Assembly: GCA_963575745.1 (NCBI GenBank)
Contig: CAUYUJ010016154.1
Location: forward strand, 176,530 to 240,529
Direction of reading: 5' to 3'
DNA from: Prorocentrum cordatum
Taxonomy: Eukaryota > Sar > Dinophyceae > Prorocentrales > Prorocentraceae
Length of the DNA stretch: 64,000 nucleotides
Shown: positions 1 through 64,000 of the stretch, in pieces
How positions within the stretch are numbered: the stretch's first letter is position 1
Layout: every line of letters begins with the position of its first letter
Program-made: the position numbers and the translations under genes
The notes under the pieces: model-generated
Databases searched by the model: none
Seen by the model: only the letters and a program-made list of their open reading frames with translations
Told to the model about the DNA's origin: nothing

Positions 1-190
1 TCTTTTCCTGCTCGCTTTCCTCTTCCTCCCCCTCTTCCTCCCCTCTCCTCCTCCTCCTCTTCCCCCTCCTCTTCCTCCTCCTCCTTCTCCTCCTCGTCCT
101 CCTAACCATCACGAACCAGAAACGAATAAAACCAGAATGCGTTCCCGAATAAAACCAGATCGACGTCCTTTTTGAAAACCAACTCTCAAG
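1..190. repeat. Pyrimidine-rich CTCCTC tract
   Basis: The first 100 bases are degenerate CTC/CTT repeats. The rest is unique sequence with the phrase AATAAAACCAGA twice. No gene seen. Confidence 0.7.
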
Positions 191-530
191 TGGACCAGAG
201 GGCCACGATCCTCGCGAGGGGTGTTCCCGCATTGGGCGTCGGTGGGCCGTCGGCAGCGCTCCACAGTGGGCCAGGGCCACGATCCATGTGAGAGGTGTGC
301 CGAACTTCAGCGTCGGGCGGCGATCCAAATGTGGCGAGGTCTACGATCCGTGCGAGGGGTGCGCCGATATTGCTCATCGGTGGGCCGTCGGCAGCGCTCC
401 CAGGTGGTCCAGGACACGATCCTCGTGAGCGGCAGCGCTCCCAATTGGACCAGGGCCACGATCCTAGTGAAGTGCGCGCCGGAATCGCGCGTCGGAGGGC
501 CAGGCCCACGATCCTCAAGAGGGTTGTGCC
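191..530. repeat. Degenerate tandem minisatellite with CACGATCC core
   Basis: The core CACGATCC or ACGATCC recurs about six times at intervals of 40-80 bases. It alternates with GTGGGCCGTCGGCAGCGCTC blocks. Open frames here follow the repeat and are not convincing genes. Confidence 0.7.
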
Positions 531-799
531 GAAATGAAGCGGCTGGCAGTGGCGGTTGCTCCAAATCCGACGTCGACACGAAGGACAAGTGTACAACTGC
601 CGTTTTTGTTCACTTTCTAATGCGAATCCAATCTACAGCCACTACAGCGAATGGTGCACGAAGGTAGGCATTGGCGCGAAAGACACGAAGGCCAGGTTTG
701 AAACTACGGTTTTCGTAATTCCCCTTGTAGGAGTTCTATTAGGCCTGATACAAAAGAAGAGTACACGAAGGTGAGGTTTGTAGCGACACGAAGACCATG
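531..799. other. Non-genic stretch with diverged ACACGAAGG repeats
   Basis: ACACGAAGG or a close variant occurs several times, followed by similar sequence ending near TACGGTTTT or TGCCGTTTTT. This suggests an old tandem duplication. No gene recognised. Confidence 0.4.
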
Positions 800-806
800 T
801 GCACCC

Positions 807-875
<69 letters not shown>

Positions 876-893
876 TTACTACGACTACTACTA

Positions 894-924
<31 letters not shown>

Positions 925-945
925 GACGACTACTACTACTACTAT

Positions 946-1011
<66 letters not shown>

Positions 1012-1265
1012 GACTACTACTACTACTACTACTTTCTACTACTACTTGACTACTACTACTACTACTACTACTACTACCACTACTACTACTACGACTACTA
1101 CGACTACGACTACGACTACGACTACGACTACGACTACGACTACGACTACGACTACGACTACGACTACGACTACGACTACGACTACGACTACGACTACGAC
1201 TACGACTACGACTACGACTACTACTACTACTACTGCTGCTACTACTACTACTACTACTACTACTA
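800..1265. repeat. CTA trinucleotide array with a CGACTA hexanucleotide core
   Basis: About 465 bases of CTA/ACT triplets with an inner block (about 1090-1218) of nearly perfect CGACTA hexamers and a short GAC run near 910. It is open in several frames only because the period is a multiple of three. Confidence 0.95.
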
Positions 1266-1758
1266 CATCTGTTCCTGCCAACCCGATTATCCCTCCTGCC
1301 TCCTCCCCGTCCCCCTCCTTCCTCCTGCTCCTCCGCGTCCACCTCCTCCTCCTCCTCCTCCTCCTCGTCCTCCTCGTCATCCTCGTCCTCGTCCTCCTCC
1401 TCCTCCTCCTCCTCATCCTGTTCCTCCTCCTCCTTCTTCTCCTCCTCCGCCTCCCCTTGGCTGCTCTAGGCTGCATCCGCGCTGTGGCAGGCCTGCGAGC
1501 CATGCCTGCGGCTGCTGCGCCGGCGGCGCTTGGCTGGCCAGCACCCAGGATGGCACCCTCGAGGCCTCCAGCGGCGTCCTCGCGCAGCGGTTGGGGCCGG
1601 CTTCTTTTCGGCGGCAATTTGTGCGGAGGATTCACGGAATGACGCTGACCAAAATCGACGCTGACCAAGATCGGCACGATGTTTGGGCCTGCAGTCTTGG
1701 TTGGTCCCCGTTCTTTTCCCTTCCACCCTCGCCTCCCACGCCGACATCACCCCCAGAA
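1266..1758. other. CTC-rich tract and unrecognised GC-rich sequence
   Basis: CTC/CCT-rich low-complexity sequence to about 1455, then GC-rich unique sequence. I see no protein domain or RNA gene. Confidence 0.5.
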
Positions 1759-1850
1759 GGGGCGGGCCTTCTCAGAAGGGTCGGAAGGCTTCGGGCCTTC
1801 TGAGAGGTTTCCTAAGCCTTCCCCGAAGATACAGAAACGCTTCCCCCGTG
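1759..1850. repeat. Dispersed palindromic repeat, copy 1
   Basis: Carries CCTTCTCAGAAGG, a perfect 6+1+6 palindrome, then GGCCTTCTGAGAGG and AAGCCTTCCCCGAAGA. A close copy lies at 29443-29600, so this is a dispersed family. Confidence 0.75.
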
Positions 1851-2660
1851 GGCGCCCCGCCGTCTTTGTGGGAGCACACACGATCCCGCCTAGCTTAAGA
1901 CAGACAGCTTTTCTATTCGCGGCGATGCCGGGCGTTGTGGGGGGGAGGGGGGAGGCGGGGGGGGGGCGTAACTCCCCCCGCCGCCCCCCACCGTGAAAGA
2001 ATGTGGTGCCAGACGCGCAGCGGTAGTGCCGTGGACGAACTGGATGGGGGGGGGGGAGCGATACGTTATGGTTGATGAAGGGGGGGGGCGGGGGAGGCAT
2101 AACGCGCGTTATGGCCCAGAGTGGTAAAAAAACGCTCTCGTGAATTGGCGGGCACGGGCGCCGACCAACCAAAGCCCAGAAACGCCACCCAATTAACGGG
2201 CTGGGCACAGGGCAGGCAAGGGCGCACACCGGCGGAAAGTCCAGGAATGTTCACGGGCACCCACCGACTGCAAAACTGGAAACGCCAGACAACTTCCAGT
2301 TAAAAGTAAATGCTCTTCAGTGGAAGCACTGCTCGGTGCTTGGGGGCACAGAAATCCGCGCAGATTTGCATATGTGTATGTCCATGAATCAACACATTCA
2401 TAATTGAATGAAACAGCACACATTACTCATACAGTTTCCTCCATTTTCCCGCCATCCACCTTTCGCTGTTCTTCTTGCTCCTCTTGCTTCTCAACATCCT
2501 CCCTGTCTCATCCGACTTACAACTGCTCCCTTCCCGTTTCTCTTCTGCTCCTCCTCCTAAAATGTGGATCGGTCCTTCTCTATCGCTCTCTCACGTTTTG
2601 GACAAGAGAGGAGAGGGTCCTGATGTCAAGGGGGGAGAGACAAGAGAATATTGCTCTCTG
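1851..2660. other. No gene; G-homopolymer-rich then AT-richer sequence
   Basis: Several runs of 7-10 G between 1935 and 2095, then unique sequence. No domain, RNA gene or clear repeat. Confidence 0.4.
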
Positions 2661-2792
2661 TGACTCTGTCCATTTCTCTCTCTCTCTCTCTCTCCCGCTA
2701 TGTATGTATGTATGTATGTATGTATGTATGTATGTATATATGTATGTATGTATGCGTATATATTCATATTTGTACATATGTGTATTTATGCA

Positions 2793-2823
<31 letters not shown>

Positions 2824-3130
2824 ATATATATATACATATATATATATATATCACAACGATGGGGGCCAAACGGTCATTCATTGTCCCTGGGAGCGTGGCT
2901 GAAGTGGGATCTCGTGGCCCAACACATTGTTTGCTGTTGTTTGTTGTCATCGTCCTGTCCCGTGACCCACCCGCGACCCACCCCTCGACCCACCCCGCGA
3001 TCCATTGGCGACCCACCCCGCGCCCGCCGTCCCCCCCTTATGAGCAACTGGTAGGTGCTATATATATATATGTATATATACATACATACATACATACATA
3101 CATACATACATACATACATACATACATACA

Positions 3131-3176
<46 letters not shown>
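2661..3176. repeat. Mixed microsatellites: CT, GTAT, CATA and TA runs
   Basis: A CT run, a GTAT run (about 2700-2755), more CT, a TA run (about 2821-2853), a short unique part with GACCCACCC repeats, CATA (about 3081-3130) and TA (3134-3174). Confidence 0.95.
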
Positions 3177-3177
<1 letters not shown>

Positions 3178-3483
3178 CCCAATCAGAGCTTGCTTCTCTA
3201 GGGGTCGTAGCGGATTCATATGGTTAGGTTAGGTTTGTCGCCGATTTTCGCTGCACGCCCGGGTGCCCCGGTGCCCGGGTGCCCGGGGGTGCCTGGTGCC
3301 CCGGGGTGCCCGGGTGCCCGGGTGCCCGGGTGCCCGGGCGTGCCGGGGGGCGCCCGGGGGTGCTCGGGGCCCTACAGCCCTACAGCCCAATATCCCTATA
3401 GCCCAGTAGCCCTACAACTTTATAGCCCGATAGCTCTATAGCCCTATAGCTCAATAGCCCTATAGCCCTATAGCCCTGATTGG
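3177..3483. mobile_element. Small composite element with inverted ends and internal minisatellites, copy 1
   Basis: Starts CCCCAATCAGAGCTTGCTTC and ends CTGATTGG. The ends are inverted (8 bp here; 11 bp in the copy at 22446-22903). Inside is a GGTGCCCGGG minisatellite (about 3255-3365) followed by a TAGCCCTATAGCC array (about 3370-3475). The same order of parts in two distant copies suggests a non-autonomous, MITE-like element. No coding capacity. Confidence 0.6.
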
Positions 3484-3568
3484 TTTTTTCCTCCGGCATC
3501 AATTATATACATATATATACATACATACATACATACATACATACTTACTTACTTACTTAATTACTTAC

Positions 3569-3599
<31 letters not shown>

Positions 3600-3725
3600 C
3601 ATACATACACACATATATATACGTATATATATATATATATATATGTATGCATGTAAGTATGTATGTATGTCTGTGTGTCTGTCTGTTTGTATGTATGTGT
3701 ATGTATGTGTTTATCTATGTATGTA
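3484..3725. repeat. CATA/TTAC/GTAT microsatellites
   Basis: CATA runs around a TTAC block (about 3544-3570), then TA, then GTAT/GTCT. Confidence 0.9.
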
Positions 3726-3972
3726 CCGGAGGTGAGGGGGTGAGATCGACATGGTGTCGGAGAGCCCCCCTACCGGGAAATCGGTTTCGGTTTCGTGTTC
3801 GTGCGTGCCGTGCGTGCGGCCGAGGCGAAGCTGCGTGGGCGGGCGAGAAAAAGTCTCCTGTAGCTGAGGCGCGGCTGGACCAAAAATCTCCCTTCCGGCA
3901 ACCAGTGTCCTGACGGTGTCCCGCTCGGGGGCCGGTGGCGCGCGGTGTCCCGCCAGTGTCCCGTCGGTGTCC
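3726..3972. other. No gene seen
   Basis: GC-rich unique sequence ending in short GTGTCCCG repeats that lead into the GAT array. Confidence 0.4.
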
Positions 3973-4920
3973 CGATGATGATGATGATGATGATGATGAT
4001 GATAATGTTGACGATGATGATGATGATGGCGATGATGGTGATGATGATGGTGTCCCGATGATGATGATGTTGACAATGTTGTTGTCGATGATTATGATGA
4101 TGATGGTGATGGTGGTGATGATGGTGCCCCGATGATGATGATGATGATGATGATGTTGCTGGTGATGATGTTGTTGATGATGATGGTGCCCCGATGATGA
4201 TGATGCTGATGATCCCGATGATGTCGATGCTGATCAAAAGATTAAATGATGATGATGATGACGATCTTGATGATGATGGTGTCCCGATGATGATGATGAT
4301 GATAATGGGATTGGTGATGATGCTGTTGATGATGGTGATGATGATGATGATGTCCCGATGATGATGATGATAATGACGATGATGGCGACGATGCTGTCCC
4401 GATGATGACTATGTTGGTGATGAAGATGAGGATGTGATGATGATGATTTTGATGATGGCGGCCCGATGATCACGATGCTGATGTGGATGATGATGATGGT
4501 GTCCTGGTGATGTTGATGATGTTGGTGGTGATGATGCTGATGGTGACGATGATGCTGGTGTTCCGATGGTGATGATGATGCTGATGCTGATGTTGATAAT
4601 GATGATGATGGTGTCCCGATGATGATGATGTTGATGACGTTGTCCATGATAATGGCGATGGTGAGATGATGATGATGATGCTGACTGTGGTGTTCCGATG
4701 ATGATGATGATGATGGTGTACCGATTATGATGATGATGTTGATGCGGAATATGATGATGGTGACGATGATGGTGCCCCGATGATGTTGATGATGATGATG
4801 ATGATGTTGATGATGATGGTGATGACGTAATGATGATGGGGATGGTGTCCCGCTGATGTTGATGTTGATGATGATGCGGATGGCGTTGATGACGATGATG
4901 TTGATGATGATGACGTTGCT
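3973..4920. repeat. GATGAT array broken by GGTGTCCCGATG units
   Basis: About 950 bases of GAT/GATGGT/GTTGAT triplets. About every 60-80 bases there is GGTGYCCCGATGATG, so a longer minisatellite is laid over the triplet repeat. Long His/Ile/Ser or Asp frames here are repeat artefacts. Confidence 0.9.
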
Positions 4921-5165
4921 TGTGATATCGATTGTGATATCGATAGTGAGATCGATCGTTAGACCGAATGTGAGATCGATTGTGAGATCGACAGTGGGAT
5001 CGATAGTGATATCGGTTGTGGTATCGATAGACCGATCGATTGTGAGATTGATCGAATGAAATAGATCGAGTGGGACCGATTGTGAAACCGATCGAATGAT
5101 ACCGATCGAGCGAGACCGATAGTGAGATCGATTGTGATATCGATAGTGAGACCGATCGAGTGAGA
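4921..5165. repeat. 12-bp tandem repeat, GTGAGATCGATA type
   Basis: Roughly 20 units of GTGATATCGATA / GTGAGATCGATT / GAGACCGATCGA. Each unit holds an ATCGAT or CGATCG palindrome. Confidence 0.85.
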
Positions 5166-5317
5166 CGTTGGTTCCTCCCCCCCCGAACCTCCTTATCACC
5201 CGGAGTGTGGTCGTATAGGTATATCTATATATGTATGTATATGTGTATGTGTATGTGTATATATATATATACACGTATATACACACGCAGACGCATGCAT
5301 ATATGTATGTATGTATG

Positions 5318-5382
<65 letters not shown>
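5166..5382. repeat. Dispersed repeat and TA/GTAT microsatellite up to element 1
   Basis: CCTCCTTATCACCCGGAG at about 5188 resembles CCTCTTTATCACCCGAAG at about 18049. Then GTAT and a long TA run (about 5323-5382) that forms the left flank of element 1. Confidence 0.7.
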
Positions 5383-5385
<3 letters not shown>

Positions 5386-5574
5386 TCAAGCTAGGCGCGG
5401 CCACCATTCGCACAGACATGAGACGGGCGATCCAGTTTTTCACGAGGACGCGCCCTTACTCAGGACGAGGTGCACTTAAAAATATATAATGCTGAGCTTG
5501 CTTGGCAACAAGGGAAAAAGGACCCGGGCCCGGATCGAGAATCACCAAATCTGACTGCGTAGCATTAGCTCCCA
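5383..5574 (-). repeat. Element 1 split direct repeat B2
   Basis: 192 bp, nearly identical to 5755-5946 at an offset of 372 bp. On the element's strand it is the outermost 3' repeat. Confidence 0.9.
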
Positions 5575-5591
5575 GGGAGGGTTAGGGAGGG

Positions 5592-5743
5592 AAGCCTTGA
5601 AACCAGAATGGCCGCGAGAGGGGGGAGAGCAGCGGCAGGAGAGCAGAGCAGGAGAAGAGACGGGCAGCGCGAAGCTGAGGACAGCCCCACCATGGCGGAG
5701 CCCCTCTCGCTTGGCCGCTCGACGCGGAGGAAAACTGCATCCA
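5592..5743 (-). repeat. Element 1 split direct repeat A2
   Basis: 152 bp, matching 12168-12319 in the same orientation (both contain TTGAAACCAGAATGGCCGCG). It is the 3' copy of the 5'-terminal repeat. Strongly purine-rich on the plus strand. Confidence 0.9.
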
Positions 5744-5754
5744 AGGATAAACAT

Positions 5755-5946
5755 TCCTCCAGCTAGGCGCGGCCACCATTCACACAGACATGAGACGGGC
5801 GATCCAGTTTTTCACGAGGACGCGTCCTTACTCAGGACGAGGTGCACTTAAAAATATATAATGCTGAGCTTGCTTGGCAGCAGGGGAATAAGGGCCCGGG
5901 CCCGGATCAATAATCACCAAATCTGACTGCATAGCATTGGCTCCCA
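5755..5946 (-). repeat. Element 1 split direct repeat B1
   Basis: 192 bp, matching B2. It is the first repeat after the recombinase on the element's strand; 11 bp separate it from A2. Confidence 0.9.
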
Positions 5947-6000
5947 CCCCCAATTCAGTCGCCATTGGGAGGGCGGGTTGGGAAGAGAAAGAAAGAAAGA

Positions 6001-6582
6001 TCACACAGGCACGCGATTGGAGCTGGCAACGCGAGAAACGAGGTGCCGAAAGTCCGCCGCCGAAAAACGGGCGGCCCGTTGGCGGGCGGCGGTAGGCACG
6101 GCGGCTCGCTGTCTCAAGAGCGAGCCGTGCTTCTCATAGATGCGCGCGGACTCTCGTGCGCGCCACCTTTCACGCTGTTGGATCTGATCAAGACTGCGCA
6201 ATTGCTCTAAGGCGTCGTGCGAGGGGCCGCCGCGTCGAAGCTGATGCGGCACGGAGAAGACGCGGCACAGACTTAGGTCGGAAGCCACACCTCGCACGAG
6301 CTTCTCGTATGTACTGAGGTTCAAGGGTGCGAACAGCTTAGCAGAGGCTGCGCGGCCTCGGCGGAGGGCGAGCAGCGCTGCGGGCACTTGGCGCCTCAGA
6401 GGCACAGGTGCACCAGCGACGAATGCGCGGTCAAACTCGTTAGTCTTGGACGGCGCGCCGCCCGTGAGAGGCGCGATGATGATCGAGACCTGGCCGCCGG
6501 CGCTGCCGTGGACGTCCCCTGCGGTGATGGCGAGAACCTCGCTGGGCCGCAGGCGCAGGTCGAACTGGGCAATCGTGGCCAC
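6001..6582 (-). pseudogene. Tyrosine recombinase, catalytic part (element 1)
   Basis: YR catalytic domain that would join the retrotransposon's DNA circle to the genome. Visible residues: Arg of box A in DLRLRPSEVL, Lys in SKTNEF, the H-x-x-R motif in HQLRRGG, Trp in RERWRARES and the likely nucleophile Tyr in ARIYEKHG. So R-K-H-R-W-Y are all present. The N-terminal part lies upstream in two other frames (6951-6792 and 6815-6593); at least two frameshifts break the protein. B1 begins about 55 bp beyond the end. The family call is strong; the exact subfamily is inference. Confidence 0.8.
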
Positions 6583-6592
6583 GGCGGCGAGG

Positions 6593-6951
6593 GCCCCAGC
6601 GAGGAGCGCTCAGCGAGGGCTCCCACGCAGGCGATCACTGCGTCGGAGGGGGCGTGCATCCTGGGGCGCCGAGGCATCCTGGCAGACCAGCCCGCAAGGG
6701 CATCCTTTGAACGCGCAAAGTGAGGTTTGGCCACGGCCCATCCTCTGAGACGAGCAAGTCCATAGAGAGCATTTCGTGACATATATTGAGGAGATCCAGA
6801 AGAAAAGGTGTTCAATGTACAAGTTCATTGACGAGTCGGCATCCTTTGGGCTGTCAAAGGGCAGACGCTGACGCCGAGCCCAAGCCTCGAAGTCGGCGAC
6901 GGCCTGCTGGTACTTGGTCAGGGCCGCAGGACGCAACGAAGCCATGCGCAG
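6593..6951 (-). pseudogene. Tyrosine recombinase, N-terminal domain, split frames (element 1)
   Basis: Two overlapping frames give a typical YR N-terminal, core-binding region. The first (about 6951-6792) reads FLRMASLRPAALTKYQ and ADFEAWARRQRLPF. The second (6815-6593) continues with ALYGLARLRGWAVAKPH. A shift joins the two and another joins them to the catalytic part that starts at 6582. Confidence 0.65.
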
Positions 6952-7275
6952 GAAGTCACCGGGAGGCACTTGGCGGGCTTGCCGTTGCTGCTCGGCCCGT
7001 GTCACCGCCGCCGCCGCCCGCCTCCGGCGCTCTGCCGCCAGCGCCCGGCGGCGCCGTGCCTGGCCCCTGCCTGGGGGCGGGGCTGCGTCCCGAGGCCCGC
7101 CGGCCGCCCGAGGGGCGGGGGCGCGGGTCGAGCGCGGAGGCCCAGGCGGCTCGCCAAGGGAACCGGAACCTCCGCGGGCAGAGCGGGGCGCCGGGGGCGC
7201 GGAGGCGGACCTCGCCCGTCGCGGCTGCCAGGGCGCCATCCCAAGTCGCGAGGTCTCTGGGCGCGGCTCGGCCAT

Positions 7276-7906
7276 GGGCGCACCTCGGGGCGGAGAGCGA
7301 AGCGACGCGCGCGAGCTCTCGGCACCGCTCCGGGAGATACGCGCCGGCCAAGGTAGTCCGCCAGACCCACCCTCTCGTCGGATGGCGAACTTTGCCCTGG
7401 AGAACTTCACGATGTGGTCGGCAACGCTGGCACCGGCGGCCCAGTAGCTCCAGGCCCGGCAGCGTGCCGGCGACAGCTCCTGGTTTCTTCAAGGGGGCCC
7501 CGAAGCGGCAGGAGTCGTAGACGACCTTGCCCGGCCTGTGGTGCCGGAGCTCCTTCTCCAGGGGCGCCCAGCGCCAGACCCGGCTGGGTCCTGGGTTCTC
7601 CAGGAGCACGAAGATGTTCAGCTTCCGGCAGAGCTCGAGCACCCGCACGGCGAAGCTGACGAGAGCGAGGTGCGCCGGGCGTGGAGGCCGGTTGCCCCCA
7701 GCCGGCACCCAGTGTGTACACGGAAGGCCAATGTGTATGCAGCGGCGCTGTGCAATCCAAGCCAAGATAGCGTTACGGACGCCGGGGTGAGCGAGGTCAT
7801 GATGCTCCCCGTTTGCGATATCCAGAGGGCAAGCGATACGGAGCCCGGCCTCGTGGAAGGCCCCCGACAAGTTTGCGCCTCCAGCGAACAACTCCAGGAA
7901 ACTGGC
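7276..7906 (-). CDS. C5-methyltransferase-like domain (element 1)
   Basis: Lies between RNase H and YR. Begins LFAGGANLSGAFHEAGL, like the SAM-binding motif I of C5-cytosine methyltransferases (FxGxGG...AG). A Pro-Cys at GLPCTHW sits where motif IV has its catalytic Cys. Then LLENPGPSRVW, YDSCRFG with KPG, and a Cys/His pair RRCQRCRPHREVL. The same series appears in element 2 at 53299-53950. DIRS and PAT elements carry methyltransferase domains, usually described as adenine-type; this one looks C5-like. The open frame runs on to 6956 through GC-rich sequence that may not be coding. Target and activity unknown. Confidence 0.6.
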
Positions 7907-8400
7907 ACGGCCTGACTGCCGGCCCCGCGGGGCCTGAGACGAAGACCCTGAGGAGCACTATTGACGAGGCCCATTGCGTGCCCGAGGGGGGGCCGAAGAG
8001 CTCGATGCCCCAGCCCGGGGACCTTGACTCGTCGATGATGCCGATGGCCTGACCCGTGAAGCCCAAGAAGCCGACGAAGCTGAGGGCCCAGCCTGGGGGC
8101 GCTGACAACCCGATGCACTCGGAGACCCAGTCTGAGGCCAGTGACCTGCCGAAGTGCTTGACGACCCGATCTGTGAACGATAACCTGTGCGTGATCTCGA
8201 TGATGTGGAGCATGACGGAGGAGGGGAAGAACAGGATGGGAGAACAGACTCAGCTGGGGTGGTAGAGAGGATGATCCCTTGTGCGAGGTCCTCGCTCCAC
8301 TGTCCCGTGCAACCGGTTGGTTTCTCTCCGAGCCCTGGTGGCCTGGAGACGCGGCTCGGCGACGGCCGAGTCGCGAGGGCAACGCTGGCCTGGCGCGCCG
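7907..8400 (-). other. Degraded region between RNase H and methyltransferase-like domain (element 1)
   Basis: No single frame is convincingly coding. A frame from about 8213 reads WALSFVGFLGFTGQAIGIID, but I recognise no domain. The C-terminal half of RNase H should lie here and is not clearly readable, so it is lost or scrambled by indels. Confidence 0.4.
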
Positions 8401-9420
8401 CCGCGCCTAGCCCGATCACCGAGGCGCGGGCCTCCAGGCTGTGGGCGCGGCCGGGATGCCGCCACGCGCCTCGGATGGCCTCGGTCCACCGCTGCGGGTC
8501 GACCAGCTCGGGAGGCAGAGCAGGCGGGGGGCGGCCCGCCTCCATCTCCTGGCGCCGGCGGCGAGCACCCGCCTGCCGGCGGGGGCGCCCCGCGTCGGCG
8601 GCGCCGAGGTCGTCGCCGCGCGGGTGGGAGACGTCGGCCAGCCCCGCGGCGCGGCCGAGGTGGACGTCCTTATCGGGATCGCCCGCGACCTCGACCTCGC
8701 TGAAGCGCTGCCTCTCGCGCCAGCGCGAAGCGTCGAGGACCTCGTGCCCGAGGAGCTCCGCCTCGCAGACGGCGCACCCCAGCATCGAGCTGTCCGCGGT
8801 GTAGGACACTGGCGCCGGGGGTCGGCGCAGGTCCACCTGGCCGAAGAACGCGAGCCCAGCAGCGCAGCGGAGCTCAGTCAAGACGCTGGACGGCAGGCGG
8901 GAGACGCCCTCCATGGGGCCCGACTCGAGGTAGGCATAGGACTCCCCTAGCGCACTGAGGGCGGGCCGCATGATGCTGAAGTAGTGCACGATGTGTCCAA
9001 GCAGCCCCCTGACCTGCCAGCGGGCGAGCCTTGGCCTGCGTGGTACCTCGTGCAGGCCAAGGCGCAGGCGCCACGCCCGCCGTGACGCGCGGCGAAGGCG
9101 ACCGCGTCGGCCGTCGAACTCGAGACCAAGGATGCTCTGCGACGGGGTGGCGTGCTGCAGCTCGTGCCAGCGGAGCCCCCTCCTGTCCAGCTCGTCCGCG
9201 ACGGCACCGAGGCGCCGGTCGAGCTCGCCGGCGCCCAGGGAAATGAGGTTCGCGTTGTCGACATAGGGCGCGTGAGCAACCCCCCCGCTTAGCAGGGGGG
9301 GCGGCTTGCCCTTGTCCAGGCACCAGGAGTCCTTGTCACCGAAGACGGTGCCCATGGTGTCGATCAGGACCTCTCGGCAAATCCACAGGGCCCACGACCA
9401 CCCCATAGGAGAGGGCCTCA
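8401..9420 (-). pseudogene. Reverse transcriptase C-terminal part and RNase H start (element 1)
   Basis: From the frameshift at about 9405-9420 the frame reads PMGWSWALWICREVL (motif B region), then APYVDNANLIS at about 9275-9241, the polymerase active-site motif. It is YVDN rather than YxDD. A thumb-like region follows (ARWQVRGLLGHIVHYF). RNase H begins SYTADSSMLGCAV near 8812-8780, with its Asp. An acidic HSLEARASV is seen near 8450-8408. The frame is intact from about 9410 to 8400 but out of register with the upstream RT. Confidence 0.75.
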
Positions 9421-10502
9421 AAGCAAGGCCAGACACGGGTGTCAGGACTGATGTCGACGTAGCGGCCGAGCTTCTCGTCATAGAGCTGGGTCACCCCGAG
9501 CTCGCCCGCGTCCATCTCGATGTCGAAGCACATCCAGGAGCCCCAGGCCGAGTGGCGGAACTGGTAGAAGCCGTCCTGCAGGTCCACCGAGCCGGCCACC
9601 AGGTCGCCCCCGGTCGTCACGATGTCGAGGTCGTCAGGGTTGAGGTCGGCGGCGTCCACGGAGTTGATCGCCGCGAGCGCCTCCCCCGAGGCAAGCGCGG
9701 TCTTGGGCGGGAGGCGCTGCAGCTGGTTGGCCTGCCGGGCATCCAGCGCCATCCTCTGGTCGCCGTTCTTCCTGCGAACAAAGAAAGCGGAGATGCACGA
9801 CTTCCGACGGGCCCGAGCTCCAACGAGCCCTCGGCCAGCCAGCGCACGAAGAAAGGCCACCAGCGCCGGGCGCGTGCCGCGACGGCGTGGGTCGAGCTGC
9901 GGGTCCCAATACGGCTGCGCCAGCGGCTCGTCCTCGGGCAGCTCGGAGAGAGGGCGGGCGACGGTCGCGTCGAAGTTGTCCAGCACGTCCTTGGCGCTCT
10001 GGGGGGCCACGTCGTCGAGCGGCGTGGAGAAGTGTTCCTTACGCAGGATGTTGAGGCGACTCGAGTCAAAATCGACCACGGTCGTGGAAGCGTCGAGGCC
10101 GCCGTAGACGCCCCTGGTCTTGAGGAGCTCCTGGAGGGCTCCAGCTCCATCCAAGTCGGCGGGCCACTCATCAAAGGCCGCGATCCGACGGCGGATGCGC
10201 CTGAGCGCCGACCCCTGAGCGATGTCGGCGCCCCCTGTCCTCTGAGGGGGCCGGAGCGCGACCTCCCTCCCAGCGCAAGCGGCGGCCATCCCATTGAGGA
10301 TCGTGATCTTCTCGATGGTGCGAGCCGCGCGACGATCAGTGGCGGCCGCGCGCTGCGCCTTATACCGAGGCAAAGCGGCGCGCCCCCCTCGCGGCGGATG
10401 CGAGTAGAAGGCATCCGTGACTGGAAGCGGGAACAAGGGTGGGGGCCCCCGCGAGGAGGAACCCTCGACGGGGAGGCAGCCGCGATCCAGGGTGGTGGCC
10501 AT
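9405..10502 (-). pseudogene. Reverse transcriptase N-terminal part (element 1)
   Basis: Starts at ATG 10502 (MATTLDRGCLPVEG). The linker is followed by RT fingers: SAFFVRRKNGDQRMALDARQ, and palm motif A VDLQDGFYQF with its catalytic Asp. The frame reaches CFEALSYG and is then shifted relative to the motif B/C part. The start lies 72 nt beyond the gag stop on the minus strand, so gag and pol are tightly packed. Confidence 0.8.
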
Positions 10503-10573
10503 GGCGTCGCGGTGCGCCGGCGGCTGCGGCAGGCGGCGCCGCGGCCGCGGGGGGCGCCAGGGCGCCCGGCTTG

Positions 10574-11755
10574 CTATCCAGCGCCAGCCGGCGCAGCCCC
10601 GGCCTTGCCTTTCGGCTTGGCCTTGGGGCGAGGGGGCCTGGCTCCGCCCCTCTGCTCGTTGCGGTACTTCTTATCCTCGTGGTCCGCCTCCTCCCGGTGC
10701 ATCCTCTCCTGCTTGGGGACGGTGCTCCTCGCCTTCTGCTGGTCCGCGACCCAAGCGTCGAACTTGGTCGCGACGGCGCCGCCCGAGTCGTCGAGGCGGC
10801 TCGAGACCATCAGCTCCAAGCCCTCGAAGGAGGGGCGGCGGGGGCAGCGCTTGACCGCCCACTGGACTTGGAGGGCCCGCCGACTCAGGAGCTCGAACGA
10901 GGCGAGGTTCGAGACATCCAGCGCGTCGAAGACCAGCGCGTGATGCAGAACCTCCACGATGTTCTTTAGCTCCTGGGCCACGGCGCTGCCGCGTGAGACC
11001 CCCGACTGGGCCACCCAGAAGCCCAGGCGCGACGAGAGCGACTGCCCAGACGAGACCACCGCGGCCATGAACTCGACGAGAGCCTTGGGCCCCTCGAACG
11101 GCCAGTCCCCCACGTCCACGCTCTTCAGGATGGCCACCAGCTGCGCCAGTGAGACGGCGTGGGCAGACGCGCCCGTCTGCGGCAGCACGCGGCGGTCCCT
11201 GCCAGGGCCAGCCCTCTTCTCCGCCTTCCAGTCCGGCTCGTCGCTGAGCTGCGCGTTCTCCGCGGCGACCCAGCCCTCGGCGTCGGACAGCATCGCGAGA
11301 GCCACCGCGTCGCGGCTGATGAACCGCTCGGCCGAGGTGATCAGCTCCAGGCTCACCTCCTCCCCGAAGTGGTCGCTCGCTGGGTCCGCGACGATCCACC
11401 GAGGGACGTCGACCCCAGGCTGCACGGCGGGAAGGGGGAAGCCCAGCACCTTCGCGAAGTTGCGCCCGTCGCGGCGCAGGTTGGCCAGGTCGGCGTCCGA
11501 GAGAGCTCCGAACGCGTAGACCTGGCCTCGAACCCTCGGCGGGAACACGGCCGCCCGTGCCAGGGCGACCACTCGATACTCGTCCAGCTTCAACAGATAG
11601 ATCTCGGCATCGGGGGTCGCGGCCACCCAATGGCCCGGAGTGGGCGAGGGGACCAATAAAACTCGGTGATGCCATCGGAAGTTCGGATCGTCGTCGAACG
11701 CGATGCAGACCTGGCTCTCCGCGATGTCCAGGGTCTCGGGCTGCGCCCGAGCCAT
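10574..11755 (-). CDS. Gag-like protein (element 1)
   Basis: 393 aa from ATG 11755. No named domain recognised. Position (first large ORF, before RT), a helical middle part ([34 protein letters not shown]) and a basic tail ([19 protein letters not shown]) fit a retrotransposon gag whose tail could bind nucleic acid. There is no CCHC knuckle. It starts 15 nt after the stop of the upstream membrane-peptide ORF. The frame is fully open, unlike pol. Confidence 0.6.
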
Positions 11756-11770
11756 CAACCGCGGATGGCC

Positions 11771-12145
11771 CTAGGCCAGGTCGCGGGGCCAGCCCCGCCG
11801 TCGCCTGCCGGGCGCGCGGGCGGAGAACCCGTGCAGCAGGGCCGGGACGGGCGCGCAGACTGCCAGCGCCGCCAGGGCGCACAGCACGCCCAGGACCCAG
11901 CCCAGGGCCCAGCCACGTGGCCCAGTCCAGCGAGGCCAGGGGGGGAGGGCTGGGCAGGCCAGCTCGGGGCACGGCCGAGGATTTGGCACCGCCGGGCACG
12001 CCACCGCTGGCGCCGCCGGGCAGCTGCCGCAGGTGACGTTGACCGACCCGCACGGCGGGCAGGCCGGGCAGGCTGGGCAGCGGCTGGCCCAGACAGAAAC
12101 CAGCGCTGCGCTCCACTGCCCGACGGCCGCGAGGGGGAGAGGCAT
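11771..12145 (-). CDS. Cys-rich small membrane peptide (element 1, 5' ORF)
   Basis: 124 aa from ATG 12145. The N-terminus is hydrophobic and signal-like ([20 protein letters not shown]). A Cys/Pro-rich stretch follows ([10 protein letters not shown] ... [13 protein letters not shown]). Near the C-terminus is one probable membrane segment ([20 protein letters not shown]) and a basic end. It lies between A1 and gag and stops 15 nt before the gag ATG. Function unknown. Element 2 also has membrane segments at the same relative place. Confidence 0.5.
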
Positions 12146-12167
12146 CCGGCGCGGCGCAAGCCCATGC

Positions 12168-12316
12168 AAGCCTTGAAACCAGAATGGCCGCGAGAGGGGA
12201 CAGAGCAACAGCAGGAGAGCAGAGCAGGAGAAGAGACGGACAGTGCGACGCCGAGGACAGCCCCAACTTGGCGGAGCCCCTCTCGCTTGGCCGCTCGACG
12301 CGGAGGAAAACTGCAT

Positions 12317-12319
<3 letters not shown>
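12168..12319 (-). repeat. Element 1 split direct repeat A1 (5' end)
   Basis: 152 bp, same orientation as 5592-5743. Pyrimidine-rich on the element strand. It directly abuts a TA run at 12320. Confidence 0.9.
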
Positions 12320-12350
<31 letters not shown>

Positions 12351-12358
12351 ACATATAT

Positions 12359-12395
<37 letters not shown>

Positions 12396-12471
12396 TGTAT
12401 GTATGTATGTATGTATGTATGTATGTATGTATGTATGTACGGATGTATATTTACATATATATATATATATA
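12320..12471. repeat. TA and GTAT microsatellite, right flank of element 1
   Basis: TA (12320-12346), GTAT (about 12369-12439), TA again. Confidence 0.95.
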
Positions 12472-12512
12472 CTAGAACCATCGCGCGCGCTTCGCGCGCG
12501 CTCAAGTTCTAG
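12472..12512. repeat. GC palindrome, CTAGAAC...GTTCTAG
   Basis: Arms CTAGAAC/GTTCTAG enclose GCGCGCGC-TTC-GCGCGCGC. A relative lies at 15318-15351. Confidence 0.85.
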
Positions 12513-13180
12513 CTAGGCTCGACAGGCTAACGCATGGAAAATCAATGTTCGAAGTGCCTTGTGCATCTAACGACCTCGTCGGAGTCCCTGCGCAAGCCTC
12601 GGAAACGTGTAGAAGGGGAAATGCGGAAACCACTAAATCACACTTTCCCTTTAGGTGTTCGATGTAGTTGGGCCCTCGATGGCTTCCTGAGATCTTTCTT
12701 CGGTGGTGACGGGGGCCTTAAAGATGGCCCGTTGTGCAAGAACAAGCCGAGGGTAAGTTTGAAAAAAAGGACTTCCTGGAATCCCTTTGAAGAAAGATTG
12801 CCATGCCTGGGCTGTGGGTCAGAAGTTGACTGGACCGTGGACTGTTGAGACGCCTCTCAGGGCCCTTGGCGGCGTCTTGGGAGTCTTTCGGGGCCTCTTG
12901 GGAAGCGCTACGGCGTGTTGGTGGAACGAACAAGGGCTCCCAACTTCGCGTTTCGCGCTGCGCGAAGTGCGAATAACCTCGCGCTCTCGCGCCGCCTCCC
13001 AGGGCAGAAAAGGGAGGATGAGGAGGAATCAGAGCCGAACCGAGAAGCGCGAATCACCTCGCGCCCTCGAGCCCTTGAGAATGAAGCATGCTCGCAGTGG
13101 AAGGGCAAGACGCGTGGCGGTGCCGGCGTGCCCGGGCCACCACGGCCTCAGCTCCGCTTCCCCCGGGCCCCGCGGCCTCT
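12513..13180. other. No gene recognised
   Basis: Mostly unique sequence. Two similar phrases, GCGAATAACCTCGCGC (about 12969) and GCGAATCACCTCGCGC (about 13050), hint at an 80-bp tandem duplication. An ATG-started frame from 12787 runs into the next repeat and looks fortuitous. Confidence 0.4.
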
Positions 13181-13375
13181 GGAGACCGACGCGGGAGGAG
13201 GAGGAGGAGGAGGAGGAGGAGGAGGAGGAGGAGAAGCAGGAAGAGGACGAGGAGGACGAGGAGGAGGACGAGGAGGAGAACGAGGAGGACGAGGAGGAGG
13301 ACGAGGAGGAGGACGAGGAGGAGGACGAGGAGGAGGACGAGGAGGAGGACGAGGAGGAGGAGGAAGGGAGGAGGA
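13181..13375. repeat. GAGGAGGAC array
   Basis: Triplet/9-mer purine array, Glu/Asp-coding in one frame. Low complexity, not a gene by itself. Confidence 0.9.
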
Positions 13376-13739
13376 AGAGGAGGCACGGCTTCGACCTCGA
13401 GTGCCCGCCCCGGACACTCGCCCCTGGACCGCGTCTCGCGGCCGGGGGGGCGCCCAGGACCCCACCGCTGCACCTCGAGCGTCCCCTCCGGGGTCGATCT
13501 TCGAAGGTCCCGCGGCCTCCGACGACGAGGGCGAGGAGGAGAACCAGGAAGAGGAGGCACGGCTTCCCCCTGGACCGCGTCTCGCGGCCGGGGGGCGCCC
13601 AGGACACCACAGCTTCAACCGCGAGCGCCCCCTCGGGATCGATGTTCGAAGGTCCCGCGGCCTCCGGAGGCCAAAACAGGAGGAGGAGGACGAGGAGGAC
13701 GAGGAAAGGAAGGAGGAGGCACCGCTTCAACCTCAAGCG
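13376..13739. repeat. About 143-bp imperfect direct repeats
   Basis: CTGGACCGCGTCTCGCGGCC occurs at about 13425 and 13570, followed in both by GGGGCGCCCAGGAC and later TTCGAAGGTCCCGCGGCCTC. GAGGAG linkers sit between copies. Confidence 0.75.
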
Positions 13740-14225
13740 CTTCCTGGGGGCCTCTCGAGGCCTCTTGCGGACTCCTGGGGGCCTCTTGGGAGCTTCTGGT
13801 GGGCGAGGGCTCGAAATGTCAGTTCGTGTTCCCCATCTGGGGCTCCTCTTGGAGTGTTCTGGGAGCTCTTTTGGGCCGTCTTGGAAGCTTCCTGGGCCGT
13901 CTTGGGGCCCTCTTGGGCTGTCTCGGTGGTCTCTTGGGAGCCTCTGGGCTCGTCTTGAGGCGGTCTTTCGGGCCTCTTGGGCCGCCTTGGAGCGTCTGGA
14001 AGCCGAACTGGGGAGAACGCCAAAACCTTTCAAAACCCACAAAAAATCAGTGACAATTTCCTATTGGGCCCCTCCCGAGAGTGCTGTCGGAGATCTGCTG
14101 GGACGCTTTGGCAGCTTTTAAACAGTCTTGGAGTGTTCCCGGGCCGCTTCGGACCTCTCTTGGGCTGTCCTGAGGGCGTCCTGGAGCCATTTTAGAGGTT
14201 CCTGGGAGCGTCCTGGCGTCTCCGG
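13740..14225. repeat. TTGGG 10-11 bp array, block 1
   Basis: Degenerate units such as TTGGGCCGTC and TTGGAAGCTTCC. Holds one alpha core (TCGAAATGTCAGTTCGTG, 13811-13834) and one beta core (about 13998-14039, with AACCTTTCAAAACCCA). Confidence 0.85.
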
Positions 14226-14316
14226 CGGGGGGTGACCACAGCCACTGGGCAAAGTGAGGCCCCCCCCTGGTCCAGGACCCCCTTCCCCTATATATATATA
14301 TATATATATATACATA

Positions 14317-14348
<32 letters not shown>

Positions 14349-14580
14349 CACACGCATATACATATGCATATACATATATATGAATGTATATATATATTTT
14401 ATATACATTCATATATATATACATATATATATAGATAGAGAGAGAGAGAGAGAAACATACGTAAACCATGTAGGATTGTGCACATAGGAGAAGGACAATA
14501 TATAGAAACATACGTACGTCGTCCAAGGCGCCTCGGAAAGCGCAGAATACTCCTCCAAGGCGCGGAATCATGTTCCCGGA
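14226..14580. repeat. TA/CATATA/GA microsatellites
   Basis: Short unique start, then TA and CATATA runs (about 14288-14435), a GA run (about 14436-14452) and AT-rich unique sequence. Confidence 0.8.
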
Positions 14581-15300
14581 CCGCCTTCTGGGAACATGAT
14601 GGGGACGACCTCCTGAGGACCTCCAGTGGGCCTCTTGGGGGCCTCTCGGAGGCCTGTTGGGCTCTCCTGGAGGCGTCTTGGGGCGCGCTCAGGGCCATTT
14701 TTGGGCATCTTCGGGGCCTCTTGGGGGCCTCCGGGGAGGCTCTTGGGGGCCTCTCTGGGGCCTCTTGGGGCCTCGCGGGGCCCTCTCGGGGCCCGCTGGG
14801 CTCGCTTAGGCAGTCTTGAGCCCTGTCGGGGCTGGAACCGTCTTGGGCGGCTCCTGGGCCATCTTGGGGCTCTCCTGAGCCGTCTTGGGGCGATTTTGGA
14901 GGTCTCTTGGGCCGTCTTGGGGCGGTTTTGGGGGCCTCTTCGGCCGTCTTGGAGCGGTTTTGGGAGACTTTTGGACGGTCTTGGAGCGTCGGAACCCCGA
15001 AAAAGCGAGAAGGCCAACAACCTCGAAAAAAATATGAAAATCAGCGATTTTAGTTTGTCGGCGCTCTCTTGGGAGGCCTCTTGGGATGCCTTCGGGGCCT
15101 CATGGAGCTCTCTTGGAACGTCTTCGGGCCTTCCTGACCATTCCTGAGGCTATCTACGCGCGTCTTGGAGCGCTCGCGGGCCGTCTTGGGCGGTCTCGAA
15201 CTGTTCCTGGCGGTCCCAGGGGCCCTCCGGGACGCTCCGGACGCTCCCGGGGGCGCCCTGCACCCCCCATGGAGATTACAGGCATCGCCCCGGGCCGCCC
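14581..15300. repeat. TTGGG 10-11 bp array, block 2
   Basis: From 14896 nine consecutive units measure 11, 10, 11, 11, 10, 11, 11, 10 and 10 bp. A beta core is at about 14991-15034. Confidence 0.9.
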
Positions 15301-15317
15301 CCGGGCCCTACTCCGAT

Positions 15318-15351
15318 GAACCACGCGCGCGCTGCGCGCGCGCTTTGGTTC
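15318..15351. repeat. GC palindrome, GAACCA...TGGTTC
   Basis: Arms GAACCA/TGGTTC around GCGCGCGC runs. Related to 12472-12512; together they bracket 2.8 kb. Confidence 0.85.
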
Positions 15352-16104
15352 TAGCAAGATGCGGCGACGGTCTAGGGTTCGCAGCATCGGAGAGCAGAAA
15401 GACTTCTATCAATCATGATCAATCAGCAAACCGCACCATCCCTCTATGCCCCCACGGATGCACGCCATGAGCCGCAGTCGACCTTAATCCTGCATTCTCC
15501 TCTCAGCAAACCCTCTCAATCCCTTCCCTTTCCACACCCATTTTGGCGGACCAATGGAATCACATTCCACGCGGCAGAGGAGCTGTTGCGGGCGCGGTGG
15601 ACGAATTCCACTTGGCATGCAACGCGAAAAAGTATGTTCGTTGTCGACGCGGTGGACGTGTTCCACTCGGCGTGCAACCACATGAAACATACAGAGGGCC
15701 GCAGGTCGAAATAAGATTCCGCATGATCCCACTTCAGCTGCCTACATACCCTTTGTTTCATTCCCAGGGGGGCGCCTCGAGAAAACAACTCACACACGTA
15801 CAGCAGCAGCTCGTGTGTCCACCGGGGGGAGGAGGGGGGGCGGGCCCCAGTGCTTAATCAACCCGGTTGAAGCAGCCGCTTTAAGCAGCCAAGATCTGGT
15901 CTTTGGGGAGGAGGGAGCGGGGGCCCGCGCCGATCGGCGAAACAAGACATAAGAAACAGCTACGTACCTCTCAAGACGGCTCAATGGGCCCGATTTCGGC
16001 ACACCCCTCACGCACTCTACGCCTATCCAAGGCCTAGACGACCCAGAGCGTCCAAGGCCCACCTCGAGCAAACCCAATGTCTCGGCATTCCCACAAATTA
16101 TGGC
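15352..16104. other. No gene recognised
   Basis: Near-unique sequence. At about 15597-15690 GCGGTGGACGAATTCCACTT and GCGGTGGACGTGTTCCACTC form an imperfect tandem pair about 50 bp apart. Confidence 0.4.
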
Positions 16105-16290
16105 AATGGAGCGAAGCTTCCGCGCGTTGAGCGGAAGTTCAAGCTCAAGCTAAAAGAGAACTATAAAATGGAGCGAAGCTTCCGCGCGTTGAGCGGAAGT
16201 TCAAGCTCAAGCGCATACAGCTGGACTTCAAATAATTTGGATCGAAAATGGAGCGACGCTCACAGCGAAGGCAGAACATCAAGCTCAAGC
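16105..16290. repeat. Three tandem hairpin repeats
   Basis: Copies at 16105-16150 and 16167-16212 are almost identical; a decayed copy is at 16247-16290. Each good copy has CTTCCGC-GCGTTGA-GCGGAAG, a 7-bp stem, and ends AAGCTCAAGC. Confidence 0.85.
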
Positions 16291-16869
16291 TAATGTGAAG
16301 GGGAGCCCCAGGTTGCCGTGGGCCTGCAGAAGGTGGGTCTCCTTTCTGCGGTCCAGGCGGCGCCAGAGCACCGCTCCCCTCGGATCCTGCCCAATGCCTG
16401 CCCACGAACCCCCAGGCCTGTCCAAGCTCAGCCCGACGGCCTATCCAATGCCTGCCTCAGGCTTACCTGGCGGCCTTTCAAGAGCTGATACATGGCCTAC
16501 CCAGAACCCAGTGAAGGCCCGCACACGACCTAGCCAAGGCTCATCACAGATTTGTCACGTCCAAGATCCTTACAAATTTTACGTCTAGCGAACCACATGC
16601 GAGCGCCATAACGAATGTGAACACCCAAATGCGCGCGATCACCGTGCCCGCGCTCGTCTTACAACCGCGACGAAAATCTTTACAACGATGGGCTGTCGTG
16701 AAGGGTTCTATGGTGCGCCCACCTTCGTCGTGCAACCACCGCGCAAAATTTGCCAACACTGGGCCACCCTGAAGGTTTGAACGGTACGCGCCAAAAAAAA
16801 TCGACAACGAAATAATCGATCCGACGGTCTTCCCAGTACCGCGGCGACTGCCGGGACTGATCCGAGTAT
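16291..16869. other. No gene seen
   Basis: Unique sequence with recurring short GGCCTNNCCAA phrases up to about 16530. No domain seen. Confidence 0.35.
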
Positions 16870-17195
16870 TCGCTTCCTTCGTGGCGGCCCTGAAAAAAAG
16901 CACACCCACCTCAAAAAGCCAACGTCTCGCGTGAGATATCCCCGAATGCTGACCGCAAGTGGGCAAATGTCCCACCCCGTGGTCGCTCCCCATTGTGGCG
17001 CCCAGCAACGTTTGTTGCGACATCGCGAACACCACGCGGCCCTGAAAAAGACGCGCCTACATCCGTGAAACAAGCGAACCGCTGGAGACATCCCCACAAT
17101 CTGGGCACGAACCGGTAAGTGTCCTAATTATCCCCTGGCGGCACCCCCTTGTGTTGCCCAAGTGCGAGGCCTGTCACATCGCGAAAATTCTGATC
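16870..17195. repeat. Diverged tandem repeat of about 170 bp
   Basis: Shared phrases in the same order: GGCCCTGAAAAA, GAGAYATCCCC, and ACATCGCGAA, once from about 16882 and again from about 17038. Confidence 0.5.
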
Positions 17196-17739
17196 GTGAT
17201 ATGGAAAAGGAGGGAGAAGGAGGAGGAGGGAGGGAGTAGACGGAAGCGCGACACGGATAACAAGAATTCACGACGCAAAACACGGAAATAAACGCCGCAA
17301 CATATTCCACGAGACGTGCAACTGCCTGCACAATGATCCGTTATCACCGTCGCACCCTTGATCCGCACGCGTTCGACGGAAACTGGCGGCAATCAAACTG
17401 GCCCAATCTGCCAGGGCATCGCTCGTGGGGGGAGGGCCTCCTCGCCTCGGGCTGCTCTCCCGCAGCCGCGCCCCGCCGTCGACGGCGAGCGCGCGCCTTG
17501 TGGGTGCCCTGACCGTCCCGGGCGGCCGCCGCAGGCCCGAACGTGCGTTTGATTCGCCCATGTCGTCCAGCCCGCCCATCTGAACCAAGAAAGCCGGTTT
17601 CTGCTGAGACATCCTCACGATTCGCTCTTAAACTTAAGCTGGCCACGGCGTGCAGGTGACGCTGGCGGTGTGCTGCCCGCGCCGAGGCGAGAGCGCCGTT
17701 TGGACGGACTTTCGGCCATTGTACGGTTCGGCCCGCATA
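17196..17739. other. No gene recognised
   Basis: A purine-rich GGAGGAGG patch near 17205-17240, then GC-rich unique sequence. Confidence 0.35.
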
Positions 17740-18000
17740 GTACGCTATGTTATCAATGCGAGGCTAAGCTATGCGGTGTGATGCGATGCGATACTATGCT
17801 GTGCGGTGCGATGCTATGCTATGCTATGCTACGCCATACTGTGCCATGCGATGATATGCTAGTATATGCGACGCGATGCGATGCGATGCTATGACATGCT
17901 ATGCGATGCTATGCTATGCTATGCGATGCTCGTCTATGCTGTGGTGTGCGATGCTATGCGATGCTATGCTATGCTCTGCTGTGCGATGCAATGCTATGTT
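17740..18000. repeat. ATGCK pentanucleotide array
   Basis: About 50 units of ATGCT/ATGCG with few interruptions. Cys/Met-Leu-rich frames are a consequence. Confidence 0.9.
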
Positions 18001-18189
18001 GTAGCTCCAGTTGGTTCCCCTTCCTCACCCCCACCACCACACGCACAACCTCTTTATCACCCGAAGGGTGGTCGTACATGTAGGTATACACTGGCAGGAT
18101 CTCGCGGCCAGAGATACAACCGCCTCGCGCACACTTGCCTGGAGCGGGGAGGGATGGGGAGGAATCTGGGAGGAGCGGGGAGGGGTGCA
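18001..18189. other. Dispersed repeat copy and short unique sequence
   Basis: CCTCTTTATCACCCGAAGGG at about 18049 matches about 5188. Nothing else recognised. Confidence 0.5.
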
Positions 18190-18625
18190 GAGTGAGGTGT
18201 CTTGTGGGCCCCTTGGACTGTCTCAGAGCGCTCTGGGATCCACAGGCGCATACGGAGGTCGTCTTGGAGGGCTCTGTGGGACGTTTTGGGGCGATCCTGG
18301 GAGCTTCTTGGACCGTCTTGGAGGCCTTGTTGGGATGTCTTGCGGCGCTCTTGGGGTTCTCTGAGGCCGTCGTGGACGCTATTAATACAAAGCGCATATG
18401 CCCAAAATAGACGCTTCCCAAAGGAATTAGGGCGATGTGTGTTCCTTGCGGCCCTCATAAGTGTCCTCTTGAAGCCCTCTTCAAGCGCTTGGGGGGCCTC
18501 TCGGGCCGTCTTGAAGCCATCATGGGCGTCTTGACGAACTCTTGGACCGTCTCGGAAGCCTCCTGGACCGTCTGGGGAGCGCCTTCGGGCCCTCCGAAAG
18601 CCCCCCGAAGGACCCCGAGGGACAC
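18190..18625. repeat. TTGGG 10-11 bp array, block 3
   Basis: Units such as TTGGGGCGATCC, TTGGACCGTC and TTGGAGGCC, broken by a unique stretch at about 18375-18460. Confidence 0.8.
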
Positions 18626-18719
18626 AGTGGGCACCGCGGGGGGAGGGGGGAGTTTGGGAAAAGTGGGCAGCCTCGGGCCCCAGGGGTCTGGTCGCGGGGT
18701 CCGCATGGTGATGGGCAAC

Positions 18720-18776
18720 TATGATGAGCGCTTGCGCGCTGCAGTCAGATCCACCTTGAGCCAAAATGGCTACGGA
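18720..18776 (-). ncRNA. Candidate spliced-leader RNA gene
   Basis: Read on the minus strand from 18776, the first 22 nt are exactly the dinoflagellate trans-spliced leader: T, then CCGTAGCCATTTTGG, then CTCAAG. The Sm-like ATTTTGG lies inside the leader, as known for dinoflagellates. It is followed at once by GTGGATC, i.e. a GT donor as in an SL RNA precursor, and at 18740-18727 by a perfect 5-bp stem AGCGC/GCGCT with a GCAA loop. A full SL RNA is about 50-60 nt, which fits. The alternative is a relic from a reinserted mRNA; an immediate GT and hairpin argue against that. The 3' end is estimated. Confidence 0.65.
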
Positions 18777-18779
18777 TGC

Positions 18780-19375
18780 TCGTGGGGCGTCTTTGGGGGC
18801 TCCTGTGGGGCCTCGTGGAGCCTCTAGGAGGCCTCTAGGGGGCCTCTTGGGCTCTCTTGGGGTCTCTTGGGGCCTCCTGGAGGCCTACTGGGGCGGAAGG
18901 CTCGAATTGTCGGTTCGTGTTCCCCCTCTTGAGCCCCTCTTGGGGCCCTCTTGAGGCGATCTTGGGCGCCTCTAGGGCCGCCTTGGGGCACTTTTTGGGC
19001 CATCTTGGGGGCTCTCTCTATTGCGCCGCCGTGGTGCCCTTTTTTTGGTGCCTCTTGGGCCGTCTTGAGCTGGTTTCTGGGGCCTCATGGGCTGTCTTGA
19101 ACCGTTGGAAGCACGAAACAGCGAGAACACGAACAACCTTCAAAAACCATTGAGGAAACCTACTTGCTTCGCCTCCTGAGTGCCTCGTGGGAGCACTTTT
19201 GAGGGCATCTTGGCCATCTTGAAGCTCTCTTGGGCTGTCTTCAAAGCCATGTTGGACCCATTTTGGAACGCTCTTGTGCGGTCTTGGGCTCTCTCGGACC
19301 GGTCGTGGGCCATCAAGGCGCCCTCTTGGACGTCTCTCGGCCCCTTTTGATGTTTTTTGGCGCCCCCCGCTGGGC
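18780..19375. repeat. TTGGG 10-11 bp array, block 4
   Basis: Holds an alpha core (TCGAATTGTCGGTTCGTG, 18902-18925) and a beta core (19107-19149) about 205 bp apart. Confidence 0.85.
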
Positions 19376-19656
19376 CCGAAACGGTCAGACGAAAAATCAG
19401 TGCACTTCGGAGGGCCCGGGACCCCCTACCCATTATACGTAGATATATATATATATATATGTATATACATACTTACATATAAAAAACACTATATATTATG
19501 CATACATAAACCAACACAACACACATATCCACTTTTATATATATATGTGTGTATATGCATGTATGTATGTATATATACATGTATTCATATATACATACAT
19601 ACATCCATACATCCATACATCCATACATACATACATATACATATACATATACCTAC

Positions 19657-19752
<96 letters not shown>

Positions 19753-20014
19753 TTATATATATATATATACATATATATAAACATATAAATATACATGAAC
19801 ATATACATATACATATACATATACACATATATATACGTACATACGTACATACGTACATACGTACATACGTACATACGTACATACGTACATACGTACATAC
19901 GTACATACGTACATTCATACATACATACATACATACATACATACATACATACATACATACATACATACATACATACATACATACATACATACATGCACAC
20001 ACATACATACATTT
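19376..20014. repeat. CATATA, CATACGTA and CATA arrays
   Basis: Long CATATA run (about 19635-19750), an ACATACGT run (about 19840-19910) and a CATA run (about 19915-19995). Confidence 0.95.
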
Positions 20015-20560
20015 TGGAGGGCTCTTGGGCTGTGTATTGGCCGTGTTGGGCCCATCTGGGGCCACGTTCGGGCCATCAGGGCCGCCTTGGGGCCTCCCGC
20101 TCCCGCTGTGGGGCCCAACATGGGCCTGTCCTGGGGCTCTCTTGGGCCGTCTGAGGCTCGTCCCAAGCAATTTTCGGGCTCCCTTGGGCAATCTTGGGGC
20201 TCTGTTGGAGGTCTTTTCAGCGGTTTGGGGGCGTCGTCGGCTGTCGTAGAGCGCCGGGAGGTCGAAAACGCGAGACACCGAAAAACATTTCAAAAACCAA
20301 CGGAAATCAAGGATTTGAGCCTCTTCGGGCTCTCGGGATGCTTCTCGGAGCTCTCTTGAGGCCTCTTGGAGGCCTCTTGGGCTGTGTATTTGCGGTCTCG
20401 AACCCATCCTGGACCACGTTAAGGCTATCTGGGCTGTCTTGGAAGGGCTTGTCGAAGTCCCCGAGGGCTTCTGGGAGCTCTCTGGGACAGTCTGGGAGCT
20501 CCAGGGCCGCTCCGGGGTGCTCTGGGAGCGGTCTGGGGAACCCTGGTCCTCCCATGCCCT
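20015..20560. repeat. TTGGG 10-11 bp array, block 5
   Basis: Includes a beta core at about 20256-20300 with CGAAAACGCGAGACACCG. Confidence 0.8.
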
Positions 20561-20610
20561 GTCGTGGTCGCGGCCACGGTCGCCCGGGCCTCGTGCACGG
20601 GGATATCTAC

Positions 20611-20658
<48 letters not shown>

Positions 20659-21549
20659 ATTTATATACATATATATACACACATCGACATATACATATAC
20701 GTGTGCATATACATATACATCTCCATCTGCATCTACATCTACATCTACATCTACATCTACATCTACATATACATATACATATACATCTACATATGACATG
20801 CATGTAAATATAGATGTACATATTCATTTACATCTACATCTACATCTACATATACATATACGTATACATATACAAATACATATACATGTCCATGTGTAAA
20901 TACATATACGCATGCAGATACATCTACGTATACATATACGTATACGTACACATATACATAAACATAACCATATGCACATACGCATACCTAAACCTATACA
21001 TGTACATACACATATACATATACTTATGCATACGCATATGCATGCATCTATATTTGAAAATAAAATCATACCTATACAACTGCATATGCCTATATACATA
21101 TGCACCTATACACAACATTTTGCACATATATATACATATATGTATACATTTACCTGTTCACGTGCATTACATGTACAGGTGCATGTGTATAAACATATAC
21201 CTACACACATACATTTACATCAGCATGTGCATATACATATACTTGTGCATATACATGTACATATACATGTACATGTACATGTACATATACAGTTTCACAC
21301 ATATATATGTATACAAACATACATAACAATATGCATACGCAAATACATATACATGTACATACGCATATATGTATACATTTGAAAACATATACATATACAT
21401 ATACATACAAGTGCACATATACACATACATATACATATGCATATACATATACATATCCATCCCCATCCGTATCCATCCATCCATCCATCCATCCGTTCAT
21501 CCACCCATCCATCCATACATACATACAGACATGCATGCATAAATACATA
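20561..21549. repeat. CT, CATCTA, CATATA and CCAT microsatellites
   Basis: CT run (about 20610-20655), CATCTA and CATATA runs, many decayed CATA-type units and a CCAT run (about 21466-21515). Confidence 0.95.
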
Positions 21550-22110
21550 CATTGGAAGCCCCTTGGGGTCTGCTTGGGGGCCTCTTGGGGACAAGCTCGG
21601 TGCGAAGACGAAAAACACGAATGCGGTTGACATGTACGTTTTACGAAAAGAACGGGGCCAATTTTGCCTCTCGGGGCCCTCTGGGAGGTCAAATTGCACG
21701 GGTTATGAGGCGTCTTGGAGGCCTCGTGTTGGCTGCTTGGGGCCTCGTGGGGGTCTCGGGCGCCCTCTTGGGGCGTGGGGCTGGCAATTCCAGTTGGATT
21801 GCCCTATCTTGTGCTCCTCTAGGAGCCCTCTGGGAAGCTGTTGGGGCCGTTTTGGGTGCCTCTGGGACCGGCCTGGGACCCTCTTGGGCCGTCTTGGCGC
21901 CCTCTGGGGGGCCTCTTGGGCCGTGTAGGGGCAATCTTAGGGACCCCTGAGGTCGTCAAGGATGGCGCGAAGACGAAAATCACGAGTACGGTAAACATAT
22001 ACGTTTTACGGAAGGAATGGATATATTTTTGCTTCTCGGGGCCCTCGTGGGGCAAATTGCACGGGTTACGAGGCGTCTTCGAAGCCTCTGGGGCCGATGG
22101 ACACGTCCCG
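21550..22110. repeat. TTGGG array, block 6, with two gamma cores
   Basis: Two copies of a core with TACGTTTTACG, at about 21600-21710 and 21968-22075. Each continues with CAAATTGCACGGGTTA and then AGGCGTCTT. Confidence 0.8.
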
Positions 22111-22413
22111 TGATCCGATCCGTCAAAGCCGTCTTCAGGGTGGTGGGCGGCTGGCTGGGGCCGCCGTGACGCTCATCGAACCGCCCTCCGATGCGATTTT
22201 GGGCCCGATCAAGGTCTGGCCGGGCCCCCGGGCCACACATTTGTGGTAGAGGTCGTGGCCCCTGGGCCCCCGGGCCCCCTGGCCTGGTTGCGGCCCGGTC
22301 CGGTCTGCAACCGGACGACCCTCCTTTCCGTCTCCGATGCGCTCTTCGTGGCCAAGGCTGGCTTTGTCTTGAAATGATTGTCCAAACGCAACCCTGGGCA
22401 TCGCAGTTTTTTG
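22111..22413. other. No gene seen
   Basis: GC-rich unique sequence with GGGCCCCCGGGCC phrases. Confidence 0.35.
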
Positions 22414-22439
22414 GTTGCATCTGGGGCTGTCTGGGAAAC
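22414..22439 (+). repeat. 26-bp direct repeat, left of composite element
   Basis: GTTGCATCTGGGGCTGTC and on to GGGAAAC, identical to 22927-22952. The two copies bracket the composite element. Confidence 0.85.
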
Positions 22440-22445
22440 GCAGTT

Positions 22446-22903
22446 CCCCAATCAGAGCTTGCTTCTGTAGGGGTCCTAGCGGATATAAAGCTGAGGTGAG
22501 GTGAACGGCCGATTTCGGTGGCCGAGGCCGGGTGCCCGGGTGCCCGGGGGTGCCCGGGTGGCCGATTTCGGTGGCCGGGCCAGGGTGCCCGGGTGCCCGG
22601 GTGCCTGGGGGTGCCCGGGTGCCCGGGGGTGCCCGGGTGCCCGGGGGTGCCCAATAGCCCAGTAGCCCTATAGCCCTATAGCCGTATAGCCCTATAGCCC
22701 TGTAGCCCTATAGCCGTATAGCCCTATAGCCCTAATAGCCTTATATCCCTATAGCCCCACAGCCCATATAGCTCTATAGCCCCATAGCCCTATAGCCCTA
22801 TGGCCCTATAGGTCACAGTCCTATAGCCCTATATATATAGCCCGATAGCCCTACAGCCCGACAGCCGTATAGCCCTATAGCCCTAACAAAAATCTGATTG
22901 GGG
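22446..22903. mobile_element. Small composite element with inverted ends, copy 2
   Basis: 458 bp. Ends are an 11-bp perfect inverted pair, CCCCAATCAGA / TCTGATTGGGG. Inside: AGCTTGCTTCTGTAGGGGTC, a GGGTGCCCGG minisatellite (about 22527-22652) and a TAGCCCTATAGCC array (about 22655-22885), the same order as copy 1 at 3177. No ORF of note. Confidence 0.65.
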
Positions 22904-22919
22904 TTTTTCTCCGGTATCA

Positions 22920-24540
22920 TTTTTTTGTTGCATCTGGGGCTGTCTGGGAAACCTTTTGGGCGTCTCGGGAGGCGTCGGGGGGGGGGTCTTGCGAGTTACG
23001 TGGGGGTTCCTGTTGGGCTTCTGGGAGCCCAAGGCTGGAAATGTTCGTTCGGCCCCCTCCTGGACCGCTGGGCTCTTGTGTGCCTCTTTCCGGCCTCCTG
23101 GATGCTGCTTGAGGTCGCTTGGGGGCCTCTTGGAGACCTCTTGGGCTCTCTTGGGGTCTCTTGGGGCCTCCTCGGAGCATCCTGGACTCCTTCTTGAAGT
23201 CGTCATGGGACCTTCTTGGCACGTCTTCGGGGGCCTCTTAGAGTTTTGAAGTCTTTTGGGTGCCGTCTTGGGGCCTCTTGGAGCCTCTTTTGGGTTTCTT
23301 GGGGGCCTCTCGGGCCTCTTGGGGGCCTCTTGGGGCCTCTTGGGGGCTTCCTGGGGGCATCTTGGGGCCTCTTGGGGGCATCTCGGGGCGGAGAGCTTGA
23401 TTTTTCAGTTCGCGTTCCCTCTCTTGGGCCCCTTTTGGGACCTTCTTGGGACCTTCTTGGGCCGTCTTGGGCGGCTCTAGGGCCATCTCGGGGCTCTCTC
23501 GGGCCATCTTGGGGTTCTTTTGGCAGCCTCTTGGGCCGTCTTGGAGCGGTTTTGGGAGCCTCTTGGGCGGTGCGCCCGAAACACGAAACAGCGAGAATGC
23601 AAAAAACATGTTCAAAAAAGCCTTCCGAGCGCTTCTTGGGGGCTTCTCGGCGCCTCCTGGAGCCACTTGGGGTCGAAAGCTTGGAATTCGATGGTGGCTT
23701 TCCTCCTCTGGGGCCCTCTCGGGCCCGTCTTTGGGACTCTCTTGGGCCGTCTTGGGCCCTTCGTGGGCCGTCCTGGAGCTTTCTGGGGCTGTATTGGGGC
23801 CCTCTGGAGCGCGTCCTGGGCCGTATTGGGGCGGTCTCGGGAGCTTCTGAAGTCGTCAAGCACGGACCGACAGCGAAAACAAGCAATATGTTGAAAATAT
23901 ACGTTTTACGAAGAGAATGGGGTTATTTTGGCCCCTTGGGGCTCTCTTTGGGGCCCTATTGGGGGTCGCTTGGGGTGTCTTGGGGGCTTCTGAAGCCACC
24001 TTGGAGGCCACGTTGGGTGTCTGGGAGCGACCTTCGGGCGTCCCGGGTCTGTTCTGGAGCCTCTTGGGGCCTCCTTGGCGCCTTCTGGCGGCCTTCTGTG
24101 AGGCCCCGGGGCTCCCCGAGGGCCCCGGGGCCCACATTTGCGGTCGTCTTGGGCCCTTCGTGGGCCGTCCTGGAGCTCTCTGGGGCTGTATTGGGGCCCT
24201 CTGGGGCGCGTCCTCGGCCGGACCGACAGCGAAAACAAGCAATATGTTAAACATTTACGTTTTACGAAGGGAATGGGGTTACTTTGGCCCCTTGGGGCTC
24301 TCTTTGGGGCCCTATTGGGGGTCGCTTGGGGTGTCTTGGGGGCTTCTGAAGCCGCCTTGGAGGCCATGTTGGGCGTCTGGGAGCGACCTTCGGGCGTCCC
24401 GGGTCTGTTCTGGAGCCTTTCGTGCCTCCTTGGTGCCTTCTGGCGGTCTTCTGTGAGGCCCCGGGGCTCCCCGAGGGCCCCGGAGCCCACATTTGTGGTA
24501 GCGGCGCCGGCCCCGGGCGCACGGACCTGGTGCGCCGTCA
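22920..24540. repeat. TTGGG array, block 7, with an internal 358-bp duplication
   Basis: The longest block. Alpha core at about 23397-23419, beta core at about 23575-23623. Two gamma cores start at 23866 and 24224 (ACCGACAGCGAAAACAAGCA); the sequence after them is repeated with few changes, so about 358 bp was duplicated in tandem. Confidence 0.85.
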
Positions 24541-24554
24541 TATGAATAAATACG

Positions 24555-24735
24555 TATGGTGTTTTACCATGCGTATACATACACGTACGTGAGATGTTAC
24601 ACCATGCATATGCATACACATACGTAGATGTGATAACATGCATATGCTTACACATACGTCAGCATTGACACACTGTATGCACATGCACGTACGTAAGATG
24701 CTGTACCATGCATGTAGATACATGTACGTATGATA
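24555..24735. repeat. Five tandem copies of a 34-36 bp unit
   Basis: Each unit runs ACCATGCATATGCATACACA then TACGT and AGAT with changes. Many CATATG, ACGTACGT and TGCATGCA-like palindromes. Confidence 0.75.
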
Positions 24736-25059
24736 TGAGGTCACAAATGTTCATAGATATACGTGTGCTGTGGTCTCAGATATACAGATATACAGCCATG
24801 CCCCCCCCTAGCTGAATATGATACCTATGTGTGAATCATACGGGGCGCGCATGGGTTAACATCACACATGCATAGGGCGGCGTGTCCCGACAGGCGGCTC
24901 CACAGCCGGACAATTGTTTCAAGGGTTTTGTTTCAAGTTGTGTTTCAAGTTTTGTTTCTGGGGCATTTCGGATTAGGTCTCTGGGCCATGGCCTGGTTTT
25001 GTTTCTGGGCCCTGGCCAAGAGTGCCCAAGAGGCCCCCCCGGAGACCCCAAGAGGTCAG
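24736..25059. other. No gene seen
   Basis: Unique sequence with a TTTCAAG/TTTTGTTTC repetitive patch near 24915-24965. Confidence 0.35.
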
Positions 25060-25495
25060 AGTTGTGAGGATGCCTCAGGCGGTAGTGGCCAGACCACCTG
25101 CTCAGGGCATCTCGCAACTCAGAGTGGCGAGGGTCTCAGGCGGAAGTGGCCTGACCACCTTGGGGCAATGTATCTCCGAGGTCAGAGCTCAGTGCATCTC
25201 GGAACCCAGAGTTGCGAGGATGTCTCAGGCGAACGTGCCCGGACCACCATGGGGCAGGGCACCTCCGAGGTCAGAGATCGCAGGATGTCTCAGGCGAGAT
25301 CGGAGTGAACACCTCACCTCAGGGCGTCTCGGAACCCAGAAATGCGAGCGTGTCTCAAGCGAAAGTGCCTGGACCACCGTGGGGCAGGGCACCTCCGCGG
25401 TCAGAGTGTCGAGGATGTCTCAGGCGAAAGTGGTCTGACCAACTCAGGTCAGAACGTCTCGGAACCCAGAATTCTGAGGATGTCTCAGGCGAACC
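25060..25495. repeat. About 65-bp tandem repeat with GAGGATGTCTCAGGCG core
   Basis: Roughly seven units. Core GAGGATGTCTCAGGCGAA alternates with GGACCACC, GGGGCAGGGCACCTCCG and TCTCGGAACCCAGA. Confidence 0.85.
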
Positions 25496-26221
25496 GGGCC
25501 TCCTCCTACGCTTCCTCCTCTTCCTCCTCCTCCTCCTCCTCCTCCTCCTCCTCCTCCTCCTCCTGCTCTTCCTCCTCCTGCTCCTCGTCCTCCTGCTCCT
25601 CCTCTTCTGCCTGGATGCTGCGCCGGTTGCGAACGCCTGCTCCTCCACGAAATTAGTCCTCATCCGCCTCCCCTTGCCCATGTCCCTCCCCGCCTCCTCG
25701 CTCTGTCTCCCCCTCCTCCTCCTCCTCCTCCTCCTCCTCCTCCTCCTCTTCCTCCTCATCCTCCTCCTCCTCGTCGTCCTACTCCCCCCCTGTCCTGTCT
25801 TCATCCTCCCACTCCTCCTCCCTCCTCCTCCTCCGCTGGCCGAGCCGGGCCGGGCCGGGCCGAGCCGAGCCGGCGGAGGAATAGTCTGATTATGGAAGGG
25901 AGGGGGAAGAGAACGAGCAGGAGGAGGAGGAGGAGGAGGAGGAGGACATGGATGAGGTGCTTTTTCGAACGGCCGAAACGGTCCTCCTGGTCCCCTCCAC
26001 CTCCTACTCCTTCTGGCTCTACCCTCGGCTCGGATTGCGCTGGACGCCTGCCCGACGTTCACTCCTCCTCCTTCTCCTCCTCCTCATCCTCCCTCCTCCT
26101 TCCCGGGTGCCCGGGGGATGCCCGGATGCCCCGGTGCCGGGGTGCCTGCAGTGCCCGGGTGCCCAGGTGCCCCGGTGCCCCCCGGGTGCCCGACAGGGGG
26201 TCTTCCGTGCGGGTCTTCCGT
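25496..26221. repeat. CTC-rich tracts and a GGGTGCCC minisatellite
   Basis: CTCCTC arrays (about 25500-25605 and 25708-25850), a GCCGGGCCGGGCCGAG patch, a GAG run, then GGTGCCCGGGTGCC units (about 26100-26200) like those in the composite elements. Confidence 0.8.
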
Positions 26222-27453
26222 GCGGCCACAGTGCTCTCGCTGTTGAAGGATGCGAATCCAAGGGCGCAGTTGTACGACCGAATGTGCTGCATGAAGTGGT
26301 CGTGGGAAGGACCCGGACGAAGGAGCTGAGCCATTTCGGCCGGAGCGGGAGGCAGTAGGGGGATGCCAGCCAGGGCTCCGTACCTGCAGCACGCGCCGAA
26401 GTCCTTTCTGCGTGCTGCCGGGCACCGCGCGCGTTCGGCGAAGAAGTGCAGAGCCCCGCACGTTGCGCAGGCTCCTTGAAAGTGGCCGGTCGGAGAGAGC
26501 GACGCTTTCGGAACGCGTTTGCTGCACCATTCGTCTGTCGACCACCAGCCGGCGCGGTGGCCGGTGCGTACGCCAAGAGAAATCCCAGGCACGGGTTCTG
26601 CGAACCAGTTCCGATGCGCTGCGCAGGCGGGCGGACAGCTGGACGAGTTCGGAAGTGCTACGCGGGTGGACTTGAGGCGACACCACGGCACGGAACATTT
26701 CGGCGAGTCACGCGCTCGGAGGTACATGCGGACGGCTGCCGCCACCTGCTTGCGGAGTGCTTGCAACGGATCACTACGTGGACGGGCGTGTGGGACACCA
26801 GAAGACCCCGACGTCAGAGGATGATGGGGCCCGGCGGCGGCGGTGGCTACCGCGGCAGGTCGGACGTGGTCGGGGCAGTATCCGGTGGCGTACATTGCTT
26901 TCGTCAACTTTCTGTCGCACAATGGGAGGGAACATGTGGGTTTAAAGCAACGTTCGCACATGCCGTTGTTGTGCGGCACTGCGCGTCGCGCGCCATGGCG
27001 GGCGGGGGCGCTGCAGCCGGCCTTTCCGGGCCCCTGGCAAGGGGGCCCCGCGAGGCAACAGTGCCTACATTCCACCACGGTGCCGAGAGGGCCCACGAGA
27101 AAAGCGCACCCAATGGCACGATTGCTACATGGCTTCCGTTTCCGAATGCGCGCGATGCAGAGGCCGTCGGACGACTTCCGTTGAGCTACACCGTTGCACC
27201 CAGACGAGCTACAAGGGCGTTCGGCTTGCTCGTAGGATCGTTTGGAGAGGGATGGTAGTGGTTGTGGTGTGGACAGCCCACACGTTCGACACAGGCCTGC
27301 TGAACCAGGGGTGGAACGGCCGTCGCACCTACGCGTCGCGCGTGGGAAACAGGACGAAATGCAAAGACAGCACAAAGTGTCCTCTGGCGACTCGACTACG
27401 TTCATACACGCGGGCGTGCGGCAGAAGTGGAGCAGGGCGGGCGGTTGGCAGAC
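26222..27453 (-). pseudogene. Truncated Helitron-like ORF, zinc-binding N-terminal part
   Basis: Open on the minus strand from the assembly gap. It holds a series of Cys/His clusters: CSSSGCNGVAQRKSSDGLC, MCERCFKPTCSLPLC then CPDH, CSVPWC then CAAHR. Then GACATCGALHFFAERARC, CCRYG, and HDHFMQHIRSYNCALGFAS. A CxxCG finger followed by R-x-YN-x3-F-x-S is what precedes the Rep/helicase part of Helitron transposases. The Rep endonuclease and helicase are absent: the frame runs into a GGGTGCCC minisatellite at about 26200. The 5' end is hidden by the gap. Helitron assignment is inference. Confidence 0.5.
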
Positions 27454-27553
27454 NNNNNNNNNNNNNNNNNNNNNNNNNNNNNNNNNNNNNNNNNNNNNNN
27501 NNNNNNNNNNNNNNNNNNNNNNNNNNNNNNNNNNNNNNNNNNNNNNNNNNNNN
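27454..27553. other. Assembly gap (100 N)
   Basis: Exactly 100 N, the customary placeholder for a gap of unknown size. Linkage across it should not be taken as contiguous sequence. Confidence 0.98.
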
Positions 27554-27842
27554 CTCCTCCTCCTCCTCCTCCTCCCCCCTCTCTCCTCCCCTCCTCCTGC
27601 ATCCGAAGAGGGCCGAGGAGGAGGAGCGACATGAGACAAGGAGGAGTGGTCAAGCCTCGCACTAATCTATGTGTTGATTGTGCTTTGAAAAAGGAAGAAT
27701 CCGCAATGTTTCAAGCATGTACTTCCCAAAGTATCCTGTGGTGTTGGGTCCTCGTTTTGAAGAGACAGCGCCCCGCGTCTCCTCTCCTCCTCCTCCGATC
27801 TGCCTCGTCACCTCCTTGCGCTTCACCCACTCAAGACAGCGC
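27554..27842. other. CTC tract then unrecognised sequence
   Basis: CTC-rich to about 27600, then unique sequence. No gene. Confidence 0.4.
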
Positions 27843-28071
27843 TTCGTGGCCCCATAGGGAGCTCCACCGAAGGCTCCAGTGGCGCAGGCCGCATGCGTCA
27901 ACGCCACCCAGGACAGCCTTTCGTGGCCCATAGGGAGCTCCACCGAAGGCTCCAGTGGCACAGGCCGCATGCGTCAACGCCACCCAGGACAACGTTTCGT
28001 GGCCCCATAGGGAGCTCCACCGAATGCTCTAGGGGCACAGGCCGCATGCGCCAACGCCACCCAAGACGGCT
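27843..28071. repeat. Three tandem copies of a 76-77 bp unit
   Basis: Copies start at 27843, 27920 and 27996 with TTCGTGGCCC; each carries AGGGAGCTCCACCGAA and GGCCGCATGCG. Confidence 0.9.
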
Positions 28072-28262
28072 CCCGACGGCGTCAGACGGGCCAGGAACGC
28101 CATACGACGGCCAAAGAAGCCCCCGAGAAGCCCCAAAAGGGCCCCAAGAGGCCCTCAACAGGCCCCAAGAGAGCCCAAGGTAGCCCCAACATGGCCTCCA
28201 AGACGGTCCCAAGATGGTCCAATCGAGCCCAAGAGTGCCTCAAGAGGCTCCGAAGAGGCATC
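28072..28262. repeat. TTGGG-family array in inverse orientation
   Basis: Units such as GCCCCAAGAG and GGTCCCAAGAT are the reverse complement of the arrays at 13740-24540. Confidence 0.7.
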
Positions 28263-29351
28263 CTCCTCCTTCTCCTTTTTCCTCCTTCTCCTCCTCCTCC
28301 TCCCCTTCCTCCTCGCGCGTTCCCCGAACCTTTCCAAACCGACTCGGGGAACACATGGTCCGATAACTTGGCCAAGCTCTAGCCCAGCTATCGGACACAT
28401 TGGCGCTTCCACAAAGGATCACAAAAGCAGGGGGCGGCGGTGATTCGCCGTAGGCGTCTTCGACAACACGTGCCTTTCCTCGTGGCCAAGACGTTGTTGG
28501 CTGTTGCGGAGCCGCCACGCAGCTCGAGAACCCCGCACATGGTCATGTCACGCCCGAATGACGTTGTACACAGGGCGGGAGCTTCACAACCATGAAGGTG
28601 GATGACTACTCCCAGTTGTGTATCACTCGGACGTCACAAATCTCGAAGATGTGGGGGATAGGTATTGACTGTAGCGCACGTTACACATGGCATTACATCA
28701 TGTGTGTTGCCCACATATGTAAGGATGTTCAGCTCAGTGATGTCTTCAACATGTTGCAAGGTCCTCGTCTTCCCAAGGGTCGATGCACATGATGGGTCCC
28801 TTTCGTAGCGCGGCGCGCCCAAAATACAATGCTCCAAATACTGCGACTCTGTACAAATCTCCTCACCGCGATCGAAGTGATTTAGGCACGGCTTCGTCAC
28901 GTGAACGCTCCTGGAAACATCGACCTGGAATGCCAACCTGTTTGGCATAGCGCGGCTGTGCTTCAACCAAGCCGTTTCGTGCGGTCCGCGTCATGAAGAA
29001 CTCTTCATCGACAGCCCAGCAGGTATGAACAACACGAATGGGTCGTGACTCCAAGATTTCGAGTGGGTCACACCTACAGAACTCATATCTATCAAAGCGC
29101 CTACAGCGATTGGTGTGCATCGGGTCCTGTCGCCTTCGCAAAATTCGAATTAAGGCCCCCCGAAGCATCGAGCCCAAGATGCGCTCATTTGTGTGACCAA
29201 GTCCCTGCGTGTTTTACCCTCCAAGGCAGAACATGGCCCCGAACACAATGTTTGGGGAGGGGGGGTCCATGGTTCCTTCCCCCTCCCCCCCGCACTCCAG
29301 GGCCCTCCCCCCTCCCCGTGCCCGCCCGAGCGCGGTGGCGGAATCGCACGG
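28263..29351. other. No gene recognised
   Basis: A CTC/TTC tract, then about 1 kb of unique, less GC-rich sequence. Short frames are present but none shows a domain. Confidence 0.35.
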
Positions 29352-29394
29352 CAGCGCAACTGGATATCCAACTGTTGGATATCCAGTTGCGCTG
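29352..29394. repeat. Perfect 43-nt palindrome
   Basis: Arms of 21 bp with a single T in the centre; left arm begins CAGCGCAACTGGATATCC. Each arm contains the self-palindromic TGGATATCCA. Confidence 0.95.
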
Positions 29395-29442
29395 AGCCAC
29401 GCATGGTGTGTCTCGGCGGCGAGCCTGGGGGGAAGTGAGAAG

Positions 29443-29600
29443 GGGCGGGCCTTCTCAGAAGGCTCGGAAGGCCTCCGGCCTTCTGCTCCGGCCTTCTGAG
29501 AAGTTTTCGAAGCCTTCCCCGAAGAGGCACAGAAAACTTCTCAAAGGCGCGAGGGCTTCTGAGAAGTCCCGCCGCCTTCTGAGAAGGTTTTGTCCTTCTC
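29443..29600. repeat. Dispersed palindromic repeat, copy 2
   Basis: Matches 1759-1850 (GGGCGGGCCTTCTCAGAAGG, AAGCCTTCCCCGAAGA). Contains several CCTTCTGAGAAGG-type palindromes. Confidence 0.8.
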
Positions 29601-30880
29601 ACTTCCCCCCCTCGCTCGCCGCCGAGTGTCGAGCACCACTGCTTTTGTATTTCAGTTCCTCTGCTCCTGAAGCAGATGGCACGGTGCTTCACGACGCGTC
29701 GAGACCAGGGCACGACCGCGTGTTGCCTCAAACCCTCAGCGGACTCTGGTCGGAAACAGTAGCAAGCAGGATGTTTACGGTAAGGGGGTATGTGCCCTTC
29801 CCCCTCCCCCAGCCCCCCCCCTCTCCCCAGCATCCCCTCCCAAACCATCCATCATCTCCGACTGCGCGGTGCGAGGGTATAAGCAAAGAGTCGAACCTTG
29901 ACGCTGGATCGACGGCTCGAAATACCTGACCAGGGGCTAGTAGGACAGAGAACCTCGAACGGCCGAATGTCAACACCAGGGCACCATCATCTGTCACAGA
30001 CTGCGCCTTCAACGTCAACCCGCAGCGGGGGGAGACCTTCGAAACAACCTCTTCTCGCAAATCAACATTGAGCATCCTCGGGCTGTTGAACGCAGAAAGA
30101 ACTATCCTTCCCCCGGCCAATAGAAATAGTTGAGCGCTCGAAATAAAACACAGACCGACGACGAGCTGCTGTGGATATCTGGGGAGGCGTCTCGGAAGGC
30201 ACGCCCATGTGGCCTCAACCACGTGCACCCTTCGATACGATTCTCTCTTCTAGCCAACTGATGTGAGAGCCCAGGACTGCGCGCATCCTTACACTGCATG
30301 ACCAACCCACTCGCTTGAACGGTGCTGGCAGCCAGCGCGATTCGTTCACGGCGTGGAAAGCTTAACGCATACTGATCTCAACTTGCCTGTCGTTGATGTA
30401 TTGCTCGAGTTCTTCTGGTTCCCTCGTCGTATCATGATGGCTTGGCAGAGCTTATTCACACTCACAGCTTAGAGTACTTTGCCTGTGACGCATCACTGCT
30501 TTGAGCGCGGACCAAACTCCACTATCCTAAAATTGGGACCACCACGTCCTTCGAATCCGCGTCCTCTTGCACAATATATCCTTGTATCATCTCCATAGCC
30601 CGTGCCCCCGCAATCGCCAGCGCCACTTATCGCAGCATTATTTACCCACTCGCGCGGCCCTTTCAAAGGCTTCCCTCCTGGCTGGCATGGTGGCCAACAA
30701 CATGGAGTCCAGGCGTTCGTCCATGCGATCGTCCGTGCCGTCCTTGTCAATGAGTGGGGCGAGGTCGGCCTGGAAAGCTGGTCTCTGAGGTGCTGGGGCG
30801 GGAACCCCGAGCAGCTGGAGGCATCCCACGACGAACGATGCCGATGCTTCACTCGTGCTGCCCCCTCACGCTTCCCCCAA
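29601..30880. other. No gene recognised
   Basis: Unique sequence with a CCCCCTCCCC patch near 29800. No domain, RNA gene or repeat. Confidence 0.35.
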
Positions 30881-31410
30881 CTAGGGAGGAGGAGGAGGAG
30901 GAGGAAGAAGAAGAAAAAGAAGGAGGAGGAGGAGGAGGAGGAGGAGGAGGATGAAGGGGTCGGAGGGAGAGAGAGGAGGAGCGATGGATGGAAGGAGGGA
31001 GGAACAAAGAAAAGGGAGGAGGATGAGGATGATGACGAGGAGGTTTAGGTCGCCAGACTCGTCGCAGCTGACATGATCAACAATTGGGATCGGAGGTGAG
31101 CGCAGGCGCCTCTCTGATAAGCCCGCACCTCCCTGCCCCCTCTTCCTTCTCCCCACCACCACGCCCGCCCCTCGGGCCATGCGATCGCAACGACGGGACT
31201 CTCGCCAAAACAATCCCCCCTCCTGACCTGAGGGGCAACGACGGGAAGGAACCACCCCAGGAGGGAAACATCGACCTGGAATCGGCGATACATCGCCGAT
31301 CGATCGGCGATGGCCCCCAGTAGCGAATCTGCACGTTCCCGGGTGAAGCAGGCTGACGGGCCCCTGTCGGCGATAAATGGGCGACCGGGGACCGGTGCGT
31401 CCCCCCCTGA
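30881..31410. other. GAG-rich tract and unrecognised sequence
   Basis: GAGGAG/GAAGAA purine run to about 31045, then GC-rich unique sequence with ATCGGCGAT repeats near 31270-31310. Confidence 0.4.
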
Positions 31411-31530
31411 GCCAACACCCCGCGGCAACCGCTGGTTTCGCCGACGGCTGGTTTCGCCGCCGGGCGAAACCAACTGCCGTCGGCGAAACCAGCTTCCGTC
31501 GGCGAAACCAGCTGCCGTCGGCGAAACTGT
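31411..31530. repeat. Inverted GCTGGTTTCGCCG units
   Basis: Two forward copies of GGCTGGTTTCGCCG are followed by four inverted CGGCGAAACCAGC-type copies, so the block can fold back on itself. Forward copies recur at 32235-32340. Confidence 0.8.
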
Positions 31531-31539
31531 TCGATCCGA

Positions 31540-32560
31540 CCCGCCCGCCAGGGTCCGCCCGCCGGACCCGACCCGCCCGTTAAGGCTCGCGCGTGCTCGG
31601 TCGAACATGCCCCACACTTCAATCTCCCGCCCGTCCGACCCGACCCGCCCGTTAGGGTCCGCCCGCCCGACCCGACCCGACCCGACTCGCCCGCTAGGGT
31701 CCGCCAGCCCGACCCGACCCGCCGCTTAGGGTTCGCGCGTTCGGTCGAGCGCGCCCCACACTTTAATTTCCCGGCCGACCCGACCCGCCCGATAGGGTCC
31801 GCCCGCCCGACCCGACCCGACCCGCCGCTAGGGTCCGCCCGCCCCACCCGACCCGCCCACACCCGCCCGACCCGACCCGCCCGTTAGGGTCCGTCCGCCC
31901 GAACCGACCCGACCCGACCGCAGGGGTCCGCCCGCCCGACCCGACCCGCCCGCTAGGGTCCGCGCGTGCTCGGTCGGGCGCGCCACACACGTTCTTGTCC
32001 CGCCCGCCCGACCCGACCCGCCCGTTAGGGGTCCGCCCGCCCGACCCGACCCGACCCGCCCGCAGGGTCCGCCAGGCCAGACCCGAGCGCCCGGGGGGGG
32101 GGGGGGGGGGGCCCGTTTTGGATTTCGCGCATGCTCGGTCGAACATGCCCACACTTCATTCCCAGCCCCGACCCGACCCGCCCATCAGGGTCCGCCCGCC
32201 CGACCCGACCCGACCCGCCCGCAAGGGTCCGCAGGCGCTGGTTTCGCCGGCGCTGGTGACGCCCAGCCGGTTTCGCCCCGCTGGTTTCCCCGGCGGCTGG
32301 TTTCGCCGGCGCTGGTTTCGCTGGCGCTGGTTTTGCCGACGCTGTCGTCGCCGTCGCCGTCGCCATCGGCGCCGCCGTCGTCGTCGTCGTCGACGTCGTC
32401 GTCGTCGTCGTCGTGCGTCGGGCCCCAGACCCGAGCGGGCGGGTCGGGCGGGCGGACCCTAGCGGGGGGGTCGGGTCGGGTCGGGCGGGCGGACCCTAAC
32501 AGGCGGGTCGGGTCGGGCGGGACAAGAACGTGTGGGGCGCGCTCGACCGAGCACACGCCT
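31540..32560. repeat. CCCGACCCGACCCGCCCG minisatellite with an inverted right end
   Basis: Units CCCGACCCGACCCGCCCG then YTAGGGTCCG, broken by boxes with GCTCGGTCGARCRYGCCCCA at about 31591, 31740, 31968 and 32130. From about 32430 the same units and one box (about 32516-32560) run in inverse orientation. A run of about 21 G is at 32091-32111. Confidence 0.85.
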
Positions 32561-32815
32561 TCTGTGTGGTTGCATGCCCATGCGCGGTGGCCTGACATCC
32601 GCCGATTTTCTTCCAATCCGCAGCCCCAGAAGTCCCGACCGGTTCCTCGGGGGCCGAAATCGAAGAGAAAAACGCCGGTTGAAAAAACCGGGTTGTCGGA
32701 GATCCCAGTGGCCTGATCGTATGGCCCCTCGTACCCCCTATCATTGCCCCCGATGGCCCTTCGATCTGGGCGCGGCGTTATCAGAGGCGCTTCTCGGAAG
32801 GCTCGAGGCCTTCTG
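32561..32815. other. No gene seen
   Basis: Unique sequence. CTTCTCGGAAGGCTCGAGGC near 32790 is a partial match to the palindromic dispersed repeat. Confidence 0.35.
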
Positions 32816-33152
32816 AACATTCCCCCTTCTCCTGTTCCTGCTCCCCCTCGGCCTCCTCCTCCTCCTCCTCCTCCTCCTCCTCCGCCTCCTTTTCCTCCTC
32901 CTCGTTCTCGTCTTATTCCTCCTCCTCCTCCAACTCCTCCTCCTCCTCCTCCTCCTCCTCCTCCTCCTCCTCCTCCTCCAACTCCTCCTCCTCCCCTTCT
33001 CATCCTCTTCCCTCGTCCCTCCTCTCCTCCTCCTCTCCGCCTCCTACTCCTCCTCCTCCTCGCCTGCTGCTCCTCCTCCTCCTCCTCCTCCTCCTCCTCC
33101 TCCTCCTCCTCCTCCTCCTCCTCCCCTTCCTCGTCCTCCTCGTCCTCCTCCC

Positions 33153-33190
<38 letters not shown>

Positions 33191-33230
33191 TCCTCCTCCT
33201 CCTCCGTGTCTGTTTTGGCGTCTTTCACCT
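32816..33230. repeat. CTCCTC array and CTG run
   Basis: CTC/CCT low complexity, with ten or more CTG units at about 33157-33188. Confidence 0.95.
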
Positions 33231-33990
33231 TGGCGCACGTCCGCAAACATGTAAGCAAGCCATGAAGCTGACGATCCCCTGCATGCCGTATACCAGCAAC
33301 TCGGAGAAAGCACGGGTACTCTTTGCTTCAATATTTGCGCGTGCTTGTAGAACATCCTGTAGCCGTCGATCCCCAGAGTACCGTGCCAGCAACGGAAAAC
33401 GCTCGGATGCTCTTTGCTTCATTAATTGCGCTGACAGCCCGTTAGCGTGCCGTAGACTAGCGCCGCACGGGCCCTGGCAATGGCTGTCGTCTGCCTCCCA
33501 ATTGACCGTGGGTGGCGGCCGCAGTAGCGTGTCGATGCCAGCGCCGCACTGCTCCTCATGTCCCAAGCGATAGGGCCTACGTCTGGGTCTGTAGACGTAC
33601 CAGTAGGCCTAGGCTGGCGCTCCTGGTAAATGCTTGGCCTGGCTTCAGAAGGCATGCCGCGTCGGGCCTCCAGGGCGCTGTATCTACCAGCACACGGACC
33701 TGTAGTCACACTAGATGACCCTGTCCAACAACGCCAGCTCAGCCGTAGACTAGCACCCCAGGCACCTTCCCACTGCCAGCCCGGTACTACGGCGGCATGA
33801 GTAACCACGCTAAGGGGGGACTCGGAGTGCAAGGAGCCCGCCTTGGCAACCATCCAGTCAAGTAGCCGCCACCGCCAGGCTTGCGCCCGGCGCCCCCCTT
33901 GTCTGCCTCCTCCTCCTGGCGCAACGAAGCGGTCTGTGCGCCGCCCACACTCTCCCCGAGCTCCTCCACGAACGCGGCGACCCAGCAGGC
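33231..33990. other. No gene recognised
   Basis: Unique sequence with a diverged tandem pair near 33290-33430 (both with CTCTTTGCTTCA and TTGCG). Confidence 0.35.
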
Positions 33991-34700
33991 GGCCTTCACC
34001 TCCTTTTCCGTTTCCTCCTCATCCTCGTCCTCCTCCTCCTCTTCCTGCTACTCCTCCTCCTCCTTTTACTGTTCCTCCGCCTCCTTTTACTGTTCCTCCT
34101 CCTCCTCCTCCTCCTCCTCCTCCTCCTCCTCCTCCTCCTTTTACTGTTCCTTCCCTCCCTCCTCCTCCACCTCCTTCCTCCTCCTCCTTCTCTTTGCCGA
34201 CGCAACTCGACGGAGACGGCGACGGCATGACGGCGCCGGCGACGACGACGACGCATGGTAAATGACGAACGGAGAACGAGCGACAGTTAAGCGGCGACGG
34301 CGACGCGACGGCGACGACGACGACGACCCGCTTGCAGGCTGTCCCGCCCAAGCCTGCGCCAGCAGCCGCCGACCTGGGCGCAGCCGCCGACCTGCGGGCG
34401 GTGGCCAAGCCAGCCGGTGCAGATGTCCGGCCGTGCCTCCTCTCCTCCTCCTCCTCTCCTCCACTCCTCCTCCTCCTCTTCCTCCGCCTCCTCCCCCTAC
34501 TCGTCCTCCTCCTCCACCACCTCCTCCTCCACCTCCTCCTCCTCCTTCTCGTCCCTCTTCTCCTCCTCCCCCTCCCCCTCCATTCATTCTCCTTGTAGAT
34601 AATTTCTCCCTGTCGCACCCCGAGGCCAGCTTTTAGGGCGGGCCCGCGCTTGAGTCTTCCTTACCACTTATGAGTGACTCTAAAGCTTAAAACATGACAG
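33991..34700. other. CTC-rich tracts around GACGGCGACG-rich sequence
   Basis: CTC low complexity at about 34005-34195 and 34440-34590, with a GGCGACGACGACGACG region between. No gene. Confidence 0.5.
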
Positions 34701-34701
34701 C

Positions 34702-34921
34702 AGCTTCACAGATGGAGGGCGGGTCGTTTTCAAAATGTGGCTCTCGCCTTAGTGCCGCGCACAGTCGTTTTCAAACATTGCAGGAGCTTCACGGATTGAG
34801 GGCGGGTCGTTTTCAAAATTGGCTCTCGCCGTAGCGCCGCGCACATTCGTTTTCAAAATTTGCCAGAGCTTCACGGATTGAGGGCGGCTCCTTTTCAAAC
34901 TGTGGCTCTCGCCTTAGCGCT
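34702..34921. repeat. Three tandem copies of an 82-83 bp unit
   Basis: Copies start at 34702, 34785 and 34867 with AGCTTCAC. Each has GAGGGCGG, TTTTCAAA and GGCTCTCGCC. They end 72 bp before element 2. Confidence 0.85.
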
Positions 34922-34993
34922 GAAATCCCGAGAACAATGTTTTGGCACGCTTCAGGATCTTCAAACGGTTGTCTCCCAACGAGGCAGTTCCCT

Positions 34994-35156
34994 TAGGATG
35001 TTTGATAAAACTGATGGATCACCCCGCTTCCAGAACTGGCGCGGGCTTCCACTTGCGGTTCCCTTGCTCCTGCCCTTGCCTCCTTGCTTGCCCTCTCTCG
35101 CTCCTTCCCTTCTCTCCGCCGCTTGGCGGCTCAAGCCTTTTCGAAGGCCAAGCTGG
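34994..35156 (+). repeat. Element 2 split direct repeat A1 (5' end)
   Basis: 163 bp, almost identical to 62688-62850. Contains two adjacent stem-loops: CCGCC-GCTT-GGCGG and GCCTT-TTCG-AAGGC. The middle is pyrimidine-rich. Confidence 0.9.
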
Positions 35157-35684
35157 GGGTCGGCCTCAGTTGGCCTAAGGCCGGGCCCCGGGACCGGGGC
35201 CAGAAGACTTTCGGGACCTGGGGCCAGACCCGAAAGGGGGCGCCCGCGGCCGCATGATGCCGCGCCTGGCGCCGCGCGGCTGGGGGGCGGCGGCGACGCT
35301 GCCCGCGGGCGCGCAGCTGCGCAGCGGCGGGGGGCCCGGGCGCCGAGCGGCGCCGGCTCACGCCAGCCGCGGATCACCCGAGGGCGAGGGGGCAGTCGCC
35401 GCGGCGCGGCCGCCGCCCACCCCCGCCGAGCTGGCGGCCAGGCGCGTGCCCGCGGCGGCGCCGGCTCGATGCCAGGCGAGGGCGGCAGAGCGCGCGCGCG
35501 CGCCGGGGCCCGCCTGGAGGAGCTGCCCCGGGGCCTCGGCGCCGCCGCCAGCCGGCGGGCGCCACGGCCGCGCTGCAGCCCTGCTGCTGATCCTCGTGGT
35601 GACGCTTGAGACCGCAGACGCCGGGTCCAGGCTCTGGCGGACGGCTCCCGACCACGAGCCGAGTACAGGTACCCGACGTACTAC
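35157..35684 (+). other. Element 2 5' leader and start of coding region
   Basis: Very GC-rich. One frame (to 35688) has a hydrophobic AALLLILVVTLETADAG. Another frame, open from 35610, reads SRPRAEYRYPTYY up to the insertion point. Joined to base 47570 across the insertion, that second frame continues in register into the gag-like ORF. The true start codon is not clear. Confidence 0.5.
35677..35684 (+). repeat. Left target-site duplication of the hAT-like insertion
   Basis: CGTACTAC here and GGTACTAC at 47562-47569: 7 of 8 bases match. Eight-base duplications are the hAT hallmark. Confidence 0.6.
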
Positions 35685-35695
35685 ATGATGGCCGC

Positions 35696-35935
35696 GAACC
35701 GAACCGAGAACCGAGAACCGGGTCTGGAACCGAACCGGCCGAACCGAACCGGCCGGCCAAACCGAACCGGCCGAACCGAACCGGCCCGCTGTGCGAACCG
35801 AACCGGCCGAACCGAACCGGCGGAAACCGAACCGGCCGAACCGAACCGGCCAACCAGGCGGAACCGAACCGGCCGAACCGGACCGGACCGGCGGAACCGA
35901 ACCGTCCGAACCGGAGTCAGGACCCCAGGACCCGC
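35696..35935. repeat. Left subterminal GAACCGAACCGGCC array
   Basis: About 15 units, fairly regular, in the same orientation as the array at 47333-47550. Subterminal short repeats are usual transposase-binding sites in hAT elements; that role here is inference. Confidence 0.75.
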
Positions 35936-37033
35936 TCGAACCTTAAAATACCTCAGGACCCAGGACCTGAACCCAAGACCCCAGGACCCCCTGAATCCAG
36001 GATCCTCTTGGACTTCCCAGGACCCCAGGACCCGGGACCCCAGGGCCCCCAGGACCCATGAAGACACCCATGAAGACGAGCACCTGGCTGGCGGGCGCGC
36101 GCGGGGCGACGACGACGACGGCGGAGGAAGGCGACGACGACGGCGGAGGAAGGCGACGACGACGGCGGCGGAGGAAGGCGCCGACGACGACCCCCTGGGT
36201 CCGGACCCCCCCGGTCCGGACCCCCCCCGGTCCGGACCCTCCCCCGGTCCGGAACCCCCTGGGTCGTACCCCACCTGTTGTCCGGACCCCCCCGGTCCGG
36301 ACCCCCCCCGGTCCGGACCCTCCCCGGCTCGGACATTTCTGGGTCCCCGTCGCCCCTCCTCCTCTTCCGCCGCCTCCTCCTCCTTGCCCGCCGATGCGGG
36401 TTTCCCTGCGGAAGGGGCCGTCCGACGCCGCAGGCAGATCCACCCTCCAAGCACGCCGCCGCCGTCGCCGTCGCCGTCGCCGCCGCCTCCGGTGCCGTCG
36501 CCGCTGCGCCGTCCAAGCACGCCGCCGCCGCCGCCTCAGGCGCCGTCACCCCCGACGTTGCAATTTGTTGCAACGTGGAGCCCCAAAGCTCTCGACAATG
36601 TCCCCGGGGCCGGTTTTTCGCCCTCAACTGTTTTTTGACAATCCCGGGGCCGGGAGACGGCCTCCGGAGGCCGTCAACAACGATCGGTTGCAGTTTGTTT
36701 TCCGTCGCCCGGATTTGAGGCGGCCCCTACGTGCAGCACGAGCGCTTCTTCTGGCACGTGCGATTCCGGCCGCCGCCCTGCAAGGCTGACGGAGAGGAGG
36801 AGAACGGAGAAGGAAGGGTGACGGAGAAGGAAGGGTGACGGAAGCAGGACGGCGAAGGAGGAGGAAAACCTCCGCGGTGCGCCCGCTACGGGGCGCGCCC
36901 TCGAGCCCTCGGGTCCGAGGGGGGGGCTGCGGCCGCAGCCGCGCGGATGGCCTCGGAGATCAGCTGCTTCTTTTCGGCGGTATCCGCCGCCGTGCCTCTG
37001 GGCACGAATGGGCGTGTCCTCAAGTCCTGTGCC
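35936..37033. other. GC-rich repeats and unrecognised sequence
   Basis: CAGGACCC repeats (about 35925-36055), a GACGACGGCGG patch, a CCCCCCGGTCCGGA array (about 36200-36330) related to the spacer arrays further right, CCGCCGTCGC repeats, then unique sequence. No convincing gene. Confidence 0.5.
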
Positions 37034-38936
37034 TCAGCCTCTTAGTCCAGTCCTCACTCCTGCGTCTTGTAGGGGCCAGGGCCCGGAGAGCTTTCCAAGA
37101 CGGCCCAAGAGGCCTGCAAGACGGCCCAAGAGGCCCAAGGTGGCGGATGTGCCGAAGGCAACTAGATAGAGGTCTCGGAGCTCTCGGGGGACGCACACGT
37201 CCTTGTATCTCAGTCCGCGGGCGGCCAGCTCCTGCTCCAGCAGCCGTTGTCGCTCCACGGCAGAGCGACGCTTGAGGCTGGGCGCGTCTGTCTCCTCGCT
37301 GGCCGCCGCGCCGGCGGCCTCGCGCTCTCGCGGCCGCCGGCGGCCGCAGGGGGGCTCCTCGGGCGCTGGCGTGTTGGCCTCCGTGGGCGCGATCGCGCTC
37401 CGGCGCCGCCGCGCCGGGGTGGCGGGGGCAGTCGCCGCAAGCGGCCCCGGGGGCTGCCGCGATGCTGCCGCCGACGGCCCCGCCGAAGGCTGCCCGCGGG
37501 GCGCGGCACCGGCCGCTTTCGCCGACCCGGCGCCCGCGCCTGGAGGAGGAGGAGGAGGGAGGAAGGGAGGGCGGATGGAGGAGGGAGGAAGGGAGGAAGG
37601 GAGGAGGACGGGAGGAAGGGAGGGAGGAAGGGAGGAAGGGAGGAAGGCAGGGAGGAAGGGAGGAGGGGGCAGAAAAAAAAAAACAAAAAGAAAAAAAAAA
37701 ATAGAAAAAGAAAAAAAAAAAAAAAATAAAAAAAAAACAAAAAAAAAAAATAAAAGAAAAGAAAAAAAAAGAAAAAAAACAAAAAAAAAAAAAAAAAAAA
37801 AAAAACCAAATAAAAAAAGAAGGAATAAAAAAAAGGAATGCAAGGATAATTTGGGCGCCTTGCTGGCCGCCAGACCGCCCGCCGTGGGCGGCAGCCGCGC
37901 CTGTCTCTCCTGCTGCTGGCGCGGAAGGGCCGGCGGGCTGCTCCTCCTGTGCTGCTGGCGAAGCCGCCTCTTCAGCCGCTGGCATGGGGGCGTCAACAAC
38001 GGGCTGCGCGGCCTCCGTCTTCGCCGCGGTCGGCCGCGAGACGCCGCGGGGCCCAGGCGAGGCGCCGCCCGCCTCATCTGCTGCTGGCGCGGGCGCGGGC
38101 ACGGGCGCCGCTCGGCGCCCGAAAGGCAGGGGGGCCTTCGAGGCGCGCTTGAAGTCGCCAGCCGGCGAGGCGCCAACGGCCTGCGAAGCGCCGACAGCCT
38201 TGGCCGCGGCCTTGGCCGGCCTGGCCTCCGGCGCGGCAGCGGCGCCGCCGGCGGCCAGCGCGCGCCGCCAATCGCGCGGCAGCGGCCGCCGCCGCCAATC
38301 GCGCCCCTCGTCCGGTTCTGGCGAACTCCACGGCCAGAAGGCCTCCCCAGCCGCCGCTTCCGCCTCCTCGATCGTGATCGCGCTCGGCCGCCCCTTGCCT
38401 GCCGCGGCGGCCGCGGCCGCGTGGCCAGCAAGGAAACCGCGGCTCTTCCGCGCAGTTCTCTTGCGCGTCTGGGCCAACTTCGGAGCCGTCGGCGTGGGGT
38501 TGAACCGGTCCGGCTGCCTCCCTCGCCTGTGGCCACGACCGAGTGCTTCCGCCTCCTCCTCCTCCTCTTCCTCCTCTTCCTCCTCTGGCTCGGGCTGCTG
38601 CTGCTGCTCCTCCTCCTCCTCCTCCTCCTCCTCTTCCTCTTCCTCGCCCACTGGGACGTCGTCTGGCAGCTCGGCGACGTCGTCGACGTCGTCCGCCTCC
38701 TCCTCGTCCTCCTCGTCCTCGTGCTCCGCTGGCCCCCTGTACTCCGAAGCCATCTCCGCCTCCCACCGGGCGGTGCGCTGCTGCGATCTTACCTCCTTGT
38801 TGTTTCGCGGCTGTGCCAGCCTCTCCTCCTCCTCTTCCTCCTTCTGGCGCTCGCCCCTCTCCCAGCGGGCGTCCCCGGAGCGAGCGTCCCTCTCCTCTCG
38901 CCTCTCCGCGGCTCGCTGCGCTGAGAAGACGTCCAT
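37034..38936 (-). CDS. Acidic/basic protein gene with one GC-AG intron
   Basis: Two exons, 38936-37859 and 37539-37034, give 527 aa from the ATG at 38936. Order: basic/acidic start with AERREERDARS; an Asp/Glu-rich stretch interrupted by QQQQ; a basic stretch TRKRTARKSRGF; an Ala/Pro-rich middle; and after the intron a C-terminus with SAVERQRLLEQELAARGLRY, KDVCVPRELRDLYL and a Gly/Leu-rich tail. No known domain. A spliced-leader relic (38986-39007) lies 49 nt upstream of the ATG. The last 100 bases overlap TTGGG-type repeat, so the true C-terminus may be earlier. Its neighbour is the transposase array; a role with it is only a guess. Confidence 0.5.
37540..37858 (-). other. Inferred GC-AG intron of the acidic-protein gene
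   Basis: Minus strand: exon end AGCAAG, then GCGCCC; long T-rich and CCTTCC tract; then CTCCTCCAG before exon 2 (GCGCGGGCG). Splicing restores one frame: 1078 + 506 nt is a multiple of three. GC donors and AG-G acceptors are known in dinoflagellates. The poly(A/T) tract is at 37672-37805. Confidence 0.55.
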
Positions 38937-38985
38937 GGCCAGCGAGCCGTGGGGCAACTCTGCGAGCCAGGAGCGGCGCGCGGCT

Positions 38986-39585
38986 CTCGAACCAAAATGG
39001 CTACGGAACTTTCAGCCGTGGAGGTCCAGGCCCAGACCTCGGACGCCAGGCTTCAACCTTGAACGCCTGGGGGGGGCGAACCTGGCTGACCGCTGGAAGG
39101 CGGGCCCCTTTGGCGGCCCCCCCGCGCGAGGGCAGGGGGCCGCATCCGGGGTACCCGGGTCCCGAGGGACCACCCCAGCAGCAGTCAACCGCACGTCCCC
39201 CCGACCCAAGAGAGCCCCAAGAGGAGCCCACAGTCCGGACCCCCTGGGTCCGGACCCCCTGGGGTCGGACCCCCCGCTACCGAACCCTCCCCGTTCCGGA
39301 CCCCCCTGGGTCCGGACCCCCTGGGTCCGGACCCCCTGGGTCCGGACCCCCTGGGTCCGGACCCCCCTGGGTCCGGACCCCCCCGGTCCGGACCCCCTGG
39401 GTCCGGACCCCCTGGGTCCGGACCCCCTGGGTCCGGACCCCCCCGCCCCTGGTCCGGACCCCCCCCCCCGTCCGTCGTCACCCCCCCGTCCGTCGTCGTG
39501 GTCCCCCGTCCGTCGTCGTCGTGGTGCTCGTGGTCGTGGTCGTGGTCGTGGTCGCGGTCGCGGTCGCGGTCGCGGTCGCGCGGTT
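38986..39585 (-). repeat. Array spacer module, copy 1 (ends in a spliced-leader relic)
   Basis: Minus strand order: GCGACC/CCACGA repeats, CGGACCCAGGGGGTC array, about 230 bp of non-repetitive sequence, then the SL-like 22-mer at 39007-38986 (20 of 22 match; TTTTGGTTCGAG instead of TTTTGGCTCAAG). It separates hAT copy 1 from the acidic-protein gene. Confidence 0.85.
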
Positions 39586-41248
39586 GAATCGGATGTCCAA
39601 GTAACTAGCCATTGCGCATAAGTGGTAGCCGCTGGTCTCGAACATGTGCTTCCGGGCCATTCTCTCCAAGTCGGCGCCATAAAATCTGCAAAGCTTCTTA
39701 CCCAGGGCGCCCATGTTGGCCTTCGTCCACGTGGGGCCGACGGTGTACGAGCGGAGCTCCCTCGGCACCCTCAGCTCTGCAGTCGCCGGGTCGTACGCCC
39801 CGCGCGTCTGATGGAGAACAGGGAGAAACAAGGAAATGGTGCCCTTGTTGGCGTCCCCCTCGAGGGTGCGCGTCGCCGTCAGGAGCGGCCCCATGGCGCA
39901 ACAAATGTCGACGAGCTCCCTGACGCTGGGCTCGTCCAGGGGCTCTGGGGCAGAGCGCCTGGGGTGGAGGCCGCGAGTGAGGTTGTGAGCCCTGGCGTTC
40001 TTGATCAGGGAGACCCAGGACAACAGGGTGCCGGAGAAGCGAGTCTCGCCTTCTTGCGCGAATGCGCAAGTCGGCACGGGCGGGTTCTGGGACGCCGCGT
40101 CTGAAACCAAGGCGTCGTACTCGGAGCCGTTGCGGTGGTAGTATTTCACAATGGAACGAGCTTTTTTACACACCGGCTCCATGACCTTGCGAATGGCCAA
40201 CATTGCGGGGTCAGCTTTTCTCTTGCCGGCAGCAGCCCCCGCGGCGGCGGCGGCGGGTGCGGCCGCGGCGGCGGCGGGTGCGGCCGCGGCGGCGGCGGGT
40301 GCGGCCACGGCGGGGGCGGCCGCGGCCGCCGATGACGAAGACGTGGAGCTGGTCGAACCTGAACTCGATTCCGTTGAAGAAGAACTCGCCTTGGCGTGAC
40401 GTTTTTTCGGCCTTCTGCTGGGCGGTACGTCTCGTGCTTTCCCGCCAAACTGAAATCAGATGGCGCGTCCCGCACCCAAGGGCGTTCAAGCCCAAGTCGC
40501 GAATGCCCTTTCGCGGGGCCGCTTCGTGGTCGGACAGCCCGCAGACGATGTGGTCTGGCGTCAGGCCGGCAGCAGCCAGAGCTTTCTCCAACATTGACTT
40601 GTAAGAGGCAGCATTCTTACGGCCGACCATGTGGAACACCTCGAGGACGACCGAGTGGCGTTCGAATTCCAGGTCGCACCAGTCGACGATGATGGCGTTG
40701 AAATGTTTCGGACAGAGACCTTTTGTCTTCCAGCTGTCGTATCCGATAGCAAAACGACATCCTTTCTCTGCAGCTGCCCGCACAGCGGCCCTGGACTCCG
40801 CAACAATTCCGTCGATGGTGCGGCCGACCTCCTGCGTCATCACAGAGCGGCCGCCGAGCTGGCTCAAGCGGGTGATCCCGTCCCGGGCGTCGTCTGCAAC
40901 ACGCGCGGGAATCAGGTTTTTGATGACCATGATGACGGCCCACTCCCGGGTGAGGTCGTGGTCCACACGCCGCACGGCGCAACCCTCCTCGCGGGGGTGC
41001 TCGCGCAGACTCTCCGGGATCTCGTCGGCGTGAAAACGCCGCAGATGCCGCAGCATGGAGCCCGTGGAGCTCTCCTGCCACACGCACCCGTCATATTCCA
41101 TTGACGGCATGAAGCCTGAGTCCATGAGAGTTTTCACATTGAGCACAACAGGTTGTTCGTCCGGCCAGCAGATCTTGCAGAACCGATAGTTGCTGGACAG
41201 AGGACGTTTTTCGTGGAAGAACTGGTGCGCCCCTCGCGCCGAACGCAT
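39478..41248 (-). pseudogene. hAT transposase, copy 1 (frameshifted)
   Basis: Same protein as the intact middle copy. The first part, from ATG 41248, carries the BED-type finger (FCKICW ... HLRRFH), the first catalytic-type Asp (GYDSWKTKG) and CGLSDHEAAP. It goes out of frame near 40460-40410, where many small indels replace the segment after LGLNALGCG. The rest (40308-39478) is in another frame and keeps GETRFSGTLLSW and SYLDIRFN. Bases elsewhere are almost identical to copies 2 and 3. A spliced-leader relic (41333-41354) lies 84 nt upstream of the ATG. Confidence 0.8.
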
Positions 41249-41332
41249 CGCAGCCAAGGCGCAGGAAGGGGAGCTCTCACAGAAGCCAGGAAGCCGGGGA
41301 CAACTGCCGACACAGCTTCGACGACAGCGGCT

Positions 41333-42005
41333 CTCGAACCAAAATGGCTACGGAACTTTCAGCCGTGGAGGTCCAGACCCAGACCTCGGACGCCAGGCTT
41401 CAACCTTGAACGCCTGGGGGGGGCGAACCTGGTCTTGAGCTACGCTGGGAAAAATAGGCGGTGCCCCTTTGGGCGGCCCCCTCCGCGCGAGGGCAGGGGG
41501 CAGCCTCCGGGGTACCCGGTTTGGGCCCCGAGGGACCACCCCAGCGCAGTCACTTCCGCACGTCCCATCCGAGCCCCCCCCCCCCCCCCCCAAAAATAGA
41601 GCCACTCGACGCACGCCCACAGTCCGGACGCCGCCCCGTTTGCAGGGACCCCCGGGGTCCGGACCCCCTGGGTCCGGACCCCCCCGGTCTGGACCCCCTG
41701 GGGTCCGGACCCCCCGGTCCGGAACCCCCTGGGATCCGGACCGCGCTACTCACCCTTGTCGGGACACCCCTGGGTCCGGAAAACGCCCCCCGGTCCCGGG
41801 CATCACCCCTGGGTCCGGACGACATGCCACTTGGGGTCCGGACCCCCTGGGTCCGGACCCCCCCGCCCCTGGTCCGGACCCCCCCCCCCGTCCGTCGTCA
41901 CCCCCCCGTCCGTCGTCGTGGTCCCCCGTCCGTCGTCGTCGTGGTGCTCGTGGTCGTGGTCGTGGTCGTGGTCGCGGTCGCGGTCGCGGTCGCGGTCGCG
42001 CGGTT
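41333..42005 (-). repeat. Array spacer module, copy 2
   Basis: SL-like 22-mer at 41354-41333. The longest and most diverged of the four: its middle (about 41430-41830) differs, with a run of about 15 C near 41577-41591. Confidence 0.8.
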
Positions 42006-43658
42006 GAATCGGATGTCCAAGTAACTAGCCATTGCGCATAAGTGGTAGCCGCTGGTCTCGAACATGTGCTTCCGGGCCATTCTCTCCAAGTCGGCGCCAT
42101 AAAATCTGCAAAGCTTCTTACCCAGGGCGCCCATGTTGGCCTTCGTCCACGTGGGGCCGACGGTGTACGAGCGGAGCTCCCTCGGCACCCTCAGCTCTGC
42201 AGTCGCCGGGTCGTACGCCCCGCGCGTCTGATGGAGAACAGGGAGAAACAAGGAAATGGTGCCCTTGTTGGCGTCCCCCTCGAGGGTGCGCGTCGCCGTC
42301 AGGAGCGGCCCCATGGCACAACAAATGTCGACGAGCTCCCTGACGCTGGGCTCGTCCAGGGGCTCTGGGGCAGAGCGCCTGGGGTGGAGGCCGCGAGTGA
42401 GGTTGTGAGCCCTGGCGTTCTTGATCAGGGAGACCCAGGACAACAGGGTGCCGGAGAAGCGAGTCTCGCCTTCTTGCGCGAATGCGCAAGTCGGCACGGG
42501 CGGGTTCTGGGACGCCGCGTCTGAAACCAAGGCGTCGTACTCGGAGCCGTTGCGGTGGTAGTATTTCACAATGGAACGAGCTTTTTTACACACAGGCTCC
42601 ATGACCTTGCGAATGGCCAACATTGCGGGGTCAGCTTTTCTCTTGCCGGCAGCAGCCCCCGCGGCGGCGGCGGCGGGTGCGGCCGCGGCGGCGGCGGGTG
42701 CGGCCGCGGCGGCGGCGGGTGCGGCCACGGCGGGGGCGGCCGCGGCCGCCGATGACGAAGACGTGGAGCTGGTCGAACCTGAACTCGATTCCGTTGAAGA
42801 AGAACTCGCCTTGGCGTGACGTTTTTTCGGCCTCGCTGGCGGGACGCTGCGCTTTCCCGCCAACTGAATCAGATGGCACCCGCACCCAAGGGCGTTCAAG
42901 CCCAAGTCGCGAATGCCCTTTCGCGGGGCCGCTTCGTGGTCGGACAGCCCGCAGACGATGTGGTCTGGCGTCAGGCCGGCAGCAGCCAGAGCTTTCTCCA
43001 ACATTGACTTGTAAGAGGCAGCATTCTTACGGCCGACCATGTGGAACACCTCGAGGACGACCGAGTGGCGTTCGAATTCCAGGTCGCACCAGTCGACGAT
43101 GATGGCGTTGAAATGTTTCGGACAGAGACCTTTTGTCTTCCAGCTGTCGTATCCGATAGCAAAACGACATCCTTTCTCTGCAGCTGCCCGCACAGCGGCC
43201 CTGGACTCCGCAACAATTCCGTCGATGGTGCGGCCGACCTCCTGCGTCATCACAGAGCGGCCGCCGAGCTGGCTCAAGCGGGTGATCCCGTCCCGGGCGT
43301 CGTCTGCAACACGCACGGGAATCAGGTTTTTGATGACCATGATGACGGCCCACTCCCGGGTGAGGTCGTGGTCCACACGCCGCACGGCGCAACCCTCCTC
43401 GCGGGGGTGCTCGCGCAGACTCTCCGGGATCTCGTCGGCGTGAAAACGCCGCAGATGCCGCAGCATGGAGCCCGTGGAGCTCTCCTGCCACACGCACCCG
43501 TCATATTCCATTGACGGCATGAAGCCTGAGTCCATGAGAGTTTTCACATTGAGCACAACAGGTTGTTCGTCCGGCCAGCAGATCTTGCAGAACCGATAGT
43601 TGCTGGACAGAGGACGTTTTTCGTGGAAGAACTGGTGCGCCCCTCGCGCCGAACGCAT
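41898..43658 (-). CDS. hAT-family transposase, copy 2 (intact frame)
   Basis: 586 aa from ATG 43658. BED-type zinc finger with C24-x2-C27 and H68-x4-H73; first acidic residue in GYDSW (D171); second in CGLSDHEAAP (D240); CxxH motif C259-G-C-H262; an inserted Ala-rich/Ser-rich stretch (about 280-345); GETRFSGTLLSW and then LLTATRTLEGD and SLFLPVL, as in the hAT core; and ASYLDIRFN, matching the LDPRFK-type motif. It would cut and join hAT ends in the nucleus. The usual C-terminal hATC dimerisation domain is missing: after FNR the frame runs into Ala/Thr repeats of the spacer. Upstream lies a spliced-leader relic (43743-43764). Confidence 0.85.
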   Translation of the reverse strand: MRSARGAHQFFHEKRPLSSNYRFCKICWPDEQPVVLNVKTLMDSGFMPSMEYDGCVWQESSTGSMLRHLRRFHADEIPESLREHPREEGCAVRRVDHDLTREWAVIMVIKNLIPVRVADDARDGITRLSQLGGRSVMTQEVGRTIDGIVAESRAAVRAAAEKGCRFAIGYDSWKTKGLCPKHFNAIIVDWCDLEFERHSVVLEVFHMVGRKNAASYKSMLEKALAAAGLTPDHIVCGLSDHEAAPRKGIRDLGLNALGCGCHLIQLAGKRSVPPARPKKRHAKASSSSTESSSGSTSSTSSSSAAAAAPAVAAPAAAAAAPAAAAAAPAAAAAGAAAGKRKADPAMLAIRKVMEPVCKKARSIVKYYHRNGSEYDALVSDAASQNPPVPTCAFAQEGETRFSGTLLSWVSLIKNARAHNLTRGLHPRRSAPEPLDEPSVRELVDICCAMGPLLTATRTLEGDANKGTISLFLPVLHQTRGAYDPATAELRVPRELRSYTVGPTWTKANMGALGKKLCRFYGADLERMARKHMFETSGYHLCAMASYLDIRFNRATATATATATTTTTTTTSTTTTTDGGPRRRTGG

Positions 43659-43742
43659 CGCAGCCAAGGCGCAGGAAGGGGAGCTCTCACAGAAGCCAGG
43701 AAGCCGGGGACTACTGCCGACACAGCTTCGACGACAGCGGCT

Positions 43743-44327
43743 CTCGAACCAAAATGGCTACGGAACTTTCAGCCGTGGAGGTCCAGACCCAGACCTCGGA
43801 CGCCAGGCTTCAACCTTGAACGCCTGGGGGGGGCGAACCTGGCTGACCGCTGGAAGGCGGGCCCCTTTGGCGGCCCCCCCGCGCGAGGGCAGGGGGCCGC
43901 CTCCGGGGTACCCGGGTCCCGAGGGACCACCCCGGCAGCAGTCAACCGCACGTCCCCCCGACCCAAGAGAGCCCCAAGAGGAGCCCACAGTCCGGACCCC
44001 CTGGGTCCGGACCCCCTGGGTCCGGACCCTGGGTCCGGACCCCCCCGGTCCGCGACCCCCTGGGTCCGGACCCCCCCGGTCCGGACCACCCCGGTGGACC
44101 CCCCGGTCCGGACCCCCCCGGTCCGGACCCCCGGACCCCCTGGTCCGGACCCCCTGGGTCCGGACCCCCTGGGTCCGGACCCCCCCGCCCCTGGTCCGGA
44201 CCCCCCCCCCCGTCCGTCGTCACCCCCCCGTCCGTCGTCGTGGTCCCCCGTCCGTCGTCGTCGTGGTGCTCGTGGTCGTGGTCGTGGTCGTGGTCGCGGT
44301 CGCGGTCGCGGTCGCGGTCGCGCGGTT
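43743..44327 (-). repeat. Array spacer module, copy 3
   Basis: SL-like 22-mer at 43764-43743; otherwise as copy 1, with fewer CCGGACC units. Confidence 0.85.
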
Positions 44328-45979
44328 GAATCGGATGTCCAAGTAACTAGCCATTGCGCATAAGTGGTAGCCGCTGGTCTCGAACATGTGCTTCCGGGCC
44401 ATTCTCTCCAAGTCGGCGCCATAAAATCTGCAAAGCTTCTTACCCAGGGCGCCCATGTTGGCCTTCGTCCACGTGGGGCCGACGGTGTACGAGCGGAGCT
44501 CCCTCGGCACCCTCAGCTCTGCAGTCGCCGGGTCGTGCGCCCCGCGCGTCTGATGGAGAACAGGGAGAAACAAGGAAATGGTGCCCTTGTTGGCGTCCCC
44601 CTCGAGGGTGCGCGTCGCCGTCAGGAGCGGCCCCATGGCACAACAAATGTCGACGAGCTCCCTGACGCTGGGCTCGTCCAGGGGCTCTGGGGCAGAGCGC
44701 CTGGGGTGGAGGCCGCGAGTGAGGTTGCGAGCCCTGGCGTTCTTGATCAGGGAGACCCAGGACAACAGGGTGCCGGAGAAGCGAGTCTCGCCTTCTTGCG
44801 CGAATGCGCAAGTCGGCACGGGCGGGTTCTGGGACGCCGCGTCTGAAACCAAGGCGTCGTACTCGGAGCCGTTGCGGTGGTAGTATTTCACAATGGAACG
44901 AGCTTTTTACACACAGGCTCCATGACCTTGCGAATGGCCAACATTGCGGGGTCAGCTTTTCTCTTGCCGGCAGCAGCCCCCGCGGCGGCGGCGGCGGGTG
45001 CGGCCGCGGCGGCGGCGGGCGCGGCCGCGGCGGCGGCGGGTGCGGCCACGGCGGGGGCGGCCGCGGCCGCCGATGACGAAGACGTGGAGCTGGTCGAACC
45101 TGAACTCGATTCCGTTGAAGAAGAACTCGCCTTGGCGTGACGTTTTTTCGGCCTCGCTGGCGGGACGCTGCGCTTTCCCGCCAACTGAATCAGATGGCAC
45201 CCGCACCCAAGGGCGTTCAAGCCCAAGTCGCGAATGCCCTTTCGCGGGGCCGCTTCGTGGTCGGACAGCCCGCAGACGATGTGGTCTGGCGTCAGGCCGG
45301 CAGCAGCCAGAGCTTTCTCCAACATTGACTTGTAAGAGGCAGCATTCTTACGGCCGACCATGTGGAACACCTCGAGGACGACCGAGTGGCGTTCGAATTC
45401 CAGGTCGCACCAGTCGACGATGATGGCGTTGAAATGTTTCGGACAGAGACCTTTTGTCTTCCAGCTGTCGTATCCGATAGCAAAACGACATCCTTTCTCT
45501 GCAGCTGCCCGCACAGCGGCCCTGGACTCCGCAACAATTCCGTCGATGGTGCGGCCGACCTCCTGCGTCATCACAGAGCGGCCGCCGAGCTGGCTCAAGC
45601 GGGTGATCCCGTCCCGGGCGTCGTCTGCAACACGCGCGGGAATCAGGTTTTTGATGACCATGATGACGGCCCACTCCCGGGTGAGGTCGTGGTCCACACG
45701 CCGCACGGCGCAACCCTCCTCGCGGGGGTGCTCGCGCAGACTCTCCGGGATCTCGTCGGCGTGAAAACGCCGCAGATGCCGCAGCATGGAGCCCGTGGAG
45801 CTCTCCTGCCACACGCACCCGTCATATTCCATTGACGGCATGAAGCCTGAGTCCATGAGAGTTTTCACATTGAGCACAACAGGTTGTTCGTCCGGCCAGC
45901 AGATCTTGCAGAACCGATAGTTGCTGGACAGAGGACGTTTTTCGTGGAAGAACTGGTGCGCCCCTCGCGCCGAACGCAT
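44220..45979 (-). pseudogene. hAT transposase, copy 3 (single-base frameshift)
   Basis: Nearly identical to copy 2. The frame from ATG 45979 runs through finger, both Asp motifs, CGCH and the Ala-rich part, then breaks near 44905-44909 where a T run has five bases instead of the six in copies 1 and 2, giving KKLVPL and a stop. The rest continues in the next frame to 44220. A sequencing error in the homopolymer could explain it. A spliced-leader relic (46064-46085) lies 84 nt upstream. Confidence 0.85.
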
Positions 45980-46063
45980 CGCAGCCAAGGCGCAGGAAGG
46001 GGAGCTCTCACAGAAGCCAGGAAGCCGGGGACTACTGCCGACACAGCTTCGACGACAGCGGCT

Positions 46064-46601
46064 CTCGAACCAAAATGGCTACGGAACTTTCAGCCGTGGA
46101 GGTCCAGACCCAGACCTCGGACGCCAGGCTTCAACCTTGAACGCCTGGGGGGGGCGAACCTGGCTGACCGCTGGAAGGCGGGCCCCTTTGGCGGCCCCCC
46201 CGCGCGAGGGCAGGGGGCCGCCTCCGGGGTACCCGGGTCCCGAGGGACCACCCCAGCAGCAGTCAACCGCACGTCCCCCCGACCCAAGAGAGCCCCAAGA
46301 GGAGCCCACAGTCCGGACCCCCTGGGTCCGGACCCCCTGGGTCCGGACCCCCTGGGTCCGGACCCCCTGGGTCCGGACCCCCCCGGTGGGTCCGGACCCC
46401 CCCGGTCCGGACCCCCTGGGTCCGGACCCCCTGGGTCCGGACCCCCTGGGTCCGGACCCCCCCGCCCCTGGTCCGGACCCCCCCCCCCGTCCGTCGTCAC
46501 CCCCCCGTCCGTCGTCGTGGTCCCCCGTCCGTCGTCGTCGTGGTGCTCGTCGTGGTCGTGGTCGTGGTCGCGGTCGCGGTCGCGGTCGCGGTCGCGCGGT
46601 T
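46064..46601 (-). repeat. Array spacer module, copy 4
   Basis: SL-like 22-mer at 46085-46064. It ends at the same base (CGCGCGGTT) as the others but is preceded by a different gene, not a transposase. Confidence 0.85.
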
Positions 46602-46935
46602 ACCTTCGCGCCCTCGCGAGGCCTCCTTGGAGACATGCAATTCTGCGGCCCAGGCCGCGACGCGCGAAGCGCGATTATCTTCTTGCGTTTTCTTCATCGT
46701 TTGAGACACCGGTAGTTGGCCTTCGAGAAGCTCCTCGTCGCCACGGCTGGACGCAGCTCGGAAAACTGGTGCGTCTGGACCCCGGGAGGGGTCCGAAGAC
46801 CGAGTTTGAGCAGATTTGGAGTTCCAGTGTCTCAACTCGCCCTTCTCCGATCTTGCCGGGCGCTTTTGGTGGCGGGTGTGCAAGCGCCGAGAGCTCTGCC
46901 AGCAGTCTAGGCCGCCGGTCTGCAGAGACAGCCTC
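46602..46935 (-). pseudogene. Fragment of an unrecognised gene upstream of the array
   Basis: A minus-strand frame reads GLDCWQSSRRLHTRHQKR, SRGDEELLEGQLPVSQTMKK and HVSKEASRGREG, then enters spacer copy 4 exactly where the transposase copies do. It looks coding, but I know no family. At the junction the sequence AAGGTAACC resembles a splice donor. The 5' part is lost in CTC-rich and Gly/Ala repeat sequence. Confidence 0.35.
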
Positions 46936-47112
46936 AACGAGAGAAGGAGGAGGAGGAGGAGGAGGACAGGAGGAGGAGGAGGCGGAGGAGGAGGAGGTGC
47001 AGCAGCGGCGGCAGCGGCCAGCGGCGGCCAGCGGCCAGCGGCGGCCAGCGGCGGCACCTCGGCCGTTGCAGCGGCCCCGCTGGGGCAGCGCGCGAGACGC
47101 CGAACGGGCCGG

Positions 47113-47158
<46 letters not shown>

Positions 47159-47332
47159 CTCCTCCTCCTCCTCATCCTCCTTCTTCTCCTCCTCCTCCTC
47201 CTCCTCCTCTTCCTCCTCCTCCTCCTCCCTCGCCCCCACTGTCCCCATCCCCGTCGGGGCTGCCGATCGGGACGGCCTGGAATCGAAGCGAATCGAAATC
47301 GGGCTGACTGAAATCGCCTCTGCATGGATGCG
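46936..47332. repeat. GAG tract, GCGGCCAGCG repeat and CTC-rich tract
   Basis: GAGGAGG run (about 46945-47000), GCGGCCAGCGGC repeats (about 47005-47060), CCTCGT and CTCCTC runs (about 47113-47235). Confidence 0.85.
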
Positions 47333-47550
47333 AAACCGGCCGAACCAACCGAACCGAACCGGCCGAACCGGACCGGTCGGAACACATAAAACCGAACCGG
47401 TAGAACCGAACCGGCCGAACCGAACCGGTCGAACCGAACCGGTCTACGACAAAGAACCGAACCGGTCGAACCGAACCGGTTTGCGACGCGAACCGGAACC
47501 GGTCGAACCGAACCGGTCGCACATCGAACCGAACCGGACCGGACCGAACC
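47333..47550. repeat. Right subterminal GAACCGAACCGGTC array
   Basis: Same basic unit as at 35696-35935 with GGTC instead of GGCC, in direct orientation. Confidence 0.75.
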
Positions 47551-47561
47551 GCGGCTTTCAT

Positions 47562-47569
47562 GGTACTAC
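47562..47569 (+). repeat. Right target-site duplication of the hAT-like insertion
   Basis: GGTACTAC; see 35677-35684. Confidence 0.6.
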
Positions 47570-48124
47570 GACGACGCGTCGGACGTGGACATGAAGCCGT
47601 TCTGGCTCGACGGCACCGTGGCCCCCTCCTTGCACGAGGACGCGCTGCCGATCAGGACGCACCCCGCGAGCGAGCACACTGCTCCCGCTGGAGGTGCTGG
47701 AGGGGGTCCGCCGCGCGAGCGCTTCGCGCCGCGGGCCGACCCGCCTCCCCAGGACCCGACCCACAGCCCCCCCGACCCCTCCGACTCGGACCCGTCGTCC
47801 TGGATCAGGGGTTGGGGTCTTTTCGGCATCAGTTGGAAGGACATCGGCAACCGCACGCACTGGTTCGCCGAGGGGATGGGCGGGGGCACTTTCAGGGCTG
47901 TCGGGAGCTTCAGGTCCGCCTTTTCGACTCGTGAGGCAGGAGGTTGGCTGAGCTCAGACGGCGGCTGGGTGCTGTACATGGCCGACCAGATGGGCCTCTA
48001 CCTGTTCGGCTCCGCGTGGCCGCTAGTCGCCGGGCTCGCGGCGATCCTCTCCGGCACTGGCGTGATCGCGCTCCTGGCCCACAGCCTGAGGACGCTCTTT
48101 GCTCCCTGCAGCTGGGCGGCTTGA
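47570..48124 (+). pseudogene. Element 2 gag-like polyprotein, N-terminal part
   Basis: Continues, in register, the frame that ends at 35684 before the insertion (DDASDVDMKPFWLDGTV). Proline-rich middle, then a probable membrane segment at about 48004-48090 (PLVAGLAAILSGTGVIALLA). It stops at TGA 48122-48124, but the same frame is open for another 5.6 kb after that codon. So the TGA is either a mutation within one long ORF or a recoded stop. Function unknown. Confidence 0.55.
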
Positions 48125-51100
48125 ACATGCGGTCTGGTGTTGGCATGCTGCCCCTGCCCGAGGCGCAAGACGCCTGGCGAGGCCAAGATTGATAAGCTGG
48201 TCCCGCCGGCGGCCCCGCCCCTCACCGACGTGGTATGGCACGGCCCAGCCGTGGGTGCAGACCCGACCACTGATTGGTACCGCAAGAGCATCAAGGAGGG
48301 CAGGGGCTCCAAGCGTGGCCAGAACGACCTCCTGATCAAGGTCGACTACCGAGTCGCGCGGCTCAAGCTTAACATGAAGTCCCCGGAGCGCATCAACCGC
48401 CAAGGACTGTGGGTCGAGTACGACTCCGTGAAGGGCGCGAGCGACAAGGGCTTCCGGCGCGAGCTCGAGCAGCGCGACCCGCGCTGGCTTCACCTGTGCC
48501 GCTCCGCCGGCTGCACTGGGCGCAAGGGGCGCGAGAACGAGCTGCACTGCAAGGAGTACGCCGCCCTCGACAACGAGGCCATCGTGGACCCCGGCGACTA
48601 CTCGAAGTTCACACCATGCAGGATCTTCGTCTGGCTCTGGCGGTGGTTGGGCCTGACCTACAAGCTGCTGCTGTACGTCATCTCATGGCTTTCGTGCTGC
48701 GGGGCGTGCATCTGCCGCCGGCGACGCCGCCGTCGCAAGACTGGCGATGCGGAGCCTGGCGCGCAGGGGTCCGTGGCGAGGCTGCTCGACCAGGAGTCCG
48801 AGTCCGAGGTGGACGTCGAGGACAACCCCTGCGAGGCGGTGAAGGTGGGGCTCATGATCAAAGGCAAGATGCGCCCACTGGCGCCTGAAGGATGTCGCGA
48901 CGCCGCTCGCGGTGAGCCGACCGTGCTGTTGGTGGAGGACGGCCGAGCTTCGGACCTCAAGCCCTCCAGTGAGGGGAATGCGACGGCTTGCCTATGCGAG
49001 CACCACAAGCAGATCTACAAGGTCCTACGCTATGGCGAGAAGTGCTCTCAGGTGACGTGCTTCCGCGAAGCGGTGGGCATGGCCTCAGGGGTTCCGCTCT
49101 GCCTGCAGCACCTCGGCGGCGACGCTGCCAAAGCGATCAACGACACTTCCACAGGTGGCAGGTTCTTCGCAGGTTTGCGGCGTCGGACCCAGAGGAGCCC
49201 TGCCCCGCGGAGCCGCGCACCAGAGCGGGCCGCTGCCGCTCCAGCCCGGAGCCGCACTCCAGAGCGCTCCACCCCGGCGGTCCCTGCCCCGGAGGCACCC
49301 ACCAGCCCAGGCGATCCTGTCCCCGCGCCTGTGGGACCACCGAGGATGCTGTTTGAGGCGCCGCCGGTCCCAAAGTTCCCCAAGTCGCCCACGCCGCCGC
49401 CCATGCCGCTCGGGCAGCATTTCATCGTTCGGGCGAGGGTGCAATGGCCAGAAGGGGCGCAGTGGATGATTTTCAGGGGAAGGGCAGCCGACGCCGCCGC
49501 GGCCAGCACGGTCGCCGAGTACCTTGACGGCGCGATGGCCCTCGAGGTGGAGGATCCGACAGGCACCGTCATCCGCTTTCTGGTGAAGCCTGACGGCGTC
49601 ATCCGTGCACCTGCTCCGGGGCCCTCGGAGCGCCTGCCCGCAGGGTTCATCGAGGAGATGCTCCACCACGCGCCCTTGGGTTGCGAGGAGCTCGGCATCA
49701 GCGTCTTGGCGACCAGCATACCCGAGAAAGTCTGGCACAAGTTGGCTGCGTGGCACGGGCTCCCCGTGGGCGGCCGCGCCGGGCCACTCAGCGAGGCCCG
49801 CTGGCAGCTGCTCCGCGAGAAGGTGGCCAGCTTAGTCCGGTGGCACCCTGAAGGGGGAGTGGCACCCAGCCCGAGCTTCGAGGCGAGAGCTACCGAGGCA
49901 GACGCCAAGTTGCGCAGCCACTGGCAACGGCTGGACCGTAGCAGCTCGCCCAAGCCGCCAGCTGGGTCTGCCCGGAGAGGTTCGCGCTCCCCGTCAGCCG
50001 AGGGCGGGCGCGCAGCTAGCTCCGAGGCACCCGCATCGGGAGAGAGCCATCAGGAGGACGACGGCGGGGATATGATGGCATGCTACTTGGAGGAGAAGGC
50101 CCGGGGATCGAGCGACGCAGCGGCGGTGCAGAGTGTGGCCGCCGGCTTCGGCGAGGAGGCCCACCAGGTGCTCGCCGACCTCATCCGCTACGCCCAGCAC
50201 CTCAGGCAGCAGACGACCGAACCTGAGGAGCTCGCACGGCTCGATGGGCACATCGGCAGCTGGGAGGCGCTGCAGCAGGTGCCTTCACGGCCTCAGACCC
50301 CGGAGGCAGCGCCGAGCAGCCTGCAGGGTCTGCTCAAGCTCCCGCCCGAGCGCCACCGCTCGCAAGGGCTGCCGGCCGCCCAGGCCGATAGCGCGCCCTC
50401 GATCGAGACGCGGCCGCCCCGCCCGCCAGCAGCGCCTGCACCGGCGCTCGCACTTGGGCTGCGGGACACCGGCCCCCTGCCGGCCGCGGCTGGGCTCGCC
50501 CCAGTCGTTCGCCCACAAGCTCCAAACGTTGGGGCCCTATTCCGCTACGACCATCACATTAGCGACTTGGGTTTACTCCCAGGTCTGGCTGCAGCTCCGG
50601 CACGCTATGCCGCGGGAGCCCCAGAGGAAGGCGGAGGAAGCGACCCGTTTGGCCTCATGCAGCCCGGAGCACCCTTGGATGCGAACACCGCGCGGATGCT
50701 GCACGCCCTGGAAGGGGTCGCTAGCGCCCGCCGAGGCGACAAGGCGGCCCAGCGCGGGACGGTGGCGGCATTGGGAAGAGCGGAGGAGTTGGACGTCTAC
50801 TTGGCGCGCGGGTGCGGCCAGCTGACGGTGGAGGTCTGCGACGAGGTCCTTGGGCGCGAGCTGTTCTATGCTCTGCGCCGGACCTGCGAGCAGAACAAAG
50901 CCCTGATGCTCGCGGTCGAAGCGCCCACGACGGTGTCCAATCGGATCGCGATGGCCTGCGCCTCGCTCAGCTTCGGCGGCAGCAGCCTGGACAACCTGGC
51001 TCCGCGGTCGGCCTCAGCGGCGGACTTCCCGACATACAAGACGGTCGCGTTCGACAAGTACAGCGCGCCGCGCGACACCAAGCTGGAGCCCAGGCCCAGG

Positions 51101-53749
51101 GCACCAGTGGTCTTTGACCAGTGGAAGCGACAGGCCCAGAACATGACCAAGTTCTTCGGGCTCGTCTTCGGACGGGAGCACGTCAAAGAGCCTCTGGACT
51201 GCCTGGAGATCCTGGCGCGGGAGTGCGAGAAGGACGACCACGCCTTCCCGCCCAAGTTCGTATATGAACTATGGGAGGAGCTGTGGTCGACCTGGTGTGA
51301 GCGCCTCCGAGAGAAGAAGCGAGGCCTCCTGCGTGTGCTGCAGACAGACAACCCCCGGAAGGAGGACCTCAAGATGGTGGCCTTCGCTCCCAAGGCGGAC
51401 GGCCGTCCGGCGTTCGTCTTCCCCAACGTCTTTGACCTAGAGTCCCCCACGGGCTACTACCAGGAGGTCGTGCGCCCTCGCCAGCAGCGCTACTTGCAGA
51501 CCGTCCTCAACGACTCGATGCACGGGGTGCGCGGCGTCCCGGGTAAGGCAGGAGAGGTCGGAGAAGGGGGCGAACCGGTTGTTGAGCTGCAGGATCAGCG
51601 GGCAGGAGCAGCGCCCAAGAGGAAGCCCAAGGCCAAGGCCCAGCCGAAGGCCACCTCAGCGCGCGCCGCCTACCCCGCTGGCAAGCGGCTGAACGCACAG
51701 GAGATCAAGCTATCCGTCCGGCACGCGCCCTGCGACAAGCAGGGCAAGCCGCTCTGCTGGGACAACTCGACCTGGATCGGCTGCAAGAAGGGCACTCAAG
51801 GGTGCTCGCATTCACACGAGCTCATCAAGGGCCTGAAGGATGTGCACTGGACCGTGCAGTGCCAGCTGCTCAGGCGAGGCGGGCTCCGCAACGCTGCCAA
51901 GATCGCTCCAGCTTCGGTCAACGGGAGGATCGCGCAGCTGCGGGCCCAAGCCAAGACAGAAGCGGACAGCAAGCGGGCAGCAGGCGCGGCGGCGACGGAG
52001 AACCAGCCGACCAAGACGGGCTGGGCACCACCCGACGAGTACGCCGAGGTTCAGTGCACCGAGCTGGAGTCCGAGCTCCGCGAGGCTGCCCAGGGACCCG
52101 ACGCCACCTGGCTGGAGGACCCGCGCGCCGACAGCCCCGCCCTGACTGGGACGAGCGTCTGCACAGACGCGGGGGCCTTGGCCCAGCAGAAGCTGCTCGC
52201 GGCTGTCCAGGAGAGCGGAGTGCTCGACCCCGTGAGCCACGCCAGTGGCTACCTACGGTCACATGTCTTGGCCCGCCTTGCCTGTGCTCGTGGGCGCGGG
52301 GAAGAGCTCTCAGTCGAGCAGGTACTCCTTGAGGCAACGCGCCACGGGGGCCCCACCTTGGCTGCCGAGGCTAGCGAGCTCCTGGACCGCATCGGGGCGA
52401 AAGCCGGCAACCTGGGGGCCGACCCAGACGTCATCATCACCCCAGTGCGGTGGAACGCGGAGAAGTCGGTGGGCCAGGGTTCCGTCACCGTGCAGGGCCA
52501 GACTTGGCATTACCTTGACTACCAGGACCAGCTGCCTCTCGATGAGTGTATCGCGAAGCGTCTGCATGTGCCCGCCGGAGTTTCGGAAGAACGCCAGTGT
52601 CTCCCACTCCATCTGGCGGCAGCCAAGCTCTGGGTGCAGCTCGAGGCACCACCTGACGCCCAGCAGGTCAAGGACCTGGCCCTCGAGATCCGCAGGGACC
52701 TCCTGGAGAAGGCGACCGACGCTGCTGCAGGCCTCGCTGACGCCCCACCCTGGATATCTCCCAGGGAGGCCGAGGTCCGGATGCACATTCACGACGCGGT
52801 GCACCGCGACCACGACAAGGATGTCAGGTGTGTCGCCCTTTTCCCGTGCGAGGCGTTGGACGAAGTGGTGCTCAGAGTCTGGCGGGCAGATCACTGGGGT
52901 CATTTGGATATTGACACAGTCCTTCCAGCGGGGGAACCCAAACAGGAGTGCCACGTGATCATCCATCGCGGGCACATGCGTGTCCTCCACCTTCCGCCCG
53001 GCGCCGAGGGCCGACGGGTGGCCGACGAGCTGATTCGCACCTGGGCCACGAGCGGGAAGGACCTCAAGGAGCTCCCCACCATGGGCTGGGAGACATACCT
53101 CGCTTCCGAGGAGGAGGGCAGCCCGGCGGTGTCCAGCAAACCCCCGCCGTGCCAACACTGCAGGGCACTTGCAGCACAGCAGCAGCAGCGTGGGAGAGCC
53201 GCCGGCGGTGCGCCCGCCGTGGTCGAGCTCCCCACCGAGGTGGCCTGCCCAGACTTTAAGGACCTGGCACCTTTGCGCTCTCGACCCGCCTTCGCATGGG
53301 GGCTCAGGACGCGGGAGATCTTCGCCGGCACAGGGCGCTGGACACAGGCCATGAAGAACGCGGGCATCGCCACCAGCGAGTCCGTCGAGTACTACGGGCA
53401 GCCTCTGCTCGGCAAGGACCCCAGGCCGCAGTTCGACATCCGCGACCCGCTAGTGCGCGAGCGCCTGTACCAAGAGTTCAGTGCGCCTCCAGGCCCAGAC
53501 GAAGCCAATGTGCTACAGTTCGCTCCTCCCTGCGTGAGCCACTGCCCCTGGCAGTTGGCGGCAGGAGGGACGAGGACCTTCGAGTGCCCAGGTGGGACAG
53601 GCGAGCGTCAAGTCGAGATCGATGGCAACGTGTTCGGGGAGTTCGCGTGCATAGGGGCAAAGCGGGGCTACGAGGCAGGACGAGAGTTTCTCATCGAGTC
53701 CCCAGCACGGGCGGCAGGTACCCCAAGCTCCGGGATCGACCCTGCATGA
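48125..53749 (+). CDS. Element 2 gag-like polyprotein with CCCH-type finger and methyltransferase-like domain
   Basis: About 1870 codons in frame with the ORF before the TGA. A probable membrane segment at about 48615-48715 (YKLLLYVISWLSCCGACIC) is followed by seven Arg. Next an acidic part and a Cys/His stretch (CLCEHHKQIYKVLRYGEKC). Long Ala/Pro-rich linkers follow. At about 51000-51350 is a helical part that may be the capsid (FDQWKRQAQNMTKFFGLVFG). At 51709-51822 is a CCCH-type finger (PLCWDNSTWIGCKKG then GCSHSHE). From 53299 begins a C5-methyltransferase-like domain: EIFAGTGRWTQAM (motif I) and FAPPCVSHC (Pro-Cys of motif IV). A frameshift at about 53712-53720 ends it early. Gag role is inferred from position. 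Confidence 0.65.
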   Translation, partial: TCGLVLACCPCPRRKTPGEAKIDKLVPPAAPPLTDVVWHGPAVGADPTTDWYRKSIKEGRGSKRGQNDLLIKVDYRVARLKLNMKSPERINRQGLWVEYDSVKGASDKGFRRELEQRDPRWLHLCRSAGCTGRKGRENELHCKEYAALDNEAIVDPGDYSKFTPCRIFVWLWRWLGLTYKLLLYVISWLSCCGACICRRRRRRRKTGDAEPGAQGSVARLLDQESESEVDVEDNPCEAVKVGLMIKGKMRPLAPEGCRDAARGEPTVLLVEDGRASDLKPSSEGNATACLCEHHKQIYKVLRYGEKCSQVTCFREAVGMASGVPLCLQHLGGDAAKAINDTSTGGRFFAGLRRRTQRSPAPRSRAPERAAAAPARSRTPERSTPAVPAPEAPTSPGDPVPAPVGPPRMLFEAPPVPKFPKSPTPPPMPLGQHFIVRARVQWPEGAQWMIFRGRAADAAAASTVAEYLDGAMALEVEDPTGTVIRFLVKPDGVIRAPAPGPSERLPAGFIEEMLHHAPLGCEELGISVLATSIPEKVWHKLAAWHGLPVGGRAGPLSEARWQLLREKVASLVRWHPEGGVAPSPSFEARATEADAKLRSHWQRLDRSSSPKPPAGSARRGSRSPSAEGGRAASSEAPASGESHQEDDGGDMMACYLEEKARGSSDAAAVQSVAAGFGEEAHQVLADLIRYAQHLRQQTTEPEELARLDGHIGSWEALQQVPSRPQTPEAAPSSLQGLLKLPPERHRSQGLPAAQADSAPSIETRPPRPPAAPAPALALGLRDTGPLPAAAGLAPVVRPQAPNVGALFRYDHHISDLGLLPGLAAAPARYAAGAPEEGGGSDPFGLMQPGAPLDANTARMLHALEGVASARRGDKAAQRGTVAALGRAEELDVYLARGCGQLTVEVCDEVLGRELFYALRRTCEQNKALMLAVEAPTTVSNRIAMACASLSFGGSSLDNLAPRSASAADFPTYKTVAFDKYSAPRDTKLEPRPRAPVVFDQWKRQAQNMTKFFGLVFGREHVKEPLDCLEILARECEKDDHAFPPKFVYELWEELWSTWCERLREKKRGLLRVLQTDNPRKEDLKMVAFAPKADGRPAFVFPNVFDLESPTGYYQEVVRPRQQRYLQTVLNDSMHGVRGVPGKAGEVGEGGEPVVELQDQRAGAAPKRKPKAKAQPKATSARAAYPAGKRLNAQEIKLSVRHAPCDKQGKPLCWDNSTWIGCKKGTQGCSHSHELIKGLKDVHWTVQCQLLRRGGLRNAAKIAPASVNGRIAQLRAQAKTEADSKRAAGAAATENQPTKTGWAPPDEYAEVQCTELESELREAAQGPDATWLEDPRADSPALTGTSVCTDAGALAQQKLLAAVQESGVLDPVSHASGYLRSHVLARLACARGRGEELSVEQVLLEATRHGGPTLAAEASELLDRIGAKAGNLGADPDVIITPVRWNAEKSVGQGSVTVQGQTWHYLDYQDQLPLDECIAKRLHVPAGVSEERQCLPLHLAAAKLWVQLEAPPDAQQVKDLALEIRRDLLEKATDAAAGLADAPPWISPREAEVRMHIHDAVHRDHDKDVRCVALFPCEALDEVVLRVWRADHWGHLDIDTVLPAGEPKQECHVIIHRGHMRVLHLPPGAEGRRVADELIRTWATSGKDLKELPTMGWETYLASEEEGSPAVSSKPPPCQHCRALAAQQQQRGRAAGGAPAVVELPTEVACPDFKDLAPLRSRPAFAWGLRTREIFAGTGRWTQAMKNAGIATSESVEYYGQPLLGKDPRPQFDIRDPLVRERLYQEFSAPPGPDEANVLQFAPPCVSHCPWQLAAGGTRTFECPGGTGERQVEIDGNVFGEFACIGAKRGYEAGREFLIESPARAAGTPSSGIDPA

Positions 53750-54939
53750 GAGCTCTGGTGCACGCGGCTGGGGCCCGGGCCCTCGCCATAGACATGTGCG
53801 AGTGGGGGCTCGCACCCCCGGACGAGCCCCAGTATCGGTACCAGAAGCGAACCTGGTGGCTGGTATCACTCGGGCTCTACCCTTACGCTCTGATCTTGGC
53901 CAGGCGGTGCTCGGGCAAGAACACGCACCGCACGTTGGAGGGCGGCCTGCCGTACGACTTGACGGACGCCCAGGTGGAAGCCTACAACCTCGATACACGC
54001 ACGCGGCTCAGCAAGGCCGAGGCAAGCGAGCTGATCAACCTCAGCACCAAGTTGGGTGAGGCCAGCGGGTGCTATGGCCTTGATGAGGACGGCGTCATAG
54101 TCAGGCTGCCCCCGGACGACAAGCTGCTCCGCGTGAACCAGCTCATCGCGCGAGCCGCCCCAAACAACTTCCGCTGGGCGCGGGTGGACTTCCGCACCAA
54201 GCGGCACTACTCCGCTCTGTCCGAGAACCAGTGGGCCCTCTACTTCGGAAAGACCCCCGAGGGCGAGCTCCGACCCATCATCATCGGCACGCAAGCCCCG
54301 CCCAACCTGGAGGGTGGAGGGCGCGTCCCCAGCGGCACCCCCCAGCTCAGTGCTGCAGTGAAGGGGGAGCTGGGAAGCGCCGGCTTCGGGCTGGGGCTGC
54401 GGGGCATGCGGAGGACCCAGCACGCGGGGCAGTATGCGCCGCGGATGTGCGCTGCCTGGGCAGCCGTGCTGAAAGCAGCGGCTGCCGGCACCGCTCCCGA
54501 GAAGCTGGAACAGCAGATTGCGGCGATGGACGCCGAGGCGCGGGCTTTGGAGGATAAGTTGGAAAGCAAGGTGGCGCGGGCCGGGCGTATTGACGCCCTG
54601 GAACAAGACCCCCCTCCTTCATCACGCCCGTCAGCCTGTGCGGCAGAGGGCGCCGTGACCGAGGACGGGACCATCAGCGAGCATGGCGAGAAGTGCGGCA
54701 GCTTGAAGAGGAGCGCCATCACTAGTAAAGCAGAGGAGGATCGGAACGGGTGCAGTTGCAGCTACGACGACAGCTGGCTTGAGGCCCCCCTCGGCGTCTC
54801 GGACTGCCTACCCCGCCCGAAACTGAGAAGCTCAACGGAGGTCAGGGTTGACGAGGGCTCAAAAGGCCCCCGTAGGGGCGGTCGTTCAAAGGACGGCTCC
54901 CAGAGAGAGACGTGGCGATGGAGGACGGCGGAAGCTTAA
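53716..54939 (+). pseudogene. Element 2 first methyltransferase-like domain, C-terminal part
   Basis: Continues in another frame after the shift: RYPKLRDRPCMRAL, then AIDMCEWGLAP, YQKRTWWLVSLGLYP and LARRC. This parallels the ENP...SRVW / YDSCRFG...KPG / RRC series of element 1. After about 53950 comes a stretch with RWARVDFRTKRHYSALSENQ and a coiled part (EKLEQQIAAMDAEARALEDK), then low-similarity sequence to the stop. Role unknown. Confidence 0.5.
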
Positions 54940-55777
54940 AGGGCGAACGCCGAAGTGAGGACGAGGTGGAGGTGGGGGCCGACGGCGAGCCGATCGCGAT
55001 CGAGTGCGGTGGCGACGAGAAGCGGGGCGGCAAGCGGGGCGGCAAGCGAGGAGGCTGGAAGCGCAACAAAGCGCGCAAGCGTGAGGCGCGCGAAGCTGCC
55101 GCGCGAGGTGGAGGTGGACCTGGCGGAGGTGGTGATGGTGACGACGACGGGGGGAGAGCCCCGACGAGGATGAGGAGGAGGAGAACCGCCGCCAGAAGAA
55201 GGCGAGGGAAGCCGAGGATGAAGCATCCCGAGCCAGCCCAGTGCGAGTCTTTGTCCCGCAGAAGGGCGACCAGTGGGCGCTGCTCAAGGGGGGCCCGTTC
55301 GAGGCAGGAGAAGTCAAAGCGAAGCTGAGGGTCTCAGACGCGCTGTCCGGGTGCATCTTCGACGAGGACCAGCTGTACCTCTTCGAGTATACGGAGGACG
55401 AGGACACGGCAGGCGCACATGGGCCACCTCTCGACGACGAGGAGTCGGTGCGCCCTGGAGAGAAGCTGCTGCTGTGGGCCACGCTGAAGCCGCCGAAGGA
55501 GTGGACCAGCTGGAGCCCCCGGTGGGATCGGGATCAGCAGCCAGCACCTGGCACCACAGCCCAAGCCGGCCAGCGGAGGGTCACAGCCAGGGTTGCTGAC
55601 CGGGCTTCAGCCGCAGCGGCAGCTGCAGGATCAGGCGGGGCCGCAGCAAGCTCAGCAGCCAGCAGCAGCCGCATGCCAGCACCGACGTTCAGCGAGGTGG
55701 CCGCAGCAGCAGGAGGCGAAAGAGCGAGCTCAGTCCCACCGCCCAGCGGGGGACTTCGAGGAGCTCAGGCGCCCTGA
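54918..55777 (+). pseudogene. Element 2 charged linker ORF before RT
   Basis: From ATG 54918 a frame reads MEDGGSLKGERRSEDEVEV then Gly/Lys/Arg-rich (KRGGKRGGKRGGWKRNKARK). At a run of six G (about 55148-55153) it shifts; the next frame goes on with PDEDEEEENRRQKKAREAED and VFVPQKGDQWALLKGGPFEAGE, then LYLFEYTEDED. A further shift near 55775 joins a Gln/Ala-rich coil to the RT ORF. No domain recognised. Confidence 0.45.
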
Positions 55778-55782
55778 GACGA

Positions 55783-58161
55783 GTGGAGGAGCAGCTCGCC
55801 GAGGCCCAAGGGCGCCACGCTCGCCTAGCAGGCGAGGGCAGCGACCAGGAGCGAAGCGCCGCACGCGCAGTCGGGCAGCTGGAGGTCAGGCGCAGCGAGG
55901 TACAGGCCCGCCGCGCCGCCAGGCTCGAGCGCGAGGCGCGCCAGAAGGAGCGCGAGGACCAGAGGGCCATGAGTGCCCCCCCGAGGCACCAAAGTCCGCA
56001 GGAGTCCCCAGGAGCCCCCCCTCCACCGGAGGCTGACGAGGACCACGAGGCCACCTCCGATGAGGCAGGGCGCAGGGCCACCGAGGCACACCCGGGGGTA
56101 GCCTGCCGCGGGGGAGTCCACAAGTGCAATGCTGCGCGGCGTTTCGTGAGGAACTTCAACGACGTACGGAAGGGCGGCAAGAGCAACGACCTCCAGCACG
56201 CGGATATCTTGAACCTGAACGGGATCGGGCAGATCAGCGACGCGTTGCTCCAGGAGCACCCTGGGGCGGATCCGCTGGACACCCAGATCGGGAAGGTCCT
56301 GGCGCGCTACGTGGAGGAGCATGAAGCGCTGAAGATAAAGATGAAGAGCCTCGGCATCCCGCGGGACGAGCACGCCGGAGGAGGGATCCTGGACCCCATA
56401 TACGTCGAGACTGAGAAGACTTACGTCGAGGAGTACGAGGGCCAGGGCGCCCCCAGCGCTCGCAGCCGCAGCCGCAGTCGAGGTGCGGGGACAGCCCCCC
56501 CTGAGCGAGCGAGGTCCTCCGGAGGGGTGCAAGATGCCTCCGAGTCGTCCGCCTCTGAGACGATGGCCCCCACCGCGAGAGGCAGGCTGCGTGCGAGATC
56601 GCCGCTGGACGAGAGCCGCGGGCGCCGCACCGCCCCCGACCCAGGGGGCCCGGGGCGTAGATGCGGAGGCCCCGAGGTGCCGCCGGCGTGTGTTCGCCAG
56701 AGCGCGCACCACGAGAGTGGAGCGGGGGCACGCCAGAGCGAGCGCCCAACTGCGCCGCCGGCTGCCTCCCGCCCTGGAGCTCCTGAGGCTAAGGAGTACT
56801 TGGCTTGGTGCCTGGAGCACGCCGAGTTCGCCCCGGAGCTGGTGGAAGAGGTGACGAGCCTGGGGAATCGTCTGCCCCTCGCAGCGGGAAGCGTGGAAGC
56901 TGCCGCGGCGCGGCTCCGCGAGGAGCGGGAGCGCGTCCTCGGGAATCCGCTCGGAGGGGTGCTCGACCCCGAGTTCGGCGCGGCCCTGGAAGAGGACCAC
57001 AGGCAGTACCTCCACGAGATGGCCATCAAGGGTGTCCCCGTCCGGAGGCAGCAGCCCAGGCGGCGCACCGTGGCCAAGCCCCACGCCTCAGCACGGGACC
57101 ACGCCCTGGAGATGTACGCCAAGGCCTGGAAGGACACCTCCTACGGCGCCGTGCTCTGGGCCACCCCAGAGGCCGAGGACGCCCTGTCCGCATCGGAGCT
57201 CATCGAGAGCCCGTCCAGGCGAGTGCCCAAGATGCTGCCCGACCGCACGGTGAGCAGCGAAGGGCGCCCCATACACGACATGCGCGTCGCCAACGGGGAC
57301 TCGCCCAAGGAGCTGCACCCGCCGGCGCTTCAGCCGAAGCACGAAGCTCTCGTGCGCCTCTCCCTTTGGTGGTCAGTGCGCCACCCTGGGGTGCCGCAGG
57401 TGATAGCCAAGAGGGGCGTCTCGAGGGCCTTCAAGTGGCACTGGGTGCGCGACGAGGACGTGGCCGAGTTCGGCACCTCTCTCCCGGGCGAGGCGTTGGG
57501 CATGGCCACGCGTGTGATCATGATCCACTGCGTGATGGTCTTCGGGTGGTCGGGGTCCCCGGGCGAGTATATGGCCTTCGCCTGGAGCGCCAAGTGGGGC
57601 CACGAGCGGCGCCGGCCGCCGGACCCTGAGGTCAACGACACAGTGCGCTGGTCGTCCAAGTGGCTGATGGACGACGGCGTCCTGGTCGAGCCGCTGGTCG
57701 GCCTCAGGCCCTGGCTCAGCGCAGCCGACTGCGACGCGGGCATGAGGCGTGCCCAGGGCAGCGAGGCAATCAACGTTGACAAAATGGCGGAGGAGGGTGC
57801 CTTCCAAGCAGAACAATTGGTCTGGGGCCTCTACCTGGACGTTGACAAGCAGCGCTCGAGGCTTCCGGAGCCCAAATGCGTGAAGGCCGCCCACCTCCTG
57901 GCGATCGACGAGCTTCGCTATGGGTGCCGCCGGGTTCCCATCAAGGTCGTCCAGGAGCTGAGGGGCTCCGCGCAGTTCTGGGTGGCCACGCAGCCGGCTA
58001 TCCAGCCTGAGCTGCCAGTCATTGACCGCCTCCTCGGCGGAGGGCTCGGAGCGGCCTGGGCGGAGCCCAGAGGGAGCGCGGAGGAGGTTGCCCTCGCCTG
58101 GGACGAGTGGGATCAGACCCTCGAGCTGCTGCGGGTGATCTTCGACGCGCCCGAGGCTTGA
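55783..58161 (+). pseudogene. Reverse transcriptase (element 2)
   Basis: 792 codons. N-terminal coiled region (EEQLAEAQGRHARLAGEG; RRAARLEREARQKEREDQR), an Arg/Ser-rich part, then RT. Fingers: KMLPDRTVSSEGRPIHDMR. Motif A region: AKRGVSRAFKWHWV; the expected catalytic Asp is Gly here (codon 57415-57417). Motif B region: VFGWSGSPGEYMAFAW. Motif C: WLMDDGV with two Asp (57669-57674). Thumb: VVQELRGSAQFWVATQP. The stop at 58159 is followed in the same frame by RNase H, so RT and RNase H were probably one ORF. The Asp-to-Gly change would abolish polymerase activity if the alignment is right. Confidence 0.75.
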
Positions 58162-58706
58162 GCATCCACCTTTGAAGCAAGCTTCATTTCCTGTTTGGGG
58201 CCGCGCGAGCGCCTGGCACTACCAGGGGCCGCCGCCCGGACGAGGTGGACAGGGGGCGATGCTACCACGACGACCATCGGCAGCATAGACTAAGGGCGCG
58301 CGGTGGCCGGCAGCAAAGCGGCGCCACCCCACTACATGGCCGTGGATGCCGCCCCGCTCCTCCGCCAGCTGGAGGATGTGCTGAGCCACCCGGGGGCCGA
58401 GAAGGACTGGGCCATAGCTATCGTCGAGCTGCTCGCTTTCGTGGCCTTGGCCGCCGCAAGGGGCGACGAGTGGCAGGGCGAGCTGGTCTTCTACGTTACT
58501 GACAACATGAACGTGCGGTCGTGGATTTCCTAGAGGCGGCCCAAGCATCCACTCGCGAGGCACCTCGTCCGCCTCATTCAGCGCCTAGAGGCTTGCCACG
58601 GGTTCAGCACTACCGCACTGTACATCCGCACCTACCATAACGACATCGCGGACTGGCTGTCGCGAGAGGAAGCCAAGAAGGTCCACTCCGAGCTCCTGCG
58701 CAAGGG
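58162..58706 (+). pseudogene. RNase H (element 2), with in-frame stops
   Basis: Same frame as the RT. The four acidic positions can be seen: Asp in WTGGDATTTTIGSID (58258-58260), Glu in AIVELLAFVAL, Asp in YVTDNMNVRSW (58501-58503) and Asp in HNDIADWLSRE. It degrades the RNA strand during cDNA synthesis. Broken by TGA 58159-58161, TAA 58291-58293 and TAG 58531-58533. The last motif, NDIADWLSR, is typical of RNase H of DIRS-type elements. Confidence 0.7.
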
Positions 58707-59600
58707 GTGGACCGTATCGAACCGCCCGAGGCGTGGGGGAAGATGCTGGCGGAGGCGAAGGAGCATCTCCTGCGGTTGCCTGGGGAGGAAGGGCCCATTG
58801 CGGAGTCAGCGCTCCGTCATCGGGCGCTGAGGACCCCCGCAGCGGTACCGCGCACCCTGGCCCTCAAGGGGTGCCGAGGGCTGGAGCTCGGGAGCCCGCT
58901 GGGCACCTACGGGCGTACCTGGGAACGACTAGGTGGGGAGCTGACGACGAGCAACTCAACGGAGGTGGACTGGATCATGTGCACGCTGTCCCTGGACCCG
59001 AAGGGTTTCGAGGTCGAGAAGCTGGTGTCCGCGGTCACCCGGGCAAGGCCGCAGATCGTCGTGGTCGATGCCCCAGGCAAGCTCGACCTGACCCGCGTCG
59101 TCAAGGCGCTGCGCAAGATGGGACACCGCACGTACGACCTGGAGGTCGTCTGCCCCCACTACGGCGACATGACGGCCCGAGCTCGAAGCCTGCTCGTGGC
59201 GGGCCGAGGACCAGCAGGCGCTGGCCTGGCGAGCATGCGCGTGCCGCCGGCGCGCCGCTGTCCACACGGGGTGAAGCACGCGCTGAAGGACAAGCTCAAC
59301 GAGGGCGACCATCACTGGCTCGACGACGAGGGGAGCATCACGTGGGGGACCCAGCAGCCCGAGGTGGCTCCGACGCCATGCTGCCCAAGGGCATCGGCCA
59401 CATCAAGCTCGCCAACACGAAGCACCTAATCTGCTCGATCGACGGCCCGATCGGCACGGTTCGCTGGCCCACAGAGGGCCCGGGCGGACCGGGGGGGACG
59501 TTGGTCCACATCCCGGGGAGCAGCGACGGGCGCGTCCGAGCGCTGTCGCCCGAAGAAGTCTGGATCGTGCAGGGGGGCGACGAATCAGCTTGGGTGGAGA
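58707..59600 (+). pseudogene. Second methyltransferase-like domain (element 2)
   Basis: Two frames joined near 59365. First: GCRGLELGSPLGTYGRTWER (motif I-like), PQIVVVDAPGKLDLTRVV (where a C5-methyltransferase has Pro-Cys; here Pro-Gly), and YGDMTARARSLLVAGR, resembling motif VIII. Second: DAMLPKGIGHIKLANTKHLI, then RVRALSPEEVWIVQGG, like the RxLTPREAxRLQG motif near the end of C5-methyltransferases. It differs from the first domain at 53299, so the element carries two. Lack of the Cys argues against catalysis. Position between RNase H and YR is where DIRS/PAT elements have their methyltransferase. Confidence 0.5.
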
Positions 59601-61244
59601 GGCGGGCCCAGGGCGACTCCGAGGACACCCTGATGCGGGAGGCGGCGAGGTCCTTGCCACCAGAGACGGCTAGAGCTGTCCTGGGCGCCGTCGCAGACGC
59701 GACGCTGCAGACCACCCAGCGGGCAGGCGGCTGCCGCGACACCGCAGAGTCCGCTGCCTGGGAGACAACCCGGCGGCGGCTCAGGGATTGGGCGCAGGGC
59801 GAGCTCCGCGTGAAGGCCGAGGCCGCAGAGGACGACCGACACGCAGGAGTGTTAAGCGATGATGCTCACAAAGCGAGGCGCAAGAGCCAAGGCGTCCGCT
59901 TCAGAGCGATCGAGGAGGACCTCGTGCGGGGCCCCGAGCCCCCGCCTGACGCCAAGGAGGTGGACTTGAACGCGGTCGTCGACACACCCAAGAAGCGGCG
60001 GAAGCGGAGCCCCAACAGGGGCAAGAAGGTGGAGACCCAGAGGCTAGTCAAGCCGATCGCGCTGGGCCAAGCTCGGGCTGCCATCGCTTTACCGGACCAC
60101 CCAACCCTGGGAGGGGGAGATTACGGCAGGTGGATCGAGGAGCAGAAGCGCGAGGCGCTGATGCTGCGGCTGTCCGAGGGGACCCGCGCCGGCTATGAGA
60201 CCGGCTGGCGGCAGTGGCAGGGCTTCAGGGCAGCCCAGGGCGAGTCGCCCTGGCTTGAGGGGCGTGACCGCGAGGAGCGCCACGCCAACGAGGAAGCGCT
60301 GCTGGGGTTCGTCATCGCGCTGGCCAAGGTGCTGAAGCGCACAGAAGGCACGATCAAACAGAAAGTGTTTGCCGTGCGTTTCGCCCACATTGTAGTCGGA
60401 TGTCCTGGCCCTCTACTCCGCCGAGGCCGCCTCTGGCCCACGCTCGCCGGCCTTCGGAGAGGCCAAGGGCCGAGCGGGCGGAAGCGGCCTGTGACACCGC
60501 GCATGCTCTTGTGGCTCCACGGCTTCTTGAAGGACCAGACCGACCTCCCTGAGACGGACACCGCGGTCCTGTGGGCCGCCGTGGTAGTGGCCTTCTTCTT
60601 CATGTTGAGGGCGTCCGAGTACTTAATCCAACCTGGAAAGACATGGGGCCGAGAGCGCGCCGCGCGCGGCGTGGACATCACGGGCCGTGACAGCAACAAC
60701 CAGCCCTGCGCCTTCAAAGACGCGGTGGAGGTGGTGCTCCACATCACCTCTTCGAAGACGGATCAGTACAATGTGGGGCGTGTGAGGAACCAATGCCAGA
60801 CGGGCGCATCGCTGTGCCCGGTGGCCGCCATCCGCCAGCTGGAGCAGCACTACCCGCAGAGGCTGCGAGGCAGCGAGGAGGAGCTCCCACTCTTCCGCTG
60901 GGCGAACGGCGCGCCCATCCGCCGAGAAGAAATGCAGCACTACTTGTAGTCACTACTTGACGGTAGCAGGGCTGGCCGCCGGGCTGAGGACGGAAGAGAT
61001 CGGCTCGCGCAGCCTCCGCATAGGAGGCGCAACAGCGATGCACCACGCTGTGGACGACCTGCAGCGCGTCAAGCGCTTCGGGCGCTGGGCCTCCGACAGC
61101 TTCCACGGGTACCTGTGGGAGAGCCACGAACCCATGCGCGGCATCTCGACCAACATGGCGACAGACACGTCTGAGCTCACGGCGCCGCCGGCCCGCGCGG
61201 CCGAGAGTGAGCGCCGTGCGGGTAAGAGCCCGACCCCGCTGTGA
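59601..61244 (+). pseudogene. Tyrosine recombinase (element 2)
   Basis: A linker with a basic, nuclear-signal-like TPKKRRKRSPNRGKK precedes the N-terminal domain (SEGTRAGYETGWRQWQGF). Box A Arg in FFFMLRASEYL; Lys in ITSSKTDQYN. A stop at 60947-60949 follows a 13-bp tandem duplication (CACTACTTG at 60938 and 60951) that shifts the frame. The frame from 60957 carries SRSLRIGGATAM, FGRWASDSF and GYLWES with the likely nucleophile Tyr. Where the motif has H-x-L-R, this copy has R-S-L-R (codon 61008-61010). So the enzyme is both frameshifted and missing its His. It ends at TGA 61242-61244. Confidence 0.8.
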
Positions 61245-62018
61245 ACCGGAGCTGCGCCGGCCGTGACGACGCTCGCCTCCACACCTGGCGGGGCGGACGG
61301 CTACGCGATCAAGGTCGACCAGGCGGAGAGCCAGAACCTACTGATCTTCGTGCTCCCGGTCAGCCTGATGACGTGGGCGGCAGCAGCGGGGGTGCTGCTA
61401 GCGGCAACACTACTGGGAGTCGTTCGGCAGCACAGGCGGCAGCGAAGGAGTGGGCGGGCAGCCAGCGGGCGCAGTAGCAACCGCAGGGCCAACAATCCCA
61501 GAGCGAGCCTGCCGCGCGTGGTGCTGGTGGCAACAGCGCTAGCAACGGCAACGGGGGAGACACAGAGCCAGGAGATTGCGGCGGCCGACGACAAGGCCCA
61601 GGGGGTTACACTTCGCTGGGAGCCGCAGATGAGCACGGTGGCGGTCGTCTTCCCGGTGGGGACGGCGCTGAAGGTGGTGGCCATGATCGCAGCGCTGTTC
61701 GCAGCGGGCATCGGGGTGCTTTGCTGCTGCTGCTGCTGCTGCGGGATGGCCAAGAAGGGCGAGAAGGTGCCGGAGCACGAAGCACAGCGGGCGGCAGTGC
61801 AGCCAACGCCTAAGGCGCCCAAGCTCCCCAAGCAGCCGCAGAAGATGTACTGCGACGCGGGAGTGATGGGCCCGGTGCATTACAACGGCGTGAGGTACGT
61901 GCACGAGACCCAGGGCTTCCGCAGGGCCAATGAGGTGACACGGGAAGTAGCTTCATCAGGGCACCGCGGGCCGCCAGGGTGGCCCCAAGGAGGAGAACCA
62001 AGGCCGCACCGTGACTGA
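61245..62018 (+). CDS. Two-membrane-segment protein downstream of YR (element 2)
   Basis: Open in the same frame directly after the YR stop. There is no ATG until 61366, inside the first membrane segment; GTG 61263 is an unlikely start, so it may be made by readthrough or splicing. Segment 1 at about 61338-61422 (LLIFVLPVSLMTWAAAAGVL); an Arg-rich part; segment 2 at about 61625-61745 (VVAMIAALFAAGIGVL) running into seven consecutive Cys; then a Lys/Pro-rich tail with PTPKAPKLPKQPQKMY. Function unknown. An envelope-like role cannot be argued from sequence. Cys clusters beside membrane segments are often acylated. Confidence 0.5.
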   Translation, partial: TGAAPAVTTLASTPGGADGYAIKVDQAESQNLLIFVLPVSLMTWAAAAGVLLAATLLGVVRQHRRQRRSGRAASGRSSNRRANNPRASLPRVVLVATALATATGETQSQEIAAADDKAQGVTLRWEPQMSTVAVVFPVGTALKVVAMIAALFAAGIGVLCCCCCCCGMAKKGEKVPEHEAQRAAVQPTPKAPKLPKQPQKMYCDAGVMGPVHYNGVRYVHETQGFRRANEVTREVASSGHRGPPGWPQGGEPRPHRD

Positions 62019-62487
62019 GGTGCGAGGCTGCCGCGGGCCAATGACCGAGCGGGCAGCGGAGATCCGCCGCCGGCACCCGCCGCGCGAGCGGCTGCGCGGC
62101 GCCGGCTGAGTTCAGCCTGGCGCTCGCGTTCAGTTCTGCGCTTGCGAGCAGCTGGGCGCGGAGCGGCAGCAGCTGTGTGCCCGAGGGCAATGGCGCCGCG
62201 CCAGCCTGGCAGCCGGCAGTGCCGTCAGGGGGGACGGCGGTGGCGGCTTTGAGGGAAGCGCCGGCGGCTGGCCCAGCCAGGGCTGCCGCGCGTGGCGCAT
62301 GAAGAACCACCGTGGGCGCCGGCGGCATGCCGCCCTGCGCCTGCGGACCTACCTTGCTGGACAGAAGTGGCAGCGTGCCGTGGATGCCAGGACTGTTGAG
62401 TTCCACGCCGTGAGGACCGTGAGGACCGGCGACTACGCAATCCGCTACGGCCAGTTCGGCGTGGTGGTGCATTCACAGGAGGAGGTT
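62019..62487 (+). other. Element 2 3' non-coding region
   Basis: GC-rich, between the last ORF and B1. I see no gene. Confidence 0.5.
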
Positions 62488-62687
62488 GGCGGCGTGGCCC
62501 GCGACGCGTGGCCCAAGACAGGCGCCGGCGCGTCATGCGCCAGGCGCCCGAAGAGCAGCACGGCTCCCTGGCAAAAAGGGTGTGCGCTCATCGTCATCGT
62601 CATCTGAGCGCCACTTCCTCCTCTTGAGCCTCACACCCACTAGGCTCAATATGTTTTTAGTTTACCAGTGCTGCTTGAAGGGATATC
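62488..62687 (+). repeat. Element 2 split direct repeat B1
   Basis: 200 bp, almost identical to 62936-63135 (offset 448). Directly abuts A2. Confidence 0.9.
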
Positions 62688-62850
62688 TAGGATGTTTGAT
62701 AAAACTGATGGATCTCCCCGCTTCCAGAACTGGCGCGGGCTTCCACTTGCGGTTCCCTTGCTCCTGCCCTTGCCTCCTTGCTTGCCCTCTCTCGCTCCTT
62801 CCCTTCTCTCCGCCGCTTGGCGGCTCAAGCCTTTTCGAAGGCCAAGCTGG
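62688..62850 (+). repeat. Element 2 split direct repeat A2
   Basis: 163 bp, matching A1 at 34994 with the same two stem-loops. Confidence 0.9.
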
Positions 62851-62935
62851 CCCACCCTGGGGGCCCTCTCGAGGCCCCCTTTCCCGCCCTGTTCTGGATT
62901 TTTTTGGCACCGCCGAGGCGCTAGGGTGCCTCGGC

Positions 62936-63135
62936 GGCGGCGTGGCCCGCGACGCGTGGCCCAAGACAGGCGCCGGCGCGTCATGCGCCAGGCGCCCGAG
63001 GAGCAGCACGGCTCCCTGGCAAAAAGGGTGTGCGCTCATCGTCATCGTCATCTGAGCGCCACTTCCTCCTCTTGAGCCTCACACCCACTAGGCTCAAGAT
63101 GTTTTTAGTTTACCAGTGCTGCTTGAGGGGATATC
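62936..63135 (+). repeat. Element 2 split direct repeat B2 (3' end)
   Basis: 200 bp copy of B1, ends GGGGATATC. 85 bp separate it from A2. Confidence 0.9.
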
Positions 63136-64000
63136 CAATGGAAATGAACCCTTGTCGGGGTCTATGAAGAGGGAGCTTGGAGGGAGGGTTGATTACAGCA
63201 TCGTTGATGACTCTTGGGTTTACACTGGTCCTCCTCCTCCTCCTCCTCCTCCTCCTCCGCCTCCTCCGCCTCCTCCACCACCTCTTCTACCTCGTCCCTC
63301 TCCAGCTACCAGTTACCAGCAGTTGAAGGATGATCCCTGTGCGCCAGGGTCCTTCCCGAAAAACGCCGATCATACGATACGATCTGGCGGCCGGCCACAG
63401 CGGGCGGCAAAATGATCTCTTCAATAGGCACGCTGACCCGCGGGCCATTCGAGGAGTCCTTTGGGCGTCAGGCCCTGCAAAAGTCTCTTAGATGCTTTGA
63501 TGCCTCTGCTGGTGGGGCTCTGACACTGTCCTGCAAGCGTTTTCCTAACTTCTGAAGAGGCCCAACCACCGCACAGCTGATCACCCCCCCTAATCATACA
63601 CATATTCGGATGGTGGGAGGGGTGCACGTCAAAAATCGTTGTCTTGGGCCGCCCGCGTCGCCTTAGGACTCCAACTCCTCCTCCTCCACCTCCTCCTCCT
63701 ACTCCTCCTCCTCTACCACCTCCCCCGAGTATGAGCGCAGCAAATTCTCAACAATCAGGGGAAATCACCATGCATCGCTGGGAACGAAGAAACCCTACGC
63801 TTTTTCCTGGTGCGCGTCACCACTTCGCAAAACCCACGACCCCGTGCAGGCAAAGACGATGTATATGCCTCCTCCTCCTCGTCCTCGTCGTCATCAGCAG
63901 CAGCAACAGTAGCAGCAGTGACAGCATCAGCATCGGCATCGGCATCGGCATCAGCATCAGCATCATCCTCCTCCTCCTCCTCATCATCATCCTCATCCTC
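63136..64000. other. No gene; CTC, CAG and CATCAG low complexity
   Basis: CTCCTC at about 63225-63300 and 63675-63725, AGCAGC/CATCGG/CATCAG repeats at about 63890-63965, then CTC/ATC. The rest is unique sequence. Confidence 0.5.

What the first reader, a model, noticed from the sequence alone, without database searches (positions are those of the whole stretch)
35685..47561. An 11.9-kb hAT-like insertion lies inside a giant YR retrotransposon, with target duplication and restored frame
Flanks read CGTACTAC (35677) and GGTACTAC (47562), 7/8 matching. The ends are about 12-bp imperfect inverted repeats (10/12). The cargo encodes hAT transposases, and hAT elements make 8-bp duplications. If the insert and one duplication are removed, the frame ending TAC TAC at 35684 runs straight into GAC GAC at 47570 and on into the gag-like ORF. 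The two lines of evidence are independent. A hAT element with three transposase genes and other genes would be very unusual.
Basis: partly seen in the sequence, partly recalled or inferred. Interest (0 to 1): 0.9.

Follow-up and report, generated by a model that had tools for sequence, protein, structure and literature searches.

The report
Swollen hAT transposon inside a retrotransposon
In a marine dinoflagellate, an 11.9-kb cut-and-paste transposon, swollen by three tandem copies of a truncated transposase gene, has jumped into a retrotransposon, and each of its genes sits behind a fossil spliced leader, hinting that its genes once passed through messenger RNA.

Summary
The insertion is real. 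The genome is Prorocentrum cordatum. In 11 of 11 fetched other copies of the host retrotransposon the site is empty. Of 45 other matches to the insert's left border, 28 begin at the same base. Two details change: the insert is 35684-47562, and its target duplication is exactly 6 bp (GTACTA), not 8 with a mismatch; 15 of 15 two-ended copies, window included, show exact 6-bp duplications. The restored frame is weak evidence. The transposase is hAT-like by fold (9 of 9 PDB hits at E<=0.001 are Hermes) and by a relative with PF05699, but it ends before the catalytic glutamate and dimerisation domain. The 'three transposase genes' are a tandem array of one 2.3-2.4-kb unit; only the middle gene is open throughout. 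So it is a hAT6-like, probably non-autonomous element, locally expanded, whose genes probably passed once through trans-spliced mRNA: a new variant of a known kind.

The parts
34994..63135 (+). host element (element 2): retroelement with A-B-A-B terminal repeats, about 16.3 kb without the insert
   Evidence: A 34994-35156 = 62688-62850 (99.4% of 163); B 62488-62687 = 62936-63135 (98.5% of 200); 39 other genomic places match its gag start
35678..35683 (+). left copy of the 6-bp target duplication GTACTA
47563..47568 (+). right copy of the 6-bp target duplication GTACTA
   Evidence: a single site in 11 of 11 fetched relatives, GTACTA itself in 9 of 11
35684..47562 (.). the inserted hAT-like element, 11,879 bp
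35684..35696 (+). left terminal inverted repeat CATGATGGCCGCG
   Evidence: present in 20 of 20 fetched copies
47550..47562 (+). right terminal inverted repeat CGCGGCTTTCATG
   Evidence: found within one mismatch in 14 of 20 fetched copies
35727..35872 (+). left subterminal repeats, 7 x GAACCGAACCGG
47351..47537 (+). right subterminal repeats, 8 x GAACCGAACCGG, same strand as the left ones
37020..39011 (-). ORF D, acidic low-complexity frame (first ATG near 38936), no Pfam family
38980..39585 (-). module M: relict leader, spacer of GTCCGGACCCCC-like repeats and (CGCGAC)n; repeated at 41327, 43737 and 46058
39007..41353 (-). unit 1 (2347 bp): transposase copy with 7 gap openings against unit 2
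41354..43763 (-). unit 2 (2410 bp): transposase copy open throughout (P0001, ORF 41898-43757)
43764..46084 (-). unit 3 (2321 bp): transposase copy with one gap against unit 2
46058..46601 (-). partial fourth repeat: module M joined to unique right-arm sequence
38986..39006 (-). relict spliced leader before ORF D, 19/21
41333..41353 (-). relict spliced leader before transposase 1, 19/21
43743..43763 (-). relict spliced leader before transposase 2, 19/21
46064..46084 (-). relict spliced leader before transposase 3, 19/21

Best explanation
A non-autonomous, hAT6-like DNA transposon of Prorocentrum cordatum inserted at GTACTA in the gag region of a DIRS-type (A-B-A-B) retrotransposon and duplicated 6 bp. 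SHOWN: the termini, the 6-bp duplications, the empty sites, a hAT-fold transposase, and deletion derivatives of 0.9 to 5.2 kb. SHOWN: this copy is enlarged by three tandem copies of a unit made of a relict dinoflagellate spliced leader, a transposase gene lacking its C-terminus, and a spacer. INFERRED: a full-length transposase made elsewhere in the genome moves it by cut and paste, probably recognising the short inverted ends and the subterminal GAACCGAACCGG repeats. INFERRED: the array grew by unequal recombination at the simple repeat (CGCGAC)n, which lies both at the truncated 3' end of the transposase gene and at the upstream edge of the leader-plus-spacer module; the same event may have removed the C-terminal coding part. 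INFERRED: the leader shows that the transposase gene, or the upstream module shared by all four genes, passed once through a trans-spliced mRNA and was put back as cDNA, as proposed for many dinoflagellate genes.
For: 28 of 45 other left-border matches begin at 35684. 15 of 15 two-ended copies, window included, have exact 6-bp duplications, all different. 11 of 11 fetched relatives of the host element lack the insert. Fold search: 9 of 9 PDB hits at E<=0.001 are Hermes. Relative P0003 (36% identical) has PF05699 at 6.1e-14. The C-termini of P0003, P0005 and P0008 have no tblastn match at E<=1 in the window or in the loci fetched by then. Unit 2 is gap-free and 99.6-99.9% identical to the transposase stretches of L014, L015, L017 and L018. 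Four leader relicts, none in 100 shuffles. Array junctions lie at the simple repeat.
Against: The structure model of the window's protein is of low confidence (mean pLDDT 53, pTM 0.43) and the Hermes matches have low TM-scores (0.36-0.49) and large rmsd. Pfam gives no hAT family for the window's own protein even at E<=10. No full-length transposase copy was seen, because the genome search for it did not complete. No poly-A tail or other mark of reverse transcription beyond the leader was found at the transposase units. None of the 14 fetched two-ended copies is as long as this one.
Confidence: 0.75

Rival explanations
1. One reading: a standard 8-bp-duplicating hAT element that carries three transposase genes and several different cargo genes.
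For: 7 of 8 bases match if the borders are drawn one base further in.
Against: 15 of 15 two-ended copies show exactly 6 bp and none 8; the transposase genes are tandem copies of one unit.
Confidence: 0.03
2. The tandem array is an assembly artefact: one transposase unit was written three times.
For: Among the 14 fetched two-ended copies the longest is 5,217 bp, with one transposase unit; another copy, L009, has a run of 5,000 Ns in that region.
Against: The three units differ by 2.4-5.7% with their own gaps and spacers; the insert holds no N, the window's only N run being at 27454-27553.
Confidence: 0.1
3. The leader-like sequence came with a captured piece of host upstream DNA (a gene fragment taken up by the element), and the transposase gene itself never passed through mRNA.
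For: The leader, the spacer and 5 nt downstream are shared by the transposase units and by the unrelated ORF D, so the module behaves as a separate upstream piece.
Against: The leader stands at the 5' start of every one of the four leftward genes; genomic leaders in dinoflagellates are explained by reintegrated mRNA (PMC7245778, PMC3229502, passages).
Confidence: 0.35
4. The insert is an introner, an intron-making transposon that is spliced out of the host transcript.
For: Introner-type introns are reported as enriched in this species (PMC10666404, passages).
Against: The right border reads CATG then GTACTA, with no AG acceptor at the border; the insert carries its own genes on the other strand and has relatives of 0.9-5.2 kb.
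Confidence: 0.02

Closest known systems
hAT6 group of hAT DNA transposons (Kapitonov and Jurka 2007, seen only as cited in PMC12730594, passages)
   Same: hAT-type transposase, 6-bp target duplications, short terminal inverted repeats
   Different: not compared by sequence or tree; this copy has a C-terminally truncated, tandemly repeated transposase behind relict leaders
Hermes (hAT transposase of known structure)
   Same: fold of the catalytic core and helical part; 9 of 9 PDB hits at E<=0.001
   Different: 10-12% identity, low TM-scores; the window's protein lacks the C-terminal part; Hermes makes 8-bp duplications (recalled)
hAT proteins P0003, P0005 and P0008 and Polarella glacialis proteins P0004, P0006 and P0007
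   Same: 36-37% identity to P0001, same motif order to YLDPRF
   Different: P0003, P0005 and P0008 go on to the dimerisation domain PF05699; the window's genes do not
SymbioDIRS retrotransposons of dinoflagellates (PMC5890265, passages), for the host element
   Same: A-coding-B-A-B terminal arrangement
   Different: Pfam recognises no domain in the ORFs tested
Recycled dinoflagellate mRNAs with relict spliced leaders (PMC3229502 and PMC7245778, passages)
   Same: a genomic leader-like sequence at the 5' start of genes
   Different: here inside a DNA transposon and multiplied with its transposase gene; the relict is not cut at the internal AG as is usual in the reports

Membership tests
hAT superfamily | transposase with a hAT-type RNase H core | tested here: met
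   (Hermes), with low model confidence; homologous to P0003
hAT superfamily | C-terminal dimerisation domain (PF05699) and catalytic glutamate | tested here: not met
   absent from the window's protein; present in relatives P0003, P0005 and P0008. The copy is best called a non-autonomous derivative
hAT superfamily | short terminal inverted repeats | tested here: met
   13 bp, 11 of 13
hAT superfamily (canonical) | 8-bp target duplication | tested here: not met
   0 of 15 two-ended copies
hAT6 group | 6-bp target duplication | tested here: met
   15 of 15 two-ended copies
hAT6 group | position in a hAT tree with hAT6 references | not tested
   no reference sequences were at hand
DIRS / tyrosine-recombinase retrotransposon (host element) | split direct repeats A-B-A-B | tested here: met
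DIRS / tyrosine-recombinase retrotransposon (host element) | reverse transcriptase and tyrosine recombinase domains | tested here: inconclusive
   motifs seen by eye; no Pfam or PDB sequence match; PMC5890265 says Symbiodinium DIRS reverse transcriptases align poorly to Pfam
Introner (intron-making DNA transposon) | splice sites at the element ends | tested here: not met
   no AG at the right border; no RNA data

The most novel reading that the evidence does not exclude
A cut-and-paste DNA transposon whose transposase gene has itself been through the RNA cycle: trans-spliced mRNA, reverse transcription and return into the element. Thereafter the leader-plus-spacer module became a movable upstream unit multiplied with the gene, so that dinoflagellate mRNA recycling shapes a class II element.
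Probability: 0.4. Interest if true: 0.6.

Novelty: new variant of a known kind. Interest (0 to 1): 0.45.

Why it matters
It gives a clean nested insertion with empty sites (a hAT copy inside a retroelement whose terminal repeats are 98.5-99.4% alike) and a set of nearly identical hAT derivatives in a dinoflagellate. The relict leader before the transposase links two processes usually treated apart, mRNA recycling and DNA transposition. If confirmed in relatives, one could ask how often class II elements of trans-splicing organisms have their genes rewritten through RNA. The array also shows how an element can swell to 12 kb without taking up foreign cargo.

Tried and rejected
8-bp duplication: rejected, 0 of 15. 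Restored frame as independent proof: rejected as weak. Several different transposases: rejected, tandem copies. Introner: rejected on the right border. Chance leader match: rejected. Pfam on 9 insert ORFs, out of the longer list, gave nothing at E<=0.001, and only non-hAT, sub-cut-off hits for P0001 at E<=10. Viral contigs gave no relative of element 2's long ORF. Rfam: no match in the window at the gathering scores. Literature: the listings show no title on a hAT transposase behind a relict leader; I read passages of six papers (PMC12730594, PMC10666404, PMC7245778, PMC5890265, PMC11453091, PMC3229502) and none in full, so this is absence in these searches only. A genome-wide search for a full-length transposase, for other arrays or from the right end did not complete; these remain open. 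One search failed with a script error and was replaced.
Full report
OBSERVATION. The first genome search to be answered placed the window in a 4.13-Gb draft genome of 21,875 contigs. A protein search returned a partial product of Prorocentrum cordatum, P0002, from a contig of 202,969 bp, the length of contig C17652 of this genome. The published assembly of that species is 4.15 Gb in 22,724 scaffolds (PMC10666404, passages).

BOUNDARIES. A 601-base query over the left border gave 46 matches, one of them the window itself (40 of 1197 candidates of the first look were scored, so this is a lower bound). Of the 45 others, 28 begin exactly at window base 35684 and 34 within 35680-35684. I fetched 20 of these places with 10 kb each. 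All 20 show the left end CATGATGGCCGC. A right end with at most one mismatch to CGCGGCTTTCATG was found in 14; the other 6 (L009, L020, L021, L022, L026, L027) had none in the stretch, L009 having a run of 5,000 Ns. In these 14 and in the window, the 6 bases before the left end equal the 6 bases after the right end, and none has 7 or 8. The 15 duplications are all different; 12 of 15 end in G. So the element is 35684-47562 and its duplication is GTACTA.

EMPTY SITES. A query with the start of the host's gag region gave 40 matches, one being the window (40 of 254 candidates scored). Of the 39 others, 11 were returned as loci with flanks (L032-L042; L033 and L034 are neighbours on one contig); the other 28 were not looked at. 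All 11 align across the junction of the window's joined flanks with no insert: 10 in one alignment over at least 1,290 of the 1,292 joined bases, and L037 in two pieces whose break lies upstream of the junction. The local alignment shows a single site in all 11, GTACTA in 9 and a one-base variant in L033 and L034; L032 and L036 match the window for 15 bp before and 50 bp after the junction. Sequences within two mismatches of the element's ends occur in L032 and L042, but more than 1 kb from the site. A relative protein of the same species, P0009 (a predicted, partial product), also runs through the site: the clear part of its left-flank match ends at residue 794 and its right-flank match starts at 802. 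This settles that the insert is an insertion.

FRAME. The upstream coding sequence shared with P0009 is read in another frame in this copy. The frame therefore adds little.

WHAT THE INSERT ENCODES. Between 38980 and 46601 lies a tandem array: three units of 2347, 2410 and 2321 bp and a partial fourth. The units are 94.3, 97.6 and 94.5% alike in pairs. Each holds, on the minus strand, a gene whose product P0001 (unit 2, 619 residues stop to stop) has no Pfam family above cut-off. It is 36% identical to P0003, an 811-residue protein from a JGI source with the hAT dimerisation domain at E 6.1e-14, and similar to Polarella glacialis proteins. A model of P0001 (mean pLDDT 53, pTM 0.43) was compared with the PDB: all 9 chains with E<=0.001 are Hermes, the hAT transposase, with TM-scores of 0.36-0.49. 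The likeness of P0001 to its relatives ends at the YLDxRF motif; a simple repeat follows, and none of the C-termini of P0003, P0005 and P0008 is found at E<=1 in the window or in the loci fetched by then. So all three genes lack the last part. Unit 2 is open and gap-free against L014, L015, L017 and L018 over 1451-1579 bases at 99.6-99.9%; unit 1 has 7 gap openings against unit 2 and unit 3 has one. The changes in these comparisons are too few to show selection.

THE LEADER. At the start of each unit, and before the left-hand ORF D, the minus strand reads CCGTAGCCATTTTGGTTCGAG, 19 of 21 to the dinoflagellate spliced leader. At up to three mismatches the window has five matches, these four and an exact one at 18755-18775; 100 shuffles give none. 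The four copies count as one ancestral event, since they were multiplied with the unit. Leader relicts of the same form stand in the fetched copies L012, L014, L016, L017 and L018, and one with a further change in L015. The leader sequence, and the reading of genomic leaders as traces of mRNA put back into the genome, are in PMC7245778 and PMC3229502 (passages). The likeness between the four positions begins 5 nt downstream of the leader and continues upstream through a spacer of GTCCGGACCCCC-like repeats to a simple repeat (CGCGAC)n. At 39585, 42005 and 44327 that repeat joins the truncated transposase end; at 46601 it joins unique right-arm sequence.

MECHANISM. I infer that the array arose by unequal recombination between the simple repeat at the upstream edge of the module and a similar low-complexity stretch in the transposase's 3' part (relatives encode a GRGRGR stretch there). 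This would both multiply the unit and remove the C-terminus. Deletion derivatives of 0.9 to 5.2 kb, three of them exactly 1,288 bp long, occur with perfect duplications, and the transposase stretches are 99.6-99.9% alike, so a working transposase probably acted recently on these ends; I infer that it came from a full-length copy that I did not see. The ends carry 7 and 8 copies of GAACCGAACCGG, all on the same strand, none in the interior and none elsewhere in the window; in the 14 two-ended copies the first and last 300 bp hold 5-7 and 4-8 copies, again on one strand, with none in the interior. They are likely binding sites.

HOST ELEMENT. The A-B-A-B repeats match the arrangement of dinoflagellate DIRS elements (PMC5890265, passages). 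Pfam and PDB sequence searches did not recognise its reverse transcriptase or recombinase; I identify them by eye only.

NOVELTY. Nested transposons, 6-bp hAT elements, tandem gene arrays and relict leaders are each known. The combination, a hAT transposase array behind relict leaders in a DNA transposon, did not appear in the listings. I call it a new variant of a known kind.

Noticed in passing
18755-18775 (minus strand): An exact 21-base match to the dinoflagellate spliced leader, followed by GTGGATCTGACTGCAG. Either a leader RNA gene or another recycled mRNA; Rfam reported nothing in the window.
   Followed up: no
L023, L024, L025: Three copies of exactly 1,288 bp with their own interior and different duplications: a young MITE-like subfamily of the same element.
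   Followed up: partly
L021 and L030 (contig C5335): A left end matching 100% over 247 bases and the continuation of the same query about 18 kb further on: perhaps another copy of this element that was itself interrupted by an insertion.
   Followed up: partly
L033, L034 (contig C13214): Two copies of the host element's gag start lie about 1.4 kb apart on one contig, a tandem piece of element 2.
   Followed up: no
48125-53749, residues reading LRTREIFAGTGRWTQAMKNAG and APPC: Seen by eye, a DNA-methyltransferase-like stretch in element 2's long ORF; DIRS elements of Symbiodinium carry methyltransferases (PMC5890265, passages). Pfam does not recognise it.
   Followed up: no
37673-37834: A 162-base A-rich tract on the plus strand inside ORF D, which D's own frame reads as phenylalanine runs; its origin is unexplained.
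   Followed up: no
35684-47562 and 14 fetched copies: 12 of 15 target duplications end in G next to the left end, a possible target preference; both subterminal repeat blocks point the same way.
   Followed up: partly
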